From Sphingobium amiense (GTDB lineage Bacteria > Pseudomonadota > Alphaproteobacteria > Sphingomonadales > Sphingomonadaceae): DNA of 64,000 bases. The stretch is from NCBI RefSeq assembly GCF_003967075.1, contig NZ_AP018664.1:124001-188000 (forward strand), written 5' to 3'. The notes beneath the pieces are model-generated. The model did not search any database. It was not told the DNA's origin and was given only the letters and a program-made list of their open reading frames with translations. Position numbers and translations under genes: made by a program. This document shows positions 1-64,000 of the stretch, in pieces. The first letter of the stretch is position 1. Every line of letters starts with the position of its first letter.

Positions 1-1113
1 GGCCTGCTGTTCATCGGCAAGCTCGAAGCCGTGACCCTCGCGCGGTTCGAGGAACTGACCGGACTCAGGATCGAAGGCTCCGACGGCTCGATGGTCGATG
101 ATCTCCCTTCGATCCAGCGCTGGCTCAACCGCATCCTCGCGCTACCGATCGGCTTGCAGAATGGCATTTTCGATGAGTTCCTCGGCCTCGTCGAAGCACG
201 GATCGATGCCGCGCGGCAGGCGGGTACGCTCGATCTCGGGGTCGAGACCATCGCAGTCGAGCATTTCGATATGCTCTCCGACACGCTGTTGCGCACCGAT
301 GCGCTTTCGGGTGCGACGACGCACCTCCTCGAACTTGAGATCGCCCGCGCGCTGAAGCCGTTGCGCCTTGAACGGCTTGAGGAGCTTTACGGCTTTTCGG
401 GCGAGCGCCAGCAGTTTCTGCGCAATGCCCGTTCAGGCCGGATCGGGCTGCTTGTCCCGGCGCGCAGCCTGCTCGCTGATGACGGAACCCGGGTTGCCCG
501 CTTCGAACTGGTCCGGCCCTTGAAACATGGCCATCTCACCGCCGAGCAGCTTGAGGAGAGCAACTGGGAGCCGGTCGATCCCGCCGAGTTCCACCGCCTC
601 TGGCAGGTAGAGGTCGACGAGGCGGCCGCGAGCCACAAGCGCGAACGCCTGCATCTCGCGACCGGCCTGCTGCTGCCGGTGTGGGACAAGCTCCCGTCCG
701 ATTATGTTCGGGTGAGCCGGATTTCGGCGCGCGACGGGCGCTCGCTGCTCGGCCGCGAGGTGCCGCTCCACTGCGTTCCCGAACTCTGCCAGGCGCTTGG
801 TCTTGAGAACGAACACGCGTTCTCGGCCGAGCAGATCGTCGATACCGTGCTCGCGGCAGGACGGCCGATGCAGGTCAAGGGCCGCGAGGCGCTCACGCTC
901 AAGCGCAGCCTGGTCAACGGGGCGCAGCGACTCGAGCTCGCCGGTTGGTCTGCGGCGCGGCTCGACTGGTACAAGGCGCAAGGGTGCTTTACCGAGATCA
1001 TCCGCTATCAGACGCGGTTGTTCGTGCCGACGGCAAGTGCCGCTGTGGTTCTGGCTCGGCTTGCCGGGCGAACGAAGCAAGTATTGCCAAATGACAGCAT
1101 ATATACCATATAG
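1..1113 (+). CDS. Strawberry-notch-type helicase, C-terminal part (runs in from the left edge)
   Basis: The reading frame is open from base 1, so this is the end of a longer gene; the first candidate start inside the window (GTG at 31) is not the true start. The roughly 370 visible residues resemble the C-terminal domain of strawberry-notch-like SF2 helicases found on alphaproteobacterial plasmids, notably the stretch LNRILALPIGLQNGIFDEF near the beginning. The helicase motor itself lies outside the window. Such proteins are large (well over 1000 residues) and have been annotated as DNA helicase/methylase-like plasmid proteins; their role is not established. A toxin-antitoxin pair follows 19 bp downstream on the same strand. 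The family call rests on recognition of the C-terminal pattern only. Confidence 0.7.
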   Translation, partial: GLLFIGKLEAVTLARFEELTGLRIEGSDGSMVDDLPSIQRWLNRILALPIGLQNGIFDEFLGLVEARIDAARQAGTLDLGVETIAVEHFDMLSDTLLRTDALSGATTHLLELEIARALKPLRLERLEELYGFSGERQQFLRNARSGRIGLLVPARSLLADDGTRVARFELVRPLKHGHLTAEQLEESNWEPVDPAEFHRLWQVEVDEAAASHKRERLHLATGLLLPVWDKLPSDYVRVSRISARDGRSLLGREVPLHCVPELCQALGLENEHAFSAEQIVDTVLAAGRPMQVKGREALTLKRSLVNGAQRLELAGWSAARLDWYKAQGCFTEIIRYQTRLFVPTASAAVVLARLAGRTKQVLPNDSIYTI

Positions 1114-1123
1114 TGCCATATGG
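1084..1123 (+). promoter_or_regulatory. Candidate promoter/operator of the xre-res toxin-antitoxin pair
   Basis: A -35-like TTGCCA (1084-1089) is followed by an unusually AT-rich stretch. It holds two direct copies of CCATAT (1106-1111 and 1116-1121) exactly 10 bp apart; the second is part of the palindrome CCATATGG (1116-1123). One helical turn between repeats just before the antitoxin ATG at 1133 is typical of a self-repressed toxin-antitoxin operator. The stretch overlaps the last codons of the helicase gene. Confidence 0.4.
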
Positions 1124-1132
1124 AGATTTGAT

Positions 1133-1546
1133 ATGTTGGCTTTGCAACCCGTTGATACCGTGCCCCAGGCGTTCCGGCCCGATCCTGTCACCCAGGAGGA
1201 GGCGGCCGCGATGTTCCGCGCGGTACTGAACCTGTTCGGAAAATGGGACCTCACCGATGAGCAAGCCGCGACTTTGCTCGATATGCCGGTGCGTTCCTAT
1301 CGGCGCTGGAAGGCCGAAGGGCCGGGCCGAGTCTCACGCGACGGCGCGGCGCGGCTCTCGAACCTGATGGGGATTCACAAAGCGCTGCGGATCATCTTTT
1401 CCGAAGCCCAGCGAGGCTTCGCTTGGATCAAGGCCGACAATGCGGCCTTCGCCGGATCGAGCGCGCTCGACGTCATGCTTGGCGGTGAACTTACCGACAT
1501 CATGCGTGTGCGCCGCTATCTCGATGCGACACGCGGTGGCTGGTGA
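1133..1546 (+). CDS. Xre/MbcA/ParS-type antitoxin
   Basis: A 137-residue protein with the layout of Xre/MbcA/ParS antitoxins. An N-terminal helix-turn-helix-like region contains LTDEQAATLLDMPVRSYRRW (about residues 41-60). A C-terminal DUF2384-type toxin-binding domain contains ALDVMLGGELTDIMRVRRYL. These proteins neutralise RES-domain toxins and repress their own operon. I chose the ATG at 1133 because the domain begins right after it; the longer open frame upstream only overlaps the helicase gene. Its TGA overlaps the toxin GTG by 4 bp, giving translational coupling. Confidence 0.88.
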   Translation: MLALQPVDTVPQAFRPDPVTQEEAAAMFRAVLNLFGKWDLTDEQAATLLDMPVRSYRRWKAEGPGRVSRDGAARLSNLMGIHKALRIIFSEAQRGFAWIKADNAAFAGSSALDVMLGGELTDIMRVRRYLDATRGGW

Positions 1547-2265
1547 CCGACGCCGATATTCCCGTCAGCCATGTTGAGTGGAAGGGCGCGGTCAGAATCA
1601 TCCGCAGCGCCTTTCCGCCGATCGACCTGTTCGAGGATCTCGCCGACCCTGCCGACTGGCCCCTGCTGATTTCGGCCGAGCAGAAGACCAATCCCCGGAT
1701 CATGGCGACGATCGGCAATCTCGATCTTGTGCCGGTCGAACGCCGGGTTGGTGGAAACGGCGCATCCTATCTGATGGCGCCGTTTACGCATGTCAGCACG
1801 GACCGGCCAAGCCGCTTCACCGATGGCAGCTACGGCGTCCTTTATGTGGGACGGGTCTTCGAGACGGCGCTGTTCGAAACGATCCATCACCATGCCCGAT
1901 TCATGGCCCGGACGGCTGAAGCGCCCGGTTGGACTTCGCAGTTTCGCGAGATCGTCCTGTCGGTGGGCGCCGATCTTCACGATCTCAGGGGTGGCGATGC
2001 CACTGACCATCCTGCCCTCGATTCCGATAGCTACACGGGCTCGCAAGGCATCGCGATCACGCTCAAGGCTGCCGGTTCCAATGGCGTAGTCTATCCGAGC
2101 ATTCGGCATCCTGGCGGTGAATGCGCCGGGTTATTCTACCCCGATTGCGCTTCCGAGCCCATCCAGGGACGCCACCTTGACTACCATTGGGACGGCACCC
2201 GCGTCGATCTGGTGCGAGACGCAGGAACCGGGACGGTTTTTCGGGTGGTGAGTCTGGCCGGATGA
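1543..2265 (+). CDS. RES-domain toxin
   Basis: A 240-residue RES-domain protein. The family is named for conserved Arg, Glu and Ser residues. Here the Arg lies in GVLYVGRVFETALFETIHH (mid-protein) with the Glu shortly after, and a Ser lies further on in the DSDSYTGSQG region. Characterised RES toxins degrade NAD+ and stop growth when free of their Xre-type antitoxin. The GTG start overlaps the antitoxin stop by 4 bp. On a plasmid, this pair probably stabilises inheritance or acts in defence. It ends 1 bp before the convergent SLATT gene, so the two transcripts meet tail to tail. Confidence 0.88.
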   Translation: MTDADIPVSHVEWKGAVRIIRSAFPPIDLFEDLADPADWPLLISAEQKTNPRIMATIGNLDLVPVERRVGGNGASYLMAPFTHVSTDRPSRFTDGSYGVLYVGRVFETALFETIHHHARFMARTAEAPGWTSQFREIVLSVGADLHDLRGGDATDHPALDSDSYTGSQGIAITLKAAGSNGVVYPSIRHPGGECAGLFYPDCASEPIQGRHLDYHWDGTRVDLVRDAGTGTVFRVVSLAG

Positions 2266-2266
2266 A

Positions 2267-2851
2267 TCAAATGAGCCGACAAACTATAGCGGCTATACTC
2301 GTTAGCGTTGCTACAGCTAATGTGAGCGAGAGGGACAGGGGCATTTTGTCGCGCCAGAACGTAAATTGCTTCTGCTCGTCAATCCATTCAATCTGGTGCT
2401 GCCAGAAGAACTTGTAGTGGGCATACCAGTCGCTGAAGAGGATTTGTTTGGACTGGTTGGAGCCGAACACCTCCGATTGGAGGTCGTCTAGGCGCTCGCG
2501 GTAGACCGCAAGGTCATCGTCCTCACCCGTCGCCTGCACGTCGCGGTAGAGGTCGCGCAGCCGATAGAACAGGGCCGTGAGCCGCTCCCCCTCCTCGCAA
2601 TAGGCAACCTTGTTGTGATCGTAGTGCGTGACGTAGAGGCTCGCGATCCCGAGTACGACAAGGGTCGCGGCAATCCACTTGCTATTCAGTGGTTCGTAGA
2701 TGAGCGCGAAGACGCCCACGGCGAGCGAGAGGAAGCCGATGAGGCCGGGAGCCTTCTGCACAACGTCGTGCGTGGCAAAATTCTTCTTCGCCCCGAAACC
2801 GACGTTGTAGCCGGTCTCAGCAATGCTCCTGAGCAGCCCCTCCCTATTCAT
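2267..2851 (-). CDS. SLATT-domain transmembrane effector of a CBASS-like system
   Basis: A 194-residue protein. Two closely spaced hydrophobic helices lie at roughly residues 34-79 (LIGFLSLAVGVFALIY, then AATLVVLGIASLYV). A charged helical segment follows, with a third hydrophobic helix at the C-terminus (LSLTLAVATLTSIAAIV). This is the SLATT (SMODS and SLOG-associating two-transmembrane effector) pattern. Members are predicted to form pores in the inner membrane when a nucleotide second messenger is made, killing the infected cell. It sits immediately downstream of the CD-NTase gene, overlapping its last 8 bp. The effector gene is intact, but its partner enzyme is split by a large insertion. 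Confidence 0.82.
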   Translation of the reverse strand: MNREGLLRSIAETGYNVGFGAKKNFATHDVVQKAPGLIGFLSLAVGVFALIYEPLNSKWIAATLVVLGIASLYVTHYDHNKVAYCEEGERLTALFYRLRDLYRDVQATGEDDDLAVYRERLDDLQSEVFGSNQSKQILFSDWYAHYKFFWQHQIEWIDEQKQFTFWRDKMPLSLSLTLAVATLTSIAAIVCRLI

Positions 2852-3988
2852 CCTCGTCCTCTTGGTTCGCGCTGATAGGGACGTGGATGCGGTCGGTCGC
2901 CACGACTACATCGTTAATGAGGGCATAGCACTCGACAACGTGGTCGCCCTTGAATTTCGTATGCTCCACGTTCCTCTTGTATCCCTCGTCGGCGACTATC
3001 TGGCCCCGGATGCAGTCACGGTTGATAGCCTCCTGCCCCCGATTGAGCACTTTCCAGAACAGACCGTAGGAGCCGGGGATGTCCGTCTCGACTACGGAGA
3101 AGGTGAGCTTCTTACGCGGCATTAACAGGGTGCGATTGCTCAGCATCTCCCGCAGGGAAGCGGGTCGAAATCCGTTCTGTTCGACCTGGCAGTCGATACG
3201 GATGTTGTTACGAATGTCGATGGTGGCGAATACATCCTCGGGGAACTCCTCCGTCATGCGGACAGCATGGCCCGCGCGGTCGGTCAGCGCCGCCTTCTCC
3301 ACCTTCTCGGCAGCGGGGAACAGCCGTCCGTATACCGCGCGCCACTTGTCGTTCTGGTTGTCCTTGCCCTCGGCCTCGATTGCCTTAAGGCAAAGCTCGT
3401 GGGCCTTCTTCGCCTTGCGCTGGAAATTCTTTTTCACCTTCACCCGCTGGCCGCTCCCCAGCGCAGCAAAGTAGTCCTGCTTGGGCAAGTCCTTGAGATA
3501 GGCGAAGAAATCGCGGCTCATCCAGTCATAATAAAGATAGCTCTTGTCGTCATACTCGCTGGTTGATTTTAGGAAGTTGTGCGCAAGGGTGTCGATCAGG
3601 AGGCCGCCGATCCCCACTCCGTGCTTGTTCTTCCAAGCCCGCGCCATCTTGCAGAGCCGCCGGAGGTTGTTGTTCTTCTCCGCCACAAATTCCGACATAG
3701 CCTGTATCTCGTCACGGGGCTTGGTGATCTTCCAAGACCCGCCGTTGTAGGTGTCGGGATATTTGAAGCTGCCGTCATCCTGCTCGAATACGGGCTGAGC
3801 CTCCACGGTAAAATTGGAATAGACGGCCTGAACAACAAGCCGATCCACCCTGACGGTCGTCTTGGGGTAGCGCGCGCGGATGGCGGCGGCGGCGTCGGAC
3901 AACAGCTTGGACTGGCCGCCGTCTTTGTAGTTATCCCACTCACCCTTCGGCATGATGTAGAGCATGTCGAGGTCCGAGATACCCTTAA
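2844..3988 (-). pseudogene. CD-NTase (SMODS nucleotidyltransferase), C-terminal part, interrupted by the 40.9-kb insert
   Basis: About 380 residues of a cyclic-oligonucleotide synthase. The fragment begins inside the active site: the frame reads KGISDLDMLYIMP, giving the catalytic Asp-x-Asp, with the likely third acidic residue in TTVRVDRLVV. The last third (from about EDVFATIDIRNNIRIDCQVE) fits the AGS-C sensor domain that follows many SMODS enzymes. The N-terminal part with the GSYGR motif is at 44845-45023 on the same strand. Joining base 44845 to base 3984 (dropping one TTAA copy) gives 1320 nt = 440 codons in frame, and restores GSYGRHTAI directly before KGISDLD. The fragment lacks a start and the glycine-serine motif, so no active enzyme is expected. 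Confidence 0.85.
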
Positions 3989-4267
3989 CCCGCCTTATTC
4001 ACCAAAAGTGTCCTGAAGGGTTGGCGGGAGTGGCGTAAGCCTCTGATCTGAATTAGGAACTGGGTGTCTAAGCCGAACCTGCCGCAGGGCAGAAAATGCC
4101 ACGGGCCACACCCGCCATGAACGATGATATCGCAAGCTCATTTGGATTCCCAGCAGTCGGCCGCAAGAAAATCACAGCTGCGTTCGACGGTGGCCGGCTT
4201 ACCTCGGATGGCGGTGTTCTACTGCTTGCACAGGCCGAGCGCGCGATGGGGATTTGCCAGCGCCTGG
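3989..4267 (+). mobile_element. Truncated left copy of the IS1380-family element
   Basis: This 279-bp stretch matches the first 279 bp of the complete copy at 43199. It includes the terminal CCCGCCTTATTCACC, the leader, and the first transposase codons (from 4096 or 4117) up to about residue CQRL. It stops exactly where the IS3 end (TGACCGGCCCCC) begins at 4268. An IS3-adjacent deletion removed the rest of the copy and its inner end. Confidence 0.92.
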
Positions 4268-4301
4268 TGACCGGCCCCCACCGAGTGGTCCGTGTGATTT
4301 G

Positions 4302-4640
4302 TTAGTGTAAAACTGCCTCCGGCGCCATGGCTGGCCGCAGGTGAAGCGAAGCGGAACCGGAGGGCAGCCATGGCGGTGTTGCCGTTTCCGGGGCCGGAGG
4401 CCGATAGCCCAGCGAGCTGTGCGGCCTAACGGTGTTGTAATGCCGGCGCCAGGCTTCAATCAGGATCTGGGCTTCAGCCAAGGTGTAGAAGATTTCCCCG
4501 TTCAAGAGCTCGTCGCGCATCGAGCCGTTGAAGCTCTCGCAGTAGCCATTCTCCCATGGGCTGCCCGGCGTGATGTAAAGCGTCTTCACACCGACCTTCG
4601 CCAGCCATTCCTGGACGGCGTTGGCGATAAATTCGGGGCC
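4302..4640 (-). pseudogene. IS3 transposase OrfB, C-terminal part
   Basis: Codes for the end of an IS3-family DDE transposase, from GPEFIANAVQEWLAKVG through the last catalytic glutamate region (SPWENGYCESFNGSMRDELL) to SSLGYRPPAPE. The missing front part ends at RSDN near 6300; RSDN plus GPEF are contiguous in IS3 transposases, so the IS110-type element entered between these codons. The open frame upstream of 4640 belongs to the inserted element. Confidence 0.88.
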
Positions 4641-4793
4641 GTAGCACATTGGGAAGCTGCCCCTCGAAGGCAGCATTCGCCTTGATGGAGACAAGGGCGC
4701 GTAGCGCCCGACGGCTTCATCAAGGCGGCCATGACCGGCCAGCAGGTCTCTAAAGTGAAGTTGTCGACTCAACACTTTGGAGACTGACCGACC
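4641..4793 (+). ncRNA. Structured left non-coding end; bridge-RNA candidate 1
   Basis: Pairing arms GCCTTGATG and CATCAAGGC enclose unpaired flanks and an inner GGGCGC-GTA-GCGCCC hairpin, i.e. a stem with a large internal loop. A second hairpin (AAAGT/ACTTT with inner GTTG/CAAC) lies just before the transposase ATG. IS110-group elements (IS621) encode their guide (bridge) RNA in this position. Only the foldable pattern is seen; expression and guide pairing are not shown. Confidence 0.35.
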
Positions 4794-6086
4794 ATGACCA
4801 AGCGCAGTTCTACTCCGGCCGATGCCGTGCTGGTAGCCATCGATATGTCCAAGCACCGCCAGGAAGTGCTGATCGAACGCCCGGAGGGCGGACGACGTCG
4901 CCGCATGACAGTCATGGCTACCAAGGCTGATTACGACCGCCTCGCGGACGATCTGGCAGCCATCGGCAGACCTATCGTCGTTGGCTTTGAGGCCACCGGC
5001 AACTACCACCGTACGCTGGCGCACCGACTGCTAGCTGCGGGTTTCGAGCTGCGCCTGATTTCGTCGGTCGCCTTGGCACGGACGCGTGAGGCGTTGCATA
5101 ATGGCTGGGACAAGAACGATTCCAAAGACGCCCAGGTAATTCTGCACATGCTCCAGATCGGCGCCACTCAGCGCTACGTCGACCCGCTGGCCGCCGGCAT
5201 CAACGACCTGCAGGAGATGTCGAAGACGCACGAGGCCATTTCCAAGGCGAAGACGCAGACCTGGCACCGCATCCTGACCCATTACCTGCCTTTGTATTTT
5301 CCCGAGATCGAACGTTTTGCGGGCAACAGCCGGTCCGACTGGTTCCTGGCTCTGCTCGAACGGTTTCCGACACCGGCCAGCATGACGACGCTCGGTCAGG
5401 AGGCCTTCACGCGCGAGGCCTGGTCACTGGTCGGCCGCAAGGTCTCCAAGGCCCGCTTAATCAACGATATCTACGAGACGGCCTGCGCCTCGGTTGCACT
5501 GCCGGTCGACGAGGAATCCGTCGCGGTCGCCATGTTCCGCATGGTCATCGCACAAGCCCGCAGCCTGATCCGGCAACGCGATGAGATCGAGCGGACCGCC
5601 AATGCCATGCTCAGCGAGAACCGCGACTATCAGCTCCTGCGCATGATCCCCGGGATCGGCCCGATCAACGCGCTGACGATCCTCGCCGAGGCTGGCGATC
5701 TTCGGCGCTTCAACCATCATCGCCAGTTCCTGAAGTTTTGCGGGCTCGACCTGGCCACCTGTCAGTCAGGCACCTTCCGAGGCCGAACCAAGCTCTCGAA
5801 GTACGGCAATGCCCGGCTACGCCGCACCTTCTGGATGGCGACCCAGGTCGCCATTCGCCAGCGCGACAACAGTTTCCGCGACAAGCTTGGTCGCTATGTG
5901 GCCGGCCACGGCAACGACCCTGATCGCCGCCGCAAGGCGATGACCGCACTCACCGCCAAGATGGCGCGCGTCGCGCACGCCGTCATCAAGACGGGAACCG
6001 AGTACCGTCCGTTCGTCGAACGGACGGACACCAGATGGAAGGACCCCTCTCTGTGGAGCCGTGAGGGCGCAGCCGCGACCCTGTAG
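4794..6086 (+). CDS. IS110-family DEDD transposase
   Basis: A 430-residue recombinase. The N-terminal DEDD domain starts with LVAIDMSKHRQEVL (first Asp) and continues through GFEATGNYH (Glu) and KNDSKDAQV (Asp pair region). The C-terminal Tnp_20 domain contains the IPGIGPINALTI segment and GTFRGRTKLSKYGNARLR, which holds the catalytic serine region. IS110 enzymes work with a guide RNA transcribed from the element's own ends. The ATG at 4794 is preceded by a hairpin-rich leader. The gene looks complete and undamaged. Confidence 0.93.
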   Translation: MTKRSSTPADAVLVAIDMSKHRQEVLIERPEGGRRRRMTVMATKADYDRLADDLAAIGRPIVVGFEATGNYHRTLAHRLLAAGFELRLISSVALARTREALHNGWDKNDSKDAQVILHMLQIGATQRYVDPLAAGINDLQEMSKTHEAISKAKTQTWHRILTHYLPLYFPEIERFAGNSRSDWFLALLERFPTPASMTTLGQEAFTREAWSLVGRKVSKARLINDIYETACASVALPVDEESVAVAMFRMVIAQARSLIRQRDEIERTANAMLSENRDYQLLRMIPGIGPINALTILAEAGDLRRFNHHRQFLKFCGLDLATCQSGTFRGRTKLSKYGNARLRRTFWMATQVAIRQRDNSFRDKLGRYVAGHGNDPDRRRKAMTALTAKMARVAHAVIKTGTEYRPFVERTDTRWKDPSLWSREGAAATL

Positions 6087-6299
6087 ATAATGTTCGGGCC
6101 TTCCATCTGGCATCCGCATCTCATTTTAAGGACGGTGAGGACCACGACCGGTGCGGTCGCTGGATCCTGTGTTTGCTATGGCCGAGAGCGCATTCCTTGA
6201 CGATGGAAGCCATCTGGATCAAAAAGTCATCAGCGCCGATCACGCTCGGCGCAACGAGACCTGCTGGCCTTTTCCCGCCGCTGCTTCCCAACCTAGGAC
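6087..6299 (+). ncRNA. Structured right non-coding end; bridge-RNA candidate 2
   Basis: About 210 bp after the transposase stop with no credible gene. It contains a GACC/GGTC hairpin and a perfect 7-bp hairpin GCGCCGA-TCACGC-TCGGCGC, then the subterminal repeat and the element end. In IS1111-group elements the guide RNA is expected on this side, so with the subterminal repeats this is the somewhat better candidate of the two. Assignment is from position and folding only. Confidence 0.35.
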
Positions 6300-6812
6300 G
6301 TTATCTGACCGTATGTGCGCCGGCGGACCACGTGTGACGAACAACTCGGCGAGAGCTGCCAGAACGTCCTCACTTCGCAACCGCCGCGCCGCCGGCAGAG
6401 CCAGGCACTCCCGACTGGCCTCGTCGATGATCGACAGGATGCGGAACTTGCGACCGTCATGCGTGCGCCCCTCGACGAAGTCGTAGGACCACACATGGCC
6501 CGGATACTCCGGCCGCAGACGGATACATGAACCGTCGTTGAGCCAGAGCCTTCCACGCTTCGGTTGCTTGTGCGGCACTTTGAGTCCTTCGCGGCGCCAG
6601 ATGCGCTCCACCCGCTTGCGGTTCACATGCCACCCGGCATCTCGCAGCAAAGCCGTCACCCGCCGATAGCCATAGCGACCGTATCGCCGAGCCAAGGCGA
6701 TGATGTCCTCGGTCAGCGCAGCTTCGTCATCCGCCCCGCGCGGCGCCTTGCGCTGTGTCGATCGATGTTGCCCGAGCACGCGGCACACCCGCCGCTCGGA
6801 CACCGGCATCAT
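6300..6812 (-). pseudogene. IS3 transposase OrfB, N-terminal part
   Basis: Contains the HTH_21-like segment (ITALARRYGRYGYRRV-type, here LARRYGRYGYRRVTALL), RRNGLKVP-type (here RREGLKVPHKQPKRG), and the first catalytic Asp in VWSYDFVEGRTHDGRKFRIL. It continues up to AHIRSDN, where the IS110-type element enters. The real product is an OrfA-OrfB fusion: the frame stays open upstream of 6812 to LLSPARRRCIDHIRTMM, overlapping the end of orfA, consistent with a -1 frameshift. The downstream residues after RSDN in this frame are element sequence. Confidence 0.87.
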
Positions 6813-6853
6813 GGTCCTGATATGATCGATACAGCGCCGTCGGCGCGCGGGGC

Positions 6854-7129
6854 TCAGAAGTTTCCCCTCGAAGCTTCCTGCAGGATCAGCTTGTCCAAGG
6901 TCAGGTCAGACACCGCCCGCCGCAACCGGGCGTTCTCCTTCTCCAGCTCTTTCATCCGCCGAGCCTGATCCATCTTCTGACCGCCATATTCCTTGCGCCA
7001 GCGATAGTAGCTCTGCTCCGTAACGCCAATCCGCCGGCACGCATCTGCCACCGTCCCGCCCTGCGCCAGCACGATTTCCGCTTCACGCAACTTGCCGATG
7101 ATCTCTTCCGGCTTGTGCTTCCTCGCCAT
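6854..7129 (-). CDS. IS3 transposase OrfA
   Basis: A 91-residue DNA-binding protein. A helix-turn-helix is followed by a leucine-zipper-like helix (MKELEKENARLRRAVSDLTL). It begins with KHKPEEIIGKLREAEIVLAQG, typical of IS3-family OrfA. It recognises the IS ends and multimerises with OrfAB. The ATG follows a purine-rich site (GGAGGAATGG read on the minus strand). OrfA is intact but its element cannot make a full transposase because orfB is split. Confidence 0.9.
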   Translation of the reverse strand: MARKHKPEEIIGKLREAEIVLAQGGTVADACRRIGVTEQSYYRWRKEYGGQKMDQARRMKELEKENARLRRAVSDLTLDKLILQEASRGNF

Positions 7130-7192
7130 TCCATTCCTCCTTCGTGGCCAATTCTAAAATAGAAACTGGGCCACTCAGAAGGGGGCAGATCA

Positions 7193-7463
7193 TAGCGATC
7201 GTAAGCCTGACTATTATGGTGAGGAACCAGGAGAGAATTTGCTCGCGCATCTCGATCGTCACGGGGCTATTGTCGAGATCGCCAAGTTGGCGTCGCAGGG
7301 TAAATCCGTGGCGGACACCATTCTGGATTATGCGGCATCCCAGCAGGCGAGCCTTCTGGTCCTGGGTGCTTACAGTCGCTCTCGCACGGCAGAGAGATTG
7401 TTCGGTGGTGTCACACGATCCCTTATCGCTGACGCAGAGCTGCCGCTCCTTGTTTCCCATTAG
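7193..7463 (+). pseudogene. Universal stress protein (UspA family), C-terminal fragment
   Basis: The frame is open from the IS3 end and codes for the end of a UspA-fold protein: a nucleotide-binding-loop-like LLVLGAYSRSRTAERLFGG followed by VTRSLIADAELPLLVSH. The canonical loop is G-2x-G-9x-G(S/T); here only parts of it fit. The front of the gene has been removed by the IS3-adjacent deletion. The TTG at 7239 and other internal codons are not true starts. Such proteins often sit beside low-oxygen and storage genes, as here, but this copy should be inactive. Confidence 0.7.
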
Positions 7464-7686
7464 CATGCCCTGATTTACAGGCTTTTACACGCTCTGCCGC
7501 CGAAGAATGACGGGTTCAACGCACACGCGGTGTCATACAACGGAATTCACAGGCCGGTTTCGCGGGCGCCTTTGCTCTCGGCGCAAGCTGGCGCGCACCA
7601 TATTTCAGAGCGGAACACCCTCATTGAGGGTATAGCGCGGATAGTACGCTAACCAACGCTAAAAACGAACGGAATGTGAGCTTGCG

Positions 7687-8601
7687 TTAAGTCATCAAGG
7701 CATCATTTCCCAGATGCAATGGCATGGCGAGCGTTCGACACTCCGCACGAAAACGTCGGACCTGAATTGGTTCCCCGTCGAGATTCATGCTGACATCATG
7801 ATCGGACTCGAATTCGATCCAGGGACTGCGAGTGGCAATCTTGAGATCATTGATCCTATCGAGCCCTTCGTGCAGAAGGCTGGCAAGTACATTGAGCCCC
7901 GCATCGCGGCTGAGTTCTGGCAGGATCATCAGATCCAGTTCTCCATCGTTCAGCAGGGCGCCAGGGCAGAGCTGGATGCCGCCTCCTGCCTGGCGACCAT
8001 TGCCGATTGCCATTGCGATAAACGAACCTTCCCAACTGAAATCGGGAGTCCGGAAGCGCCCCTTACACCCCGTGAACTCCCTGAGCCGTCCCATGCCCGT
8101 AAGAAGATAGGCCAGGCCACCCAGGCGGCTCTTCAAGGCAGGATCGGTTTCCGCAGTGACCCGCGAGCCAAAGCCGCCGGACACGAGATTGACGAAAGGC
8201 GTTTCATTCAGCATGCCGATGTCGATCTGGCGCGCCGTCGTGCAGAGGCTCAATCGCAAAGCCGCGGTCAGATCGTCGACCGGGATTCCCGTCGATCGTG
8301 CAAAATCATTGGCGGTGCCGAGCGGCAGCACGCCAAATGAGCAATCGCCAAAAGATCCCGTTTTATAAGCGGTCGCAAAGACCTCATTGACCGTGCCGTC
8401 GCCTCCACCGGCGATGATGCGATCCACCTCGCCCTGCCGGGCCTGGCGGACAGCGTCCCTGGTGAAACGACGGGCATCGCCCGCTTCCCAAGTGACCCGT
8501 ACATCGACCATGTGGCCGTCGTTCCTTGCCGCCTGAACGGCCGCGCGGACACGCTCCTCCTGTGCCGCCTTGCCATGAAGAATAAGCCTGGCCCGGATCA
8601 T
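7687..8601 (-). CDS. YegS-like lipid kinase (diacylglycerol kinase catalytic family)
   Basis: A 304-residue lipid kinase. The nucleotide-binding GGGDGTVNE lies at residues 65-73 and PLGTANDFAR at 93-102, both hallmarks of the DAGK catalytic domain. The second domain includes GGGIQLCPGALLNDGELD, which corresponds to the active-site/metal region of YegS. It would phosphorylate a glycerolipid (diacylglycerol or phosphatidylglycerol) at the inner membrane. It lies 34 bp downstream of the NADH dehydrogenase gene on the same strand and may share its transcript. Its length is normal for the family. Confidence 0.87.
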   Translation of the reverse strand: MIRARLILHGKAAQEERVRAAVQAARNDGHMVDVRVTWEAGDARRFTRDAVRQARQGEVDRIIAGGGDGTVNEVFATAYKTGSFGDCSFGVLPLGTANDFARSTGIPVDDLTAALRLSLCTTARQIDIGMLNETPFVNLVSGGFGSRVTAETDPALKSRLGGLAYLLTGMGRLREFTGCKGRFRTPDFSWEGSFIAMAIGNGRQAGGGIQLCPGALLNDGELDLMILPELSRDAGLNVLASLLHEGLDRINDLKIATRSPWIEFESDHDVSMNLDGEPIQVRRFRAECRTLAMPLHLGNDALMT

Positions 8602-8635
8602 TTCGCTCGCTCTGACGGCCGTGGCAGCACTGATA

Positions 8636-9931
8636 TCATGTTTTCTCGTTCTCGGATCGGGATCGTTCTTTCCTAGCTATGCCGGTGTCACCACGCCCTG
8701 TCAGCAGGCGCGCGCCGCGGCCATATGTGAACCAGGCCCACGACCAATTGACGTAGACCATCAGCCTGCTTCTGAAATCGACCAGCAACATCAGATGGAC
8801 CATCGACCAGCCAAGCCAGGCAAGAAAGCCCTTGAGTTGGAAACGACCGAAATCGGCGATCGCGCGGGATCTGCCGATGACCGCCATCGTACCAAGATCG
8901 CGATAGCGAAACGGCACCGCCTTTTCGCGGCCCGCGATCCGGTCGGCAATCAGTCTTCCGACATATTTTCCCTGTTGCTTCGCCACGGGGGCCAGGCCGG
9001 GCAGCGGTTTGGCCGTGCCCGGATCGAAGCTGGCGACGTCGCCGATCGCGAAGATGTTGGCATGCCCGGGCACGGAGCAATTCTCCGTCACCTTGACGGC
9101 GCCATTGCGCGCAGCCGCGGCACCAAGCCAGATCGCGGCGGGCCGCGCTTGCGTGCCCGCGCACCATAACACGACAGCGGCGTCGATCCGCTCATCGCCC
9201 AGAACGATCCCGTCCGCATCCACGAGCGTGACCGCCTCGCCCAGACGGACCTCGACGCCGAGCGAGCGAAGCGCGCCCGACGCATAGTCTGGCAGATCGC
9301 CGGGAAATGCGCCCAGGACATGCTGGCCAGCCTCGCACAGGACGATGCGGGCCGATTGGGGATCGATATGCCGGAAATCACGGGCGAGAGTGGTCCGTGC
9401 CAGTTCAGCAATGGTGCCGGCCAGTTCGACACCGGTCGGACCGCCCCCGACGACTACGAATGTCAGGAGCCTCGTCACCTCCGCAGGATCGTCGCATTGC
9501 TCGGCGCGTTCGAACGCGAACAGCAATCGGTCCCGGATCGACAAGGCGTCATCGATCGATTTCAGGACCTTTGCGTGGTCCGCCCACTCGTCACGGCCGA
9601 AAAAACTGTACGCCGCGCCAGTGGCAAGGACCAGATAATCGTAGCGGAGCGTTCTGCCGTCTGCGAGTTTCACGACCTGCGCGGTCGGTTCGACGCCAGT
9701 CACATCGGCCATCAGGACGCTCGCATTGCGGTTTCGCCTCAGGAGCACCCGGCTCGCCGTGGCGATATCAGCCGGCGACAGGGCCGCTGTCGCGACCTGA
9801 TAAAGCAATGGCTGAAAAAGATGGTGATTGGTACGATCGACGAGGAGTACATCCGCATCCGCGTGCTTTAGCGCTTTCACAGCCGCCATTCCGCCAAAGC
9901 CGGCGCCCACGACCAAAATCTTCGGTCGCAT
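8636..9931 (-). CDS. ndh: Type II NADH dehydrogenase (NDH-2)
   Basis: A 431-residue single-subunit NADH:quinone oxidoreductase. The FAD Rossmann motif is GAGFGG (residues 9-14), followed by HLFQPLLYQVATAALS, very typical of NDH-2. A second dinucleotide fold has VVVGGGPTGVELAG (about 163-176), and the FAD-site segment IFAIGDVASF comes later. The C-terminus (GFLAWLGWSMVHLMLLVDFRS as one stretch in two parts) is the amphipathic membrane anchor. It passes electrons from NADH to quinone without pumping protons, so it helps discharge excess reductant. That fits its proximity to storage-polymer genes. Confidence 0.9.
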   Translation of the reverse strand: MRPKILVVGAGFGGMAAVKALKHADADVLLVDRTNHHLFQPLLYQVATAALSPADIATASRVLLRRNRNASVLMADVTGVEPTAQVVKLADGRTLRYDYLVLATGAAYSFFGRDEWADHAKVLKSIDDALSIRDRLLFAFERAEQCDDPAEVTRLLTFVVVGGGPTGVELAGTIAELARTTLARDFRHIDPQSARIVLCEAGQHVLGAFPGDLPDYASGALRSLGVEVRLGEAVTLVDADGIVLGDERIDAAVVLWCAGTQARPAAIWLGAAAARNGAVKVTENCSVPGHANIFAIGDVASFDPGTAKPLPGLAPVAKQQGKYVGRLIADRIAGREKAVPFRYRDLGTMAVIGRSRAIADFGRFQLKGFLAWLGWSMVHLMLLVDFRSRLMVYVNWSWAWFTYGRGARLLTGRGDTGIARKERSRSENEKT

Positions 9932-10263
9932 CCTAAATTCTCATAGCCATTCCGACGGGCCTCCATCTTCGCTTCTGTAATCACGTCCATTGCTGCGATT
10001 TGCAACCGACCCTGCCGATAAGGCGTCCGCTCCCGACTATTGTGTCATCATCGATCACCCGGCCTGCTCACGCGGATCTAAGTGGTGACGAAGGTGCGAG
10101 AGCACATCTCCGCGCGGAAGGCTGGGCACACCGCCCGTCCGCCGTTGTGCCGTGCCAGAGGGCAGCGCCCGCAAGCAACCCGCCCGGCCAGAGCGAAGCG
10201 GAGGCCGGAAAGATAGATCGGATCAGGACATGGGAAATCGAATGCCCGAGAAATTGAAGCTGA
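9932..10263. other. Intergenic stretch of 332 bp upstream of ndh
   Basis: No convincing gene on either strand; the short open frames here lack family features and good ribosome sites. It must hold the promoter for ndh (reading left) and the end of the permease transcript. I see no clear dyad or consensus promoter. Confidence 0.5.
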
Positions 10264-11013
10264 TTACAGCAGCGTCCGCGATGCCATCTCGCATCCGAGC
10301 AGCAGCAGACAGATCAGGAATCCACGGCGGAAGGCGACCGGGCTGATCCGGTTGCGAACGTGCTGCCCCGCCCACATGCCTGCTAACGACGGGATCACAG
10401 CAAGCGCCGACAGCGCGAGATAATCGCTTTGGAACGCGCCGCGCGCTCCAAGTCCAATCGCCAAAGCAATCGTCGACACAGTGAATGACAAGCCGAGCGC
10501 CTGGACCAGATCGTCCTTCGACAGCCCGAGCGCCTGAAGATAGGGCACGGCCGGTATGACGAAGACGCCGGTTCCGCCCGTGATGATACCGGTGATCCCA
10601 CCGACAAGCGGCGACAGCCATGTCTCGACCTGTCCCGCGACACTGAACTGCCGAGCGAACAGCGTGTAGGTGGAATAGATGATGAGCGCGATGCCGAGCA
10701 GCAGCGTCGTCACTCCCGTATCGCCGCTGGCGATCCATCTCGATCCGAGCAGCGTTCCGACAACAACGGCCAGCATCATCGGCCAGAGCCTCCGCAGCAG
10801 CGCTCCAAAGCTCGGCCCCGCGAAGAGTTGCCAGACATTGGTGGCGAAGGACGGCACGATCAGCAGGCTTGCGGCCACCAGTGGAGAGATAAGCGCACCG
10901 AGCATGCCCATCGCCACGGTCGGAAGGCCCATTCCGGTGACACCTTTGACGAGGCCAGCGGCCAAAAAGGTCGCGAAGACGGCGGCGAGCATTACTGTCG
11001 GAAGATCAAACAT
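10264..11013 (-). CDS. TauE/SafE-family membrane permease
   Basis: A 249-residue very hydrophobic protein with about eight predicted membrane helices in two repeats. The first starts with AAVFATFLAAGLVKGVTGMGLP and the second contains SPLVGGITGIITGGTGVFVIPAVPY; the glycine-rich GGxTGxxxGGTGVF segment is a TauE/SafE (sulfite/organosulfonate exporter) hallmark. Substrate unknown; members move sulfite, sulfoacetate or organic anions across the inner membrane. It is divergent from a LysR regulator 97 bp away, with a perfect palindrome between, so it is probably that regulator's target. Confidence 0.85.
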   Translation of the reverse strand: MFDLPTVMLAAVFATFLAAGLVKGVTGMGLPTVAMGMLGALISPLVAASLLIVPSFATNVWQLFAGPSFGALLRRLWPMMLAVVVGTLLGSRWIASGDTGVTTLLLGIALIIYSTYTLFARQFSVAGQVETWLSPLVGGITGIITGGTGVFVIPAVPYLQALGLSKDDLVQALGLSFTVSTIALAIGLGARGAFQSDYLALSALAVIPSLAGMWAGQHVRNRISPVAFRRGFLICLLLLGCEMASRTLL

Positions 11014-11061
11014 GCCCCCTGAATATCCGCCTGGACGCCGTGGACAATGCGGATGAGTTGA

Positions 11062-11092
11062 TGTCTGGCTTCGGCTATGCCGAAGCCAGACA
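11062..11092. promoter_or_regulatory. Perfect 14-bp palindrome between the permease and lysR genes
   Basis: Arms TGTCTGGCTTCGGC (11062-11075) and GCCGAAGCCAGACA (11079-11092) are perfectly complementary around TAT. It lies 18 bp before the LysR ATG and about 50 bp before the divergent permease start. It could be the LysR operator or, as RNA, a strong hairpin in the lysR leader. The arms are longer than a usual T-N11-A LysR box. Confidence 0.55.
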
Positions 11093-11110
11093 AGCGGCTA
11101 TTCTTGCCGC

Positions 11111-12001
11111 ATGCGCTTCGATCTGACCGACCTTCGCCTGTTTCTCGCTGTCGTTGATGCCGGCAGCATTACCCACGGTGCGATCGAAGCGGGGATGTCG
11201 CTGCCGGCCGCCAGCGAACGGCTGCGGGATATGGAGGCGGCGGGCGAAGTGCTGTTGCTCCATCGTGGCCGTCGCGGCGTGGTTCCGACGGAGGCCGGTG
11301 AGGCGCTAGCCCATCATGCCCGTGCGATCCTGCACCAGGTGGCCCAGATGCGTGGCGAGCTGGGACGTTACGCGAAAGGACTGCGCACAGAGGTGCGCAT
11401 CCTCGCCAATACAGCGGCTATCTCCGAGTTCCTGCCCGAAAGGCTTGCGCCCTGGTTGACGGCCCATCCTCAGGTCGATGTCGAACTGAAGGAGCGGCAG
11501 AGCACTGAAATAGCGCGGAGCATTGCTGCCGGCTTTGCCGAGATCGGCATCCTGTCGAATGCTGCTGGCACGGAGGGGCTGACTTTGCGCCCCTTTGCCA
11601 TTGACCGGCTTGTCATGGTGTTCCCGGCCGATCACGATCTGGCAGGAAAGCGACAGGTTCGCTTTGCCGATCTGCTGGACTGCCATTTCGTTGGATTGAT
11701 GGACGGTGCCCTGCAAAAGCATATCGAGATGCAGGCGGCACGGCTGGGAGCGAAGATCAAGCTGCGTCTGACGCTTCGCGGTTTCGACGGCATCTGCCGT
11801 ATGGCGGGCGAAGGTGTCGGCATCGGGATCGTGCCGGAAACGGCGGCACGGCGCGCGAAGCGCTCGACGCGGATGGCTTTCGCGCCGCTTACAGACGATT
11901 GGGCAACGCGACAACTGTCGGTCTGTGTCCGAGATGAGACGGCATTGACTCCCGCCGCGCTTAGCCTGCTCGATCATTTGACTTCGAGCAGCGCCTGCTG
12001 A
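11111..12001 (+). CDS. LysR-family transcriptional regulator
   Basis: A 296-residue regulator. The N-terminal winged helix-turn-helix (residues 1-60) runs from DLTDLRLFLAVVDAGSITHG through LSLPAASERLRDME-like (here MSLPAASERLRDME). The effector-binding domain of periplasmic-binding-protein type starts at about residue 90 (EVRILANTAAISEFLPERLA). Divergent from the TauE-type permease, with a perfect palindrome between them, so it most likely controls the permease and itself in response to a small ligand. The ATG at 11111 is followed at once by the HTH, which supports the start. Confidence 0.9.
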   Translation: MRFDLTDLRLFLAVVDAGSITHGAIEAGMSLPAASERLRDMEAAGEVLLLHRGRRGVVPTEAGEALAHHARAILHQVAQMRGELGRYAKGLRTEVRILANTAAISEFLPERLAPWLTAHPQVDVELKERQSTEIARSIAAGFAEIGILSNAAGTEGLTLRPFAIDRLVMVFPADHDLAGKRQVRFADLLDCHFVGLMDGALQKHIEMQAARLGAKIKLRLTLRGFDGICRMAGEGVGIGIVPETAARRAKRSTRMAFAPLTDDWATRQLSVCVRDETALTPAALSLLDHLTSSSAC

Positions 12002-12021
12002 GCGGCGTGAAGCGCTCCATG

Positions 12022-12675
12022 TCAGCCCATAGCTTCCAGGCTGATCGCCCGCCGAACGGCGGGGCGCGCCAGCACCTTGGTCATCAGCCGCGCCCAATTG
12101 GGCCAACCCGCCTCCATGTCGAGGCCGATGCGACGGCCCCAGAGCCAGAACACGCTAAGATAGGCGTCGACGACAGTATAGCGGGCAGGGACGGCCCAGT
12201 CGCGGCCATCGGACAGGATGCGGTCGATATGGTCATAGGCGGCGCGGATGTTCTCCAACCCCTTGCCCTTGACCGCCTCATGCAGCGTGGGGTCGGGCAC
12301 GAAGCGGTGCGGACGCCAGAGTTGGCTGTAGCCAACGCCGTGGAGATCGACGGAGATCCAGCTCAGCCATTCCAGGCATCGCGCCTCGGCGGCAGCATCG
12401 GCAGGCACGAGTTTCGCCTCGGGATAGCTGCCAGCCAGAAACAGCAGGATGGCGACGGATTCGGTCAGCAGGTCGGGCGCGCCGCCGGAGCCACCGGAAA
12501 CGCCAGTGAGCGCCGGCACCCGGCCCCTGGGGTTGAGCGCCAGATAGTCCGCCGTCGACGTCCCCTCGCCATTTTTGGCGGAGCGGATCTCTGTCTCATA
12601 GGGCTGGCCGATTTCTTCCAGAACGATGCGGACGGCGAGCGAACAGGCTCCGGGCGAATAGTAGAGACGATGCAT
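12022..12675 (-). CDS. Glutathione S-transferase family protein
   Basis: A 217-residue GST. The N-terminal thioredoxin-like domain starts HRLYYSPGACSLAVRIVLEE, with SPGACS as the glutathione-site motif seen in bacterial beta/theta-like GSTs; LLTESVAILLFLA supplies the ES pair that binds the glutamyl part of glutathione. The helical C-terminal domain follows (YTVVDAYLSVFWLW). I use the ATG at 12675, preceded by GGAGG at good spacing, rather than the upstream ATG at 12705, which would add ten residues outside the fold. It follows the hydrolase gene by 13 bp, so the two form an operon. Confidence 0.88.
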   Translation of the reverse strand: MHRLYYSPGACSLAVRIVLEEIGQPYETEIRSAKNGEGTSTADYLALNPRGRVPALTGVSGGSGGAPDLLTESVAILLFLAGSYPEAKLVPADAAAEARCLEWLSWISVDLHGVGYSQLWRPHRFVPDPTLHEAVKGKGLENIRAAYDHIDRILSDGRDWAVPARYTVVDAYLSVFWLWGRRIGLDMEAGWPNWARLMTKVLARPAVRRAISLEAMG

Positions 12676-12688
12676 TTGACCCTCCAGT

Positions 12689-13612
12689 TCAGCGGGCAAT
12701 GGCATGGTCAGGCCAGCGATTGCGGCCGTCGCGCAGCCACATCAGGGTATCGAGCCAGAATCCAGCGGCATGGCTGTCGTGGAACAGGCCGAAATGCCCA
12801 ATCTCTTCGCGACCGTAATCCGATGGCTGAAGCAGCACCGACGTCCGCTCGGCGCCGGTGTAATATTCAAGCGTTCGGCGGATCGCGGCCGGTGTGCCAA
12901 GCTCGTCATCGCAAACGCTGACAGCCAGCACCTGGGCGGACACGGTCGCCATGCGCTCCAGCACACTTTGCCGCTCGTCGGGCGGGTAGCTACGCTCGAA
13001 CCGTGACCCGCGAAAGCTCCATTCATGCGCTACGCCAGCCGGCAGGTCTTCAAGCCAGTTCAGCCTGCGACCAGGGAAATAGCCGAAAGCGTATGTCAGC
13101 GCAGGCATCGCCACATGCCATTTGAGGAAGAGAGGGAGTCGGCGACGGGCGGCATAGTCGCCCCACCAGGCATATTGCGCCCCGACAGTCAGGATGCGCG
13201 CTATGCGCCCGGCGCTGTCAGCAAGTCCCGGCAGAAAGCCGCCTATACTGTGGCCCACCACAAGCAGCTGGTCGCTTCGGCCGTGCTGTCCGATAAATCT
13301 GATAGCGCCCTCGAAATCCCGCTCGCCCCAGTCGCGCCAGCGATAGCCACAGCCTCTCAGACGCTCGGGTCGCGACAAGCCGATGCCACGATAGTCGTAA
13401 GTGAGCACGTCGAACCCGTGCCGGGAAAGGAACCGGGCATAACTATGGTAATAGCGGGCGAGGACGCCGGTGGCCGGATTCACGATCACCGTTCCGATGG
13501 GATGGGCCTTGTTCGCGCGCCAGAGATGGCCGCCGAGACGCACCCCGTCAGGGCAGGAAAGTTCAACCGTTTGCCCGTCAATAGTCGTGGAGTGCGAAGT
13601 CAAGCTGCTCAT
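12689..13612 (-). CDS. Alpha/beta-hydrolase (serine hydrolase)
   Basis: About 307 residues from the ATG at 13612. The fold is marked by FDVLTYDYRGIGLS, and the nucleophile elbow VVGHSIGGFLPGL has Ser as nucleophile. The probable acid lies in SVCDDELGTP, and the catalytic His in EEIGHFGLFHD near the end. The longer frame upstream (to 13726) overlaps the divergent TetR gene and its operator, so it is rejected as a start. The substrate cannot be told. The gene is first in an operon with a GST and is divergent from a TetR regulator, the usual layout for an inducible detoxification pair. Confidence 0.82.
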   Translation of the reverse strand: MSSLTSHSTTIDGQTVELSCPDGVRLGGHLWRANKAHPIGTVIVNPATGVLARYYHSYARFLSRHGFDVLTYDYRGIGLSRPERLRGCGYRWRDWGERDFEGAIRFIGQHGRSDQLLVVGHSIGGFLPGLADSAGRIARILTVGAQYAWWGDYAARRRLPLFLKWHVAMPALTYAFGYFPGRRLNWLEDLPAGVAHEWSFRGSRFERSYPPDERQSVLERMATVSAQVLAVSVCDDELGTPAAIRRTLEYYTGAERTSVLLQPSDYGREEIGHFGLFHDSHAAGFWLDTLMWLRDGRNRWPDHAIAR

Positions 13613-13643
13613 GACGGATATGATATGCGGAGCGATCGCTTGA

Positions 13644-13665
13644 GTATATTCACTGGTCGGTATAC
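13644..13665. promoter_or_regulatory. Candidate TetR operator (GTATA-N12-TATAC)
   Basis: Arms GTATA (13644-13648) and TATAC (13661-13665) form a dyad with a 22-bp span, the usual size for a TetR-dimer site. It sits in the 61-bp gap between the divergent hydrolase and tetR genes, 8 bp before the tetR ATG. It is placed to repress both directions. Confidence 0.5.
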
Positions 13666-13673
13666 ATTGCGGT

Positions 13674-14243
13674 ATGACCAGAACCGATGTGCCCACACGC
13701 GATCGAATTATCGAGGCGGCCGGCAAGCTCTTTCACGCCGAGGGAATCCGCGCCGTCAGCGTCGATGCCGTCGCTGAGAAGGCGGGCCTGACCAAGCGGA
13801 CGCTCTATTACCATTTCCGTAGCAAGGACGATCTGATCGCGGCGTATCTGGAAACGCGAGACCAGCCGAACCTTGCGCTGTTCCAGCGCTGGTTCACTGA
13901 AACGGTGGGCAGCACGGCCGACAAGGTGCAAGGCATCTTTTGCAATCTTGCGGCTTCCGCACGGCATCCGAAATGGAAGGGCTGTGGGTTCCTGCGGACA
14001 TCGGTTGAGCTGATCCACCTGCCGGGGCACCCTGCGATCCTTGCAGGACGCACGCACAAGAAGCGCGTAGAGGACTGGCTGTGCTCGCTGTTTGCAGATG
14101 TGCGCCCACCAGACGAGGCCCGGCGTCTTGCGCGCCAGATCATCCTTCTGCTCGACGGGGCATTTGCCGTCGTGCTGCTTCATCGAGACCCGAGTTATAT
14201 GGAGAGTGCTGGTGAGGCAGCGGCGCAGTTGGTCCGAGGTTAG
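13674..14243 (+). CDS. TetR-family transcriptional regulator
   Basis: A 189-residue repressor. The N-terminal HTH (about residues 10-55) runs RDRIIEAAGKLFHAEGIRAV, then SVDAVAEKAGLTKRTLYYHF, a textbook TetR DNA-binding domain. The C-terminal ligand/dimer domain contains KWKGCGFLRTSVEL, seen in several regulators of stress- or xenobiotic-linked hydrolases. It is divergent from the hydrolase-GST pair with a dyad between. Its last 4 bp overlap, tail to tail, the stop of the lipoprotein gene on the other strand. Confidence 0.9.
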   Translation: MTRTDVPTRDRIIEAAGKLFHAEGIRAVSVDAVAEKAGLTKRTLYYHFRSKDDLIAAYLETRDQPNLALFQRWFTETVGSTADKVQGIFCNLAASARHPKWKGCGFLRTSVELIHLPGHPAILAGRTHKKRVEDWLCSLFADVRPPDEARRLARQIILLLDGAFAVVLLHRDPSYMESAGEAAAQLVRG

Positions 14244-14869
14244 TGCACAACCTCACACCATTCCAGGATCTGGAGCGTATAGTGCGATACGGCCCGATCG
14301 AACGCGGAAGTGATGGCTGACTGGCTGCTGGCGGATGCGCGCTCATCGACCGTGAAGCGGCGGCTTGCGATCGGTTGAAGACTGGCGGAATCGACAAGGG
14401 TGGCTGAGCCGCTCACTCTTATCGTCGGAGCGTCGGATTTTTGGGCGTTTCCGCGATAATCCGCTTCGAAACGATCTATCGTCAGGTGCAGGAGCGGGGC
14501 GCCGTTGCCCCGGGCGGCAGCGGGCAGGAGGCGAACAGAAGAGGTCGCCTGTTCGAAACGGCGCATCACCGCCTGGGTGAACAGGTCCGGTGCTGGCGCA
14601 ACCCAGCGCGCATCCTTGATATAGAGGACGGTGTCGCCATGAGCCGTCAATATGCGGTCACCGTCGATCTCGGGAGCGAACCGGACGCGCCCCAGCGTTA
14701 CAGGCTTTTTATCCCGCTCTATTATGGGGGCCTCATGCGCCGGGTCTTCGACGATGCCGAAGCGATAGAGGTTATCGGGCGGTCCGCTTTTCAGAACGGA
14801 GACACAACCGGCCAGCGGCAGGACAGCGGTCATGATCGCGATCCTGGCTCCACGCGTAAAACACATCAT
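14240..14869 (-). CDS. ABC-type transport auxiliary lipoprotein (PqiC/YmbA-like) of the Mla-type system
   Basis: A 209-residue protein with a lipoprotein signal (lipobox LPLAGC, Cys about residue 22). The PF03886-like auxiliary domain follows (PVTLGRVRFAPEIDG, then WVAPAPDLFTQAVMRRFEQ). It is likely an outer-membrane lipoprotein completing the phospholipid-transport ABC system encoded just upstream. It is the last gene of the long pha-to-mla run and overlaps mlaD by 4 bp. In many alphaproteobacteria this lipoprotein ends an mlaEFD operon, so the context strongly supports the call. Confidence 0.85.
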   Translation of the reverse strand: MMCFTRGARIAIMTAVLPLAGCVSVLKSGPPDNLYRFGIVEDPAHEAPIIERDKKPVTLGRVRFAPEIDGDRILTAHGDTVLYIKDARWVAPAPDLFTQAVMRRFEQATSSVRLLPAAARGNGAPLLHLTIDRFEADYRGNAQKSDAPTIRVSGSATLVDSASLQPIASRRFTVDERASASSQSAITSAFDRAVSHYTLQILEWCEVVH

Positions 14870-15804
14870 CGGGGTAGCTCCAGTTCCTGTCCACTGTCCT
14901 TGGTGAGCGCACGGCGCGGATTCTGGCGTATTTCGCGCAAGAACCCATCGAGCGATTCGGATGTCTCCTGCAGGCTATGCATCGCGGCATTGACGGCGGG
15001 GAGGGTGGTCGTTCCGATTGTCTCGCTTTGCCGGTTGATATGGGCGAGGGTGCCGCGCGCTTCGCCGATTGCGGCCTTGAGCTCGGTCGCCGCCTCCGAC
15101 ATCTCCGCGAGTGTCCGGCGTCCGTCTCCCTCGCCCATTTCCCGAATGAGCGCCGCTGACGCTTCGATATCGGTGGCAGCGGAATCGAGTTTTGCCAGCA
15201 TGGACCCGGCATGATCGAACATGGCGCGATTCTCGGCGAGCTCGCCCATGGTGAGACGTACATCCTTTATCGTCGCGCTCAGATCGGCGATGTTCTCGTC
15301 CGAGATGAGCTTGTTGACCTGGTTGAGCGCCCTGGTCGCGCTTTCGACCATCTGGCCGCCGCCCTGAATCAGCGACGACATGGCGTTCGGCTTGCTTCGA
15401 ATAACAGGCCGGTGGGAGCGCTCGGCCTCGCGCAGGAGAGGCTGTTGCGGATCGCCCGCGCTGATCTGGACGATACTCGTGCCGGAAATGCCTTGCGTTT
15501 CGGTGGATGCCAGAGAATCGCGGCGAACCGGCGTGCGTGCCTGCAGGGATATGTCGGTGATTACCCGGTTGGGATTGTCTTCGTCGAGCCTGATCCGTTC
15601 GATCTGACCCATCTTGATACCGTTGAACTGGACATCCCCGCCCACGCTGAGGCCGCGAACAGGGCCCTCGAAGATGATCCTGTATCGGTCATATTCATTG
15701 CTGAAACGCGATCCGCCCAGCCATACGACAAACACCACGCCGGCAATCAGCAGCAGTGTCGAGATGGCGCCTACCAGCGCGTAATTGGCCTGCCGTTCCA
15801 TCAA
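14866..15804 (-). CDS. mlaD: MlaD-type MCE protein, phospholipid-transport substrate-binding subunit
   Basis: A 312-residue protein. One N-terminal membrane helix (about residues 8-30, ALVGAISTLLLIAGVVFVVW) is followed by the MCE domain (RIIFEGPVRGLSVGGDVQFN). A long helical C-terminal region (roughly 130-300) is rich in Ala, Glu and Thr, as in MCE proteins that form hexameric lipid channels in the periplasm. It hands phospholipids to or from the MlaE permease. Overlaps of 4 bp on both sides indicate coupled translation with mlaF and the lipoprotein. Confidence 0.88.
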   Translation of the reverse strand: MMERQANYALVGAISTLLLIAGVVFVVWLGGSRFSNEYDRYRIIFEGPVRGLSVGGDVQFNGIKMGQIERIRLDEDNPNRVITDISLQARTPVRRDSLASTETQGISGTSIVQISAGDPQQPLLREAERSHRPVIRSKPNAMSSLIQGGGQMVESATRALNQVNKLISDENIADLSATIKDVRLTMGELAENRAMFDHAGSMLAKLDSAATDIEASAALIREMGEGDGRRTLAEMSEAATELKAAIGEARGTLAHINRQSETIGTTTLPAVNAAMHSLQETSESLDGFLREIRQNPRRALTKDSGQELELPR

Positions 15805-16589
15805 ATGCTATCCTGCTGTTCTGCCGCAGCGCGGCCGCGCGGCCCAAGGAAATAATCCCTGATCCAGGGATGATCCGATTGCTCCAGCTCGTGAAGCGGG
15901 GCCGTGGTCACGATTTTTCGATCGGCGATGACGGCGACCCGATCACAGACCGCGTACAGCGTGTCGAGATCGTGGGTAATCATGAAGACCGTGAGGCCCA
16001 GCGTATCGCGCAGATCGCGGATGAGCGCGTCGAATTCTGCGGCGCCGATCGGGTCGAGACCTGCGGTGGGTTCATCGAGAAACAATATGTCGGGATCAAG
16101 TGCGATCGCCCTTGCAACGCCAGCGCGCTTGCGCATGCCGCCCGACAGTTCGGCCGGACGAAGATCGGCGGCATGGGCGGGAAGGCCGGCAAGCCTGATC
16201 TTGAGGCGCGCCGCTTCGCGCATGAACCCCGGCGCGAGGCGGGTATGCTCCAGCATCGGAGCCTCGACATTCTGAAGCACGGTCAGGAAGGAAAAGAGCG
16301 CGCCCTGCTGGAACATGACGCCGATGCGCCGTTGAACATCGCCCTGCGACCGGCCCATATCCTCACCGAAAACTTCCACGTGTCCGGCGTCGGGCTGCTG
16401 AAGGCCAAGAATAGTGTTCAGAAGGACCGACTTGCCCGATCCAGAGCCGCCGACCACGCCCAGTATTTCACCACGCCTGACTTCGAGATCAAGATTGTCG
16501 TGAATGACCTTGTCACCAAATGCGGTGCGCAGACCGGTCACCCGGATCGCGAGCGGATCGGCCAGACCGTTGTTCACGGACCCGCTCAC
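15801..16589 (-). CDS. mlaF: MlaF-type ABC transporter ATP-binding protein
   Basis: About 262 residues from the GTG at 16589, which overlaps the mlaE stop as GTGA; the longer open frame to 16724 lies inside mlaE and is rejected. Walker A is GGSGSGKS (residues 47-54), followed by Q-loop MFQQGALFSFLTVLQNV, signature LSGGMRKRAGVARAIA, Walker B DILFLDEPTAGLDP and switch TVFMITHDLD. It closely follows the MlaF pattern. It powers phospholipid movement by MlaE/MlaD at the inner membrane. Confidence 0.9.
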   Translation of the reverse strand: MSGSVNNGLADPLAIRVTGLRTAFGDKVIHDNLDLEVRRGEILGVVGGSGSGKSVLLNTILGLQQPDAGHVEVFGEDMGRSQGDVQRRIGVMFQQGALFSFLTVLQNVEAPMLEHTRLAPGFMREAARLKIRLAGLPAHAADLRPAELSGGMRKRAGVARAIALDPDILFLDEPTAGLDPIGAAEFDALIRDLRDTLGLTVFMITHDLDTLYAVCDRVAVIADRKIVTTAPLHELEQSDHPWIRDYFLGPRGRAAAEQQDSI

Positions 16590-17695
16590 AGGCCGAGCAC
16601 CATGAAGATCACCGCAAAGATGGCATCGAACATGATAATGAGGAAAACAGACTGGACCACTGCGGACGTCACATGACGGCCCAGACTCTGGACGTCTCCT
16701 CCCACCATCATTCCATGGCGGCACCCCGCGGCAGCGATCAGCAGGGCGAGGAACGGGGCCTTGCCCATGCCGATCCAGAAATGCTTGATACTGACGGTTT
16801 CCGCGAGACGGGTGACGAAGAAGGAGGGGCTGATGTCGATGGTGGCCCAGCTTACGAGAAGCCCTCCCAGGAGTCCGCCCAGGTCGCCCACGAACGTCAT
16901 GAGCGGAATCATGACGAGCGCGGCGAGGATACGGGGCGTGACGAGGGCATCGAACCGGTCGACACCCATGACCTGCATGGCGGCCACTTCCTGGTTCATC
17001 CGCATGGAGCCGATTTGTGCCGCGAAGGCAGAGGCCGAGCGGCCCGCCAGAAGAATAGCGGCGATGACGACGCCAAACTCCCTGAGGATTGCGACGCCCA
17101 CAAGTTCGACGGTAAAAATCTCCACTCCGAGGCTGGTGAGGAGATTGGTGCCGACCAGTGCGATGATCGCACCGATGAAAAACGTCATGATGAAAACGAT
17201 CGGCAAGGCATTGATGCCTGATTCTTGCATGACAGCGAATAGCGGTGTGACCCGCAATCGCCTGGGGCGTAACAATGTGCCTCCAAGAGCAAGGATCATC
17301 TGACCGGTGAAAACCAGCATCGCATAGGCGTCGTGAGCGATTTCAATGATCTGCTGGCCGAAGCGCGCGAAGAACCCGGTCAGGTAGCCACGGGGGGGCG
17401 GGCTATCCTCGTGAGGCGTCATGCCCGGCGCAACGAGGTTGGCCAGACGTCGCACATCGTCACGTGTGCCGAACAGGATCTCGCCGTCGGTGGGCATCAG
17501 TTTAAGGAGCAGCAAGGCGCCGGTCGTGTCGATCCTCCCGAGGGCGGAGACGTCGATCCTGTTCGCCTGCTGTCCTCCCACAGCCGGCAGCGGCTGACGG
17601 CTCGCCTGGTCAAGGGTCAGGGCCGTCCAGTCGCCCTCGGCGTGGAGGGTCAAGGAACCGTCTTCTTCAACCAGCGTCCATGTCGCCGCCTTCAT
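16586..17695 (-). CDS. mlaE: MlaE-type permease with N-terminal STAS domain
   Basis: A 369-residue protein. An N-terminal STAS-like region (about 1-100; VSALGRIDTTGALLLLKLM) is followed by the MlaE permease domain with five or so membrane helices and motifs VVIAAILLAGRSASAFAAQI and IGSMRMNQEVAAMQVMGVD. STAS fused to MlaE is common in alphaproteobacteria, where it replaces the separate MlaB. It forms the inner-membrane core of the phospholipid transporter. It overlaps pldA by 4 bp upstream and mlaF by 4 bp downstream. Confidence 0.9.
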   Translation of the reverse strand: MKAATWTLVEEDGSLTLHAEGDWTALTLDQASRQPLPAVGGQQANRIDVSALGRIDTTGALLLLKLMPTDGEILFGTRDDVRRLANLVAPGMTPHEDSPPPRGYLTGFFARFGQQIIEIAHDAYAMLVFTGQMILALGGTLLRPRRLRVTPLFAVMQESGINALPIVFIMTFFIGAIIALVGTNLLTSLGVEIFTVELVGVAILREFGVVIAAILLAGRSASAFAAQIGSMRMNQEVAAMQVMGVDRFDALVTPRILAALVMIPLMTFVGDLGGLLGGLLVSWATIDISPSFFVTRLAETVSIKHFWIGMGKAPFLALLIAAAGCRHGMMVGGDVQSLGRHVTSAVVQSVFLIIMFDAIFAVIFMVLGL

Positions 17696-18909
17696 CGGAT
17701 CAGCGCGATCCCGACGCGCAGACGCCTGGTGTTTCGATCATAGTCGAGGAGGTTTTCTCCATATCCGATGAAGCTCTGACCGAAGAGGTAGAAGTCCGGC
17801 CCGCCGCCCAGGATACGGCGGAGCGGATAGGACAGGTCGGCGGACAGCGCGCCCTTTCCGCTGCCGATATTGAAGCGGGTGGAGGTGGAGAGGCGCAGTC
17901 CATTATCCTCCCCGACCTCCATAAAAAGACCGGTGTTGCCGCGATACCGGCGTATGTCGGGATTGTCGGACTTGTCCCCGACGAAGAGGGAGAGGCGCGG
18001 CGCGATAGAGAGGCGATAGCCGCCGCCCAGCGGAATGGCGGCCATGGGCGCCAGATAGATGCTGTTGATGCTCCGCGAGGCCTCGCCGTCCCGGCCGTTG
18101 GACTCGTGCCGGATGCCACCCTGTGCGCTCAGGGACACGCCGCTCGCCAGTGTGGTCGAGGGCGTAAGATAGAATATCTCGGGCTGGAAATCGATGTTCC
18201 GGAAAGGCGAGGAGTCCGCGCCCAGATCCCAGAACATGCGCTGCGTGTAGGCGAAATGGAGTCCATCGCGCCAGCTTTGCGGGAGACCTTCCGCGCGGCG
18301 GCTTCCGAACAACTGATATTTGAAGCTGAGCTGGATCCGGGCTTCGCTGTTGGTGTCCGGACCATAGACCGCATAAATGGGTTCGTAGCCGGACAGGTTG
18401 GCGAGGAAGGCGTTGCCCGCCCTGCGATCCGAAGGCGGCGGTGTGGGAGCAGGGGCTCGCACAGGCGGAACCGGCGCAGGCGTGTGCGCCTCGGCGAGAT
18501 GCGATGCCGGCGCCGCAGGGCGCGGTATCATGGCGATCTGGCTGACGTTCCAGGCGGGGATGGAAAGCCGGGCCAGGTCCAGGGATTGCCCATCACGGGC
18601 TGCCAGGCGGTAGCGGGCGCGCTCGAATCCGCGGGGCGCTATGATCACATGGTCCGCCACATCGCGGGCGCGCTCGAGCCAGACCGTCCGGATATCTCCC
18701 GACCGTTCGACCCGGGCCTCGATCCGATCAGGGAGCGCGAAGCTCTGCGGTTCATCGCCCTCGTTCAGCAAGCGCAGATCGACGAGCAAAGCGCCCTCTG
18801 CATCCTGTTCGCCCGCGTCCCGGACGAGCACCGCTACCGGCGCTGCCTGCGCCGCGGCGGGCACAAGGAGCGCTGTCGCCAGCAACCATCGGATAGACCG
18901 GTCCATCAT
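17692..18909 (-). CDS. pldA: Outer-membrane phospholipase A (PldA)
   Basis: A 405-residue protein with a cleavable signal (about residues 1-22, ending AAAQA), a proline-rich linker (about 130-160), then a beta-barrel. The OMPLA active-site strand is visible: GGIRHESNGRDGEASRSIN gives His268, Ser270 and, 14 residues after the His, Asn282. These match the His142/Ser144/Asn156 spacing of E. coli PldA. It hydrolyses phospholipids misplaced in the outer leaflet. Next to an Mla-type transporter it makes one outer-membrane lipid-asymmetry module. Extra N-terminal residues (about 100 more than E. coli) have no assigned role. It overlaps fabI and mlaE by 4 bp each. Confidence 0.88.
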   Translation of the reverse strand: MMDRSIRWLLATALLVPAAAQAAPVAVLVRDAGEQDAEGALLVDLRLLNEGDEPQSFALPDRIEARVERSGDIRTVWLERARDVADHVIIAPRGFERARYRLAARDGQSLDLARLSIPAWNVSQIAMIPRPAAPASHLAEAHTPAPVPPVRAPAPTPPPSDRRAGNAFLANLSGYEPIYAVYGPDTNSEARIQLSFKYQLFGSRRAEGLPQSWRDGLHFAYTQRMFWDLGADSSPFRNIDFQPEIFYLTPSTTLASGVSLSAQGGIRHESNGRDGEASRSINSIYLAPMAAIPLGGGYRLSIAPRLSLFVGDKSDNPDIRRYRGNTGLFMEVGEDNGLRLSTSTRFNIGSGKGALSADLSYPLRRILGGGPDFYLFGQSFIGYGENLLDYDRNTRRLRVGIALIR

Positions 18910-19679
18910 GCGAGAAGGTGCTGTCCGCCATCGACCGGGATCACCGTTCCGGTGATCCGGCTGGCTGCGTCACTGACGAGGAAGGCAGCCAGCCCGCCGA
19001 CATCCTCTATCGTCACCAACTGGCCGACCGGCGTCTGGGCGGCGGCGCGCTCGAGCAATTCATCGAACCGCGCGATGCCACTGGCGGCGCGGGTGGCGAT
19101 AGGGCCCGGCGATATCGCATGGGCGCGGATGCCCTGGGGGCCCAGTTCGGCGGCGATATAGCGCGTCGCGCTCTCCAGCGCCGCCTTGACCGGTCCCATG
19201 AGGTTGTAGTTTTCAACGACGCGCTCCGAGCCGTAGAAGGTGACGCAGAGCAGGCAGCCGCCTTGCGCCATCAAGGGCTCGGCCAGCTTCGCCATGCGAA
19301 GGAAGCTGTGGCAGGAGACGTCCATCGCGATGCCGAACCCCTCGGCGCTGCTGTCGACGACGCGGCCATGGAGATCGTCGCGGGGTGCGAAGGCGATCGA
19401 ATGCAGCAGGAAGTCGAGTCCGCCCCATCGGTCCCGCACCTGGTCGAACAGGGCCTCGAGCTGGCCGGGCTCACGCACATCGCAGGGGGCGAGCCATTCG
19501 GCGCCCAGCCGGTCCGCCACCGGCTCGACCCAGCCTTTCGCCTTCTCGTTCAGATAGGTCGCGGCAAGGCGCGCGCCGCAGCGGCTGAAAGCCTCGGCGC
19601 AGCCCGCTGCAATGCTCTGTTCGTTGGCGATACCGACGATCAGGCCACGCTTGCCGCGAAGATCGACGAGGGGGGTCAT
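18906..19679 (-). CDS. fabI: Enoyl-[acyl-carrier-protein] reductase FabI
   Basis: A 257-residue short-chain dehydrogenase-like enzyme. GLIVGIANEQSIAAGCA (about 12-28) is the NADH-binding glycine pattern of FabI, and LLHSIAFAPRDDLHG is a FabI-type strand. The active site is Tyr149, Tyr158 and Lys165 (Y-x6-K), equivalent to Tyr146/Tyr156/Lys163 of E. coli. It performs the last reduction of fatty acid elongation. It sits between ackA and pldA with 4-bp overlaps, a placement known in other proteobacterial pta-ackA-fabI clusters linked to storage-polymer genes. It is probably an extra copy beside the chromosomal one. Confidence 0.9.
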   Translation of the reverse strand: MTPLVDLRGKRGLIVGIANEQSIAAGCAEAFSRCGARLAATYLNEKAKGWVEPVADRLGAEWLAPCDVREPGQLEALFDQVRDRWGGLDFLLHSIAFAPRDDLHGRVVDSSAEGFGIAMDVSCHSFLRMAKLAEPLMAQGGCLLCVTFYGSERVVENYNLMGPVKAALESATRYIAAELGPQGIRAHAISPGPIATRAASGIARFDELLERAAAQTPVGQLVTIEDVGGLAAFLVSDAASRITGTVIPVDGGQHLLA

Positions 19680-20866
19680 GTTTTAACTCCAAAAAGGGTG
19701 GCCAGTGTCTGCAGGACGATCATCCGTTCTTCGTCCGTCGGGATGACGCGGACGGTAATGGGGCTGCCAGGCGCGCTGATGACGTCGGCATGGACGGCAT
19801 TGGCCCGCTCATCGAGGCTGATGTCGAGCCATGCGAGGCGCTCGCAGATGCCCGCGCGGATGGCGGCGTCGTTCTCGCCGATGCCGGCCGTGAAGACGAG
19901 ACCGTCAAGGCCGCCCAGCGATGACGCCAGCGCGCCGGCCTCGCGCGCGGCACGCCAGATGAAGAGGTCGATGGCCTCGCGGGCTTCGGGCCGGTCGCTG
20001 GCCGCAAGCTCACGCATGTCGCTCGAGATGCCTGATACGCCCAGCAGGCCCGATTGCTTGTAGAGCAGCGCCTCCACATCGGCGGCGCTCATGCCCACCC
20101 GGTTCTGGAGATGCAGGATGACGCCAGGGTCGATCGACCCGCAGCGCGTGCCCATCATCAGGCCGTCGAGCGCGGTGAAACCCATCGTCGTGTCGATGCT
20201 CTTGCCGCCTGACATGGCGCACAGGCTTGCGCCGTTGCCCAGATGCGCGGCGATCACGCGGCCGGCGGCAAGCGATGGGTCGAGCTCTGCCAGGCGGCGG
20301 GCGATATAGTCGTAGGAGAGGCCATGGAAGCCGTAGCGCCTGATGCCCTGCTCGTGAAGTGCGCGCGGGAGCGCGAAGCGGGTGGCGGGTGCGGGGCGAT
20401 CATGGTGGAAGGCGGTGTCGAAGCAGGCGACCTGGGGAAGGTCCGGCGCGAGCGCGGCGATCGCGCGGATGGCAGCCAGATTATGGGGCTGGTGGAGCGG
20501 GGCCAGTGGACAGAGCTTCTCAAGCTCCTCGAGCACTATGGTATCGATCAGGCACGACTGGGCGAAGTCGACCCCGCCGTGGACGACGCGGTGCCCGACG
20601 GCGAGGACTTCGCGCCCTTCGAGATGCGATGTGGCCCAGTCAAACAACCATGCGAGCAACTCTGCATGGGTCATGGCGCGTTCGTCGGGCCACTCGCGTT
20701 CGATCAGCACTGTGCCTGCTGCGTCGCGAATGGCGAGGCGGGGAGAAAGACCGATCCGTTCGATCTTGCCGCCGGCGGACAATGTCGGTTTGCGGTCGCG
20801 ATCGAGCGTATAGAGCGCGAACTTGATGCTGGACGAGCCCGAATTGAGGCTGACGACGGCCTTCAT
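19676..20866 (-). CDS. ackA: Acetate kinase
   Basis: A 396-residue acetokinase starting at the ATG at 20866; the longer open frame to 21220 lies inside the upstream gene. VVSLNSGSSSIKFALY (residues 4-19) is the N-terminal signature with the phosphate-binding Asn and Ser residues. YGFHGLSYDYIARRL is the second signature, and GLVFTAGIGENDAAIRA the adenine-site motif. It interconverts acetate plus ATP with acetyl phosphate plus ADP. With the Pta-type partner upstream (4-bp overlap) it forms the acetate overflow/assimilation route next to the PHB genes. Confidence 0.93.
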   Translation of the reverse strand: MKAVVSLNSGSSSIKFALYTLDRDRKPTLSAGGKIERIGLSPRLAIRDAAGTVLIEREWPDERAMTHAELLAWLFDWATSHLEGREVLAVGHRVVHGGVDFAQSCLIDTIVLEELEKLCPLAPLHQPHNLAAIRAIAALAPDLPQVACFDTAFHHDRPAPATRFALPRALHEQGIRRYGFHGLSYDYIARRLAELDPSLAAGRVIAAHLGNGASLCAMSGGKSIDTTMGFTALDGLMMGTRCGSIDPGVILHLQNRVGMSAADVEALLYKQSGLLGVSGISSDMRELAASDRPEAREAIDLFIWRAAREAGALASSLGGLDGLVFTAGIGENDAAIRAGICERLAWLDISLDERANAVHADVISAPGSPITVRVIPTDEERMIVLQTLATLFGVKT

Positions 20867-22284
20867 GTGCGCATACCCTCCGGCAGGCCGGGCGCCGCCT
20901 TGGTCGCCGCGCGCGCTACCAGCACGGCAACGGCGCAGGAAGCAAGGCGCGTGCGCAGGCTGTCGGCCCGGCTGGTGAGGATGATCGGCACACGCGCACC
21001 CAGCACGATGCCTGCCGCATCCGCCCCGCCGAGGAAGGTGAGCTGCTTGGCGAGCATGTTGCCCGCCTCCAGATCGGGTACGACCAATATGTCCGCCTTG
21101 CCCGCGACGGGCGACACGATCCCTTTTTCCTTCGCGGCCGCCTCGCTGATCGCATTGTCGAAGGCGAGCGGGCCATCGAGGAGGCCGCCCGTGATCTGGC
21201 CCCGGTCGGCCATCTTGCACAGCGCGGCAGCATCGAGCGTGGTCGGCATCGCCGGGTTCACCGTCTCGACAGCGGACAGGATCGCGACCCTGGGTTGGCC
21301 GATGTCCAGCACATGGGCAAGATCGATGGCGTTGCGGATGATATCCGCCTTTTCTTCAAGGTTCGGCGCGATGTTGATCGCCGCGTCGGTGATGATGAGC
21401 GGCGTCGGATGGCCGGGCACGTCCATCACATAGGCATGGCTGATCCGCCGTTCGGTACGCAGGCCCGTCGCGCGCGACACGACCGCGCCCATCAATTCGT
21501 CGGTATGCAGCGATCCCTTCATGAGCAGCACCGCCTCGCCGGCCCGCACCAGTTCGACGGCCTTCGCCGCCGAATCATGGCTGTGCGCGCTTTCCACGAT
21601 GCGATAGGCCGCCACATCCTTGCCGGCCTCGGCCGCCGCTGCAAGAATGCGGGCCCTCGGTCCCACCAGGATCGGATCGATCAGCCCTGCCTCGGCGGCC
21701 TCGACCGCTGCCGCCAGCGCGGCGGCCGAACAGGGGTGAGCGATGGCGGTGCGCGCGGGGTTGCCGCGCACGCCCTCGATCAACCGATGATAGCCGTCAT
21801 GGTCTGACAGGCGGATATCGGGGAGCGCGATGCGCGGGCGGCGGATCTTCTCGGTGGGGGCCTTGACCTGCGCTTCGCCGGTGATGACGGTCTCGCCATT
21901 CTGATTGTCGCAGCGGCAGTCGAGCAGCAGGATATGCTTGTCCGCCCGCTTTTCCGTCACCGTCACCGTCGCGGTGATGGCGTCGCCGATGCCCACGGGC
22001 CTCAGGAACCGCAGCGACTGGCCGAGATAGATGGCACCGGGGCCGGGCAGTTCGGTCCCGAGCACCGCCGATATCAGCCCGCCGCCCCACATGCCGTGCG
22101 CGATCACCCGGCGGAAGAAGTCGCTTTCGGCATAATCCTCGTCCAGATGGGCCGGATTGACGTCGCCCGACACCAGCGCGAAGAGCTGGATATCGCGCTT
22201 GGAGAGCGTGCGGGTCACGCTCGCGCTTTCGCCCACGGCGATCTCGTCGAAGGTCCGGTTTTCGATCATGGCCTCATCGGTCAT
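20863..22284 (-). CDS. MaoC-like hydratase fused to phosphate acetyltransferase
   Basis: A 473-residue two-domain protein. Residues about 5-145 form a MaoC hot-dog domain (LFALVSGDVNPAHLDEDYA is the hydratase-2 motif with Asp and His, then HGMWGGGLISAVLG). Residues about 155-470 form a phosphotransacetylase domain (ETVNPAMPTTLDAAALCKMA, and VVPDLEAGNMLAKQLTFLGG near the end). It would move acyl groups between CoA and phosphate and may also hydrate enoyl-CoA to 3-hydroxyacyl-CoA, a PHA precursor. It starts 3 bp after phaC and overlaps ackA by 4 bp. This fusion is a known type in PHA-linked clusters. Confidence 0.9.
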   Translation of the reverse strand: MTDEAMIENRTFDEIAVGESASVTRTLSKRDIQLFALVSGDVNPAHLDEDYAESDFFRRVIAHGMWGGGLISAVLGTELPGPGAIYLGQSLRFLRPVGIGDAITATVTVTEKRADKHILLLDCRCDNQNGETVITGEAQVKAPTEKIRRPRIALPDIRLSDHDGYHRLIEGVRGNPARTAIAHPCSAAALAAAVEAAEAGLIDPILVGPRARILAAAAEAGKDVAAYRIVESAHSHDSAAKAVELVRAGEAVLLMKGSLHTDELMGAVVSRATGLRTERRISHAYVMDVPGHPTPLIITDAAINIAPNLEEKADIIRNAIDLAHVLDIGQPRVAILSAVETVNPAMPTTLDAAALCKMADRGQITGGLLDGPLAFDNAISEAAAKEKGIVSPVAGKADILVVPDLEAGNMLAKQLTFLGGADAAGIVLGARVPIILTSRADSLRTRLASCAVAVLVARAATKAAPGLPEGMRT

Positions 22285-22287
22285 GGC

Positions 22288-24045
22288 TCAGCGCTCCAGG
22301 ACATAATGGCCGGGCGCGTCCGCGATCGGCGCATAGCCTTTGTCCGCGGCGCCCATGGACGGCGGGGCCCCGGGCGCGCCCGAACGGCTTGCAAGCCAGT
22401 CGCCCCATTCGGTCCACCAGGAACCCTGCTTCTTCTCTGCGTGGCGTTCCCATTCCTCCGGATCGTAGGAGAGACCATCGGTTTCGCGCGTCAGCACGCG
22501 GTAGCGCCGGCCGTTGTGGCCCGGTTCCGAGACGATACCGGCATTATGGCCGCCGCTCGTCAGCACGAAGGTGATCTCGGCCCCGGTCAGCAGGTGGATC
22601 TTATGCACCGAATGCCAGGGCGCGACATGATCGCGCTCGGTGCCGACGACGAACAACGGTCTGCGGATCGCCGAGAGCGCGATGGTGCGACCATTGACCT
22701 TGTATTTGCCCTCGGCCAGGTCATCGTCGAGGAACAGGCGCCGCAGATACTGGCTGTGCATGGCATAGGGCATGCGCGTCCCGTCGGCGTTCCAGGCCAT
22801 GAGGTCGTTGAGAGGCGCGCGCTCGCCCATCAGATATTCCGACAGGATGCGCGACCAGACGAGGTCGTTGGATTTGAGGATCTGGAACGCGCCGCCCATC
22901 TGGCCGCTGTCGAGATAGCCCCGGCTCCACATCATCTTTTCGAGGAGATTGAGCTGTCCCTCATCGATGAAGAGGCCCAGTTCGCCCGGTTCGCTGAATT
23001 CGGTCTGCGCCGCGAAAAGCGTCACGCTGGCAAGGCGATCGTCACCCTCGCGCGCCATCGTCGCCGCTGCGATCGAGAGCAGCGTGCCGCCTAGGCAATA
23101 GCCCACGGCATGAACGGCGGGCGCGCCGGTAATCGCGCTCACCGCATCGAGCGCCGCCATCGGCCCGAGTTGCCGATAGGCCTCCATGTCGAGGTCGCGG
23201 TCCTCGCTGTCCGGATTGTGCCAGGAGATCATGAACACGGTGAAGCCCTGGGACGTCAGCCACTGGACGAGGCTGTTCTCGGGCGAGAGGTCGAGGATGT
23301 AATATTTCATGATCCATGCCGGCACGATCAGGATCGGCTCGGGCCGCACCGTGTCGGTGGTGGGGGCGTACTGGATCAGTTCGATGAGGCGGTTGCGATA
23401 GACGACCTTGCCCCTGGCGGTCGCCACCGTCTCCCCCACGCGGAAGGCGTCCGTGCCCGCCGGAGGCAAGCCTCTTACGAGATGCTGCATATCCTCGATC
23501 AGATGGCGGAACCCGTCGACCAGGCATTGGCCGCCGGTCTCGACGATCTTGCGCTGGAGAACCGGGTTGGTCGTAAGGAAGTTGGTCGGCGCAAGGATAT
23601 CGAGCATCTGTCTGGCGGTGAATTCGACCATGTCCTCATGATGGCTGCCGACGCCGCCCACCCCGGTTGTCGCCGCGTGCCACCATTGCTGGTTGAGAAG
23701 GAACGCCTGCGAGAGGAGGTTGAAGGGCGGCTGCTGCCAGGCGGGATCGGCAAAGCGGCGGTCCTGCGGCAGCGGCTCGATCGCGGGCGCCGCGTCGCGG
23801 TCGCCTGCGGATCGGACGGCATAGTCGAAGAGCCGCACATATTTGCGGGCCGCCTTGGCGGTGAGTTGCAGCTGCTTGCCCGGTGCGAAGGCGAGATGAT
23901 GTCCCCAGTCCGAAAAGGCCTGGAGGATGGTGATGGGGGAGAGCCCCGCGGTCATCTGCGCGATCGCGGCGCCCGCGGCCCTGTCGAGGGTTTCGGCGAT
24001 CCCGTCGAGCGGGTCGGGTGCCTGGGGCATGTTCTGGGCGCTCAT
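22288..24045 (-). CDS. phaC: Poly(3-hydroxyalkanoate) synthase, class I type
   Basis: A 585-residue synthase. PHA synthase N-terminal domain (about residues 80-250) then an alpha/beta-hydrolase domain. The lipase-like box is AVGYCLGGTLLS, with Cys317 as nucleophile; later segments TERDHVAPWHSVH (Asp) and TSGGHNAGIVSEPGH (His) complete the triad. It polymerises 3-hydroxyacyl-CoA into storage granules. Length matches class I. It lies downstream of phaB-phaA-lptB and is followed after 3 bp by maoC-pta, so precursor and polymer steps are in one run. Confidence 0.93.
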   Translation of the reverse strand: MSAQNMPQAPDPLDGIAETLDRAAGAAIAQMTAGLSPITILQAFSDWGHHLAFAPGKQLQLTAKAARKYVRLFDYAVRSAGDRDAAPAIEPLPQDRRFADPAWQQPPFNLLSQAFLLNQQWWHAATTGVGGVGSHHEDMVEFTARQMLDILAPTNFLTTNPVLQRKIVETGGQCLVDGFRHLIEDMQHLVRGLPPAGTDAFRVGETVATARGKVVYRNRLIELIQYAPTTDTVRPEPILIVPAWIMKYYILDLSPENSLVQWLTSQGFTVFMISWHNPDSEDRDLDMEAYRQLGPMAALDAVSAITGAPAVHAVGYCLGGTLLSIAAATMAREGDDRLASVTLFAAQTEFSEPGELGLFIDEGQLNLLEKMMWSRGYLDSGQMGGAFQILKSNDLVWSRILSEYLMGERAPLNDLMAWNADGTRMPYAMHSQYLRRLFLDDDLAEGKYKVNGRTIALSAIRRPLFVVGTERDHVAPWHSVHKIHLLTGAEITFVLTSGGHNAGIVSEPGHNGRRYRVLTRETDGLSYDPEEWERHAEKKQGSWWTEWGDWLASRSGAPGAPPSMGAADKGYAPIADAPGHYVLER

Positions 24046-24159
24046 GATCGGTCCTTTTTGAAGATTTCCATTACAGGGCGGCTACCGGTCGGGCCGTTGC
24101 CCGGGGAGGCAAAGCTGCGGCAAAAGGCCGCTGTCGCCCTTGAGAACAGAGAAAGAAAA

Positions 24160-25017
24160 TCAATCCTCATAATTCTCTCCCAGGTACAGACGACGGACTT
24201 CGTCATGGTGAAGAAGCTCTTGCGGCTTGCCCACGAAAAGCACCTTGCCGCCGTGGATGACATAGGCGCGGTCGACCAGTTCGAGCATCTCATGGACGTT
24301 ATGGTCGGTGATGAGGACGCCGACGCCACGCCTTTTGAGATCGCGGACCATGAGCTTGATGTCCGCGATCGAAATGGGATCGATCCCGGCGAAAGGCTCG
24401 TCGAGCAGGATCACGCCAGGCTCGGCCGCCAGGGCGCGCGCGATCTCGCAGCGCCGCCGCTCGCCGCCGGACAGGGAAGGGGAGGGTGTCGACCGCAGAT
24501 GCGTCAGGCCGAAATCGGCAAGCAGTTCGCCCAGCCGGCGGTCGATGTCGCCAGGGTCGGTCATGCGCAGTTCCAGCACAGAGCGGATGTTGTCCGCAAC
24601 GCTCATCCCGCGAAAGATCGAGGCTTCCTGCGGCAGATAGCCAAGCCCGCGGTTGCCGCGCTCATGCATGGCCAGTGCTGAGACATCTTCGCCGTCGAGC
24701 AGTATACGACCGCCATCGAGGCGTATGAGACCCATGATCCCGTAGAAGCAGATCGTCTTGCCTGTGCCGTTGGGGCCGAGCAGGCCAACGATCTCGCCGC
24801 GATCGACCTCGAGCGAGAAGCCGTCCAGCACCTTTCGCCGTCCGAACGCTTTCTCGATCGCCTGGACTTTGAGCGCGGGCGGGCCGACCACCGACACCGA
24901 CCCGGAGGTGTCCAGCCTGGCGCAGTCAACGCCTTCGCGGCAGGCTGATGGAGTGTCGGCAATGCGGCAGGCGCTGTCATCGAGCATCGTCAGAGGCCCG
25001 GCGCGGCACATTCGCAT
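24160..25017 (-). CDS. lptB: LptB-like ABC transporter ATP-binding protein
   Basis: About 285 residues from the ATG at 25017 (the start is uncertain; residues before about PALKVQAIEKAFG are not part of the ATPase). Walker A GPNGTGKT, Q-loop LPQEASIFRGMSVADNI (a strong LptB pattern), signature LSGGERRRCEIARALA, Walker B GVILLDEPFAGIDP and switch ITDHNVHEML all agree with LptB. LptB powers lipopolysaccharide export with LptFG. None of the other lpt genes are here, so this is either a spare copy or serves another lipid exporter. It lies between phaA and phaC, an unusual place. Confidence 0.82.
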   Translation of the reverse strand: MRMCRAGPLTMLDDSACRIADTPSACREGVDCARLDTSGSVSVVGPPALKVQAIEKAFGRRKVLDGFSLEVDRGEIVGLLGPNGTGKTICFYGIMGLIRLDGGRILLDGEDVSALAMHERGNRGLGYLPQEASIFRGMSVADNIRSVLELRMTDPGDIDRRLGELLADFGLTHLRSTPSPSLSGGERRRCEIARALAAEPGVILLDEPFAGIDPISIADIKLMVRDLKRRGVGVLITDHNVHEMLELVDRAYVIHGGKVLFVGKPQELLHHDEVRRLYLGENYED

Positions 25018-25048
25018 GAGAATCGCCGCCGCGCCGTGCCGCTCGTGA

Positions 25049-26233
25049 TCATGCCATCGCCTCCAGGGCGAGGGCCACGCCCTGGCCGCCGCCGATGCAC
25101 AAGGTGACAACGCCCCGGCGCAGCCCGTCGCGCCGCATCGCATGCAGCAGGCGGGTGGTCAGCACGGCACCGGTCGCCCCGATCGGATGGCCATGCGCGA
25201 TGGCGCCGCCTTCCACATTGACGATGTCCTCAGGGAGGCCGAGTTCCTGCGTGACCGCGATGGCGATGGCCGCGAAAGCCTCGTTGATCTCGACGCGATC
25301 GAGGTCTCCGACCGACCATCCCGCCCGCTCGAGCGCCTGCCGGACGGCGGGCACCGGCCCGAGGCCGAAGAGGCCGGGGGCGACCGCGCCGACACCGAAC
25401 GCGACGAGGCGCCCCAGGGGCGTCACGCCATTGCGCTGCGCCCATTGCTCGTTCGCGACGATCATCGCGGACGCGCCGGTGTTGAGGCCGGGCGCATTGC
25501 CCGCCGTGATGGTGCCTTCCGGTCGGAAGGCAGGCTTTAGACGCGCGAGGCTCTCAAGGCTCGTATCGGCCCGGTTCTGCTCATCTTTTGCAAAGAGCGT
25601 CACAGCCTTGCGAGAAGGAATCTCGACAGGCACGATCTCCGCCTCGAACCGGCCATTGGCCTGGGCCGCGCTGAAACTCTGCTGCGAGCGCAACGCCCAG
25701 CCATCCTGCGCCTCCCGGCTGATGCCGAACTGTGCGACCAGATCCTCGGTGACCCAGCCTGAATGCTGATTGCTGAAGGCGTCATTCAGCCCGTCATGGA
25801 GCATGGCGTCGAGGAGTTTGCCCTCGCCCATACGATAGCCCCAGCGTCCCTTCTCGATGAGATAGGGCGCCTGGTCCATATTCTCCATGCCGCCGGCGAT
25901 CACGGCCTGGCCAAGGCCGAGCATGATCTCCTGGGCGGCCGAGGCGATCGCCTGTGCGCCCGATCCGCAGACCCGGTTGACGGTCATGGCAGGAGCACTG
26001 TCGCGTAACCCCGCGTTGATGGCGGCCTGGCGGGCAGGGTTCATCTTCGCGCCTGCCTGGACCACCTGTCCCATGACGACGCTGTCGATATTGTCAGCGC
26101 CCACGCCCGCGCGCCTGAGCGTTTCGGCGATGGCGACGCTGCCGAGCGCGGGCGCTTTCATGTCCTTGAGCGCGCCGCCATAGGCGCCGATGGGCGTGCG
26201 AACCGGGGCGCACAGAACGACAGGACTGGTCAT
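25049..26233 (-). CDS. phaA: Acetyl-CoA acetyltransferase (beta-ketothiolase)
   Basis: A 394-residue thiolase from the ATG at 26233; the longer open frame overlaps phaB. Active-site features: NRVCGSGAQAIASAAQEIML with the acyl-accepting Cys (about residue 90), NEAFAAIAIAVT with the NEAF motif, GGAIAHGHPIGATGA with the catalytic His, and CIGGGQGVAL with the second Cys. It condenses two acetyl-CoA to acetoacetyl-CoA, the first step of PHB synthesis. It is 23 bp downstream of phaB. Confidence 0.93.
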   Translation of the reverse strand: MTSPVVLCAPVRTPIGAYGGALKDMKAPALGSVAIAETLRRAGVGADNIDSVVMGQVVQAGAKMNPARQAAINAGLRDSAPAMTVNRVCGSGAQAIASAAQEIMLGLGQAVIAGGMENMDQAPYLIEKGRWGYRMGEGKLLDAMLHDGLNDAFSNQHSGWVTEDLVAQFGISREAQDGWALRSQQSFSAAQANGRFEAEIVPVEIPSRKAVTLFAKDEQNRADTSLESLARLKPAFRPEGTITAGNAPGLNTGASAMIVANEQWAQRNGVTPLGRLVAFGVGAVAPGLFGLGPVPAVRQALERAGWSVGDLDRVEINEAFAAIAIAVTQELGLPEDIVNVEGGAIAHGHPIGATGAVLTTRLLHAMRRDGLRRGVVTLCIGGGQGVALALEAMA

Positions 26234-26256
26234 GAGAATAATCCTTCCACGCATTT

Positions 26257-26979
26257 TCAGGCGAGATACTTGCCGCCGTTGATCGAGAGGGTGGCGCCGG
26301 TCACGAAACCGGCCTCGTCCTCGACAAGATAGAGCACGCCGCGCGCGATTTCCTGCGGCGTGCCGAGCCGGCCGACCGGCACCGCGGCCAGCACCGCCTC
26401 GAGCGCGTCCTGCGGCACCGCGGCGACCATGCCGGTATCGGTATAGCCCGGCGCAATCGCATTGACCGTGATGTTTCGAGACGCGCCTTCCAGTGCCAGC
26501 GCCTTGGTGAAGCCGATCACGCCTGCCTTGGCCGCTGCATAGTTGGTCTGGCCAAATTGTCCTGAAAGACCGTTTACCGAGCTGATATTGACGATCCGTC
26601 CGAACCGGCGCTCGCGCATGCCCTCGATCACGGCACGGCACATGTTGAAGCAGCCGCCCAGATCGACGTCGACGACGCTGCGCCATTGCTCCTCGGTCAT
26701 CTTGTGCAACGTGCCGTCGCGCGTGATGCCGGCATTGTTGACCAGAATGTCGATGGGGCCGATGTCTGCCGCAACCTTCGCCACGCCGTCATGACAGGCG
26801 GAGAAATCGGCTACATTCCAGTTGTAGATCGGGATCGAGGTTTCCGCGAGGAATCGCTCGGCATCCTCGTCATTGCCATGATAATTGACGGCAACGCGAT
26901 AGCCTTTGTCGCGGAGGAGCATTGCGGTCGCCGCGCCTATTCCGCTGACGCCGCCGGTAACGAGTGCGACTCTGGGCAT
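26257..26979 (-). CDS. phaB: Acetoacetyl-CoA reductase (first copy)
   Basis: A 240-residue short-chain dehydrogenase. TGGVSGIGAATA is the NADP-binding motif, NNAG is at about residues 85-88, the catalytic Ser is in NISSVNG, and Tyr/Lys in NYAAAKAGVIGFTKAL. The insertion GLSGQFGQTNYAA is typical of PhaB. It reduces acetoacetyl-CoA to (R)-3-hydroxybutyryl-CoA, the PhaC substrate. It is first in the long minus-strand run. A paralogue lies at 28393 on the other strand. Confidence 0.9.
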   Translation of the reverse strand: MPRVALVTGGVSGIGAATAMLLRDKGYRVAVNYHGNDEDAERFLAETSIPIYNWNVADFSACHDGVAKVAADIGPIDILVNNAGITRDGTLHKMTEEQWRSVVDVDLGGCFNMCRAVIEGMRERRFGRIVNISSVNGLSGQFGQTNYAAAKAGVIGFTKALALEGASRNITVNAIAPGYTDTGMVAAVPQDALEAVLAAVPVGRLGTPQEIARGVLYLVEDEAGFVTGATLSINGGKYLA

Positions 26980-27546
26980 GACATCATCCTTTGGCCTTCA
27001 ATAGTCGCCATGGGCGCCTGGGCCGCACGGCGGGAAGTGGCGCATGCGCTATGCCGCGATGCGCCTGGTCGAAGTCTCTCCCGATATGATTCGGCCCCTG
27101 TCATGGCCGATTTAGTCGTGCCTGATCTCGCTGTGAGGGAGCGGCGGCGCCATTAGGAACTATACATAGAAGTTTCGTATTTGATCGTCAAACGGCTTTG
27201 CGTGTCGCGACGATTTGCCATGACATGCGAGGGTCTTGGGCGGGCGCCTGCCGGCGCGAATCAGGTCGCCGCTCCCTGGGCCGCCGGGGGGCGCGGACGT
27301 TGAAGCTCCTGGACCCATTCAGCATAATCGGTCGAACGCACAGTCCGGACGACGATCGGTGCGAGCGGAAGGGTTGCGCCGCGGCTGCCTGAATACCCTG
27401 GAACCTGGGGGCTGCGACCAGGCCGGGGCTAACGGTCGAAGCAACGCCGTCCATCGACAGGCGAAAACAAGGGCGTCGCGCGTTCGGTCCTGGGCCCTCG
27501 TCCTGTCAATGCCTCGGACAGAACGGAGCGCTGGCGGACATCGCAA
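26980..27546. other. Intergenic stretch of 567 bp upstream of the pha-mla run, with a candidate operator
   Basis: No convincing gene; open frames here have no family features. It should carry the promoter of the phaB-led operon. A dyad CTAT-AC-ATAG (27160-27169), inside the AT-rich AACTATACATAGAAGTT, sits about 180 bp before the phaB start and loosely resembles the AGTAT-AG-ATACT site in front of the nearby TetR gene. The 27190-27540 part is GC-rich and looks like degraded coding DNA, but I cannot assign it. Confidence 0.4.
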
Positions 27547-28257
27547 TCACCTTTTGGGTGCGTGTTGCAATTCAGGTTCGAGGAGCGGAACTGCCCGTGC
27601 CAGCAGATCCATGGTCTGGGCGAGATGTTCGGTCTTGGCCCGAGCTGTGTTGGCAAGATCCTTTCGTAACAATATTCTCGCGCGCGGACCGGTCACCGTT
27701 GCATCGAAGATGAACGCTGCCAGAAAGGGCAGATCCTCTTCTATGTTGCGCACACGCGCCTCCTCCGTCAGCAGATCCTGGATCAATGAGGCGCCGGGGT
27801 TGCGATGAATACTGAGCTGCGCCTCGAGCTTGCGTTCGAAAATCCAGGTCGCGAGTGTCTCGATGCCAATGACCTCGGGTTTGAGCGCAGCGTCGAGCAT
27901 CTTGCGGCAAAGCTTCAGGAGCCGATTGCGTAGGTCTCCTGATCGCCGGTCGACGGTAATCGCTTTGAGATGGCGCTGGGTGCCGTGCTCGGCACGGGCG
28001 ATCAGAAGCTGGGTTTTCGATCCGTAACGCGAATAAAGCGTGCGCTTGGAGACGTTCGCGGCCGCGGCAATGTCATCCATGTTGGCGCCTTCCACCCCAT
28101 GGGCGATGAACTGGTCGAGCGCGACCTGCAATATATGCTCGCCCAATTGCGCGGCTATTTCCTGCGGCGGCCGTCCGCCTTTTGGATCGCGCGGCGCCAG
28201 CTTGTGTCGAGGTGATCGGCGGCTTGTCACCTTTTTGTCATTACCTTCCTTTTTCAT
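27547..28257 (-). CDS. TetR-family regulator of the PHA locus
   Basis: A 236-residue regulator from the ATG at 28257; the longer frame to 28494 overlaps the divergent reductase. A basic N-terminal arm (MKKEGNDKKVTSRRSPRHK) precedes the HTH (ILQVALDQFIAHGVEGANMD, then DIAAAANVSKRTLYSRYGSK). The C-terminal half has FLAAFIFDATVTGPRARILL, a TetR_C-like helix. It lies between the phaB-led run and a divergent reductase-phasin pair, so it is likely to control both according to an acyl-CoA or polymer signal. The signal is inference. Confidence 0.85.
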   Translation of the reverse strand: MKKEGNDKKVTSRRSPRHKLAPRDPKGGRPPQEIAAQLGEHILQVALDQFIAHGVEGANMDDIAAAANVSKRTLYSRYGSKTQLLIARAEHGTQRHLKAITVDRRSGDLRNRLLKLCRKMLDAALKPEVIGIETLATWIFERKLEAQLSIHRNPGASLIQDLLTEEARVRNIEEDLPFLAAFIFDATVTGPRARILLRKDLANTARAKTEHLAQTMDLLARAVPLLEPELQHAPKR

Positions 28258-28314
28258 GCGGGCCAAAGACCGCACTTGATCCGGGGCGGGAAAGCGGCAA
28301 TAACGACACTCATA

Positions 28315-28326
28315 AGTATAGATACT
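28315..28326. promoter_or_regulatory. Candidate TetR operator AGTAT-AG-ATACT
   Basis: Perfect arms AGTAT and ATACT around AG, followed directly by a second small dyad ACTA-A-TAGT. It lies in the 135-bp gap between the divergent tetR and second phaB genes, 58 bp from the tetR ATG. This is the strongest dyad in that gap. Confidence 0.45.
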
Positions 28327-28392
28327 AATAGTCCGGAGAGGCGCGACGGGGGAAACCGCGCGGCGTGACCTGAAAAATGGAGCCGGAGTATC

Positions 28393-29121
28393 ATGACGGG
28401 AATTGCACTCGTAACTGGGGGAACACGTGGAATCGGCGCGGCAATCGCCCGGTCGCTCAAAGCAGCGGGATGGAATGTTGCCAGCATATATCATGGAAAC
28501 GACGCCGCCGCCGAGCTGTTCCGGGATGGTACGGGCATTCCCGTCTATAAATGGGACGTCGCGGAGGAACAGGCCTGCCGCGAAGGCCTGGCCCGCGTGG
28601 AAAAGGAACTGGGCCCGGTTTCAGTGCTGGTGAACAATGCCGGCATCACGCGCGACACCATGTTCCATCGGATGAGCTTTGCGCAGTGGCGCGAGGTTCT
28701 TGGCACCAACCTCGACTCGATGTTCACAATGACGCGCGCCGTCATCGAAGGCATGCGCGAACGCCGCTTTGGCCGGATCATCAATATCTCCTCGATCAAC
28801 GGCCAGAAGGGCCAGATTGGCCAGGTGAACTATTCGGCGGCCAAGGCGGGTGTGATCGGCTTCACCAAGGCGCTGGCGCAGGAAAATGCGTCGCGCGGCA
28901 TCACGGTCAACGCCGTATGCCCCGGCTATATCGACACCGAGATGGTCGCTGCCGTGCCGCAGGATGTCCGCGAAAAGATCATCGGCGGCATTCCCGTCGG
29001 GCGCCTGGGCGATCCGGCTGAAATCGCCGAAGCCGTTTGTTGGCTGGCCTCGGACAAGGCCGGTTTCAATACCGGCTCGGTGCTCACGATCAATGGCGGG
29101 CAATATATCGCCAACGGCTGA
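28393..29121 (+). CDS. phaB: Acetoacetyl-CoA reductase (second copy)
   Basis: A 242-residue short-chain dehydrogenase closely related to the protein at 26257. NADP motif TGGTRGIGAAIA, NNAGITRDTMFHRMS, catalytic Ser in NISSINGQKGQIGQVNYSAAKAG with Tyr and Lys (two adjoining parts), and a C-terminal GGQYIANG. The KGQxGQxNYSAAK pattern is the PhaB fingerprint, stronger here than in the first copy. It pairs with a phasin gene 83 bp downstream. Two copies suggest either dosage or different NADH/NADPH use. Confidence 0.92.
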   Translation: MTGIALVTGGTRGIGAAIARSLKAAGWNVASIYHGNDAAAELFRDGTGIPVYKWDVAEEQACREGLARVEKELGPVSVLVNNAGITRDTMFHRMSFAQWREVLGTNLDSMFTMTRAVIEGMRERRFGRIINISSINGQKGQIGQVNYSAAKAGVIGFTKALAQENASRGITVNAVCPGYIDTEMVAAVPQDVREKIIGGIPVGRLGDPAEIAEAVCWLASDKAGFNTGSVLTINGGQYIANG

Positions 29122-29204
29122 AACTCTTGCCGTCCATGAATCTAATGCGTGGTTCGTCTTCCGATCTGCACTCCAGATCCAACCCCACTTCAAGGAGCAG
29201 TCTC

Positions 29205-29648
29205 ATGAGCTATCCGTTCGACCAGTTTGCCGCTGTCGCCGGCGCCAATCGGCAACTCGCCCTCAAATGCGCCGAGATCATGCGCGAAGCCGGCCAGCGC
29301 CAGGCGGCGATCGCTTCGCGCACGTTCGAGCTTCTCTCGGCGCAGAGCGCGGAGAAGGCGGGGGCTGTGCCTCTGCCCAATATCGCCGGCTTTTCCGAGA
29401 TGTGGCAGGAAATCAGCCGGAACGGTCAGGCGTGCGCCCAGGACATGAAGGGCGCGCTCGACGATTGGCGGGCCGGGGTTGGTGACAGCCTGTCACCCGG
29501 CCAGGCCCAGGAGCAGGCGGCTCATGTGCTGCAACTCTGGACGTCTTTCTTCACACCCTCCCAGGCGGGAGATGCCGCAGCCGCCAAGGCGCCTGTGACC
29601 GCCCCGGCCAAGACCGGAACGGCCAAGCCCGAGACCGACAAGACCTGA
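29205..29648 (+). CDS. Phasin-like granule-associated protein
   Basis: A 147-residue protein. A helical, amphipathic body (about 1-115, with FDQFAAVAGANRQLALKCAE and QEQAAHVLQLWTSFFTP) is followed by an Ala/Lys/Thr/Pro tail (about 120-147; AAKAPVTAPAKTGTAKPETD), the usual phasin layout. Phasins coat PHA granules and control their size. AAGGAG precedes the ATG at good spacing; the longer open frame from 29037 overlaps phaB. The position after a PhaB gene supports the role, while sequence alone is only moderately diagnostic. Confidence 0.75.
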   Translation: MSYPFDQFAAVAGANRQLALKCAEIMREAGQRQAAIASRTFELLSAQSAEKAGAVPLPNIAGFSEMWQEISRNGQACAQDMKGALDDWRAGVGDSLSPGQAQEQAAHVLQLWTSFFTPSQAGDAAAAKAPVTAPAKTGTAKPETDKT

Positions 29649-29667
29649 AAACCACAGTTCGACCGCC

Positions 29668-29687
29668 ATGCCGCCAACCTGCGGCAT
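29668..29687 (+). terminator. Weak hairpin after the phasin gene
   Basis: Arms ATGCCGC (29668-29674) and GCGGCAT (29681-29687) with a 6-nt loop, then TTTC. It lies 20 bp after the phasin stop. The T tract is short, so this is at best a weak terminator separating the phasin from the efflux operon. Confidence 0.4.
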
Positions 29688-29735
29688 TTCGGCAGGGCGG
29701 GGGCAGGTTGAAGTCTTCTTGCAACAGGGGATGTT

Positions 29736-31229
29736 GTGCGATTTACTGATCAAGTCCATATGAAAGGGTGGCGCCTGCCGTGCTTTCCCCTGCGGCCGAG
29801 GACCGCTGTTGTCGCCGCTTTGATGGTGGGTGTGACCGGCTGCTCTTTTGCGCCTGAGCATGTCCGGCCACCCCAGCCGGTGCCGCCGACCTACGAGGCG
29901 GCCAACATCGCCGGGACCACGATCGCGCGCATCGGTTGGCACGACTTCTTCCGGGAAGCCGAGTTGCAGCGGCTGATCGGCGAGGCGCTCGCGAACAATC
30001 GCGATATCCGCATCGCGGCGACCCGCGTCGCCGAGGTCCGCGCCGCCTGGCGGATCGAGGGCTCCTCGCTCTATCCGCAGCTCGATGCGGTCGGCACGGG
30101 AACGCGGGGCCGGACCCTGTTCAATCTCCCCGGCGCGGGCGCTACGCCTGTCGATGTCAAACAGATCAGCGCGCAGCTCTCGGCCAGTTGGGAGATCGAC
30201 TTCTGGGGACGGCTGCGCAACCTGCGCGATGCCGCGCGCTGGCAGTATCTGGCGACCGAGGAAGCGCGCCGCGCGGTCGCGAGCCAGCTCGTCGCGCAGG
30301 TCGCCAACGGCTATCTTCTCGAACGGGAATATGAGGAACGGGTCGCACTCGCCCGGCACTCGATCGAAACGCGCGAGGAAGCGCTGCGCATCATGCGCCG
30401 CCGCTATGAGGTGGGATCGGGATCGAAGCTCGAGATGACCCAGGCGCAGCTGCTCCTGGGCCAGGCCAATACGACGATGCAGGGGCTGGAGCAGGACCGG
30501 GCCGTCAACCGCAATGCTCTTGCGGTGCTGATCGGGCGGCCTGTCGAGATCGCGTCCGGGACCCTGTCTCTGACCGACGTGCCCGAACGGCTCACGCTGC
30601 CTGCCGGGCTGCCCTCCGACCTTCTGGCCAACCGCCCGGATATCGTGGCGTCCGAATATCAGCTGCGCGCCGCCAGCGCCAATATCGGCGCGGCGCGGGC
30701 GGCTTTTTTTCCGAACATCAGCCTGACGGGCGCATACGGCACGATGAGCGATGAGTTGGACGGGCTGTTCTCCGGCGGCAGCGAGGCGTGGAGCTTCACC
30801 CCGACCATCCGCCTTCCGCTTTTCAACGCGGGACGCCTGAAGGGCAATCTCGACGTGGCCAGGGCCCGGCAGGAACGGGCGGTCGCGCAATATGAACAGA
30901 CCGTGCAATCGGCGTTCCGCGACGTGTCCGATGCCCTTGTCCGCCGGCAGCAGTTGCAGCTGCAGATCGACACGACACAGCAGATGCTGGACGCCCAGCG
31001 CGAACGCGCGCGGCTCGCCCAGCTTCGCTTCGACAATGGCCGCTCGGCCTATCTGGAGGTGCTGGATGCCCAGCGCGACCTGTTCGACGCCGAACAGGCC
31101 CTGGTCCAGCTTCGGCGGGCCGAACTGGCCAGCATCGTCGTACTTTATTCGGCGCTGGGCGGAGGATTTGTCGCGGACGACGCCTTCGACGGCAACCTAT
31201 CGAACAGAAACGGGGAACAGTCACAATGA
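29736..31229 (+). CDS. Outer-membrane efflux lipoprotein (NodT/OprM family)
   Basis: A 497-residue TolC-like outer-membrane factor. The signal peptide has lipobox GVTGC (Cys about residue 36), and the protein continues with the typical FAPEHVRPPQPVPPTY. Two OEP repeats follow (SWEIDFWGRLRNLRDAARWQ in the first; NRPDIVASEYQLRAASANIG and RLPLFNAGRLKGNLDVA in the second). It forms the trimeric exit duct for a tripartite pump. GTG at 29736 has AGGGG in front; ATG at 29760 is an alternative that keeps the lipobox. Its stop overlaps the next start as ATGA. Confidence 0.9.
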   Translation: MRFTDQVHMKGWRLPCFPLRPRTAVVAALMVGVTGCSFAPEHVRPPQPVPPTYEAANIAGTTIARIGWHDFFREAELQRLIGEALANNRDIRIAATRVAEVRAAWRIEGSSLYPQLDAVGTGTRGRTLFNLPGAGATPVDVKQISAQLSASWEIDFWGRLRNLRDAARWQYLATEEARRAVASQLVAQVANGYLLEREYEERVALARHSIETREEALRIMRRRYEVGSGSKLEMTQAQLLLGQANTTMQGLEQDRAVNRNALAVLIGRPVEIASGTLSLTDVPERLTLPAGLPSDLLANRPDIVASEYQLRAASANIGAARAAFFPNISLTGAYGTMSDELDGLFSGGSEAWSFTPTIRLPLFNAGRLKGNLDVARARQERAVAQYEQTVQSAFRDVSDALVRRQQLQLQIDTTQQMLDAQRERARLAQLRFDNGRSAYLEVLDAQRDLFDAEQALVQLRRAELASIVVLYSALGGGFVADDAFDGNLSNRNGEQSQ

Positions 31230-32302
31230 CGCAGACGACAGGCAAGACCTGGTTCATCAGGGGCGCGATCGTCGCGGCGGTCGTGGCGGTGGCCGTGATC
31301 CTCTGGTCGCTGCTCAGGCCCGCGGACCTGCCGGAGGGTATCGTCAGTGGCAATGGCCGGCTGGAAGCGCTCGAGATCGATATCTCGGCGAAAACGCCGG
31401 GCCGCATCCGCGATATCGTCGCCGAAGAAGGCCAGTTGGTGAAAGCCGGCGAGGTCGTCGCCCATATGGATGTCGAGACGCTCTCTGCTCAGCTTTCTGA
31501 AGCGAAGGCGCAGCTCGCCCAGGCGCTCAATGCCGTCCAGATCGCGCAAACCCAGGTGGGGCAGCGGCAGAGCGAACGCGCGGCAGCGCTCGCCACTGTC
31601 CGCCAGCGGGAAGCCGAACTCAATGCGGCCCGCAAGCGGCTTGGCCGGTCGGAAACGCTTGCGCGCGAAGGCGCCACGCCGACGCAGGAGCGCGACGATA
31701 ACCAGGCGGCGGTCGAAGGAGCTTCCGCCACGGTAGAAGCCGCGCGCGCGCAGTTGGCGTCGGCCGACGCCAATATCGCCGCAGCGCGCAGCCAGGTCAT
31801 CGGCGCCCGATCCAATGTCGATGCGGCGCGCGCAACCATCGCGCGGATCGAGGCGGATATCCGCGACAGCGACCTCAAGGCGCCTCGCGGCGGCCGCATC
31901 CAGTATCGGGTTGCCCAGCCGGGCGAGGTCGTCGCCGGCGGCGGCCGGGTCATGAACCTCGTCGATCTGACCGACGTCTATATGACTTTCTTCCTGCCGG
32001 AAACGGTCGCGGGGCGCGTGCGCATCGGCAGCGAGGTTCGCCTGGTGCTCGATGCCGCGCCCGATGTCGTCATTCCTGCAAAGATCAGTTTCGTGGCCGA
32101 TGTCGCGCAGTTCACGCCCAAGACGGTCGAAACGCAAAGCGAGCGCCAGAAGCTCATGTTCCGCGTCCGGGCGAAGATCGATCCCGCGCTGCTCCAGCGC
32201 CATATCGCGCTGGTAAAAACAGGCCTGCCGGGCATGGCCTATGTGCGGATCGATTCCCAGGCAGCCTGGCCGGACAAGCTGTCGAACCTTGTAAAGGAAT
32301 AG
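31226..32302 (+). CDS. HlyD-family periplasmic adaptor (membrane fusion protein)
   Basis: A 358-residue protein. One N-terminal membrane helix (about 10-31, [18 protein letters not shown]) is followed by a biotinyl-lipoyl-like half ([20 protein letters not shown]), a long alpha-hairpin coiled coil (about 85-215, Ala/Glu/Arg-rich), then the second lipoyl half ([20 protein letters not shown]) and beta-barrel. It bridges the ABC transporter of this operon to the outer-membrane factor. It resembles the YbhG/YhiI subgroup that works with RbbA-like ABC proteins. Confidence 0.9.
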
Positions 32303-32306
32303 GCCG

Positions 32307-35054
32307 GTGGCTTCCCCCACGCCCCCCCAGGGGCCACCGGTCGTCCGCCTTGCCGGAGTGCGGTTGCGCTACGGCAAGGCGGAAGCCCTGCGCGGCATCG
32401 ACCTCAACCTGAGCCCAGGCCGGATGATCGGTCTGATCGGCCCCGACGGGGTCGGCAAGTCGAGCCTGCTATCGCTGGTCGCGGGCGCTCGCGCCGTGCA
32501 GGAGGGGACGGTTCATGTGCTCGGCGGCGATATGGCCGACCGCCGTCATCGCGAGGACGTCTGTCCGCGCATCGCCTATATGCCGCAGGGTCTGGGACGG
32601 AACCTCTATCCGACACTGTCTGTCGAGGAAAATCTCCAGTTCTTCGCCCGTCTCTTCGGTCATGGCGCGTCCGAGCGCCGCCGCCGGATCGATGCGCTCA
32701 CCCGCAGCACGGGGCTCTATTCCTTCCTGTCGCGGCCTGCCGGCAAGCTGTCGGGTGGCATGAAGCAGAAGCTCGGCCTGTGCTGCGCGCTGATCCACGA
32801 TCCCGATCTCCTGATCCTGGACGAACCGACCACCGGCGTCGATCCGCTGGCGCGCGCGCAGTTCTGGGATCTGATCGCCGGCATCCGCGAAGATCGTCCC
32901 GGCATGAGCGTGATCGTGGCGACGGCCTATATGGACGAAGCGCAGCGGTTCGACTGGCTGGTGGCGATGGATGATGGCGCGATCCTGGCTACGGGCACGC
33001 CTTCGCAAATCCTTGAGCGGACCGGCACGGATCATCTCGAAGCTGCCTTCGCCGAACTGTTGCCCGAAGAGAGGAAACGCGGCCACAAGCCGGTCATCAT
33101 CCCGCCGCTCGACGTCGACGAGGATGACATCGCCATCGAGGCGGAGGGGCTGACCATGCGCTTCGGCGATTTCGTCGCCGTCGATCATGTCAGTTTCCGC
33201 ATCCGCCGCGGCGAGATCTTCGGTTTCCTCGGCTCAAACGGCTGCGGCAAGTCGACGACGATGAAGATGCTGACCGGACTGCTGCCGGCAAGCGAAGGGC
33301 GGGCCTGGCTGTTTGGCCATGAGGTCGATCCGCACGACATCGCGACGCGCAGGCGGGTTGGCTATATGAGCCAGGCTTTCTCGCTCTACGGCGAACTGAC
33401 CGTACGGCAGAATCTCGAACTGCATGCGCGGCTGTTCCATGTGCCGGTCGACGAAATACCGGGCCGCGTCACCGAGATGGCGGAACGCTTCAGTCTCGAG
33501 CCGGTCATGGACGAGCTGCCCGAGCAACTTCCGCTCGGTATCCGCCAGCGTCTCTCCCTCGCTGTGGCGATGGTTCACAAGCCCGAACTGTTGATCCTGG
33601 ATGAACCCACCTCCGGCGTCGATCCGGTCGCGCGTGACGCCTTCTGGCGGTTGCTTGCCGAACTGTCGCGCCGGGACAGGGTGACCATCTTCATCTCGAC
33701 CCATTTCATGAACGAGGCCGAGCGCTGCGACCGCATGTCGATGATGCATGCGGGGAAGGTGCTCGACAGTGACGCCCCCGCGAAGCTCGTCGAGAAGCGT
33801 GGTGCTGCGACACTGGAAGAAGCCTTTATCGGCTATCTGGTCGAGGCCGGCGGCGACGGGGATGGGCAGGCCGCCGAAAGCGCGATTGTCGCGCCTGAAC
33901 GGCCCCAGGAAAGCCATCAGGTCAAGCGCCGCTTCAGTCTGCAGCGCATGCTGAGCTATGTGTGGCGCGAGGCCCTGGAGTTACAGCGCGATCCCCTTCG
34001 CGGCACCCTGGCTCTGGCCGGCTCGGTGATCCTGCTGCTGGTGATGGGCTTTGGCATCAGCATGGACGTGGACAATCTGCGTTATGCGGTGCTGGATCGC
34101 GACCAGAGCAGTATTTCCCAGCGCTATCAGCTCGACATGGCGGGTTCTCCCTATTTCGTCGAGCGGCCGCCGCTCACCGACTATGACGATCTCGACCGCC
34201 GCATGCGGAGCGGCGAACTGGCGCTCGCCATAGAGATTCCGCCCGGGTTCGGGCGCGATGTCCTGCGCGGCGAGCGCGTCGCCCTGGCCGCCTGGTTCGA
34301 TGGCGCCATGCCCATGCGCGCCGAGACCGTGCAGGGCTATATCCAGGGACTGCATCAAAGCTGGCTGACCGACCAGATGCGCATGGCCGGGGTGGGAAGC
34401 ACCGCCGGTTCTATCTCGGTCGAGAACCGATTTCGCTACAATCCCGACGTGAAAAGCCTGCCGGCGATGGTGCCCGCGGTCATTCCGCTGCTGTTGCTGA
34501 TGTTGCCCGCCATGCTCGCGGCCCTGGCCGTGGTGCGCGAGAAGGAGACGGGCGCGATCATCAATCTCTATGTGACACCCGTCACCCGCGCGGAGTTCCT
34601 GCTGGGCAAGCAACTGCCCTATGTCGCGCTCGCCATGGTCAATTTCATCGTCATGGTGCTGGTCTCGGCCATCCTCTTCGATGTTCTTCCCAATGGCAGC
34701 ATCGTGGCCATGATGACGTCGGCTTTCCTCTTCTCGCTGATCGCGACGGGCATGGGTCTGCTTGCCTCCGCCATAACGCGCACCCAGATCGCGGCGATGT
34801 TCCTCGCCATGGTCGGCACCCTGATCCCGGCGGTGACCTATGGCGGCATGATAGATCCCGTATCGTCGCTCGAAGGGGTAGGGCGGGCGATCGGCGAGAT
34901 CTATCCCGCAAGCCATATGTTCACGATCACGCGCGGCGTGTTCAACAAGGCGCTGGGCTTTGGCGACCTCGTCCACTCCTTCTGGCCGCTCCTGGTCTCG
35001 GGACCGGTCATCGTCGGTCTGGCGATCGCGCTCCTTAAAAAGCAGGAAAGCTGA
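32307..35054 (+). CDS. Tandem ABC ATPase fused to ABC-2 permease (RbbA/YhiH-like)
   Basis: A 915-residue fusion. First ATPase: Walker A GPDGVGKS (residues 45-52), signature [16 protein letters not shown], Walker [14 protein letters not shown]. Second ATPase: Walker A GSNGCGKS (about 310), degenerate signature [16 protein letters not shown], Walker [14 protein letters not shown]. From about residue 545 there is an ABC-2 permease with one N-terminal helix, a periplasmic loop and five helices near the end ([20 protein letters not shown] first). It exports drugs or lipophilic compounds with the HlyD adaptor. GTG start 4 bp after the adaptor stop, with AAAGGA upstream. Confidence 0.9.
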
Positions 35055-35055
35055 C

Positions 35056-36183
35056 ATGCGCCAGAAGCTCTCCAACATCTACCGTCTGGGCGTGAAGGAA
35101 TTGTGGAGCCTGTGGCGCGATCCGATGATGCTTCTGTTGATCGGGTTCAGCTTCACCTTGTCGGTCTATATGTCGGCTTCCTCCATGCCCGAAACGCTGC
35201 ACAAGGCTGCGCTTGCGATTGTCGATGAAGATAATTCACCGCTCTCGCAGCGGATCGTCGCGGCGTTTTATCCGCCCCAGTTCAAGGAGCCGGTAATGAT
35301 TAGCCCGGCACAGATCGACCCCGGCCTGGACGCGGGTACATACACGTTCGTGCTGCATATCCCCTCCGGTTTCCAGCGCGACGTGCTGGCGGGGCGTCCC
35401 GCCGAGGTGCAGCTCAACACCGATGCGACGCGCATGTCCCAGGCTTTTACCGGCAGCGCCTATATCCAGCAGATCGCTCTTGGCGAGGCCAATGAGTTCC
35501 TGCAGCGCTATCGCGGCAGGACGGCGCTGCCGGTCGACCTCGAGCTGCGCGCCCGGTTCAATCCGACCCTCGACAAGAGCTGGTTCGGCGGCCTCTCCCA
35601 GATCATCAACCAGATCACGATGCTGTCCATCATTCTCACCGGCGCCGCGCTCATCCGCGAACGGGAGCATGGCACGATCGAGCATCTGCTCGTAATGCCT
35701 GTGACGCCGTTTGAGATCATGATGAGCAAGGTCTGGTCGATGGGGCTGGTCGTTCTCGTCGCCTCCTTCGTGTCGCTCACATTCGTGGTGCGCGGCGCGC
35801 TTGGCGTTCCCGTTGCGGGATCAACGACATTATTTTTCGCCGGCGCGGCACTTGTCCTGTTCGCGACGACATCGCTCGGCATCTTCATGGCGACGCTCGC
35901 GCGCAACATGCCGCAATTCGGAATGCTCGCGGTCCTGGTCCTGTTGCCGCTGCAAATGCTCTCCGGGGGCACCACGCCCCGCGAGAGCATGCCGCAGATC
36001 GTTCAGGACGTCATGTTGATTGCGCCTACGACCCATTTTGTCGAGCTAGGCCAGGCGATCCTGTTCCGCGGCGCCGGGTTCGATGTCGTCTGGTCCCAAT
36101 TTCTCGCGATCGCGGGGATCGGCGCGCTGTTCTTCGCGATCGCGGTGTCGCGATTTCGCAAGACGATCGCGTCGATGGCTTGA
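35056..36183 (+). CDS. ABC-2 type permease (YhhJ/YbhR-like)
   Basis: A 375-residue membrane protein. One N-terminal helix (about 24-44, PMMLLLIGFSFTLSVYMSAS), a periplasmic domain with VLHIPSGFQRDVLAGRPAEV, then five helices with EREHGTIEHLLVMPVTPFEI, the ABC-2 signature. It is the second half-permease partnering the preceding fusion. The ATG at 35056 comes 1 bp after the previous stop; the open frame further upstream overlaps the preceding gene. This ends the four-gene efflux operon. Confidence 0.9.
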   Translation: MRQKLSNIYRLGVKELWSLWRDPMMLLLIGFSFTLSVYMSASSMPETLHKAALAIVDEDNSPLSQRIVAAFYPPQFKEPVMISPAQIDPGLDAGTYTFVLHIPSGFQRDVLAGRPAEVQLNTDATRMSQAFTGSAYIQQIALGEANEFLQRYRGRTALPVDLELRARFNPTLDKSWFGGLSQIINQITMLSIILTGAALIREREHGTIEHLLVMPVTPFEIMMSKVWSMGLVVLVASFVSLTFVVRGALGVPVAGSTTLFFAGAALVLFATTSLGIFMATLARNMPQFGMLAVLVLLPLQMLSGGTTPRESMPQIVQDVMLIAPTTHFVELGQAILFRGAGFDVVWSQFLAIAGIGALFFAIAVSRFRKTIASMA

Positions 36184-36410
36184 GCGGCGGGACCGACGAA
36201 TGAACGCAGAAAGATACAGAGGTTCGTCTGGTCCGATCGCGCTGACAGATGCGATGAAAGCGCCGCGGGCCGGCTCTTTGGCCCTACCCTGACGCTTATC
36301 TCTCGCCGAAGGAGGCAAACGGTCGATCAATCAATTTATAGAAGATATTGGTTTAAGCACCCATGCATCATCATCTCGACGCAGTCGCGGGCCAGGCGCT
36401 GCTCACGTAA

Positions 36411-38006
36411 GTGTGCGTTGTCGGAGCCGGCGCCGCTGGCATCACATTAGCCCGAAAGCTGCTCGAGTCAGGCATCGACGTCGTGTTGCTGGAAAGCGGC
36501 GGTATCGACTTCGACCCCGAGATTGCCGCGCTCAATGAAGGCGAAATCACCGGGCTCGACTATTACGACCTGGAAAATGCGCGGTTGCGCTTCTTTGGTG
36601 GGTCAACAGCGATATGGGGCGGCCGCTGCGCGGAACTCGACCCGATCGATTTTGCCAAGAGATCTTGGGTCGAACATAGTGGCTGGCCGGTCAGTTGGGC
36701 GCAGATGCAGCCTTATTATCGGCAAGCCAGGGAAATTCTTGGGTTGCGCCCAAGGCATCCTGTCGCATCTGATCTGATCGCGGCGGGCATCGCCATGCCT
36801 GATTTCAACCCCGATCGCATTCGCTCCCTGCTTTGGACCTTCGATGAGATACATGGCCGCTTTTCCTTCGATAATTGCCGGGACCTGCGTGACCATCCCC
36901 GCTGCCGGATTGTCACGCAGGCGACCGTACAGGAGGTGGTGGCCGCTCCCAGCGCGCGAACTATCGACCATCTGGATGTGCGCAGCCTTTCGGGAAATCG
37001 CATCACTGTCCGGGCGCGCCACTATGTGCTTGCGACCGGCGGCATCGAAAATGCCCGGCTGCTGCTGGCATCGCGATCCATCATGCCGATGGGACTGGGT
37101 AATGGTCACGACTGGGTCGGCCGTTGCTTCATGGAACATCCTCATGCGCGAGGCGGACGTGTCATCTCGGGAAAGACATGGCTACTGCTGAACGCTTTTG
37201 CCAAAAGGCATAGAGTGGAGGGGCAGCCGGTTGCTGCGCTGCTGGCACCGGGCATCGAGCTCCAGAAGGAGCAAGGGCTGCTCAACACCTCGCTGACGAT
37301 CGCTGGACGTCAGCCGCCTCATGGGCGTGAAAGCTATGCAATGCGGACCTATGGCCGACTGAAGCATGAAATGGCGCCTGACCGCCGTGGCCGCAGACTG
37401 TGGATGACGGTCAAGAAAAACGCCCATCGCATCCTGCGTTATTCCGAGCCGGCGCGGCCTTGGGTCCTCAACAAGATGCGGCTGCTCGATGTCGCCCTGC
37501 TTGTGCGGGCCGAGCAGGCACCCAATCGGGAAAGCCGGGTCATGCTGTCGAACCTTCGTGATCCGATGGGCGTGCCGATTTCGCGCCTGCATTGGCGCAC
37601 CAGTGCAATAGACACGCATAGCGTCGCCGGTCTCGTCCATGCGCTCGACGCCGAATTGCGGCGCCTGAATCTGGGCACAGTCGAGGCGGCACCCTGGCTG
37701 GAAGGCGAGGACTGGCAATTTGATCCGCTGGTGAGCGCGCATCCGATCGGCGGTTATCATCATATGGGTACCACCCGCATGTCGGATAGCCCGCACGAGG
37801 GAGTTACCGACAGCTATGGTCGGGTCCATGGCATCGAAAACCTGTCCATTGCAGGCAGTTCACTCTTCCTGACATCGGGCTGGGCCAATCCGACCCTGAC
37901 GATTATCGCGCTTGCCTGTCGCACAGCAGCGGCGATCGTGGAGGGCCTCAAGGCCGGCGAGAAGACGCGTTCGGGGATGGTCATAGAGGCTGAGAGAACG
38001 CGGTGA
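36411..38006 (+). CDS. GMC-family oxidoreductase with a disrupted 5' end
   Basis: A 531-residue FAD enzyme from the GTG at 36411. FAD motif VVGAGAAG (about 4-11), IEN segment YVLATGGIENARLLLAS, and C-terminal HPIGGYHHMGTTRMSD with the GMC active-site His region. The usual start would be the ATG at 36363 in the same frame. The 15 codons from there (MHHHLDAVAGQALLT) look like a normal GMC N-terminus, but the next codon is TAA (36408-36410), directly followed by GTG. Translation may restart at that GTG, which would lose the first strand residues before the FAD loop. Substrate unknown. It may be a recent pseudogene. Confidence 0.8.
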   Translation: MCVVGAGAAGITLARKLLESGIDVVLLESGGIDFDPEIAALNEGEITGLDYYDLENARLRFFGGSTAIWGGRCAELDPIDFAKRSWVEHSGWPVSWAQMQPYYRQAREILGLRPRHPVASDLIAAGIAMPDFNPDRIRSLLWTFDEIHGRFSFDNCRDLRDHPRCRIVTQATVQEVVAAPSARTIDHLDVRSLSGNRITVRARHYVLATGGIENARLLLASRSIMPMGLGNGHDWVGRCFMEHPHARGGRVISGKTWLLLNAFAKRHRVEGQPVAALLAPGIELQKEQGLLNTSLTIAGRQPPHGRESYAMRTYGRLKHEMAPDRRGRRLWMTVKKNAHRILRYSEPARPWVLNKMRLLDVALLVRAEQAPNRESRVMLSNLRDPMGVPISRLHWRTSAIDTHSVAGLVHALDAELRRLNLGTVEAAPWLEGEDWQFDPLVSAHPIGGYHHMGTTRMSDSPHEGVTDSYGRVHGIENLSIAGSSLFLTSGWANPTLTIIALACRTAAAIVEGLKAGEKTRSGMVIEAERTR

Positions 38007-38273
38007 GCGGGATTGTCATTCGGATGATTTTATATGATCGATCACCGGGACCGCTGCCCGGATCGCCTTTCAGAAACACCTGCCGACAACGGAGGAGGCA
38101 CGCTATGAACCTGCCCGGATGATGGCGATCCTCAGAATCTTGATCGGCAGGTCTGCCTCCCCCTAGATGCCGCATCCGTGGTCCCGCTGTGCAAGCAGGT
38201 TCGCGGGCTCGTCACGACGCTTGGCGCCTTGCCGAGCCTTGCACAATGACCGTATTTCCAGAGGAGACGACCC

Positions 38274-38894
38274 ATGCTGACCGTTCATCATCTTGGCATA
38301 TCGCAATCAGACCGGATCGTCTGGCTTTGCGAGGAATTGGCGATACCCTATGACTTGGTCCGCTACGACCGCGATCCCGTCACACGGCTTGCACCTGCCA
38401 CATATAAGGCGCTGCATCCCGCCGGGACGGCGCCAGTCATTACCGATGACGCCCTTGCACTTTCCGAATCCGGTGCGATCGTCGACTATATCGTAGCCCG
38501 CTATGGAAACGGGCGGCTGACCCTGCCGTCGGATCATCCTGACTATGCGCGTTTCCTCTACTGGTGCCATTTCGCCAACGGTTCGCTCATGCCCGCGATG
38601 ATGATGCTGATGGGTGAGGGAGGAATGGCCCAGGTTATGCGTGATCGCATCGCCCGTTATCTGACGGCGCTCGACACGCATTTCGGCCAGGGTCATAGCT
38701 GGCTCGCCGGTGATGTTTTCACGATCGCCGACATCATGATCATGTTTCCGTTGACCACGATGCGGGCGTTTGTTCCCCTTGACCTGTCTCCCTATCCAGA
38801 CCTTCGGGCTTATTTGAAGCGGGTATCCGGGCGTCCCGGCTTTCAAGCCGCAAAAGCAAAAGCCGATCCCGACCTCGAATTGCCGATCGATTGA
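38274..38894 (+). CDS. Glutathione S-transferase
   Basis: A 206-residue GST. The N-terminal thioredoxin-like domain has LTVHHLGISQSDRIVWLCEE, a Ser/Tyr-type start; the glutathione-binding LSESGAIVDYIVARYG follows at about 60-75. The C-terminal helical domain contains the N-capping box GDVFTIADIMIMFPL. AGAGGAG stands 8 bp before the ATG. It resembles the bacterial GSTs related to the fungal/plant URE2-like type. It is a single-gene unit, 267 bp after the GMC gene; that gap shows no gene. Confidence 0.88.
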   Translation: MLTVHHLGISQSDRIVWLCEELAIPYDLVRYDRDPVTRLAPATYKALHPAGTAPVITDDALALSESGAIVDYIVARYGNGRLTLPSDHPDYARFLYWCHFANGSLMPAMMMLMGEGGMAQVMRDRIARYLTALDTHFGQGHSWLAGDVFTIADIMIMFPLTTMRAFVPLDLSPYPDLRAYLKRVSGRPGFQAAKAKADPDLELPID

Positions 38895-39166
38895 AGTCCA
38901 TGATGGAGCGGGAGCCGACGTATGCTCTCATATCGCTCGTCAAAGGCGATCCCGGGCGCAGTGAAGGCTCGCAGCGCCGGGGGGACCGGAGGGTAGGGGA
39001 ATAGGGTGGCGATCAAGAGTAAAGGGTGCGCAGCGGCGCCTCAGCGATGGGCTTCGTCCTGTTTTGGGCTCATATGCCCGTTCTGGCGTGCCGACAATGA
39101 GTGCGAAGGTTTTTCCTGTTCGTGTCACGACCTTGCGCTGATTGGGCATCCTGAGCGAGATGACCG

Positions 39167-39778
39167 TTACGGTTTCGATGAACCATTTGCGCTTTTCTCG
39201 GAGGCATCCTTTACACCGACCTTGTTCAACAGTTTGCTCCAATCGATCCGGACCAAAAGCACGACGAAGCCGATCATCGCGACCTGCAGCGCTATTCCCA
39301 TGGGGCTGGAGAACATGGAGGTGAAAAGGTCGTTCATGCTGGTTTCGCGGATGCCCTTCGCGGAATAGGCGTAGATGGAATAGGAAACGAGCCGCCCCGC
39401 GAAAAAGGCGAGCGTAAAACCCAGCAAGCGAATGCCTGCAAAACCTGCCGCAGCGAACAGTTGAGCCGAGGGTAACGGCGACAGTGCGAACAGGCCCAGG
39501 GCCAGTATCATATTGCGCTGCCTGGCTTCCAGCGCCTGGCGGGCGGCTTCCAGGTTCTGACGATATTTTGCCGGCAAATACCCGCCGAAAAATCGGAAAG
39601 CATAGGCCAGCGCCAGTCGCCCGGATGCAGCCGCCAGTGCGCCAATGAGAACCAGAGCGACTACCGGCAGGTCTGTGTTCAGACTGAATAACAGGATGAT
39701 CGACCATGTTGGCGGACCGAATGCGGGTAGCAGGTTCACGCCCAATATGATGACGAACAGCAAAATGTAATCGTTCAA
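39167..39778 (-). CDS. Integral membrane protein of unknown function (possibly VTT/DedA-like)
   Basis: A 203-residue protein with four to six predicted membrane helices (first YILLFVIILGVNLLPAFGP). The middle segment (QRNMILALGLFALSPLPSAQ, then GFAGIRLLGFTLAFFAGRLV) resembles the small-exporter/VTT pattern, where a polar loop with Pro lies before a Gly-rich helix. I do not recognise a named family with confidence. The C-terminal tail is charged and probably cytoplasmic. It is on its own, between a GST and the iron-sigma genes, transcribed leftwards. Confidence 0.6.
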   Translation of the reverse strand: MNDYILLFVIILGVNLLPAFGPPTWSIILLFSLNTDLPVVALVLIGALAAASGRLALAYAFRFFGGYLPAKYRQNLEAARQALEARQRNMILALGLFALSPLPSAQLFAAAGFAGIRLLGFTLAFFAGRLVSYSIYAYSAKGIRETSMNDLFTSMFSSPMGIALQVAMIGFVVLLVRIDWSKLLNKVGVKDASEKSANGSSKP

Positions 39779-39893
39779 GTCCGCAGTGAGCCTTCATTTA
39801 TGCATATGGCACGAGCCCACCGCTATGGATGTCGCGTCCCTTGCGCGCAACCCGTTCGCCTGGGCCACGGTGAGGATATAATGTCATTTTTTA

Positions 39894-39963
39894 AGAATGA
39901 GCGAACTGAGTCCGGGGTTTTTTGGGCCAATCCGCGGCTCTTGAACATCAGTTCGCTCATTCT
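39894..39963. repeat. Perfect 16-bp inverted repeat upstream of the ECF sigma gene
   Basis: Arms AGAATGAGCGAACTGA (39894-39909) and its exact complement (39948-39963) enclose 38 bp that include GGGGTTTTTTGGGCC. It lies about 110 bp before the sigma factor start. Arms of this length are too long for a usual operator and the loop too long for a simple terminator. It could be the remnant of a small mobile element or a regulatory RNA hairpin. Confidence 0.6.
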
Positions 39964-40072
39964 CGAAAACTGAAGTATCCTCGAGGGTGTACTTCTCTCC
40001 CCAATTGCGATTGGATCGCATTAAGAATGATGATAGCGTAACCGAATTTGGCAAGGCGATGAGGGACCAGGA

Positions 40073-40588
40073 GTGCCCAACGGAAAGGCTACCCTCAAAT
40101 TGTTCCTCTCGCATCGCGAGGCCCTTATCCGTTATGCAAAGAGGATAATGGGCGAAACCGCCGACGCGGAAGACATTGTGCAGGAGGCCTGGCTTCGCGC
40201 CAGCACTGGAACCGCCAAGCTGCCAGCGCCGGACGCTATTGCCTATCTGCGAATGACGGTGCGCAACCTTGCGCTGAACGGGACGAGGCGCAAGCAGATC
40301 GAGGCGCGGATCTTCGATGCGCGCGACGAGATAGAAGCGATTGGCATTGCGTCAGATCAGCCGGACCCGGAAGTGATCGCGATCTCGCGCGACGAATATG
40401 CGCGAATTATTTTCGCGCTCCGGGAGATGCCGGAAAAGATGCGGATCGCTGTCGAAATGCATCGGATCGGCGGTAAAAAACTCACAGAGATCGCAGCCTT
40501 TCTGGGAATCTCGAAATCGACAGCTCACACGCTGATCCTTGAAGGCATTGAGCGTTGCCGCGCCATAGCGGATCGCATGTCCGCATGA
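40073..40588 (+). CDS. ECF-type RNA polymerase sigma factor (FecI-like)
   Basis: A 171-residue sigma factor. Region 2 has ALIRYAKRIMGETADAEDIV and QEAWLRAS; region 4 has KLTEIAAFLGISKSTAHTLI. Both are typical of iron-starvation ECF sigmas. It would drive the TonB receptor gene downstream once released by FecR. The GTG at 40073 is preceded by GGGACCAGGA. The FecR gene follows after 92 bp. Confidence 0.88.
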   Translation: MPNGKATLKLFLSHREALIRYAKRIMGETADAEDIVQEAWLRASTGTAKLPAPDAIAYLRMTVRNLALNGTRRKQIEARIFDARDEIEAIGIASDQPDPEVIAISRDEYARIIFALREMPEKMRIAVEMHRIGGKKLTEIAAFLGISKSTAHTLILEGIERCRAIADRMSA

Positions 40589-40680
40589 AAATTCGCATTT
40601 CATCCGGAAAAATGCCCTGCTCGATTGTTTAATGAATGGGGGAAAGCCATCATGGCGACTGTTCATCACAAAGGGAAACC

Positions 40681-41694
40681 ATGAGCGCCGGGCGCGACAC
40701 AGGTGAAGACATGGCCGAACGGCGCCGCGCCAACCGCGAGGCGTCAGGATGGGTCATTCTCCTTCAGGAAGATCCTGAAGATCACGCCCTACGCTCCGAG
40801 TTCGACGCATGGCTGGATGCAAAGCCGGTTCACCGGGACGCATGGGCCGAAACGCAGCGCATATCGCATGTTGTCCGCACGATGCCTCCGGCCCACGCCC
40901 ATCGTTGGCGCAGGGTGAAGCCATCCATCCTGCCGTTCCTCGGCCGAAACAACAGGCGGCGAGCCGCGCATATCTTTCTGGGAGCAGCGGCAGCCTGTCT
41001 TGCGATCACCGTGGCCCCCGGTGTGCTGCTCGATCTGCGCGCCGATGCCATTGCGGGGACCGGCGAAATGCGATCGGTTGAGCTTGCCGATGGCAGCAAA
41101 ATGATCCTCGCGCCAGAAAGCGCCGTCGCGTTCGATGTGAGCAGGGGCGGAGAACGCACAGTGCAGCTGCTTCGGGGCAGGGCATGGTTTGATGTCGCGC
41201 CCGATCCCGATCATCCATTCCAGGTCGTCACGGACGTTACCACGACCACGGTTCTCGGCACAGCTTTCGAAGTGCGGAAAGGGGCGGGGCATCAGGTGTC
41301 GGTGGCCGTTCGGAACGGCCTCGTCCGTGTGGCCTGCGACGACCAGCCAGATCAGACGGAGAGGCTGACCGCCGGCGAAGCACTCGATCTGAGATGTGCG
41401 GAGCAGAGCGCCTTCCGGAAGGATGTCGATCCTGCGCGGATCGCGGCCTGGACCGATCATCAGATCATCGTAAGCGACAGGCCAGTGCGCGAAGTGATCG
41501 ACGCGCTGAGACCCTGGCATAGCGGTTTGATCCTGACCTATGGCACCGGTCTCGACACACGGCGGGTTACCGGCGTTTATGACACGCGCCAGTCGAGAGA
41601 AGTGCTGCAGGCCCTCGCCCAGTCGCATGGTTTGACAGTGCGGAACGTCACGCCATGGGTCACGGTCATCACCGCCGATCAGGGCGACGATTAA
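40681..41694 (+). CDS. FecR-type anti-sigma/sigma regulator
   Basis: A 337-residue inner-membrane protein. The cytoplasmic N-terminal DUF4880-like domain has ANREASGWVILLQEDPEDHA and FDAWLDAKPVHRDAW. One membrane helix lies at about 95-112 (AAHIFLGAAAACLAITVAPG). The periplasmic FecR domain includes VELADGSKMILAPESAVAFD and VTTTTVLGTAFEVR, and a C-terminal STN-contact region follows. It senses the loaded receptor and releases the sigma factor. The receptor gene next door is truncated, so the signalling chain is broken. Confidence 0.9.
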   Translation: MSAGRDTGEDMAERRRANREASGWVILLQEDPEDHALRSEFDAWLDAKPVHRDAWAETQRISHVVRTMPPAHAHRWRRVKPSILPFLGRNNRRRAAHIFLGAAAACLAITVAPGVLLDLRADAIAGTGEMRSVELADGSKMILAPESAVAFDVSRGGERTVQLLRGRAWFDVAPDPDHPFQVVTDVTTTTVLGTAFEVRKGAGHQVSVAVRNGLVRVACDDQPDQTERLTAGEALDLRCAEQSAFRKDVDPARIAAWTDHQIIVSDRPVREVIDALRPWHSGLILTYGTGLDTRRVTGVYDTRQSREVLQALAQSHGLTVRNVTPWVTVITADQGDD

Positions 41695-41820
41695 CAGGGA
41701 TTCGCGCTTTTTTCCGCTTCCTGTGCATTTTTTTTCCGGAAATTCCCGAGCCTCGATTGTTCTTTATAGTAGGGGCGTCTGCAATTGAGTATCAGTTGCA
41801 TGAGATGCCGCCGCTAAGGA

Positions 41821-43198
41821 ATGAAAGGGTGGCTCATAGTGCGTTCGGGGGTTTCAAATTCAGATAAAACACAGGGCCGGATGCTGGCGATATCGTTGCT
41901 GGCATCGGTTGCGGCGGTGGGCATTATGGCCCCGCATGCAGCGCAGGCCCAGACTGGCGGCGAGGCTGCTACACATGATTTCAACATACCCGCGCGGACG
42001 TTGAGCGAAGCATTGGCCGATTTCGGGCGCCAGTCAGGGATGCAGGTAAACGTGGACGCGGACGAGATCCGCGACCGCGCGTCGCCGGGTGTGTCGGGCC
42101 GCATGTCGAGCGACCAAGCCTTGAACCGCTTGTTGGCAGGAACTGGCCTGACTTGGAGACTCAATAACGGGTTCGTCACGCTCCAACCAGCACCCCAGAC
42201 GGCGCAAGCCTCCGGGGATACGCGAAGTACCGTCAATCTGGGCTCGTTGCGTGTGGAAGGCCAGCAATCCGGTGGCAATGGCGGGTTCGGTCGTGACGGG
42301 AGCGTCGGCACCGGTGGTGCGGCGGGCGGCGCGGACGAGATTTTCGCGGCCCCACGCGCAGTTAGCGTCGTCACGCGCGAGGAAATGGACCGCACGCCCG
42401 CACGCCACGCTGCCGATCTGATCGCGGAAGTTCCCGGCGTTACCAGCGCGGTCAACCGGCTCAATCCGGGGCTCTCGGTCAATATCCGGGGCATGCAGGA
42501 CTTCGGCCGCGTCAACATGATGATCGACGGTATGCGCCAGAACTTCGTCCAGAACGGCCACCAGGGTCGAAACGGGCAGATGTATGTCGATCCTGAATTA
42601 CTGACAGCCGTCGCTATAGAGCGAGGACCGCGAAGCAATGTTTACGGGATGGGTGCGATAGCGGGTAGCGTCGATTTCAAGACTATTGGACCAGAAGATA
42701 TTCTAAACGGCGAGAGCGATCGCATTGGCGCGAGACTGCGCGCTACGACTGGCCTTGGCGGGGAAGGCAATGGAGTCAATTTTCTTGGAAGCGCCGCGAT
42801 CGCCGGCAGGTTGACCGATAACATCGAGCTAATGGCTGCTTACTCACGGCGCGACATTGGCGATTACGACGTCGGCACCAAAGGTGATGATGGGCTGGCC
42901 AATTTCACTTTTACGGGTGCTGATGGGCTGGAGACGATCAGCCGCATCAAATATGCGAGTCAGCTTCAGGAATCCGCGCTCATCAAAGCGCGTTGGACGC
43001 TGGGGGACGGCCATGTCGTTCAGCTCAGCTACGTTGGCACCTGGCTCGATTATGAGCATGTGAGTGACACTCGGACTGGTCTGCTGGATGAGAATGGCTC
43101 GCCTTGGAAGCGCTTGGGTACATCGAGCATCACGTCAGAGAATTTCGCGTTCGACTATAACTGGAAGCCGGACAGCAACTGGATAAATCTCAGGCTAA
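41821..43198 (+). pseudogene. FecA-like TonB-dependent receptor, truncated by the IS1380 element
   Basis: About 459 residues of a receptor. The signal peptide has a long basic start and MLAISLLASVAAVGIMAPHA. An STN signalling domain follows (HDFNIPARTLSEALADFGRQ, residues about 51-100), then the plug (RHAADLIAEVPGVTSAVNRL, and IRGMQDFGRVNMMIDGMRQN) and the first barrel strands. The frame enters the IS at 43199 after NWINLR and soon stops. Most of the barrel is missing, and I find no matching 3' part in the window. Plug features (RNGQMYVDPELL) suggest a haem/siderophore-type receptor. Confidence 0.9.
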
Positions 43199-44844
43199 CC
43201 CGCCTTATTCACCAAAAGTGTCCTGAAGGGTTGGCGGGAGTGGCGTAAGCCTCTGATCTGAATTAGGAACTGGGTGTCTAAGCCGAACCTGCCGCAGGGC
43301 AGAAAATGCCACGGGCCACACCCGCCATGAACGATGATATCGCAAGCTCATTTGGATTCCCAGCAGTCGGCCGCAAGAAAATCACAGCTGCGTTCGACGG
43401 TGGCCGGCTTACCTCGGATGGCGGTGTTCTACTGCTTGCACAGGCCGAGCGCGCGATGGGGATTTGCCAGCGCCTGGCGGCTTGTATTGCCGATCCGCGC
43501 GATCCAGCGCGGGTGATCCATCGCCTGGATGACATTCTGCGTGCCCGTGTGTTCGCGATTGCGTGCGGCTATGAGGATGCCGATGATCTCGATGCTCTGC
43601 GCGACGATCCAGGCTTCCGCCTGGCGCTCGGCAAGCTGCCGGAATCGGGCGCGGGGCTGGCCAGCCAACCGACGATGAGCCGGTGGGAAAATGCACCGAC
43701 TACGCGCGAACTGGCCAGCATGATGGCCGCGATGATCGACATCTACTGCGCCAGCTATCCCGCCCCTCCGACAGCGGTCACGCTGGATATCGACGACACG
43801 TGCGACGTCGTGCATGGCTATCAACAGCTCTCGTTCTGGAACGGGCATCATGGGGAGCGCTGCTTCCTACCGATCCATATCTACGACACCGCGACCGGCA
43901 GGCCGGTGGCCATGCTGCTGCGCACAGGCAAGACGCCTTCTGGAAAGGAGGCGGCGGGGCACATCCGACGCCTGGTGCGTCACCTGCGCCGTAATTGGCC
44001 CGATACCCACATCACTATCCGCGGCGACGGGCACTATGGTCGACCCGAGGTCATGGCCTACTGCGATGCGGCCCGCGTCGATTACGTGTTCGGCCTGCCC
44101 ACCAATTCAGCGCTGCGCGCCGATCCCGCCATTGTTGCGGTCGCCGATGCCTGCGCGGTCAAGCGCGCCCAGCGTCAGTGTCCCGTCCTGCGCAACTATG
44201 CCGAGACCCGCTATGGGGCAAAGACCTGGAAGTGCCAGCGTCGCGTCGTTGCACGGATCGAGGCCAGCACGCTGGGCATGGACATCCGCTATGTCGTCAC
44301 CTCGTTGGCAACAGGATCGGCCGAGCACATCTACGACACGCTCTACTGCGCGCGTGGTCAGGCCGAGAACCTGATCAAGCGCCACAAGTCCCAGCTCGCC
44401 AGCGACCGAACCTCGTGCCGCTCGGCCAATGCCAATCAGATGCGCCTGATACTGCACACTGCCGCATACTGGCTGCTATGGCGCATCCAGCAGGCGATGC
44501 CCAGGACCGCTGCTCTGGCAAGCGCGGAGTTTACCACCTTGCGCCTGCGGCTGCTCAAGGTCGCTGCGCGCGTCGTAGAAAGTGCTAGCCGCATCCGCAT
44601 TGCCTTCGCTTCCGCCTGTCCGGATGCCGACCTGTTCCGCGCCCTCGTTCTCCGGCTGAAGCCTGCGCCGACGTAGCCCATGCGGCAGCGCCGCAGAACT
44701 CCGAGCCCAGCCCTTCAACCCGAAAAGCCCATCAATCCGAATGCGGTGAAACAAACGCCAGCGATGCCGGTCGTCCGCGCAATACAGCCAGCCGCAGCAA
44801 ATGCCCAGAGCGGACCCGAAACCGAGCGTCGTGAATAAGAGAGG
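43199..44844 (+). mobile_element. Complete IS1380-family element (right boundary copy)
   Basis: 1646 bp with imperfect terminal inverted repeats: left CCCGCCTTATTCACC, right (read inward) CCTCTCTTATTCACG. The left flank is CTAA and the right flank TTAA, so this copy does not have matching flanks; the TTAA pairs instead with the flank of the truncated copy at 3985. One transposase gene fills most of it. IS1380 elements give short 4-5 bp duplications, in line with TTAA. Confidence 0.93.
43306..44676 (+). CDS. IS1380-family transposase
   Basis: A 456-residue DDE transposase with the IS1380 hallmark near the N-terminus (ITAAFDGGRLTSDGGVLLLA). Catalytic Asp regions: TLDIDDTCDVVHGYQQ (about 160-175) and ITIRGDGHYGRPEVMAY; a late acidic region is GQAENLIKRHKSQLASDRTS. 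The second ATG at 43327 (MNDDIASS) is an equally plausible start, giving 449 residues. The gene looks intact and could supply transposase for the whole 40.9-kb unit. Confidence 0.93.
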   Translation: MPRATPAMNDDIASSFGFPAVGRKKITAAFDGGRLTSDGGVLLLAQAERAMGICQRLAACIADPRDPARVIHRLDDILRARVFAIACGYEDADDLDALRDDPGFRLALGKLPESGAGLASQPTMSRWENAPTTRELASMMAAMIDIYCASYPAPPTAVTLDIDDTCDVVHGYQQLSFWNGHHGERCFLPIHIYDTATGRPVAMLLRTGKTPSGKEAAGHIRRLVRHLRRNWPDTHITIRGDGHYGRPEVMAYCDAARVDYVFGLPTNSALRADPAIVAVADACAVKRAQRQCPVLRNYAETRYGAKTWKCQRRVVARIEASTLGMDIRYVVTSLATGSAEHIYDTLYCARGQAENLIKRHKSQLASDRTSCRSANANQMRLILHTAAYWLLWRIQQAMPRTAALASAEFTTLRLRLLKVAARVVESASRIRIAFASACPDADLFRALVLRLKPAPT

Positions 44845-45023
44845 TTAATGGCGGTGTGTCGCCCATAGGAGCCGACTTGCAGTGTGTTCGCGGTCTTGGA
44901 TTCAGTGTCGCGGAAATTTTTGTTGAGCGCGCAGGTGATCTCCCCGTACCGATCCGAGATCGTCTGGGCATTATCGACTGCAAGATTGCTGAGAAACTGC
45001 TTGAACGTGTCCGCGATACTCAA
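44845..45023 (-). pseudogene. CD-NTase (SMODS nucleotidyltransferase), N-terminal part
   Basis: Codes for the first 59 or so residues: LSIADTFKQFLSNLAVDNAQ, then TISDRYGEITCALNKNFRD, and TLQVGSYGRHTAI with the glycine-serine motif that binds the nucleotide phosphates. The IS1380 end follows at once. I use the TTG at 45023 (preceded by GGGGGTAG) because the SMODS fold begins there; an ATG at 45068 would add 15 unrelated residues. Continues at 3984. The gene is divergent from parB, with about 250 bp between starts. Confidence 0.85.
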
Positions 45024-45272
45024 GCTGACTACCCCCGGTTGAGATCCCCTGAACAACATGTAGATCAAATCGGGAACATTTCAATGGTTCCGCACAAGTC
45101 ACCCCCAACAAATGTCAAGCGGCCAGCTAAACGGGCGCAGTTCATCGAGTTACGGCATGAAGGCATCTCTAAGCCCGCCTGCAGGCACAAGAGAGGGGAG
45201 GGGGCTGGCTTCTGATTGAGCCATTGAGTGTCGATGGTCGACGTCTCGGGCTCACAGTCAGGAGTATGTCCC

Positions 45273-47261
45273 ATGATAAAATCGCTCCCGCTGAACAAGT
45301 TGGTTCAGTCACCCCGCAATGTGCGTCGTCACGGTGATCCAGCCGCCGATGCCGAATTAAAGGCGAGCATCGCTGCCCACGGGCTGTTGCAGAATCTCAT
45401 CGTCCGTCCTGCATCACGCGGCAAGTTCGAGGTCGAAGCCGGCGAGCGACGCCGCCGCGCCATGCTCGCCCTGGCCGATGACAAGATCCTGCCCAAGGAT
45501 CACGAGGTGACTTGCTTGGTGCTCGAAGACAGCGCCGACGCTGCAGTCGAGACCAGCCTCGCCGAAAACTTCCATCGTTTGGCCATGAATCCTGCTGACG
45601 AAGCGCAGGCCTTCGCTGCCCTGATCGACGCTGGCACATCGACTGACCAGGTTGCGCGCCGGTTCGGGCTGACTGTCCGCTTCGTCGAGGGCCGCTTGCG
45701 TCTCGCGACGCTTGCTCCGGTCGTGTTCGAGGCGCTGGCCTCGGGCGAAATCACACTGGACCTCGCCAAAGCGTTCGGCGCCACGTCTGACCAGGAAATC
45801 CAGGCCCGCGTCTTCGAACAGGTCTCCTCGGCCTATTATGCGCCGAGCGCAGACAGCATCCGGCGAATGGTGCTTTCCGGCACGGTCCGGGGCAGCGATC
45901 CCCGGGCCCGGCTCGTTGGACGCGACGCCTACATCGCCGGCGGCGGCCGGATCGAACGCGAATTGTTCGACGATGACGACAGCGAGTCCTGGGTCGATGT
46001 CGCGCTTCTCGAGAACCTCGCTGCTGCGGAGATGGAGAAACGAGCGAAGGCGCTCGCAGTCGAACAGGGCCTTGCCTGGGTCAAGCCAACACTCGATCCC
46101 TACGCGAGCCACGATCTCGTCGAGGGCCTTGTTCGACTTCCCGCAGAGCCTGCCCCGCTGACGGAAGCAGAACTGGCAAGGCTTGATGAGCTCGATGCCT
46201 CTTATGACGAGCATGCGGCCATTCTCGAAGATGAAGACAGCGCCGAGGAAGCTGTCGCTGCGGCCGAGGCGACGATCGAGGCGATCGAGCGCGAATGCCA
46301 GGATATCAGAGCAAAGCCGCCGGAACTCGCGCCCGAACTCAAGGCTGAAGCCGGAATGATCCTGGTGCTGTCGCGGGATGGCACGCCGGTGCTCCAGCCG
46401 GTCTTCTACGGTGAGCGCGAAGCTCACGTCGATGATGACGACGATGCCGTCGAAGTCGTCCCGGGTGATGGCAGCGAGGGCAAGCGTCGCGCGGCGCTAT
46501 CGAAGCGCCTGGTCGACGAGCTTGCCATGCAGCGGCGCGACATTCTCGCGCTCCACGTTGCGTCGGATCCCGGACTTGCGCTCGACATCATGGTCTTCAC
46601 GCTCGCCGATGCCGATACCCACGACTGGCGATCGCGTGCTGCAACGACGCTTCGCGGCAGCGTTCCTGCAGGACCAATTATCGGGTTCGAGGCGAAGGAT
46701 GCACCGGCCAGTGCGTCACTCGCTGACCTGCGGTCCGGCCTCGATGAGACCTGGCGATCTGGCGAGGACGCCTCGACGCGCTTCGAGATGTTCCGGGCGC
46801 TTTCCGATGAAAGCCGTGCAGCCTGGCTCGGCTTTGTCGTCGCGCGCACGCTCGAAGCGAGTCTCAATATGGTGGGCGAACGTCACATCGCGTTCCAGGA
46901 TCATCTCGGCAGCCTCATCGGCATCGACTTGGCGCAATGGTGGCGGCCGACCGCGGCGAACTACTTCGACCGGGTCTCGAAGCAGGTGATCCTCGATGCG
47001 CTCACTGACGTTGGCGGCCTGGAGCTCTCCTCGCGCTTCGCATCGGTCAAGAAGGGGGATCTCGCGATGAGCGCCGAGCGCGTCTTCGCAGGCACATACA
47101 TCACCGAGGTCGAAGTGCGCGAACGGGCACTTGCCTGGGTGCCCGAAGTCATGCGCTTCGCTGGTCAGTCGGCAAGCGACGCCGGGGACGAACCGCAGGA
47201 TTCGGACGCGGATTGCGTTGCCAATGACGACCATCAGCCCCCGAGCGAGGTGGCCGCCTGA
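45273..47261 (+). CDS. parB: Large ParB/RepB/Spo0J-family partition protein
   Basis: A 662-residue protein. The N-terminal ParB CTPase-like domain runs NKLVQSPRNVRRHGDPAADA, HGLLQNLIVRP, FEVEAGERRRRAMLAL, TSLAENFHRLAMNPADEA. The central HTH is TDQVARRFGLTVRFVEGRLR. The long C-terminal half (about 300 residues) is acidic in places (DDDDDAVEVV) and of unknown role. Normal ParB is about 300 residues, so this is the enlarged plasmid type often found alone, without parA. AGGAG 8 bp before the ATG sets the start. It could act in partition or as a broad regulator/nuclease-like plasmid protein. Confidence 0.85.
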   Translation: MIKSLPLNKLVQSPRNVRRHGDPAADAELKASIAAHGLLQNLIVRPASRGKFEVEAGERRRRAMLALADDKILPKDHEVTCLVLEDSADAAVETSLAENFHRLAMNPADEAQAFAALIDAGTSTDQVARRFGLTVRFVEGRLRLATLAPVVFEALASGEITLDLAKAFGATSDQEIQARVFEQVSSAYYAPSADSIRRMVLSGTVRGSDPRARLVGRDAYIAGGGRIERELFDDDDSESWVDVALLENLAAAEMEKRAKALAVEQGLAWVKPTLDPYASHDLVEGLVRLPAEPAPLTEAELARLDELDASYDEHAAILEDEDSAEEAVAAAEATIEAIERECQDIRAKPPELAPELKAEAGMILVLSRDGTPVLQPVFYGEREAHVDDDDDAVEVVPGDGSEGKRRAALSKRLVDELAMQRRDILALHVASDPGLALDIMVFTLADADTHDWRSRAATTLRGSVPAGPIIGFEAKDAPASASLADLRSGLDETWRSGEDASTRFEMFRALSDESRAAWLGFVVARTLEASLNMVGERHIAFQDHLGSLIGIDLAQWWRPTAANYFDRVSKQVILDALTDVGGLELSSRFASVKKGDLAMSAERVFAGTYITEVEVRERALAWVPEVMRFAGQSASDAGDEPQDSDADCVANDDHQPPSEVAA

Positions 47262-47295
47262 CCTCCTCCTGACAGGTAAGGCCAATCGCCAACGA

Positions 47296-47341
47296 GAAGC
47301 GGTCCTTCGGCTCATGCCGGAGGGCCGCTTCCTTTCTGGGA
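47296..47341 (+). terminator. Possible terminator after parB
   Basis: Arms GAAGCGG-T-CC (47296-47305) and GG-G-CCGCTTC (47332-47341), then CTTTCT. It sits 35 bp after the parB stop. The T-rich tail is short, so efficiency is uncertain. Confidence 0.4.
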
Positions 47342-47416
47342 AGAGAGCGGAGGGGGCTCCGGGATCTCCGGCACTGACCGACGAGCCTGTCGGCAGGCCG
47401 CATCAGGAGATCCAAC

Positions 47417-48127
47417 ATGGCCTATCGCAAGGGACAAAGCGGCGGATTGTCGCCCGCTACCCGTATCACCCAGGAAATCATCGCTCGTCTCGAAGCCGGG
47501 ACCAAGCCGTGGATCAAGCCGTGGCGCGGCGTGCCGGTATCGCGGCCGTTGCGGGCTTGCGGCGTTCCATACCGCGGCATGAATGTGTTCTGGCTCTGGA
47601 TGGTCGCCGACATGTGCGGCTACGGCTCACCGTTCTGGATGACCTACAACCAGGCAAAGGAGCTTGGGGCGCAGGTGCGCAAGGGCGAAAAGTCGACCAT
47701 CGCCATCTTCTACAAGAGCTACACCAAGGAGGTCGAAGCCCCCGACACCGGGGAAAGGGCCGACGAACATCGCCGCGTGCTGAAGGCCTATCCGGTCTTC
47801 AACGCCGATCAGGTCGATGGTCTTCCCGAACGGTTCCATCCCGCCGCAACGCTGGAGGTTGTAGAGCCGGAAGGCCGCCAGGCCGAACTCGACACTTTCT
47901 TCGCGAGCATTCCGGCAGTGCTGCGTCACCAGGGCGATGAAGCCTATTATGAGCCGGTGGCCGATCGCGTGACGATGCCGCCCGCGCATCTCTTCTCCGG
48001 GTTCGATCACTATTATGCGACCCTTGCGCACGAGCTGTCGCATTGGACCGGCCACGCCAGCCGCCTGGACCGCGATCTCAAGAACCGTTTCGGCTCGGCC
48101 GCCTATGCCGCCGAGGAGCTCGTCGCC
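47417..48127 (+). pseudogene. ArdC-like antirestriction protein, N-terminal part (copy 1, split)
   Basis: 237 codons of an ArdC-type protein. The N-terminal ssDNA-binding domain has RITQEIIARLEAGTKPWIKP and YRGMNVFWLWMVADMCGYGS. The zinc-metallopeptidase-like domain has LAHELSHWTGHASRLDRDLK, an HExxH motif. After YAAEELVA the frame enters the inserted recombinase element and ends soon (LSGQSAPCLTHT). The missing tail is at 54721-54957; joined there it would be about 313 residues, normal for the family. Loss of the tail after HExxH probably inactivates it. Confidence 0.88.
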
Positions 48128-48128
48128 T

Positions 48129-48141
48129 TATCTGGACAGTC
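48129..48141 (+). repeat. Left terminal inverted repeat of the three-recombinase element
   Basis: TATCTGGACAGTC, matching the complement of the right repeat at 54707-54719 in 11 of 13 positions. It begins one base inside the break in ardC. Confidence 0.75.
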
Positions 48142-48195
48142 TGCACCGTGCCTCACGCACACTTGAACGGTATGTTTTGGCGCAACGCAGGGGGG

Positions 48196-48246
48196 CATCA
48201 GGCCGGATGAAGCGCTATCCATAAGCTGGCGTAATCCGGCCTGATG
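48196..48246. repeat. Perfect 13-bp inverted repeat near the left end of the element
   Basis: Arms CATCAGGCCGGAT (48196-48208) and ATCCGGCCTGATG (48234-48246) with a 25-bp centre, about 70 bp upstream of the first recombinase start. It could be a recombinase arm/accessory site, an operator, or a leader hairpin. Confidence 0.65.
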
Positions 48247-48319
48247 ACCACCGTCCCGCAGGCGCGCAACGTGTGCGATCTGGAGTTGGGAGGGGGTCTG
48301 GGGGAGGGACTGACAAGCT

Positions 48320-49711
48320 GTGGATACTTCAGGTGCGTCGATCGTCATTCAGGAGCGCCGGACGGCGGATGGCCTGGACTCCTACATCCCGGTAATCCTG
48401 CGTGATGGTGCGATCTATGATCTCCACCTTGAGCGCTACTTCCTCGATTTGCCGCTGAACGGTTCGCGTTCGCGACACTCGTTGCGCGCCCATGGCTATG
48501 ATGTTCTGGTCTGGGTTCGCTTTCTCGCTTCGGCCCGTGGCAAGTCTGTTTGGCAAGCCGATGCCAATGATGTCGGTGCCTATCATCGTGCCCGGCGGCG
48601 CAGCGATGCTGAGTTCCGGATTTCGGCATCGACGTGGAACCGGGCGATTGCCTCGCTCGACAAGCTTTATCGATGGGCCGAACGGGAGGGTCTGATCGAG
48701 CGTACACCTTTTACGCATCGTCAGGTCTGGCGACGATCGCACGATGGGCGCCGGGCGGCAGTCACGGGCCGCAATGACGCCTATGAGCGCGCAGCCCGTC
48801 GTTCCGACGTCCGTTTCATCGATCTCACCGATTACCGCGCCTTCCGGGAAGTTGGTTTGCGCGGCCTGACCGTTGAAGGGACCGAGCGTCCTGGAGCGCG
48901 TGACCGCAATGGCGCGCGCAACGCGCTGTTCGCCGATCTGCTGGTCACCACCGGCCTGCGCCTGGAAGAGGCATCCCACTTGCTCGCAGCTGAGATTCCG
49001 GTTTGCGACGCCCGCTCGGAACGTCAGCGGCGGGTCGAGCTTCCGGCGGCACTTACCAAGGGTGACAGGGGGCGAAGCATGCTGCTACCGCGCCGTTTGT
49101 TGCCGGTGTTTGACGCCTACATCGCCGTTGAGCGAGCGGCGGCCGTCGCCAAGTTCGCACAGCGCCGTGGCTGGGAAGCCATCGACCGCCCGATCTTCAT
49201 CCACAGCCCCTCATTCGGGCAGCGCGCATTGCCTCTCGTTGGCGGTGGCACGATGGACATGGAGGTCGTCACACCGGATGAACGCGCAAGGCTTGTTATT
49301 TGCGCTGACGATGGAACGCCGCGCGAAGCCGCGGTCCTCTGGCTGACCGAGGTGGGCCATCCTGTGTTGCCCAACTCGTGGGAAGCGATCTTCGCACGGG
49401 CAAGCCGCCGTTGCACGGACGCAGGCATCCCGGTCCGGCTTAGCCCCCATCAACTCCGGCATTCCTTTGCAGTCCACATGCTGGCCATGCTGATCCAGCG
49501 CCGCCTCGCCGACGCAGCGGCACCAGTGGGCGCCATGGAAGGTTATCGCCAGCTGGTCGGCGATCCGCTTCAACAGGTCCAGCGATTGCTTGGCCATTCG
49601 AGCCTCGCGACGACCTCTATTTATCTGGATCACCTCGCCACGCGTGCCGATACCGTCGATGCGGCAGTCGAAGAGCTGTTGGCACTCGTACCAGGCTATC
49701 TTCGATCATGA
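48320..49711 (+). CDS. Tyrosine recombinase 1 of the trio
   Basis: A 463-residue integrase with a full catalytic set. Arg214 is in TTGLRLEEASHL. His377-x-x-Arg380 is in LSPHQLRHSFAVHM, His426 in LLGHSSLATT, and the nucleophile Tyr435 in SIYLDHL. The N-terminal SAM-like core-binding domain (about 35-170) precedes it. It cuts and rejoins DNA at the element ends. GTG start at 48320 with GGGAGGGA upstream at a rather long distance. Its stop overlaps the next start as ATGA. Confidence 0.9.
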   Translation: MDTSGASIVIQERRTADGLDSYIPVILRDGAIYDLHLERYFLDLPLNGSRSRHSLRAHGYDVLVWVRFLASARGKSVWQADANDVGAYHRARRRSDAEFRISASTWNRAIASLDKLYRWAEREGLIERTPFTHRQVWRRSHDGRRAAVTGRNDAYERAARRSDVRFIDLTDYRAFREVGLRGLTVEGTERPGARDRNGARNALFADLLVTTGLRLEEASHLLAAEIPVCDARSERQRRVELPAALTKGDRGRSMLLPRRLLPVFDAYIAVERAAAVAKFAQRRGWEAIDRPIFIHSPSFGQRALPLVGGGTMDMEVVTPDERARLVICADDGTPREAAVLWLTEVGHPVLPNSWEAIFARASRRCTDAGIPVRLSPHQLRHSFAVHMLAMLIQRRLADAAAPVGAMEGYRQLVGDPLQQVQRLLGHSSLATTSIYLDHLATRADTVDAAVEELLALVPGYLRS

Positions 49712-51495
49712 GCGCTGCTCCACGCAAAGGACGCAAGGTCAGCTTCGAGACCGAGGCGGCTGCGCCCCAAGCCGATCCATGGTCGCAGATCAGCACGCTG
49801 CGCTTCATGATTCATCCCTTATATGGCGGCGAGCTGCTCGTCGATTTCACGGGCTTGCGGCCGCGCGGCCTGGCGCTCGCTTTTGCCCGGAGCCTGTTCA
49901 AGCTGGCCGCACCGCGCGGCCCCATCATGGTACGTTCCTCCCTCAAGACATACGCCAACCAGCTGCCAAGCTTCTTTGCCTACCTGGCCGGGACAGGCGA
50001 CCGGATCAACGGCCCTGCTGACCTTCGCGCCCATCACATCGATGGATTTGAGACATGGCTCAGCGCGCAGGGCAAGTCTCGCGTGCATGGACAAACCTAT
50101 GTCGCCAAGGTCGTTTCCGTCCTACGTCGCATCGCGGACGACAGCCCTGAGCTTGTCGATTGCGGCTTGCGGGAACGACTGCGCTACGTCAGCTCACACG
50201 CACACGTTCGTTCCCGTCCACGCGATGCCTACAGTCCGTATGTAGCCCGCCAGCTGCGCGATGCGGCACGCGCGGATATTGCTGCGATCGAGGCCCGCTT
50301 GCGATCGGGGCCACAGATCGATGAGGTGGCGCAGATCGATGGCGCATATTGCAAAGCCCATGCTGCCATCGAGACATACGGTGTTCTGGGCTACCGTGAT
50401 CCCACGTTTCAGAGCCTGTACAAGCTGCGCAAAAAGCGCGATCTCACCAGTGACAGGCTTAACCTGAGCCTCCACGCAGCCCACTATCTTACTGCCGACG
50501 ATATCGTCCCGCTTCTTGTTCTGCTCTTACTCGAGACAGGGCTTGAGCTGGAGTGCTGCAAGTCGCTCACCCTCGATTGTCTGCGCAATGCCGCAGGTGG
50601 TACCGTCGATATCGCCTACACCAAGCTGCGGGCACACGGTGCCGAGCACAAGACAATCCGGGTGCGTGATCGCGGCTCATCCACCCCTGGCGGTCTGATC
50701 CGACGCATCATCGCCCTATCGTCCAAGGCCAGGGTCCATAACTTTAGCGATAACCTTTGGGTCTATTTTCAGCCGGGCGAGATCACCGCAGGTATTCGTC
50801 AACTGCGCTTGAAGGTCAGTGCCTGGACGCAGCGCCATTGTATTACCGATGATCAGGGTAAACCGCTCCATCTGTGTCTTTCGTATCTGCGCAAGACGCA
50901 CAAGGCCTTGTGGTATCTGAAGACCGAAGGCCACATGGCCCGCTTCGCCGTAGGTCATACCGTCGATATCGCGGCACGGCACTACGCCGATATTCCCTCC
51001 CTCAGACCGCTGCACGAGCAAACCGTGGCAGATGCCCTCGAAGAGGCGCTCGCTGGTCCAATGATCCTGCCTCCTCAAGACGAGGACCGGCTGCGCGGCA
51101 AGTTGGCAAGCCCTGATCCCGATGATGGGGGCATTTCAACCGCACTGCTCGATGGCGAACAAGACGTCTGGCTTGCAAGCTGTGGCAACTTCTATTCCAG
51201 TCCCTTCGCATCCGTCGGCACGCCATGCCCAACACCGTTCTGGGCCTGCCTCGATTGCCGCAACGCGGTCATTACCGCGCGCAAGCTGCCTGCCATTCTC
51301 GCCTTTCTCTCCTTCGTCGACGCTCAGCGGATCGGCCTGAGTGCCGCTGATTGGACCGCCAAGTTTGGTCATGCCCATGATCGCATCGTTCAGCAGATCC
51401 TGCCTGCCTTCGCCGAAGGCGTCGTGGCAAGGGCCCGTGCGCAAGTCGCGAACGACCCTCCCACGGTCTATCTGCCGCCAGAGGCACGGGTATGA
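49708..51495 (+). CDS. Tyrosine recombinase 2 of the trio, with an altered active site and a Cys cluster
   Basis: A 595-residue protein of the same class. The box that normally holds the first catalytic Arg reads ETGLELECCKSL (residues 275-286), so that Arg appears replaced. Later elements persist: LSYLRKTHKALW (391-402), AVGHTVDIAARHYADI with His417 and Tyr426. A C-terminal cluster Cys492, Cys507, Cys514, Cys517 looks like a zinc-binding site. It may be an accessory partner rather than an independent enzyme. It overlaps both neighbours by 4 bp. Confidence 0.82.
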   Translation: MSAAPRKGRKVSFETEAAAPQADPWSQISTLRFMIHPLYGGELLVDFTGLRPRGLALAFARSLFKLAAPRGPIMVRSSLKTYANQLPSFFAYLAGTGDRINGPADLRAHHIDGFETWLSAQGKSRVHGQTYVAKVVSVLRRIADDSPELVDCGLRERLRYVSSHAHVRSRPRDAYSPYVARQLRDAARADIAAIEARLRSGPQIDEVAQIDGAYCKAHAAIETYGVLGYRDPTFQSLYKLRKKRDLTSDRLNLSLHAAHYLTADDIVPLLVLLLLETGLELECCKSLTLDCLRNAAGGTVDIAYTKLRAHGAEHKTIRVRDRGSSTPGGLIRRIIALSSKARVHNFSDNLWVYFQPGEITAGIRQLRLKVSAWTQRHCITDDQGKPLHLCLSYLRKTHKALWYLKTEGHMARFAVGHTVDIAARHYADIPSLRPLHEQTVADALEEALAGPMILPPQDEDRLRGKLASPDPDDGGISTALLDGEQDVWLASCGNFYSSPFASVGTPCPTPFWACLDCRNAVITARKLPAILAFLSFVDAQRIGLSAADWTAKFGHAHDRIVQQILPAFAEGVVARARAQVANDPPTVYLPPEARV

Positions 51496-53717
51496 CCGTT
51501 GTCCAGCTTCTGGCGGAGAGCGACGATGAGCGCGATGCCCTCCCTGTGCTTATGTCCGCGCCTTTGCGCCCCGGCTGCGATCGCGCGCATATTTCACGAT
51601 ACGGCGATCCGGTGTGGGATCTGGCTCCCGGCGTATTTCGCGACAACGCGCGGCGCTGCCATGTCACGGTACATTTCGGCGGTATTGAAGACCCATCTAT
51701 TGCTGATGCCCTGCGCCAGATTCTCCATGCGCGGCTCAATGTCGATCTCCCCGGTCACCGTTCGCGGCTTGAGCCGGCCGGGGTGCGCGGCGAGGCCAAC
51801 CGGACCTTGCGCTTTTTCGACTTCGTGAAGGCTCAGCTGGGGCGTTTCGATCTCGGCCGGGTCGATCAGGCTCTGGTCGATCGCTACGCCGGATCTTTGC
51901 GCCTTGCCGGGCTGCGCCCAGTTGTAGCGGCAGCGCTGCTGCGGATCGTCTTTGACCTGCACGAGTTGCAGCATCATCTGCCGACTGCGCACCTGTCCTT
52001 CGAACCGTGGCCGGGACGAAGTCCGTTTTCCGTGGCGGGCGCAAAGCATATTGCAGGGGAGAACCGGACGCCGCGCATTCCCGAATCGATCATGACGCCG
52101 CTGCTCTCCTGGTCGTTGCGCTACGTGACCTGCCACGCAGGCGATATCCTTGCCGCACGGGCGGAACTCGATCGCCTTGAAGCAACGCGCAACCGTCTGA
52201 TTGCCGCTGGGGAAGGTCTGGATCCCGCTGTTCGTCGGTTACGGCAACGCGAACGCCTTCTCGACTATGTTGCATCCTTGCGGCAGCATGGGCGCGGCAT
52301 TCCGATCTGGACCACGGCACATAACGGCGCAACGCGAACAGACCCGCAAACCGGCGCCGTCACGCCGCCGATCAACTACCACCTGATCCACCTCCATGCC
52401 GGTATCAACGCGCAGGCCGAACCTGCCATGCACCTTGGCCTCGCCACCGGTGCACCAGACCTCATCGCCGCTGCCATCGCAGAACTCGGCACCGAGATCG
52501 GCGGCATGGATACGCCCATTTCTGCCGATCCCGATACTGGCCTGCCTTGGCGCACCCGCTTCGATGCCAAGGTTTTGCCCCTCGAGGAAGTCATGCTGCA
52601 GTCCGCAGCCTATATCGTATGTGCCTTTCTCTCAGGCATGCGGGACAGCGAGATCCAAGCCATGAGGCAGGGATGCCTGTCTATTACCAAAGCCGAAGAC
52701 GGTACGATCTTGCGGCATCGTATCAAGTCCACTGCTTACAAGGGCAAGCGCGGCGGCGGCGAGGAGACCGAGTGGGTTACCATCGCGCCAGTCGCTGAAG
52801 CCATCGATGTCCTCGAACGCCTTTCCGCGCGTGCAGGGCAAGCGCGCGGAACAACGACCCTGTGGCCAGTCCTCACGCTCCGGGCCAATACCAAGACGCA
52901 CGTCTCTGCAGAGATAGTCCGGCAACTCAACCGGTTCCGCGATCACCTCAATGACCAATTCGGATCCGCGCAGGCACCCGTCATTCCTGCCGGACCCGAC
53001 GGCCGACCATGGCGTCTGACAACGCGTCAGTTTCGCCGCACAATCGCCTGGCACATCGCCAACCGGCCCTTCGGAACAATTGCCGGCATGATCCAGTACA
53101 AGCATGCCAGCGTTGCGGCTTTCGAAGGCTATGCTGGCAGCAGCCGGTCCGGATTTCGGGGAGAGATCGAAGCCCAGCGTGCGCTCGGGCAGATCGACGA
53201 TATCCTTGTCTACTTCGACGAGCGGCAAAGTGGCGCACGCCTTGGCGGACCTGCCGCGAACAGGGTCGGAGTTGTGCTTGATACTGCCGCCCACGAGTTG
53301 GCGCCGCTACCTGCCATGATTGCCGACCGTCCACGTCTGCGCACCATGCTGGGCAGTCTCGCGCGGACATTGCATGTCGGCCCGCTGGCCGATTGCTTCT
53401 TTGATCCGGCAACTGCCCTGTGCCTGAACCGGAGTTCGGAGCCAGGCGCAAGCGGGCCAATGATCTCCATGTGCGAACCGGTCCGCTGCCCCAATGCCTG
53501 CATCGCCGAACGGCATCGCCCGGCATGGCAGCGCGGTGCTGATGAGGCACGGTTGTTGTTGCGCGAGAAGCGGCTTCCAGAGCCGCAGCGGGTGACGCTT
53601 CAGGCCGAGGTGGCCAGAATCCAGCGTGTTCTTGAACAGATCGCACCGGGTACCGCCACACCGCATAACGGTATGGCGGGAGAGGAAGAGGAGGCGGGTT
53701 TGCGGGTGACGGATTGA
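51492..53717 (+). CDS. Tyrosine recombinase 3 of the trio (large)
   Basis: A 741-residue protein. Arg384 is in LSGMRDSEIQAM. TTRQFRRTIAWHI (511-522) corresponds to the HxxR box, with Gln/Arg where His is usual. QYKHASVAAFEGYAG supplies His538 and the likely nucleophile Tyr547. A Cys-rich C-terminal part (CFFDPATALC, then CEPVRCPNAC) may bind zinc. The first 370 residues are a long N-terminal region with no family I recognise. GTG/ATG overlap of 4 bp with gene 2 shows coupled translation. Confidence 0.82.
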   Translation: MTVVQLLAESDDERDALPVLMSAPLRPGCDRAHISRYGDPVWDLAPGVFRDNARRCHVTVHFGGIEDPSIADALRQILHARLNVDLPGHRSRLEPAGVRGEANRTLRFFDFVKAQLGRFDLGRVDQALVDRYAGSLRLAGLRPVVAAALLRIVFDLHELQHHLPTAHLSFEPWPGRSPFSVAGAKHIAGENRTPRIPESIMTPLLSWSLRYVTCHAGDILAARAELDRLEATRNRLIAAGEGLDPAVRRLRQRERLLDYVASLRQHGRGIPIWTTAHNGATRTDPQTGAVTPPINYHLIHLHAGINAQAEPAMHLGLATGAPDLIAAAIAELGTEIGGMDTPISADPDTGLPWRTRFDAKVLPLEEVMLQSAAYIVCAFLSGMRDSEIQAMRQGCLSITKAEDGTILRHRIKSTAYKGKRGGGEETEWVTIAPVAEAIDVLERLSARAGQARGTTTLWPVLTLRANTKTHVSAEIVRQLNRFRDHLNDQFGSAQAPVIPAGPDGRPWRLTTRQFRRTIAWHIANRPFGTIAGMIQYKHASVAAFEGYAGSSRSGFRGEIEAQRALGQIDDILVYFDERQSGARLGGPAANRVGVVLDTAAHELAPLPAMIADRPRLRTMLGSLARTLHVGPLADCFFDPATALCLNRSSEPGASGPMISMCEPVRCPNACIAERHRPAWQRGADEARLLLREKRLPEPQRVTLQAEVARIQRVLEQIAPGTATPHNGMAGEEEEAGLRVTD

Positions 53718-53761
53718 AGGAGCGGAAGACAGTTTCCCTCCGCCCGTCGTGGAGACCTGCC

Positions 53762-54664
53762 ATGTCCCGATCCTACCCTGCTACGCCGCGAGCCGACGTC
53801 TATTCGCGCATTACTACCGAGATTGTATGTGCCATCGAAGCCGGTGCCGGCGATTGGCGTATGCCCTGGCACCATGATGGCGCTGCCACCACCAGGCCGC
53901 AGAACGTCACCTCCCGCCGCCGCTATCGCGGCGTCAACGTGCTCGCGCTCTGGATCGCAGCCGAAGCGGCTGCCTATTCCAGCGGTCTTTGGGGGACCTA
54001 TCGCCAGTGGGCATCGCTTGGCGCACAGGTCCGCAAAGGTGAACGCGGAACGACGGTTGTGTTCTGGAAACAGGCCGCATCGCGCACCGATGATGATCAT
54101 GACGATGGCGAAGCCGGACCCGGCCGCATGTTCGCGCGGGCCTTCACCGTGTTCAACCTCGCCCAGGTCGAGGGCTATGAACCCTCACCTGTCGCAGTTC
54201 TACCCGAGGGCGAGCGGTTCGGGCACGCCGAAGCTTTCGTCGCGGCCCTCAAGATCCCGGTCACCGAGGGCGCCTACGATGCGCACTACCGGATCGACCT
54301 CGATCACATCTTCATGCCGACCTTTGCCTCGTTTCGGGATGCATCAGCACAGATGGGCACGCTTTTGCATGAGGCGGCCCACGCCACAGGGGCAAAGCAC
54401 CGGCTCGACCGCAACTTTGCCGAACGTTTCAAGCGCGACAGCTTGGCGATCGAGGAAATTTGCGCTGAACTGACCGCATCGTTCGTGCTCGCCGACCTCG
54501 GGATCGCTCACCATCCGCGGGCCGATCATGCCGCCTACGTAGCATCGTGGTTGCGCGCACTCAAAGACGACCCTCGTGCCATCTTCACCGCCGCCAGCAA
54601 GGCGCAGGCGGCCGCCGACTGGATGCACGCCCAGCAGCCCCAGCCTGAGGAGATGGCCGCATGA
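53762..54664 (+). CDS. ArdC-like antirestriction protein (copy 2, intact, inside the element)
   Basis: A 300-residue ArdC. The ssDNA-binding N-terminal domain has ADVYSRITTEIVCAIEAGAG and YRGVNVLALWIAAEAAAYSS. The metallopeptidase-like domain has GTLLHEAAHATGAKHRLDRN (HExxH), and ICAELTASFVLADLGI follows as the third zinc-ligand region. ArdC proteins shield incoming single-stranded plasmid DNA from restriction. It is clearly diverged from copy 1, so it came with the element rather than by local duplication. It follows recombinase 3 by 44 bp. Confidence 0.9.
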   Translation: MSRSYPATPRADVYSRITTEIVCAIEAGAGDWRMPWHHDGAATTRPQNVTSRRRYRGVNVLALWIAAEAAAYSSGLWGTYRQWASLGAQVRKGERGTTVVFWKQAASRTDDDHDDGEAGPGRMFARAFTVFNLAQVEGYEPSPVAVLPEGERFGHAEAFVAALKIPVTEGAYDAHYRIDLDHIFMPTFASFRDASAQMGTLLHEAAHATGAKHRLDRNFAERFKRDSLAIEEICAELTASFVLADLGIAHHPRADHAAYVASWLRALKDDPRAIFTAASKAQAAADWMHAQQPQPEEMAA

Positions 54665-54706
54665 TCCGCGCCCCGAAAATTTGCGGTGGAAGTCACATTA
54701 GGGCTG

Positions 54707-54719
54707 GACTGTCAGGATA
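54707..54719 (-). repeat. Right terminal inverted repeat of the three-recombinase element
   Basis: GACTGTCAGGATA on the plus strand; its complement TATCCTGACAGTC pairs with the left repeat at 48129-48141. It ends one base before the ardC sequence resumes. Confidence 0.75.
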
Positions 54720-54720
54720 T

Positions 54721-54957
54721 GTGGCTGAGCTATCGAGCGCCATGATCGGGGCCGAGCTTGGTCTTCCGGTTGCCCATCTCGATAGCCACGCGAGCTACAT
54801 CGAGCACTGGCTCACGCTCCTTAAACAAGATGATCGCGCCATCCTCACCGCCGCCGCCAAAGCCGAGGAAGCTTCAAGCCTTCTGCTCAAGCTCGGTGGG
54901 CGGATCACTGCCGATGACAGCGACGAAGCGTCTCGCGACGCCGCGCTTGCCGCCTGA
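54721..54957 (+). pseudogene. ArdC-like antirestriction protein, C-terminal part (copy 1)
   Basis: Resumes the split gene: VAELSSAMIGAELGLPVAHL, then DSHASYIEHWLTLLKQDDRA and ILTAAAKAEEASSLLLKL, matching the end of ArdC proteins and paralleling the tail of copy 2. An ATG at 54661, overlapping the stop of copy 2, puts this tail in a 98-codon open frame, so a short fusion peptide could still be made. It is not an independent gene in origin. Confidence 0.88.
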
Positions 54958-54968
54958 AGGAGGATGTC

Positions 54969-55391
54969 ATGGGCCGATCGGTCAGCTATCCCAGCGGGGC
55001 AATCGTCGCATTCACGGTGCTCAATGTCGAGAACGATGACGACTGGGAATTCGAATATGAGTGGCTTCGCGAGGACCTGCGCGAGCGGGCAGGCAAAGCC
55101 TTTCCTTCCTTGGTCGCACACGACGGCTGGCGAGGCCGTGAGGACCGCGTTCTCATGCGCAATGCCTATGCCGATTTCGGAGTGTCCGTATACGGTGGCC
55201 TCGTCGCGGTGTGGATCGCCGAACGAGACGATGGCGCCTATTGGGACGCCGATTGGCGCACGGCCAGGTCTCCCCGGGCGCAGCGCTGGCTGTCCCAGAT
55301 CGCCGCCCGCTTCGACGCCCTGTTCGGCGATTATGATTGCCTCGGGCACATGTCGAACGGTGAGGGCGTCTATGCAAAGCGGGTAAGCTGA
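54969..55391 (+). CDS. Plasmid protein of unknown function, 140 residues
   Basis: I do not recognise a characterised family. The sequence starts GRSVSYPSGAIVAFTVLNVE and is acidic and Trp-rich (DDDWEFEYEWLREDL; AYWDADWRTARSPRAQRW). No membrane helix or signal peptide. GGAGG 7 bp before the ATG and codon use like the neighbours support a real gene. It lies 11 bp after the ardC tail, probably in the same transcript before the insertion. Such proteins recur in conjugative-plasmid leading regions. Confidence 0.75.
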   Translation: MGRSVSYPSGAIVAFTVLNVENDDDWEFEYEWLREDLRERAGKAFPSLVAHDGWRGREDRVLMRNAYADFGVSVYGGLVAVWIAERDDGAYWDADWRTARSPRAQRWLSQIAARFDALFGDYDCLGHMSNGEGVYAKRVS

Positions 55392-55693
55392 GCGCGAAAG
55401 TCGCAGGTCGTGCTGAGCTCGCTGGCTTTGTCCCTTCTGGCGAACCTGTCTCGACGCCCATGGCCTGTAGCCATGCGAGAGAGGCCCTGGGCCAGCCGTC
55501 AGTCTCCGCAACCCGGCTTGCGCAGGCCCGTGTTGGCCCGGCCCTTTGGGCCATGGGCCTGCCCGCGCCAGCCTGCCCAAGCGGGTTTCCCCTGTCGGGT
55601 GCGGATCCTGCCTCAAGCTGGCCCTGACGGGCTCTCGCCGGCGCAGCCATGAGCGGGTGCGTCAGCCTCACGCCAGTCAGGAGGACAACACCC
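55392..55693. other. Intergenic stretch of 302 bp
   Basis: No convincing gene. Very GC-rich with several short dyads around GGCCCGGCCC and GGGCCATGGGCC (about 55530-55562). The dyads may form RNA hairpins or bind a regulator before the SLOG-family gene. Confidence 0.5.
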
Positions 55694-56647
55694 ATGCACG
55701 CATCATTTACCGACCAACTCGCCGGGCTCGATCTTTCCGGCTTCTCGATCGGACCTGCCCCCGTTTCCACCAACGATTTCCCGGTTCGCGAAGCTGTCGT
55801 CCAGACCCTTGAAGCGATCTGGTCCGATCTTTTTGCCATGGTTTCCGGGACTGCGCTCGAGGCCGACGCCGAGGACCTCGGCTGGGCCTTCGTCAACATC
55901 TTCCACCGTTCCGCGACCCGCAAATCGGCTACCGTGGACCGCGCAACCGACGAAGTCCGCGCGCTCATTGCCACAGCCGATGGATCCGAGATTCACACGC
56001 ACGAACTCGAGACCCAGGTCGAGCGTGCGCAATGCGCCGAAGGGGCCATGCTCGCCCTTGAGGAAATGCGCGAAGTGGCGGCCACTCTCTATCTCAACGA
56101 ATTCGGCTCGTCCTGGAAACCCGTATCGAGTTCGCGCTTCAATCACAGCGTTATGCTCACTTCCGCGCTCGTCGAAGGCCGTGACTTCGTCCGTGCCCGT
56201 TCCGAAGCCAAACGCCGCGCCGCAATGCCCGAAGGCACGCCTGTTATCTTTGCCGGTGGCCGCACGCGCCATCCCAGCGAGCAGGACGCACTCACATTTG
56301 CCAACAATGTCTGGGCGACCCTGGACAAGGTGCATGACCGGGTTCACGACATGGTTCTCGTCCACGGTGGCGATACCAAGGGCGTCGACCGCCTGGCATC
56401 GTCGTGGGCCGAACGGCGCAGCGTCCCGCAAATCAGCTTCTCACTCGACATGCGGCTCGGAGCCCGTGCCGGCTTTAAGCGCAACGAGCGGATGCTCTCG
56501 CTCGACCCGCGCTATGTCGTTGCCTTCCCTGGCAATGGCGTCCTCGAACGCCTGGTGATCGAGGCCAAGGCCCGGCGGATCACGGTCGTCGATCGCCGCG
56601 GTCCGCTCGGCACCAGCCCCAAGGCGCATCTCCCTTCGCCCGGTTGA
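55694..56647 (+). CDS. DUF2493 (SLOG-superfamily) protein
   Basis: A 317-residue protein. The C-terminal half is a DUF2493/YspA-type Rossmann domain: TPVIFAGGRTRHPSEQDALT, then MVLVHGGDTKGVDRLASSWA and RNERMLSLDPRYVVAFPGNG. The N-terminal half (about 1-180) is helical and of unknown role. SLOG domains bind nucleotides or nucleotide-derived ligands, and relatives occur in conflict systems, but plasmid DUF2493 proteins have no proven function. I use the ATG at 55694 with GGAGGACAAC upstream rather than 55649. Confidence 0.82.
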   Translation: MHASFTDQLAGLDLSGFSIGPAPVSTNDFPVREAVVQTLEAIWSDLFAMVSGTALEADAEDLGWAFVNIFHRSATRKSATVDRATDEVRALIATADGSEIHTHELETQVERAQCAEGAMLALEEMREVAATLYLNEFGSSWKPVSSSRFNHSVMLTSALVEGRDFVRARSEAKRRAAMPEGTPVIFAGGRTRHPSEQDALTFANNVWATLDKVHDRVHDMVLVHGGDTKGVDRLASSWAERRSVPQISFSLDMRLGARAGFKRNERMLSLDPRYVVAFPGNGVLERLVIEAKARRITVVDRRGPLGTSPKAHLPSPG

Positions 56648-56664
56648 TGGCCGATCGGCCTTTG

Positions 56665-56689
56665 CGCCAGCGCCGGATTGGCGCTGGCG
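56665..56689. repeat. Perfect 10-bp hairpin after the DUF2493 gene
   Basis: Arms CGCCAGCGCC (56665-56674) and GGCGCTGGCG (56680-56689) with a 5-nt loop, 18 bp after the stop. There is no T tract, so it may act as a transcript-stabilising hairpin or a weak terminator. Confidence 0.5.
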
Positions 56690-56774
56690 TTGCCGGGACA
56701 GAGGAGAGGCGTGCGCCTGCGTGGATGGAGGCAGGCGGATGGTCCGTCCGACCCCATCACTGGAGGAACTTCCC

Positions 56775-57221
56775 ATGGTCGATATGTCCCAGGCGCTGGC
56801 TGATTTCGAGCGGGCCCGCGCCGAAAGCCGTGTGCGCGTCACCACCAAAATCGATCGGCTGAAGCACGCCGTGCTCGCGCCTTTGCGCGAGCTTGGCATT
56901 ACCTCGGTCGAAATCGCCTTCGACGGCTACGGCGACAGTGGCGCAGTCGAACGCATCTTCTCTTATGATGCCGAAAACCAGGAATCCGAACTCCCCGAGG
57001 AGGCGGTGGTTTTGCTTGAAGGCGACGATACGGCCCGAGAAACATCACTGCGCAGCGCGCTCGAAGAGCTCACCTATGCCGCGCTCGAACTCCACCATCC
57101 CGGCTGGGAAAACAATGACGGTGCGGGCGGCGCACTCGAAATCGACGTGGCGCAGGGCAGTTTCATGCTCGACTGCAAGCTTCGCTACACCGCCTACGAT
57201 GACCATTACGACGAGCTGTGA
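56775..57221 (+). CDS. DUF6878-like plasmid protein
   Basis: A 148-residue acidic protein. It starts VDMSQALADFERARAESRVR; a central VEIAFDGYGDSGAVERIF is followed by a helix with ELTYAALELHHPGWENNDGA and ends in YTAYDDHYDEL. The family is common on sphingomonad and other alphaproteobacterial plasmids and has no assigned role. GGAGGAAC stands before the ATG. It lies 10 bp before the next gene. The family name is from memory of the pattern, so treat it as tentative. Confidence 0.7.
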   Translation: MVDMSQALADFERARAESRVRVTTKIDRLKHAVLAPLRELGITSVEIAFDGYGDSGAVERIFSYDAENQESELPEEAVVLLEGDDTARETSLRSALEELTYAALELHHPGWENNDGAGGALEIDVAQGSFMLDCKLRYTAYDDHYDEL

Positions 57222-57231
57222 GGAGGAGGCG

Positions 57232-57660
57232 ATGGCGCATTGCTATTTTCGCGCCCTCTCTTCGGTCCGGAAATGGGGCGGAGTGGTCGAGGACTATCTC
57301 CCGCTCCATCAATGGTTCGACCAGTCAAAGGCGATCCTGGCGGATCCCCGGCATCGCGCGCTGCGGCACCATGCCGAGGGTATATTCATGCTCGAAACGC
57401 TGTTCGGTGCGGCCATCGTCAATGCCGATGGGCGACCCGTTCCGGTGCGCCTTGTGGGCGAGCAGCACGTCCGCGAGGACCTGGGCTCGATCCCCTCCTT
57501 TGCCGATTGGGCACGCCTCATTACGCCGCAGGCTTGGATGCTGCGAGGGCACCGTCTGGACGAGGCCGTTGCGGCGGCGAAAGACCATGCTGCTCCTGGC
57601 GCTGCGCTGTCGGCCGGGGGCTTGCCAGCAGCGGGCGGGGCGGTCCGTCTCGAAATCTGA
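57232..57660 (+). CDS. DUF6915-like plasmid protein
   Basis: A 142-residue protein. It has HCYFRALSSVRKWGGVVEDY and LPLHQWFDQSKAILADPRHR, then LRHHAEGIFMLETLFGAAIV and VRLVGEQHVREDLGSIPSFA. The His-rich HRALRHHAEGIF stretch looks like a possible metal or ligand site. Function unknown; homologues recur beside the previous gene on plasmids. GAGGAGGAGG before the ATG at 57232 sets the start. The Ala/Gly tail may be unstructured. Confidence 0.75.
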   Translation: MAHCYFRALSSVRKWGGVVEDYLPLHQWFDQSKAILADPRHRALRHHAEGIFMLETLFGAAIVNADGRPVPVRLVGEQHVREDLGSIPSFADWARLITPQAWMLRGHRLDEAVAAAKDHAAPGAALSAGGLPAAGGAVRLEI

Positions 57661-57961
57661 GGCTGACCCCCTGGTGGATTCGCTGGAGCAGTGCGACCCG
57701 GCCGATCGGAACACGAACGAGGGCAGGGCACATCTGCTCAAGGCATCGGGCGCAACCCGGCTTCCATGCAAACCTGTCCCTGAAGCAACCCCCGTCGAGA
57801 CGCGCAACCCGGATCGGGTCCGGCCGAGTTGCCGGGCTACGCCCGGCTGCCCGCACCACCCGAACCAGTTCCGGGTTCCCCTCCGGTGCGCTTCGCCGTG
57901 GGCCGCTTCTGCTCGGGTTTGCAGCCGGGATGGACCCGGATGCTCGATCAGGAGAAGACCC
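57661..57961. other. Intergenic stretch of 301 bp upstream of ssb
   Basis: No convincing gene, although a long frame reads through it. Rich in CCCGG-type dyads (around 57825-57925) much like the gap before 55694; these two gaps have the same character. It presumably contains the ssb promoter. Confidence 0.5.
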
Positions 57962-58351
57962 ATGACCAATCTCGTTATCCTCGTCGGCCGCATCGCTCGC
58001 GACCCCGAAACCCGCACCACGCAAGGTGGAACCAGCATCACCTCGATCTCGGTCGTCACCGACCGGCCCGCCCGCAAGGACGGCAAGACCTACAAGGACG
58101 AAAACGGCTACACCGCCAAGGAAAGCGAATTCCACCGCGTCACCTGCTTCAACGGCCTCGGCGAGAACGTCGCCAAGTACTGCACCAAGGGCCAGCTCGT
58201 GACGGTCGAAGGGCGCATCCACTACACGCAGTGGGAAGATCAGAGCGGCACCAAGCGCTACGGCTGCGAGATCATCGCCGACAAGGTGGACTTCCTCACC
58301 AAGGGTCGCACATCGAGCAACGACGGTGCGCCCGACATCGACGAGGACTGA
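57962..58351 (+). CDS. ssb: Single-stranded DNA-binding protein (plasmid type)
   Basis: A 129-residue OB-fold protein: MTNLVILVGRIARDPETRTT, ESEFHRVTCFNGLGENVAKY, KGQLVTVEGRIHYTQWEDQS, and RYGCEIIADKVDFL. It coats single-stranded DNA during transfer and establishment. The tail after the fold is very short and ends NDGAPDIDED, without the DDxIPF-type acidic tip that recruits partner proteins in chromosomal SSB. The long open frame upstream is not coding. It sits in the same strand and region as ArdC and other presumed early-entry genes. Confidence 0.93.
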   Translation: MTNLVILVGRIARDPETRTTQGGTSITSISVVTDRPARKDGKTYKDENGYTAKESEFHRVTCFNGLGENVAKYCTKGQLVTVEGRIHYTQWEDQSGTKRYGCEIIADKVDFLTKGRTSSNDGAPDIDED

Positions 58352-58367
58352 GCGACCGTCCCCTATG

Positions 58368-58409
58368 AAAAGGCCCCGGTGGCACGCGCCGTCGGGGCCT
58401 TTTCTTTTG
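58368..58409 (+). terminator. Rho-independent terminator of ssb
   Basis: Perfect 11-bp arms AAAAGGCCCCG (58368-58378) and CGGGGCCTTTT (58393-58403), then CTTTTG. It lies 16 bp after the ssb stop; the A/T symmetry means it can also serve the convergent gene at 58468. Confidence 0.85.
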
Positions 58410-58467
58410 CTTCCCGGCGTGGGCGGCGGGGCGGGGCATCGAGCCCGCGCCCACCGCCAGAGAGTGT

Positions 58468-58698
58468 TCAGGCGGGGGAGAGCCGCTTGAGAGCGTCCGC
58501 GATCCCGATTGCGAGCGATGCGCGGATAAGCTGCTTAAGCTCTGCCGGTTCGATCGTCTCGGCGCCGCATTCGACGAGAACCTTGCCCAATTCGCCGGCC
58601 GCTTCGTCGCGGAGCCTGGCTTCCTGGGCATCGAGTTCGTCGCGCTGCTCGCGCAGCTTTTTGAGCGCGTTTCGTGCGCTCGGTTTGGACCTGGCCAT
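58468..58698 (-). CDS. Small DUF6437-like protein
   Basis: A 76-residue basic/helical protein: SKPSARNALKKLREQRDELD, AQEARLRDEAAGELGKVLVE, and LKQLIRASLAIGIADALKRL. A coiled-coil front is followed by a compact helix. AAAGGAACATCAC precedes the ATG at 58698. It resembles small conserved plasmid proteins annotated DUF6437; role unknown, possibly DNA-binding. It is convergent with ssb across a shared terminator. Confidence 0.72.
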   Translation of the reverse strand: MARSKPSARNALKKLREQRDELDAQEARLRDEAAGELGKVLVECGAETIEPAELKQLIRASLAIGIADALKRLSPA

Positions 58699-59020
58699 GT
58701 GATGTTCCTTTCGCTGGCCGTTGGTCCCCTCCGCAAGCGATAATGGCAGCTCACCCGCATGTAGGAAAACGGTTTTTGGCGCGAATGGCGGCGCTTCCAC
58801 CAAGCGTTGGAGAGGTCTCTCTCGCAGAAAGACCAAGTGTGATGCGGGCTTTGGGGCCGCGTCAAGGACGATGGGGCCCCACCATTTTTGCCGGGCAAGC
58901 CCGGAAAAAATCGTTTCCCCCATCGCCGCTTCGCGGCCGCGTTCCGCGGTCCCTGACCCGGCCCGTCACCCGCCTCTCGCAGCTCCTGATGCGACGCATC
59001 GAACATCAGGAGGAAAGATC
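58699..59020. other. Divergent intergenic stretch of 322 bp with a long hairpin
   Basis: No convincing gene. It must hold promoters for the small genes on both sides. The hairpin CCGGGC-AA-GCCCGG (58891-58904) is flanked by T5 and A6, which extend the stem with one bulge. The tracts are on the wrong sides for a terminator in either direction. It could be a regulatory site or a replication/transfer-related structure. Confidence 0.5.
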
Positions 59021-59257
59021 ATGTACGCTTCATCGAATATCGCGCAGGGCACGTTCCAGGCAGACCAGGCGGCATTCGTTGCCGCGCTCGACAAGGCGCA
59101 CGCCAGGTCCTTTCACAGCTACTTCACGCAATTTGTTCTGACCGACGATGAGGCTGGCTATATCGCGGTCGACGAGGGCGATTACGGGGCGCTGCCCAAG
59201 GCCATGTTGGACAGGGTCATCGACACCGTGCCGGGTAAGCTCAACGATGAGTTCTGA
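59021..59257 (+). CDS. Small acidic plasmid protein, 78 residues
   Basis: Sequence begins YASSNIAQGTFQADQAAFVA and ends LDRVIDTVPGKLNDEF, with ARSFHSYFTQFVLTDDEAGY in the middle. No family recognised. AGGAGGAAAGATC precedes the ATG, and a strong terminator follows 10 bp after the stop, so this is a small stand-alone gene. Such short acidic proteins in leading regions can be anti-defence factors, but nothing in the sequence proves that. Confidence 0.72.
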   Translation: MYASSNIAQGTFQADQAAFVAALDKAHARSFHSYFTQFVLTDDEAGYIAVDEGDYGALPKAMLDRVIDTVPGKLNDEF

Positions 59258-59266
59258 AACCGCCGT

Positions 59267-59304
59267 AAGGAGGAAGTCCGTTCAGGGCTTCCTCCTTTCT
59301 TTTT
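59267..59304 (+). terminator. Strong rho-independent terminator
   Basis: Perfect 10-bp arms AAGGAGGAAG (59267-59276) and CTTCCTCCTT (59288-59297), an 11-nt loop, then TCTTTTT. It ends the 59021 gene. Confidence 0.88.
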
Positions 59305-59361
59305 GCTCGGCTCCCGATTCTTGGTGACCCGGATGATGCTGGTCGAGCGCGCCAAACGGCG

Positions 59362-59556
59362 TCAGTCGTCGACGCTTGGGGCGTCGAACTCCTCAAGGCG
59401 GTCGGGCATGTCGAGCACCTTCATGGCCGCTGCGGAAATCGCCTCCGCTTTCGTCGGGAAGGCCTCTGCCGAGCTGATCGAAACGCCGTTCGAATAGGTC
59501 ACCGTCGCCTGGAAACCGTTGCCCTTGCGCGTCGCGCTCAGCGTCACGTTCGTCAT
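59362..59556 (-). CDS. Small plasmid protein, 64 residues
   Basis: Sequence: TNVTLSATRKGNGFQATVTY, SNGVSISSAEAFPTKAEAIS, AAAMKVLDMPDRLEEFDAPS. The middle reads like a small beta-beta-alpha fold. GGGAG lies 8 bp before the ATG at 59556, better than the ATG at 59562. No family recognised. It is convergent with the gene at 59021. Confidence 0.6.
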   Translation of the reverse strand: MTNVTLSATRKGNGFQATVTYSNGVSISSAEAFPTKAEAISAAAMKVLDMPDRLEEFDAPSVDD

Positions 59557-60000
59557 CGCCATGCTCCCGGATGGGGGTGCCCACGATGCTCTTATGCCCG
59601 GGGCGTTCACGCTTGGCCTATAGCAGAAACCGCGCTCCAGCGGCACTGTCCTTGCTCCACCAGATGGGAACTTCAAGACCGCCGATCCTGTTCAGGGCAA
59701 GGCACTGGAACGCACCTTTGAAGCTGGGGACAGGGGAGCACACCCTACGCGACGGGTCGCAGGAAAAGGGGGGGAGGAAATGACGAAAATACAGATGCAT
59801 AGGTGCCTTTCTCTGAGATGGCAGCTTCTCCGTCAAAAATGACGTGGGCGAGGGAATGTACGTGGATTTGACCAAAGCCAGACCGAGAATGGCGGGATCC
59901 AGCCAGGTTGCTATGTTCTTGACATGTTCTTAAATCTGACTTAGTGTCGCGCTTGCCTTTCGCAGTGTGAACCGGGCTCCTGACCATAAGGAGTCCGTGC
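59557..60000. other. Non-coding stretch of 444 bp before the transfer genes; candidate transfer-origin region
   Basis: No gene seen. It contains comparatively AT-rich blocks (about 59760-59840 and 59905-59945) and several repeats, and lies directly upstream of an RHH protein, coupling protein and relaxase, the normal place for oriT of a MobF plasmid. I cannot point to a nic sequence from the bases alone. Confidence 0.4.
59913..59931 (+). promoter_or_regulatory. Direct repeats overlapping a consensus -35 before the RHH gene
   Basis: ATGTTCTT occurs twice (59913-59920 and 59924-59931), 11 bp apart, one turn of the helix. Between and across them lies a perfect -35 TTGACA (59919-59924); a weak -10 would fall at about 59941-59946 (TTAGTG). 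Placement about 70 bp before the RHH gene suggests that its product binds here and represses its own operon. Confidence 0.5.
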
Positions 60001-60333
60001 ATGACACGGCCAATCTGTCTCCAGGTTTACATCTCCAGCGAGCTCAGCTCGCTGATCCGCAAGGCCGCCAAGGCCAAGGGGATCAGCATGAGCGAATGGG
60101 TTCGTGCCTTGCTTGCCAATGCCTGCGCAGAGGACGATCTTGCCTCGCGCCTCGACACTTCCATCGAGCGCATCTCGCGCCGCTCGGTATTCCTCATGGT
60201 CGGGGTTGATGCGCTGCTGGCAGGGCATCCCGATCACGCTCTGCGCGGTCGGGCTCATCAGGCCTATGCGCGCAAGTGCAAGGAGCTCGGTCTCTCCACG
60301 TCCGCCGGCGAGGGAGGTTCCGATGAAGCGTAA
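60001..60333 (+). CDS. Ribbon-helix-helix relaxosome-type protein
   Basis: A 110-residue protein. The N-terminal RHH motif PICLQVYISSELSSLIRKAA, then KAKGISMSEWVRALLANACA, is the classic MetJ/Arc-like DNA-binding unit (about residues 3-42). The C-terminal part is helical. Its position before traD and the relaxase suggests it is the accessory protein that binds oriT and regulates the operon. It overlaps traD by 11 bp. Repeats upstream are probable binding sites. Confidence 0.78.
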   Translation: MTRPICLQVYISSELSSLIRKAAKAKGISMSEWVRALLANACAEDDLASRLDTSIERISRRSVFLMVGVDALLAGHPDHALRGRAHQAYARKCKELGLSTSAGEGGSDEA

Positions 60334-62719
60334 CCTCGTCAACTTCACGCGCGGCAGCCAGCTGCTCGGCCATTTCAGCTTCATGTTCGCGGCGGGTCTC
60401 AAGGGCCCCCTGATTGTCGCCGCGCTCGTGATCTCATGGACATCGTGGTGGACCATTTCAGCAGGGCTCACCGATCACGAAGTCTACCTGGTTTGGATGC
60501 GGATCTATGCTGCCATCTACGGTTTCATGGAGTTCGATCCTGCCAAGCGCATCACGCTGGAGACAGCATTCGGCGCGACCATTCAGTTTCCGATTGCGCA
60601 GCTCGATCATTATCCGCCGGTCGTCCATGCGTGGGAGAAACTCACGGCTCTTCTGAGCAGTGCCTTGTGGCGTTCCGGGTTCCTGCTCGTACCAGCCTTT
60701 GCGGTCTTCTACTGGTTCGCCGAGCGGTTCGGTGGCCGCTCCAAGGAGCGCAAGCACGAGCGCGGCGCGATGCTTGTCACGCTCTCCGAGCTCGTCGATG
60801 AACTGACCACCCACAACCGGCGCGAGCGCACCCGTGAACTCGATTCTGCGCTGGGCTGGAAGTGGCGGCTCAGCCTGCCGCGAGAGATCGCCCGGGTCTT
60901 TCCCTATCGGCCAGCACATATTGCCACGGTTACGTACCCATGGCGGCTCGAGCAGAGCCATGCGATGCTCATTGGCACCACCGGCATGGGCAAGACCGTG
61001 GCGATCTCGGACATGATTGCGGAGGCAAGAGCCAAGGGCCAGCGCTGCATCGTCTTCGATTTGACCGGTGCCTTTATCGAACATTTCCATACGGCCCACT
61101 GCGACATCATCCTGAACCCGCTCGATGCGCGCTGCCCCCAGTGGAGCCTGTTCGACGAATGCCGCACTGAGGGAGAGTTCTGGGCAGCTGCAGATGCCCT
61201 GGTACCCCATGACGGGGGCGGTGAAGCACAGTTCTGGGTGATCGCCGCCCGTGCCTTGTTCGTCGAATTCTGCCTCAAACTCGTGGCCGATGGCAGGGCG
61301 AGTAACGAAGCTCTTGCCCGCGAGCTCATGACCGCGGATCTGTCGCGCGTTCATGCCATGATGCGCGGCACCATCGCCGATCCGCTGACCGCACCGGAAG
61401 CCGCCCGCATGGCGGAATCGATCCGGGCGGTGTTCAACGTCAATGCCAAGGCGCTCAAGTTGTTGCCGACTACCGCGCCTCGCTTCTCGGTCCGAAAGTG
61501 GATCGAAGAGGGCGCAGATGGAGTCCAGGACCAGGGCTCCATCCTGTTCATATCCGCCCGCTACGTCGACATGAGCGTTTGCGCGCAGCTGCTCACGCTC
61601 TGGCTCGATACAGCGATGAATACGCTCATGACTGGCCCACGCACGCGCGATCTGAAGTGCTGGTTCTTCGTCGATGAATTAGGGGCATTGCATCGCCTGC
61701 CAGCCCTCGAGAAAGGATTGCAGACAGCGCGCAATTTCGGCGGCGCCATTGTCCTCGGCATCCATGCCTACGCCAAGCTCAAGGAAGTCTACGGCGAGAA
61801 CATGGCGATGACCCTGTCATCGCTGGCCCGGACGAAACTGATCCTCGGGACCGCTGACCGGGAAACGGCAACCTGGTGCTCCGACTTCATTGGCCATCGC
61901 CAGGTGCGCGACATGGAGGAGGGCTACACCTACGGCTACAACAATGCCCGTGATGCTGTGAGCCTCACCCCGCGCAAGCACATCGAGCCGCTGCTGCTGC
62001 CCGACCAGTTGATGAACCTGCCGCGGCTGTCCGGGTACATCAAGTTCCCCGATGGTTTCCCTGCCGCGCCCGTCAGGCTCACCCCGGTCGATCGGCCCAA
62101 GCGAGCAGAGACATTCATCGCCCGGGTGAAGGATGGCCCCAAGGCACCGGTTACCGAGCCTCAGCCGCCGGCACAGCAGGCGCGGCAGTCGACAGCATCA
62201 ACGGGCAATGAGCATCCCTCGTCTAACGACGATGGGGCGGGCAAGCCGGTCGTGCCCAAGCAGGGAGAGCTGGCCCTCGACCAGAGGCTGCAATCCGAGC
62301 CGAAACAGAAGCCTGACGCGGCCGTAAAGGATTTGCAGCGGCCAGTTGAAAGCACGCTCGGCAAGACGCCGAAGGAGCAGGAACGGGCCGCTCGATCGGG
62401 GAAAGAGAAGGTGGGCAACGCCAAGCGGGAGAGTTCGAACACCCGAACTGAAGCAAGGCCGAGAAAGGCTGGACCCTCCACCCGCCCGCTCCTCCCGACC
62501 GGCGAGGCTGCCGCGATGCCGGATCAGTCGGCCACTCCCAAGGGCACTGCTTGGGCCGGAACGCCGGAAGCGAAGCCGCCGCACGAGGGTAAGCCGGATA
62601 GCCCCAAGAGTGGAGGACCCAGCGATGCAGCAGCGCGTAAGCTGATGCTCGAGGATGGTCTGCGCGAGCAAGAGCTGCCGCCGATGACGGGGCCTGACCT
62701 CGGCGACATGGAGATGTGA
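60323..62719 (+). CDS. traD: Type IV coupling protein TraD
   Basis: A 798-residue conjugation ATPase. Two N-terminal membrane helices (about 27-45 and 112-132). Walker A is GTTGMGKT (218-225) and Walker B CWFFVDELGAL with DE at 451-452. A TraD/TraG-type motor extends to about 600 (IKFPDGFPAAPVRLTPVDRP). The last 190 residues are low-complexity, rich in Pro, Lys, Glu and Ser, ending GPDLGDMEM, which may contact the relaxosome. It brings the relaxase-DNA complex to the type IV channel. The GGGAGG site before 60323 sets the start. Confidence 0.92.
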   Translation: MKRNLVNFTRGSQLLGHFSFMFAAGLKGPLIVAALVISWTSWWTISAGLTDHEVYLVWMRIYAAIYGFMEFDPAKRITLETAFGATIQFPIAQLDHYPPVVHAWEKLTALLSSALWRSGFLLVPAFAVFYWFAERFGGRSKERKHERGAMLVTLSELVDELTTHNRRERTRELDSALGWKWRLSLPREIARVFPYRPAHIATVTYPWRLEQSHAMLIGTTGMGKTVAISDMIAEARAKGQRCIVFDLTGAFIEHFHTAHCDIILNPLDARCPQWSLFDECRTEGEFWAAADALVPHDGGGEAQFWVIAARALFVEFCLKLVADGRASNEALARELMTADLSRVHAMMRGTIADPLTAPEAARMAESIRAVFNVNAKALKLLPTTAPRFSVRKWIEEGADGVQDQGSILFISARYVDMSVCAQLLTLWLDTAMNTLMTGPRTRDLKCWFFVDELGALHRLPALEKGLQTARNFGGAIVLGIHAYAKLKEVYGENMAMTLSSLARTKLILGTADRETATWCSDFIGHRQVRDMEEGYTYGYNNARDAVSLTPRKHIEPLLLPDQLMNLPRLSGYIKFPDGFPAAPVRLTPVDRPKRAETFIARVKDGPKAPVTEPQPPAQQARQSTASTGNEHPSSNDDGAGKPVVPKQGELALDQRLQSEPKQKPDAAVKDLQRPVESTLGKTPKEQERAARSGKEKVGNAKRESSNTRTEARPRKAGPSTRPLLPTGEAAAMPDQSATPKGTAWAGTPEAKPPHEGKPDSPKSGGPSDAAARKLMLEDGLREQELPPMTGPDLGDMEM

Positions 62720-62756
62720 GCATGTCACCGATTGCCACCGCTACGGGAGACGGTCG

Positions 62757-64000
62757 ATGCTGTCGGTAGCCAATGTCCGCACAGCAGGCGGCGCGGCCAA
62801 CTACTTTGCTGCCGACAACTACTACACGCGGGCGGATGCCGACCGCTCCGGCGAATGGCTCGGGAAGGGCGCTGCAGCCATGGGGCTAAACGGGAGCGTA
62901 GACGCGCGGCAGTTCGAGGCAGTCCTCAAAGGCATGCTGCCCGATGGCAGCCGGGTTGGCAGTGACAATCGGGCCCATCGGGCAGGGACCGATCTCACCT
63001 TTTCAATGCCGAAAAGCTGGTCGGTCCTCGCGCTGGTGGGCGGCGACAAACGGATCCTCGACGCCTACGCCGCGGCCGTCCGGGAAACCCTGCGCTGGGC
63101 CGAGAAAAACCTCGCGGAGACCCGGATGGAGGTCCGCGGCAGGGAGCGCGTCGTGCAGACCGGCAACCTTGCGATCGCGCTCTTCCAGCACGACACCAAC
63201 CGCAACCAGGAGCCCAATGCGCATTTCCATGCCGTCATCGCCAATGTGACCCAGGGGCCGGACGGCAAATGGCGGGCGCTGCGCAACGACAAGCTCTGGC
63301 AGCACAACACCTTGCTTAATGCCATGACGATGGCCCGGTTTCGTCTGGACGTGGAGAAGCTAGGCTACGAGGTTGGGGAGTTCGGCAAGCACGGCAATTT
63401 CGAGGCCGTCGGGGTGCCAAAGGCCGTGCGCGATGCCTTCAGTTCCCGGCGTGCAGAGATCCTGGAGGCAGCAGCCCAGATGAACTTCTCTGGGCCGGGC
63501 GTCCTTGATGCCGCAACCTTGATGACCCGCGCAGAAAAGAGGCTGATCGAGGATCGCGATGCGCTGACGCAGCAGTGGCGGGAGACCTCCGCGAGGCTCG
63601 GCTTTGATCCCGCTTTGGTCATTGCCAGAGCCAACGCACGCAGTGCGCAGGACCTTGGAAACGTGACCGGCTTTGGCCCTGCCGTGCGAGCGCTTGTCCG
63701 CCAAGGGCAAGCCATTGCAGCCGCCTTTGCCGAGCGGCTGGGCCTGCGTGAAGGCGATCCGTTGATACCCGCACGTATGGGTAACCGCAGCGTGGAGCAG
63801 GTCGCCGCGATCCATGCGGTTGCCTCGGCTGTCCGGCATCTGGGCGAGCGGGAAGCAGCCTTTACCCGCTCGGAGATCTATCGCGCGGCGCTTGGCTTTG
63901 CGCTGCCGACCTCGCTCGTTGAGATCGAGAACCGGGTCGACCAGCTCGTGCGTCAGGGGCACCTGGAAAAGGGCAGGGGAGGCGACCGGGACCTCCTGAC
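62757..64000 (+). CDS. MobF-family conjugative relaxase (TrwC/TraI-like), N-terminal part (runs off the right edge)
   Basis: At least 414 residues; the frame is open to the end. MLSVANVRTAGGAANYFAAD then NYYTR gives Tyr16, Tyr22 and Tyr23, the candidate nicking tyrosines. The three-His metal site is His145, His156 and His158 (ALFQHDTNRN and NAHFHAVIANV). TFSMPKSWSVLALVGG is a further TrwC-relaxase motif. It nicks oriT and pilots the strand; a helicase domain should follow outside the window. GGGAG stands 8 bp before the ATG at 62757. It starts 37 bp after traD. Confidence 0.93.
   Translation, partial: MLSVANVRTAGGAANYFAADNYYTRADADRSGEWLGKGAAAMGLNGSVDARQFEAVLKGMLPDGSRVGSDNRAHRAGTDLTFSMPKSWSVLALVGGDKRILDAYAAAVRETLRWAEKNLAETRMEVRGRERVVQTGNLAIALFQHDTNRNQEPNAHFHAVIANVTQGPDGKWRALRNDKLWQHNTLLNAMTMARFRLDVEKLGYEVGEFGKHGNFEAVGVPKAVRDAFSSRRAEILEAAAQMNFSGPGVLDAATLMTRAEKRLIEDRDALTQQWRETSARLGFDPALVIARANARSAQDLGNVTGFGPAVRALVRQGQAIAAAFAERLGLREGDPLIPARMGNRSVEQVAAIHAVASAVRHLGEREAAFTRSEIYRAALGFALPTSLVEIENRVDQLVRQGHLEKGRGGDRDLL

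Follow-up and report, generated by a model that had tools for sequence, protein, structure and literature searches.

A sphingomonad gene run joins a PHB and acetyl-phosphate core to outer-membrane lipid genes

Introduction

Why would a bacterium keep its carbon-storage genes and its outer-membrane lipid genes in one run? Sphingomonads are soil bacteria without a key enzyme of LPS synthesis, and their outer membrane probably has glycosphingolipid in place of LPS. The window, the whole 64,000-nucleotide stretch of Sphingobium amiense DNA that was analyzed, contains a run of twelve genes in which PHB synthesis, acetyl-phosphate metabolism, and fatty acid synthesis meet phospholipid recycling, and an earlier note proposed that this joining suggests a shared function. 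In such a case, carbon storage would be tied to outer-membrane lipid turnover within one coupled operon, in a clade without LpxC-mediated LPS feedback. The locus also provides a deletable gene set for asking how an LPS-free outer membrane stays asymmetric, what Lpt carries, and whether membrane lipids feed PHB.

Layout of the Run

The run lies on a 4.22-Mb contig, with conjugation-type genes 33 kb away. All twelve genes are open from start to stop on the minus strand, as first described, and each gave clear family matches in Pfam, TIGR, and NF profile searches. The genes phaB (acetoacetyl-CoA reductase, 26257..26979; TIGR01829, 335 bits, cut-off 302), phaA (phaA/bktB-like acetyl-CoA acetyltransferase, 25049..26233; Thiolase_N and Thiolase_C, TIGR01930 over cut-off), and an lptB paralogue are followed by phaC (22288..24045), a class I-type PHA synthase with PhaC_N and a GYCLGG box that scored 559 bits with TIGR01838, below the cut-off of 623. 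Between phaC and ackA (acetate/propionate kinase, 19676..20866; PF00871, TIGR00016 over cut-off) lies maoC-pta (20863..22284), a fused (R)-enoyl-CoA hydratase/phosphate acetyltransferase (NF006045, 756 bits, cut-off 282) whose MaoC part has an intact hydratase-2 motif. The enoyl-ACP reductase gene fabI (18906..19679; NF005717, 426 bits, cut-off 337) completes this carbon core.

The earlier note described one coupled unit with a 4-bp stop/start overlap at all seven junctions between maoC-pta and the lipoprotein gene. The overlap was found at six of them, while the mlaF/mlaD junction reads TTGATG; with the ATG start the overlap is 1 bp, and 4 bp requires the TTG start. The gap between phaC and maoC-pta is 3 bp, as had been noted. 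Upstream, phaB-phaA, phaA-lptB (measured from the lptB ATG at 24987), and lptB-phaC are spaced by 23, 61, and 114 bp without overlap, so the run consists of two blocks, one from phaB to lptB and the other from phaC to the lipoprotein gene. S. laterariae LNB2 has an insert of 1.94 kb, with a transposase, between the same two blocks. Gene order and overlaps are repeated at loci with a PldA only about 52-75% identical to that of the window, which places them beyond chance. From the gene families and neighbors, we infer a single transcript.

The Outer-Membrane Lipid Genes

The pldA gene (17692..18909) matched PF02253 over cut-off and NF008031 below cut-off. An AlphaFold2 model (mean pLDDT 81.5, pTM 0.57) matched the OMPLA structures 1im0 and 1qd5; it also predicted an extra N-terminal beta domain at residues 26-127 and a low-confidence, probably disordered linker at 136-165. 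His268, Ser270, and Asn282 align with the His, Ser, and Asn of E. coli OMPLA that we take to be its catalytic residues, and they did not vary across two alignments, of 16 and of 43 sequences, that contained the window PldA, bearing out the claim that the catalytic residues are kept. With a modeled PLA1 barrel and this aligned triad, the product is predicted to be an outer-membrane phospholipase A. In the rest of the class, such PLA1 genes are seldom found (3 of 289 genomes, this one included).

Of the next four genes, three had been read as mla genes and one as an auxiliary lipoprotein gene. Homologues of MlaE, MlaF, and MlaD are indeed present, but the set is not classical Mla: it has the four-gene layout of Mpc, and MlaC (PF05494) gave no match in the genome, while E. 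coli and Caulobacter controls did match. MlaC was also absent from another genome with the join (G057) and was present in 29 of 99 family genomes. The permease (mlaE/mpcE-like, 16586..17695) matched PF02405 over cut-off, and its putative N-terminal STAS-like domain matched STAS_2 at E=3.9e-4 and 21.0 bits, below the curated cut-off of 29.2. The ATPase (mlaF/mpcF-like, GTG start, 15801..16589) had MlaF NF008809 as its best specific family, below cut-off, and the PDB MlaF chains 7ch8_I and 6xbd_I matched it, ranked behind Rv1281c and 6z5u_K. The 311-residue MCE protein (mlaD/mpcD-like, 14866..15801; PF02470) was modeled with a TM-like helix at 2-36, a beta domain at 37-136, and helices at 140-300 (mean pLDDT 59); this long helical C-terminus is predicted at low confidence (pLDDT 33-55 by ten-residue block). 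The protein matched the MlaD-domain chain of PDB 13hr at E=2.8e-36, with residues 1-299 covered by 13hr chain I. The last gene (14240..14869) encodes a PqiC/MpcA-like auxiliary lipoprotein with the lipobox LAGC (PF03886; PDB 2iqi and 13hr). These genes have the layout of Mpc, with the permease-ATPase-MCE-lipoprotein order, an extended helical MCE C-terminus, and a PqiC-like outer-membrane lipoprotein.

The earlier note listed lptB but passed over its being a third envelope-lipid gene in the cluster. The lptB paralogue (24160..24987, 275 residues from the ATG at 24987) scored 327 bits with TIGR04406 (cut-off 240) and carries ATPase motifs (Walker A, SGGERRR, DEPFAG, and TDHN). It is one of three LptB proteins above that cut-off in the genome, which has one LptD and two adjacent PF03739 matches, a single LptF/LptG pair. 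A search of 99 family genomes found no LpxC, and it was lacking in this genome as well. Any outer-membrane recycling would therefore concern a membrane probably based on glycosphingolipid and not on LPS, and the PldA-FadD-LpxC signal of E. coli, as far as it is described in the accessible part of PMC5874903, should not act here. A literature search for LPS-less Sphingomonas together with Lpt found no paper.

Recurrence of the Join among Relatives

Among 397 family genomes, we counted by hand 48 loci with a fused MaoC-Pta of at least 57% identity, 46 of them evaluable. The join was not unique to this molecule: pldA lay directly downstream in 16 of the 46 maoC-pta/ackA-type core loci, a count inflated by near-copies, as six of the 16 represent one recently spread element. 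The remaining 30 had no pldA downstream. The Mpc-type set occurred in four of the 46, three times behind pldA and once behind ackA. At L170, which has no pldA, 163 bp separate ackA from mlaEFD-lipoprotein. Overall, six distinct loci had pldA followed by the four mla-like genes. Other arrangements were mlaEFD-lipoprotein-pldA without pha genes (L126/L162) and pldA divergent from phaB-phaA-lptB (L048, L071-L073). An in-frame start at -4 was present in 15 of 17 distinct fabI-pldA junctions (13 ATG, 2 GTG), in all three distinct ackA-pldA junctions (2 ATG, 1 TTG), and in five of six distinct pldA-mlaE junctions (all ATG); since the script chose the in-frame start nearest -4, such starts exist, and their use is not implied.

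On the PldA tree, context labels changed 12 times against a shuffled mean of 26.1, and none of 200 shuffles was as low, a result to which near-copies contribute. The state in which the core is joined by mla genes required three changes, one of them forced by well-supported branches, and judging from this tree it may go back to one event. The fused maoC-pta was found in 7 of 22 pldA genomes and in 5 of 97 others (table filled by hand; Fisher p = 0.0013, or 0.0038 with three short pldA fragments dropped). Of 64 evaluable distinct PldA sequences, a mixed and partly biased set, 34 were unlinked to pha/ack or mla; together with the core loci that have no pldA behind them, this indicates that neither arm needs the other. 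No neighboring protein family was common to more than three of these 34 unlinked loci within 4 kb. Oleate hydratase was considered as a partner of pldA and rejected: the FAD protein adjacent to pldA on L041 is a pyridine nucleotide-disulphide oxidoreductase, that close to pldA on L042 is fused to a patatin, and a partial MCRA/oleate hydratase match occurred only in the S. laterariae insert.

Neighborhood and Candidate Regulation

Upstream of the run lies a TetR-family gene (27547..28257, minus strand; TetR_N), a possible regulator of the run. A second phaB (phaB2, 28393..29121, plus strand) is divergently oriented and is followed by an ORF without a Pfam match; phaB is divergent to phaC elsewhere too (e.g., L173, L174, L179, and pF1). 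Further genes on the plus strand (29880..36183; Pfam) encode an outer-membrane efflux protein, an HlyD adaptor, an RbbA-like ABC protein, and an ABC-2 permease, and genes annotated as similar exporters adjoin the core on the plasmids pSA2, pDC02, pF1, and pSA3 and on one from Shinella. Insertions and transposases are found near the run. The genome has a second copy of the cluster, and the 12-18.7 kb around it recur at 98-99.99% identity across several genera and on plasmid pDC02.

A consensus scan of 13600-28500 found 8 promoter-like sites where 2.8 were expected and 11 terminator-like sites where 7.9 were expected. Within the coding sequence of the coupled block, the minus strand had one promoter-like site (14893-14865) and terminator-like sites at 17075, 15871, and 15755, to which we gave no weight, although they may be real. 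A perfect Pho-box-like match at 28225-28241 falls within the coding frame of the TetR gene, and relatives conserve it only in part. Among the upstream regions of phaB2, which form 12 distinct groups, two scored 12/12 (the window and its near-identical relative), four 10/12, and six 8 or less. No convincing Pho box was found at phaB or phaC. Low-oxygen control through FNR-like boxes was rejected. With up to one mismatch allowed, the window had a single FNR-like site, outside the run, which is below the chance expectation, and the 200 bp upstream of phaC had none across 43 distinct regions.

Core neighbors elsewhere include universal stress proteins, PAS kinases, truncated haemoglobin, and phosphoketolase, a low-oxygen/dormancy-like setting. 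A Pfam scan of 39 window frames found no usp or PAS-kinase gene. The low-oxygen-activated (lxa) locus of Burkholderia cenocepacia presumably contains phaC, pta, and ack. According to the part of PMC6127331 available to us, this locus has a BON-domain gene along with universal stress proteins, and such genes also occur near some sphingomonad cores; a text search of that part found neither acetate kinase nor phosphate acetyltransferase. A study of plasmid-driven surface hydrophobicity was set aside, as its accessible text does not mention phospholipase, PHB, or acetate kinase (PMC10734547).

Proposed Role and Alternatives

We tentatively favor a mobile sphingomonad operon, probably stress-induced, that would bring acetyl-CoA/PHB overflow and outer-membrane lipid turnover into one expression unit. 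The join is conserved, coupled, and recurring, which makes a shared role likely and suggests that the carbon-storage and membrane-lipid jobs are done together; the earlier proposal is partly supported. A join confined to this molecule would have refuted it, and the join is not so confined; the transporter, however, is not classical Mla. In lean times, surplus acetyl-CoA would be handled together with outer-membrane lipid turnover. The PHB/PHA formed by PhaB, PhaA, MaoC, and PhaC would serve as a sink for electrons and carbon. Pta and AckA would convert acetyl-CoA to acetate and ATP or the reverse, and FabI would help to supply new acyl chains. In the envelope, PldA would hydrolyze glycerophospholipids arriving in the outer leaflet, and lipid would pass between the membranes through the Mpc-type conduit (MlaE-STAS, MlaF, extended MlaD, and PqiC-like lipoprotein). 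The added LptB would provide further ATPase activity for the one LptF/LptG exporter of the cell.

A dedicated salvage route, in which PldA and the Mpc-type conduit strip outer-membrane acyl chains for PHB/PHA, appears unlikely. The chains would pass through FadD and beta-oxidation to enoyl-CoA, MaoC would form (R)-3-hydroxyacyl-CoA, and PhaC would polymerize it. The (R)-hydratase motif of MaoC and the PhaC active-site box share one operon, the active-site residues of PldA are kept, and PldA-released fatty acids enter the E. coli cell via FadD, as stated in the accessible part of PMC5874903. However, an acyl-CoA synthetase is not among the twelve genes, most core loci do without pldA, FabI indicates fatty acid synthesis rather than degradation, and the route presupposes one direction of lipid transport.

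It is similarly doubtful that the locus is cargo for tolerance of hydrophobic compounds, with PldA, the Mpc-type set, LptB, and the RbbA-HlyD-outer-membrane exporter hardening the envelope of sphingomonads that degrade pollutants, and the PHB genes linked because the same stress unbalances metabolism. This would fit the position of the exporter next to the core, seen in the window and, from annotation, on five plasmids, as well as the unlinked pldA near efflux-pump genes on pCAR3 and pMC4. Yet the window exporter is on the opposite strand from the run, and the exporter is missing at some core loci.

A more specific machine is a long shot: in LPS-less sphingomonads, the operon would exchange and harvest outer-membrane lipid and move between genera as a stress-survival module, with PldA and the Mpc-type conduit removing glycerophospholipid, the dedicated LptB driving LptFG refill (e.g., with glycosphingolipid), and freed acyl and acetyl units going to PHB. 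Chance hitch-hiking, by which pldA and mlaEFD landed in a mobile operon and gained only its promoter, is quite improbable: the spread sister copy and the nearby insertions and transposases would allow it, but the 4-bp overlaps are kept across the divergent PldA loci, several different joins occur with open reading frames, the unlinked pldA loci by contrast share so little around them, and joins that are both recurring and rearranged make an accident of one genome unlikely.

Comparison with Known Systems

Several parts of the run have known counterparts. The window PldA shares its barrel fold and aligned His/Ser/Asn with E. coli OMPLA and differs in about 150 added N-terminal residues with the beta domain and in being encoded among PHB genes in an operon. 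In E. coli, Mla consists of MlaFEDB, MlaC, and MlaA. The window set has the MlaE, MlaF, and MlaD homologues in common with it, and differs in lacking MlaC in the genome, in the putative STAS-like domain on the permease, and in the added lipoprotein. The layout is that of Mpc, a chimeric Mla-Pqi conduit for lipids described from Brucella abortus in 2025 (PMC12436622, as far as accessible): both have the E-F-D-lipoprotein order, a long helical MCE C-terminus, and a PqiC-like lipoprotein, and the window permease may share the STAS-like N-terminus, for which its match was below cut-off. Unlike Brucella Mpc, the window conduit is coupled to pldA and a PHB operon.

That pha-pta-ack-fabI clusters are known agrees with the published record. 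The accessible part of PMC8231600 describes phaC-(phaJ/pta)-ackA-fabI clusters in Burkholderia groups D1/D2 and an orf-pta-ack-fabI operon under PhoB in Sinorhizobium meliloti. These share the core genes, their order, and the fused hydratase/phosphate acetyltransferase with the window. In contrast to the PhoB-regulated S. meliloti operon, the window phaB and phaC have no convincing Pho box. That part of the source does not mention pldA, mla/mpc, or lptB for these clusters, whereas the window has all of them, and our literature search found no paper on pldA, lptB, or an Mpc-type set joined to a PHB core. The addition of PldA, LptB, and the Mpc-type set to the known phaC-(phaJ/pta)-ack-fabI cluster is the new part of this locus.

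Recurrence of the Join

The placement of pldA-mlaEFD behind pha/pta/ack/fabI genes was surveyed beyond this molecule: the join is not unique here, with pldA-linked cores present in 12 genomes. A MaoC-Pta match at E ≤ 1e-80 was found in 59 of 397 Sphingomonadaceae genomes. Core loci (of the maoC-pta/ackA type) were counted manually, based on both MaoC and Pta domains and at least 57% identity; of the resulting 48 loci, 2 leave their contigs and 46 were evaluable. pldA lies immediately downstream in 16 of these 46 (12 genomes), with a near-identical mobile element accounting for 6 of the 16. The mlaEFD-lipoprotein set is present in 4/46, three times after pldA and once (locus L170) after ackA, there across a 163-bp gap. 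Among all fetched loci, the phaC-to-lipoprotein order occurred in six distinct versions: that shared by the window, S. laterariae and Sphingomonas sp. IC081, and those of L046 (family genome G057), L070 (S. arseniciresistens), L074 (S. lactosutens), L075 (Sphingobium sp. TCM1, where 385 bp separate pldA from mlaE) and L083 (a Sphingomonas MAG). In Pacificimonas flava (L126), the mla set stands 5' of pldA, and the fetched locus shows no pha genes.

Few Alphaproteobacteria carry PLA1 (3 of 289 genomes), and a PldA match was obtained in 22 of 119 family genomes, fragments counted. A scan of 84,980 species, one genome each, gave 85 PldA relatives, and loci were retrieved for 80. Of the 64 distinct PldA sequences that could be evaluated, a set biased by loci fetched via MaoC-Pta or MlaE, 34 came from a pldA with neither pha/ack nor mla partners. 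No neighboring protein family (within 4 kb) was shared by more than three of these 34 loci. On a Thauera humireducens plasmid (L221), PldA overlaps a gene annotated as acyloxyacyl hydrolase, followed by a transposase and then an OMF-HlyD-RbbA exporter.

Architecture and Conservation of the Run

Between 26979 and 14240, twelve minus-strand genes face one way, as first described, in the order phaB, phaA, lptB, phaC, maoC-pta, ackA, fabI, pldA, mlaE, mlaF, mlaD and a lipoprotein gene. Each is an open frame that matches its family; PhaC, PldA, MlaE and MlaF are above Pfam cut-offs, yet do not reach the threshold of a specific NCBIfam model. maoC-pta indeed begins 3 bp after phaC. The 4-bp overlap claimed for every junction from maoC-pta to the lipoprotein gene held for six of seven but not for mlaF/mlaD, where the overlap is 1 bp, provided that ATG is the mlaD start. 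Intervals of 23, 61 and 114 bp separate the genes at phaB-phaA, phaA-lptB and lptB-phaC, respectively, so the run falls into two blocks. S. laterariae LNB2, identical to the window across bases 14268-24144, has the two blocks parted by a 1.94-kb insert that carries a DDE transposase, and Sphingomonas sp. IC081 carries the second block at the equivalent position without phaB-phaA-lptB.

Of 17 distinct fabI-pldA junctions, 15 (13 ATG, 2 GTG) offer an in-frame start at a 4-bp overlap, as do all three ackA-pldA junctions lacking fabI (2 ATG, 1 TTG) and 5/6 pldA-mlaE junctions (all ATG); the script took the in-frame start nearest the overlap, and these counts thus record that such starts exist rather than prove their use. 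On the PldA tree, context labels required 12 changes, compared with 26.1 on average after shuffling, and the "core plus mla" label required 3, 1 of them forced. Every pha- or pldA-linked set in the MlaE-F-D tree fell inside one 11-row clade (support 100/99), within which support is partly weak (84/85). Three stand-alone mla sets group with L170, and this nesting suggests that they departed from the operon later.

Genomic Setting and Further Copies

The window covers bases 124001-188000 of a contig of 4.22 Mb; the genome totals 4.77 Mb in seven contigs, and the window's relatives are sphingomonads. A transposase (43513), a ParB-like protein (45462), a type IV coupling protein (60323) and a TrwC relaxase (62757) lie on the high-coordinate side, so the region is mobile now or was formerly. 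ARAGORN also called an unusual tRNA-like gene (55525-55620) whose anticodon has two bases; it is probably not real. A YegS-like lipid kinase (DAGK_cat, 7687-8601) adjoins a type II NADH dehydrogenase-like gene 5.6 kb past the end of the run.

Two further fused maoC-pta loci were found in this genome, at 1.376 Mb on contig C1 and at 0.12 Mb on contig C3, the latter without pldA. The second core copy (C1:1364001-1382746; L043 bases 1-18746) has a divergent lptB and phaC-maoC-pta-ackA-pldA, with no fabI seen. It lies within a stretch 98-99.99% identical (12-18.7 kb compared) to copies carried by R. wittichii plasmid pDC02 and by contigs of Hephaestia, Sphingobium, Sphingomonas and Novosphingobium. 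On pDC02, USP and phospholipase D genes are located near this stretch. A third PldA, 54% identical, is encoded on a 22-kb contig (C6:14578-15753); immediately downstream of its gene, with a 4-bp overlap, comes an ORF that appears sigma-factor-like by eye, an arrangement also present in Sphingomonas sp. SRS2.

Proposed Function

The core is an already published cluster type, proposed in PMC8231600 for acetate use and PHA synthesis, and the same paper describes a PhoB-controlled S. meliloti relative. Elsewhere, on plasmids of sphingomonads and one of Shinella, the core neighbors genes for universal stress proteins, PAS kinases and response regulators as well as truncated hemoglobin and phosphoketolase, none of which was seen beside the window's copy. 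These stress-type genes point to low oxygen or energy stress as the setting. Together with the role proposed for the core, they lead us to favor an overflow-and-storage operon to which an envelope arm has been added. PldA would strip phospholipid off the outer leaflet, the conduit would carry lipid, the run's LptB may help export, FabI would provide fresh acyl chains and acetyl-CoA would pass to PHB or acetate. On Sphingobium cloacae pSCLO_2 (L228), F0F1 ATP synthase genes adjoin a phaC-maoC-pta-ackA core. A perfect Pho-box-like direct repeat is located at window 28225-28241, in the start of a TetR reading frame 5' of a divergent second phaB.

In sphingomonads, glycosphingolipid probably replaces LPS. 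LpxC was matched in 0 of 99 family genomes, while controls including E. coli and Caulobacter gave matches, a result consistent with such a membrane. This genome encodes three LptB (the run's being one), one LptF/LptG pair and one LptD. In E. coli, PldA-derived acyl-CoA stabilizes LpxC (PMC5874903); that route should not operate in this host.

Comparison with Known Systems

The individual parts are of known kinds, and the novelty is their recurring coupled combination. A literature search, with subscription literature largely outside its scope, found no published description of the join.

The PldA catalytic residues are kept, as the earlier note had stated: they align with those of E. coli OMPLA, and the OMPLA barrel is present. 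The window PldA (gene 17692-18909) differs in an added N-terminal beta domain (residues 26-127), which is present in aligned sphingomonad PldA and had no Pfam match; the match to E. coli OMPLA begins only at residue 216.

The transporter permease has Mpc-type relatives, 42-43% identical, on 15 Klebsiella plasmids; on the one viewed, K. variicola pKP187 (L216), the four-gene set adjoins genes for a universal stress protein and a P-type ATPase for cations. Stand-alone conduit relatives (L215, L217) adjoin an AarF/UbiB-family gene and a second MlaD-family gene. A plain Mla label for the transporter needs qualifying: MlaC is absent from this genome, and the layout is the one reported for Mpc, the chimeric Mla-Pqi conduit of Brucella abortus. 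The window permease has a putative STAS-like N-terminus (weak match), the MCE protein is predicted with low confidence to start with a helix, continue with an MCE domain and end in a long tail of helices, and the last gene encodes a PF03886 lipoprotein. An MlaD-domain chain of PDB 13hr matches residues 1-299 of the MCE protein (E = 2.8e-36), and this entry also holds a lipoprotein of the same family. Mpc (PMC12436622) comprises a STAS-like permease, a long-tailed MCE protein and a PqiC-like lipoprotein; the window set shares the last two features and may share the first.
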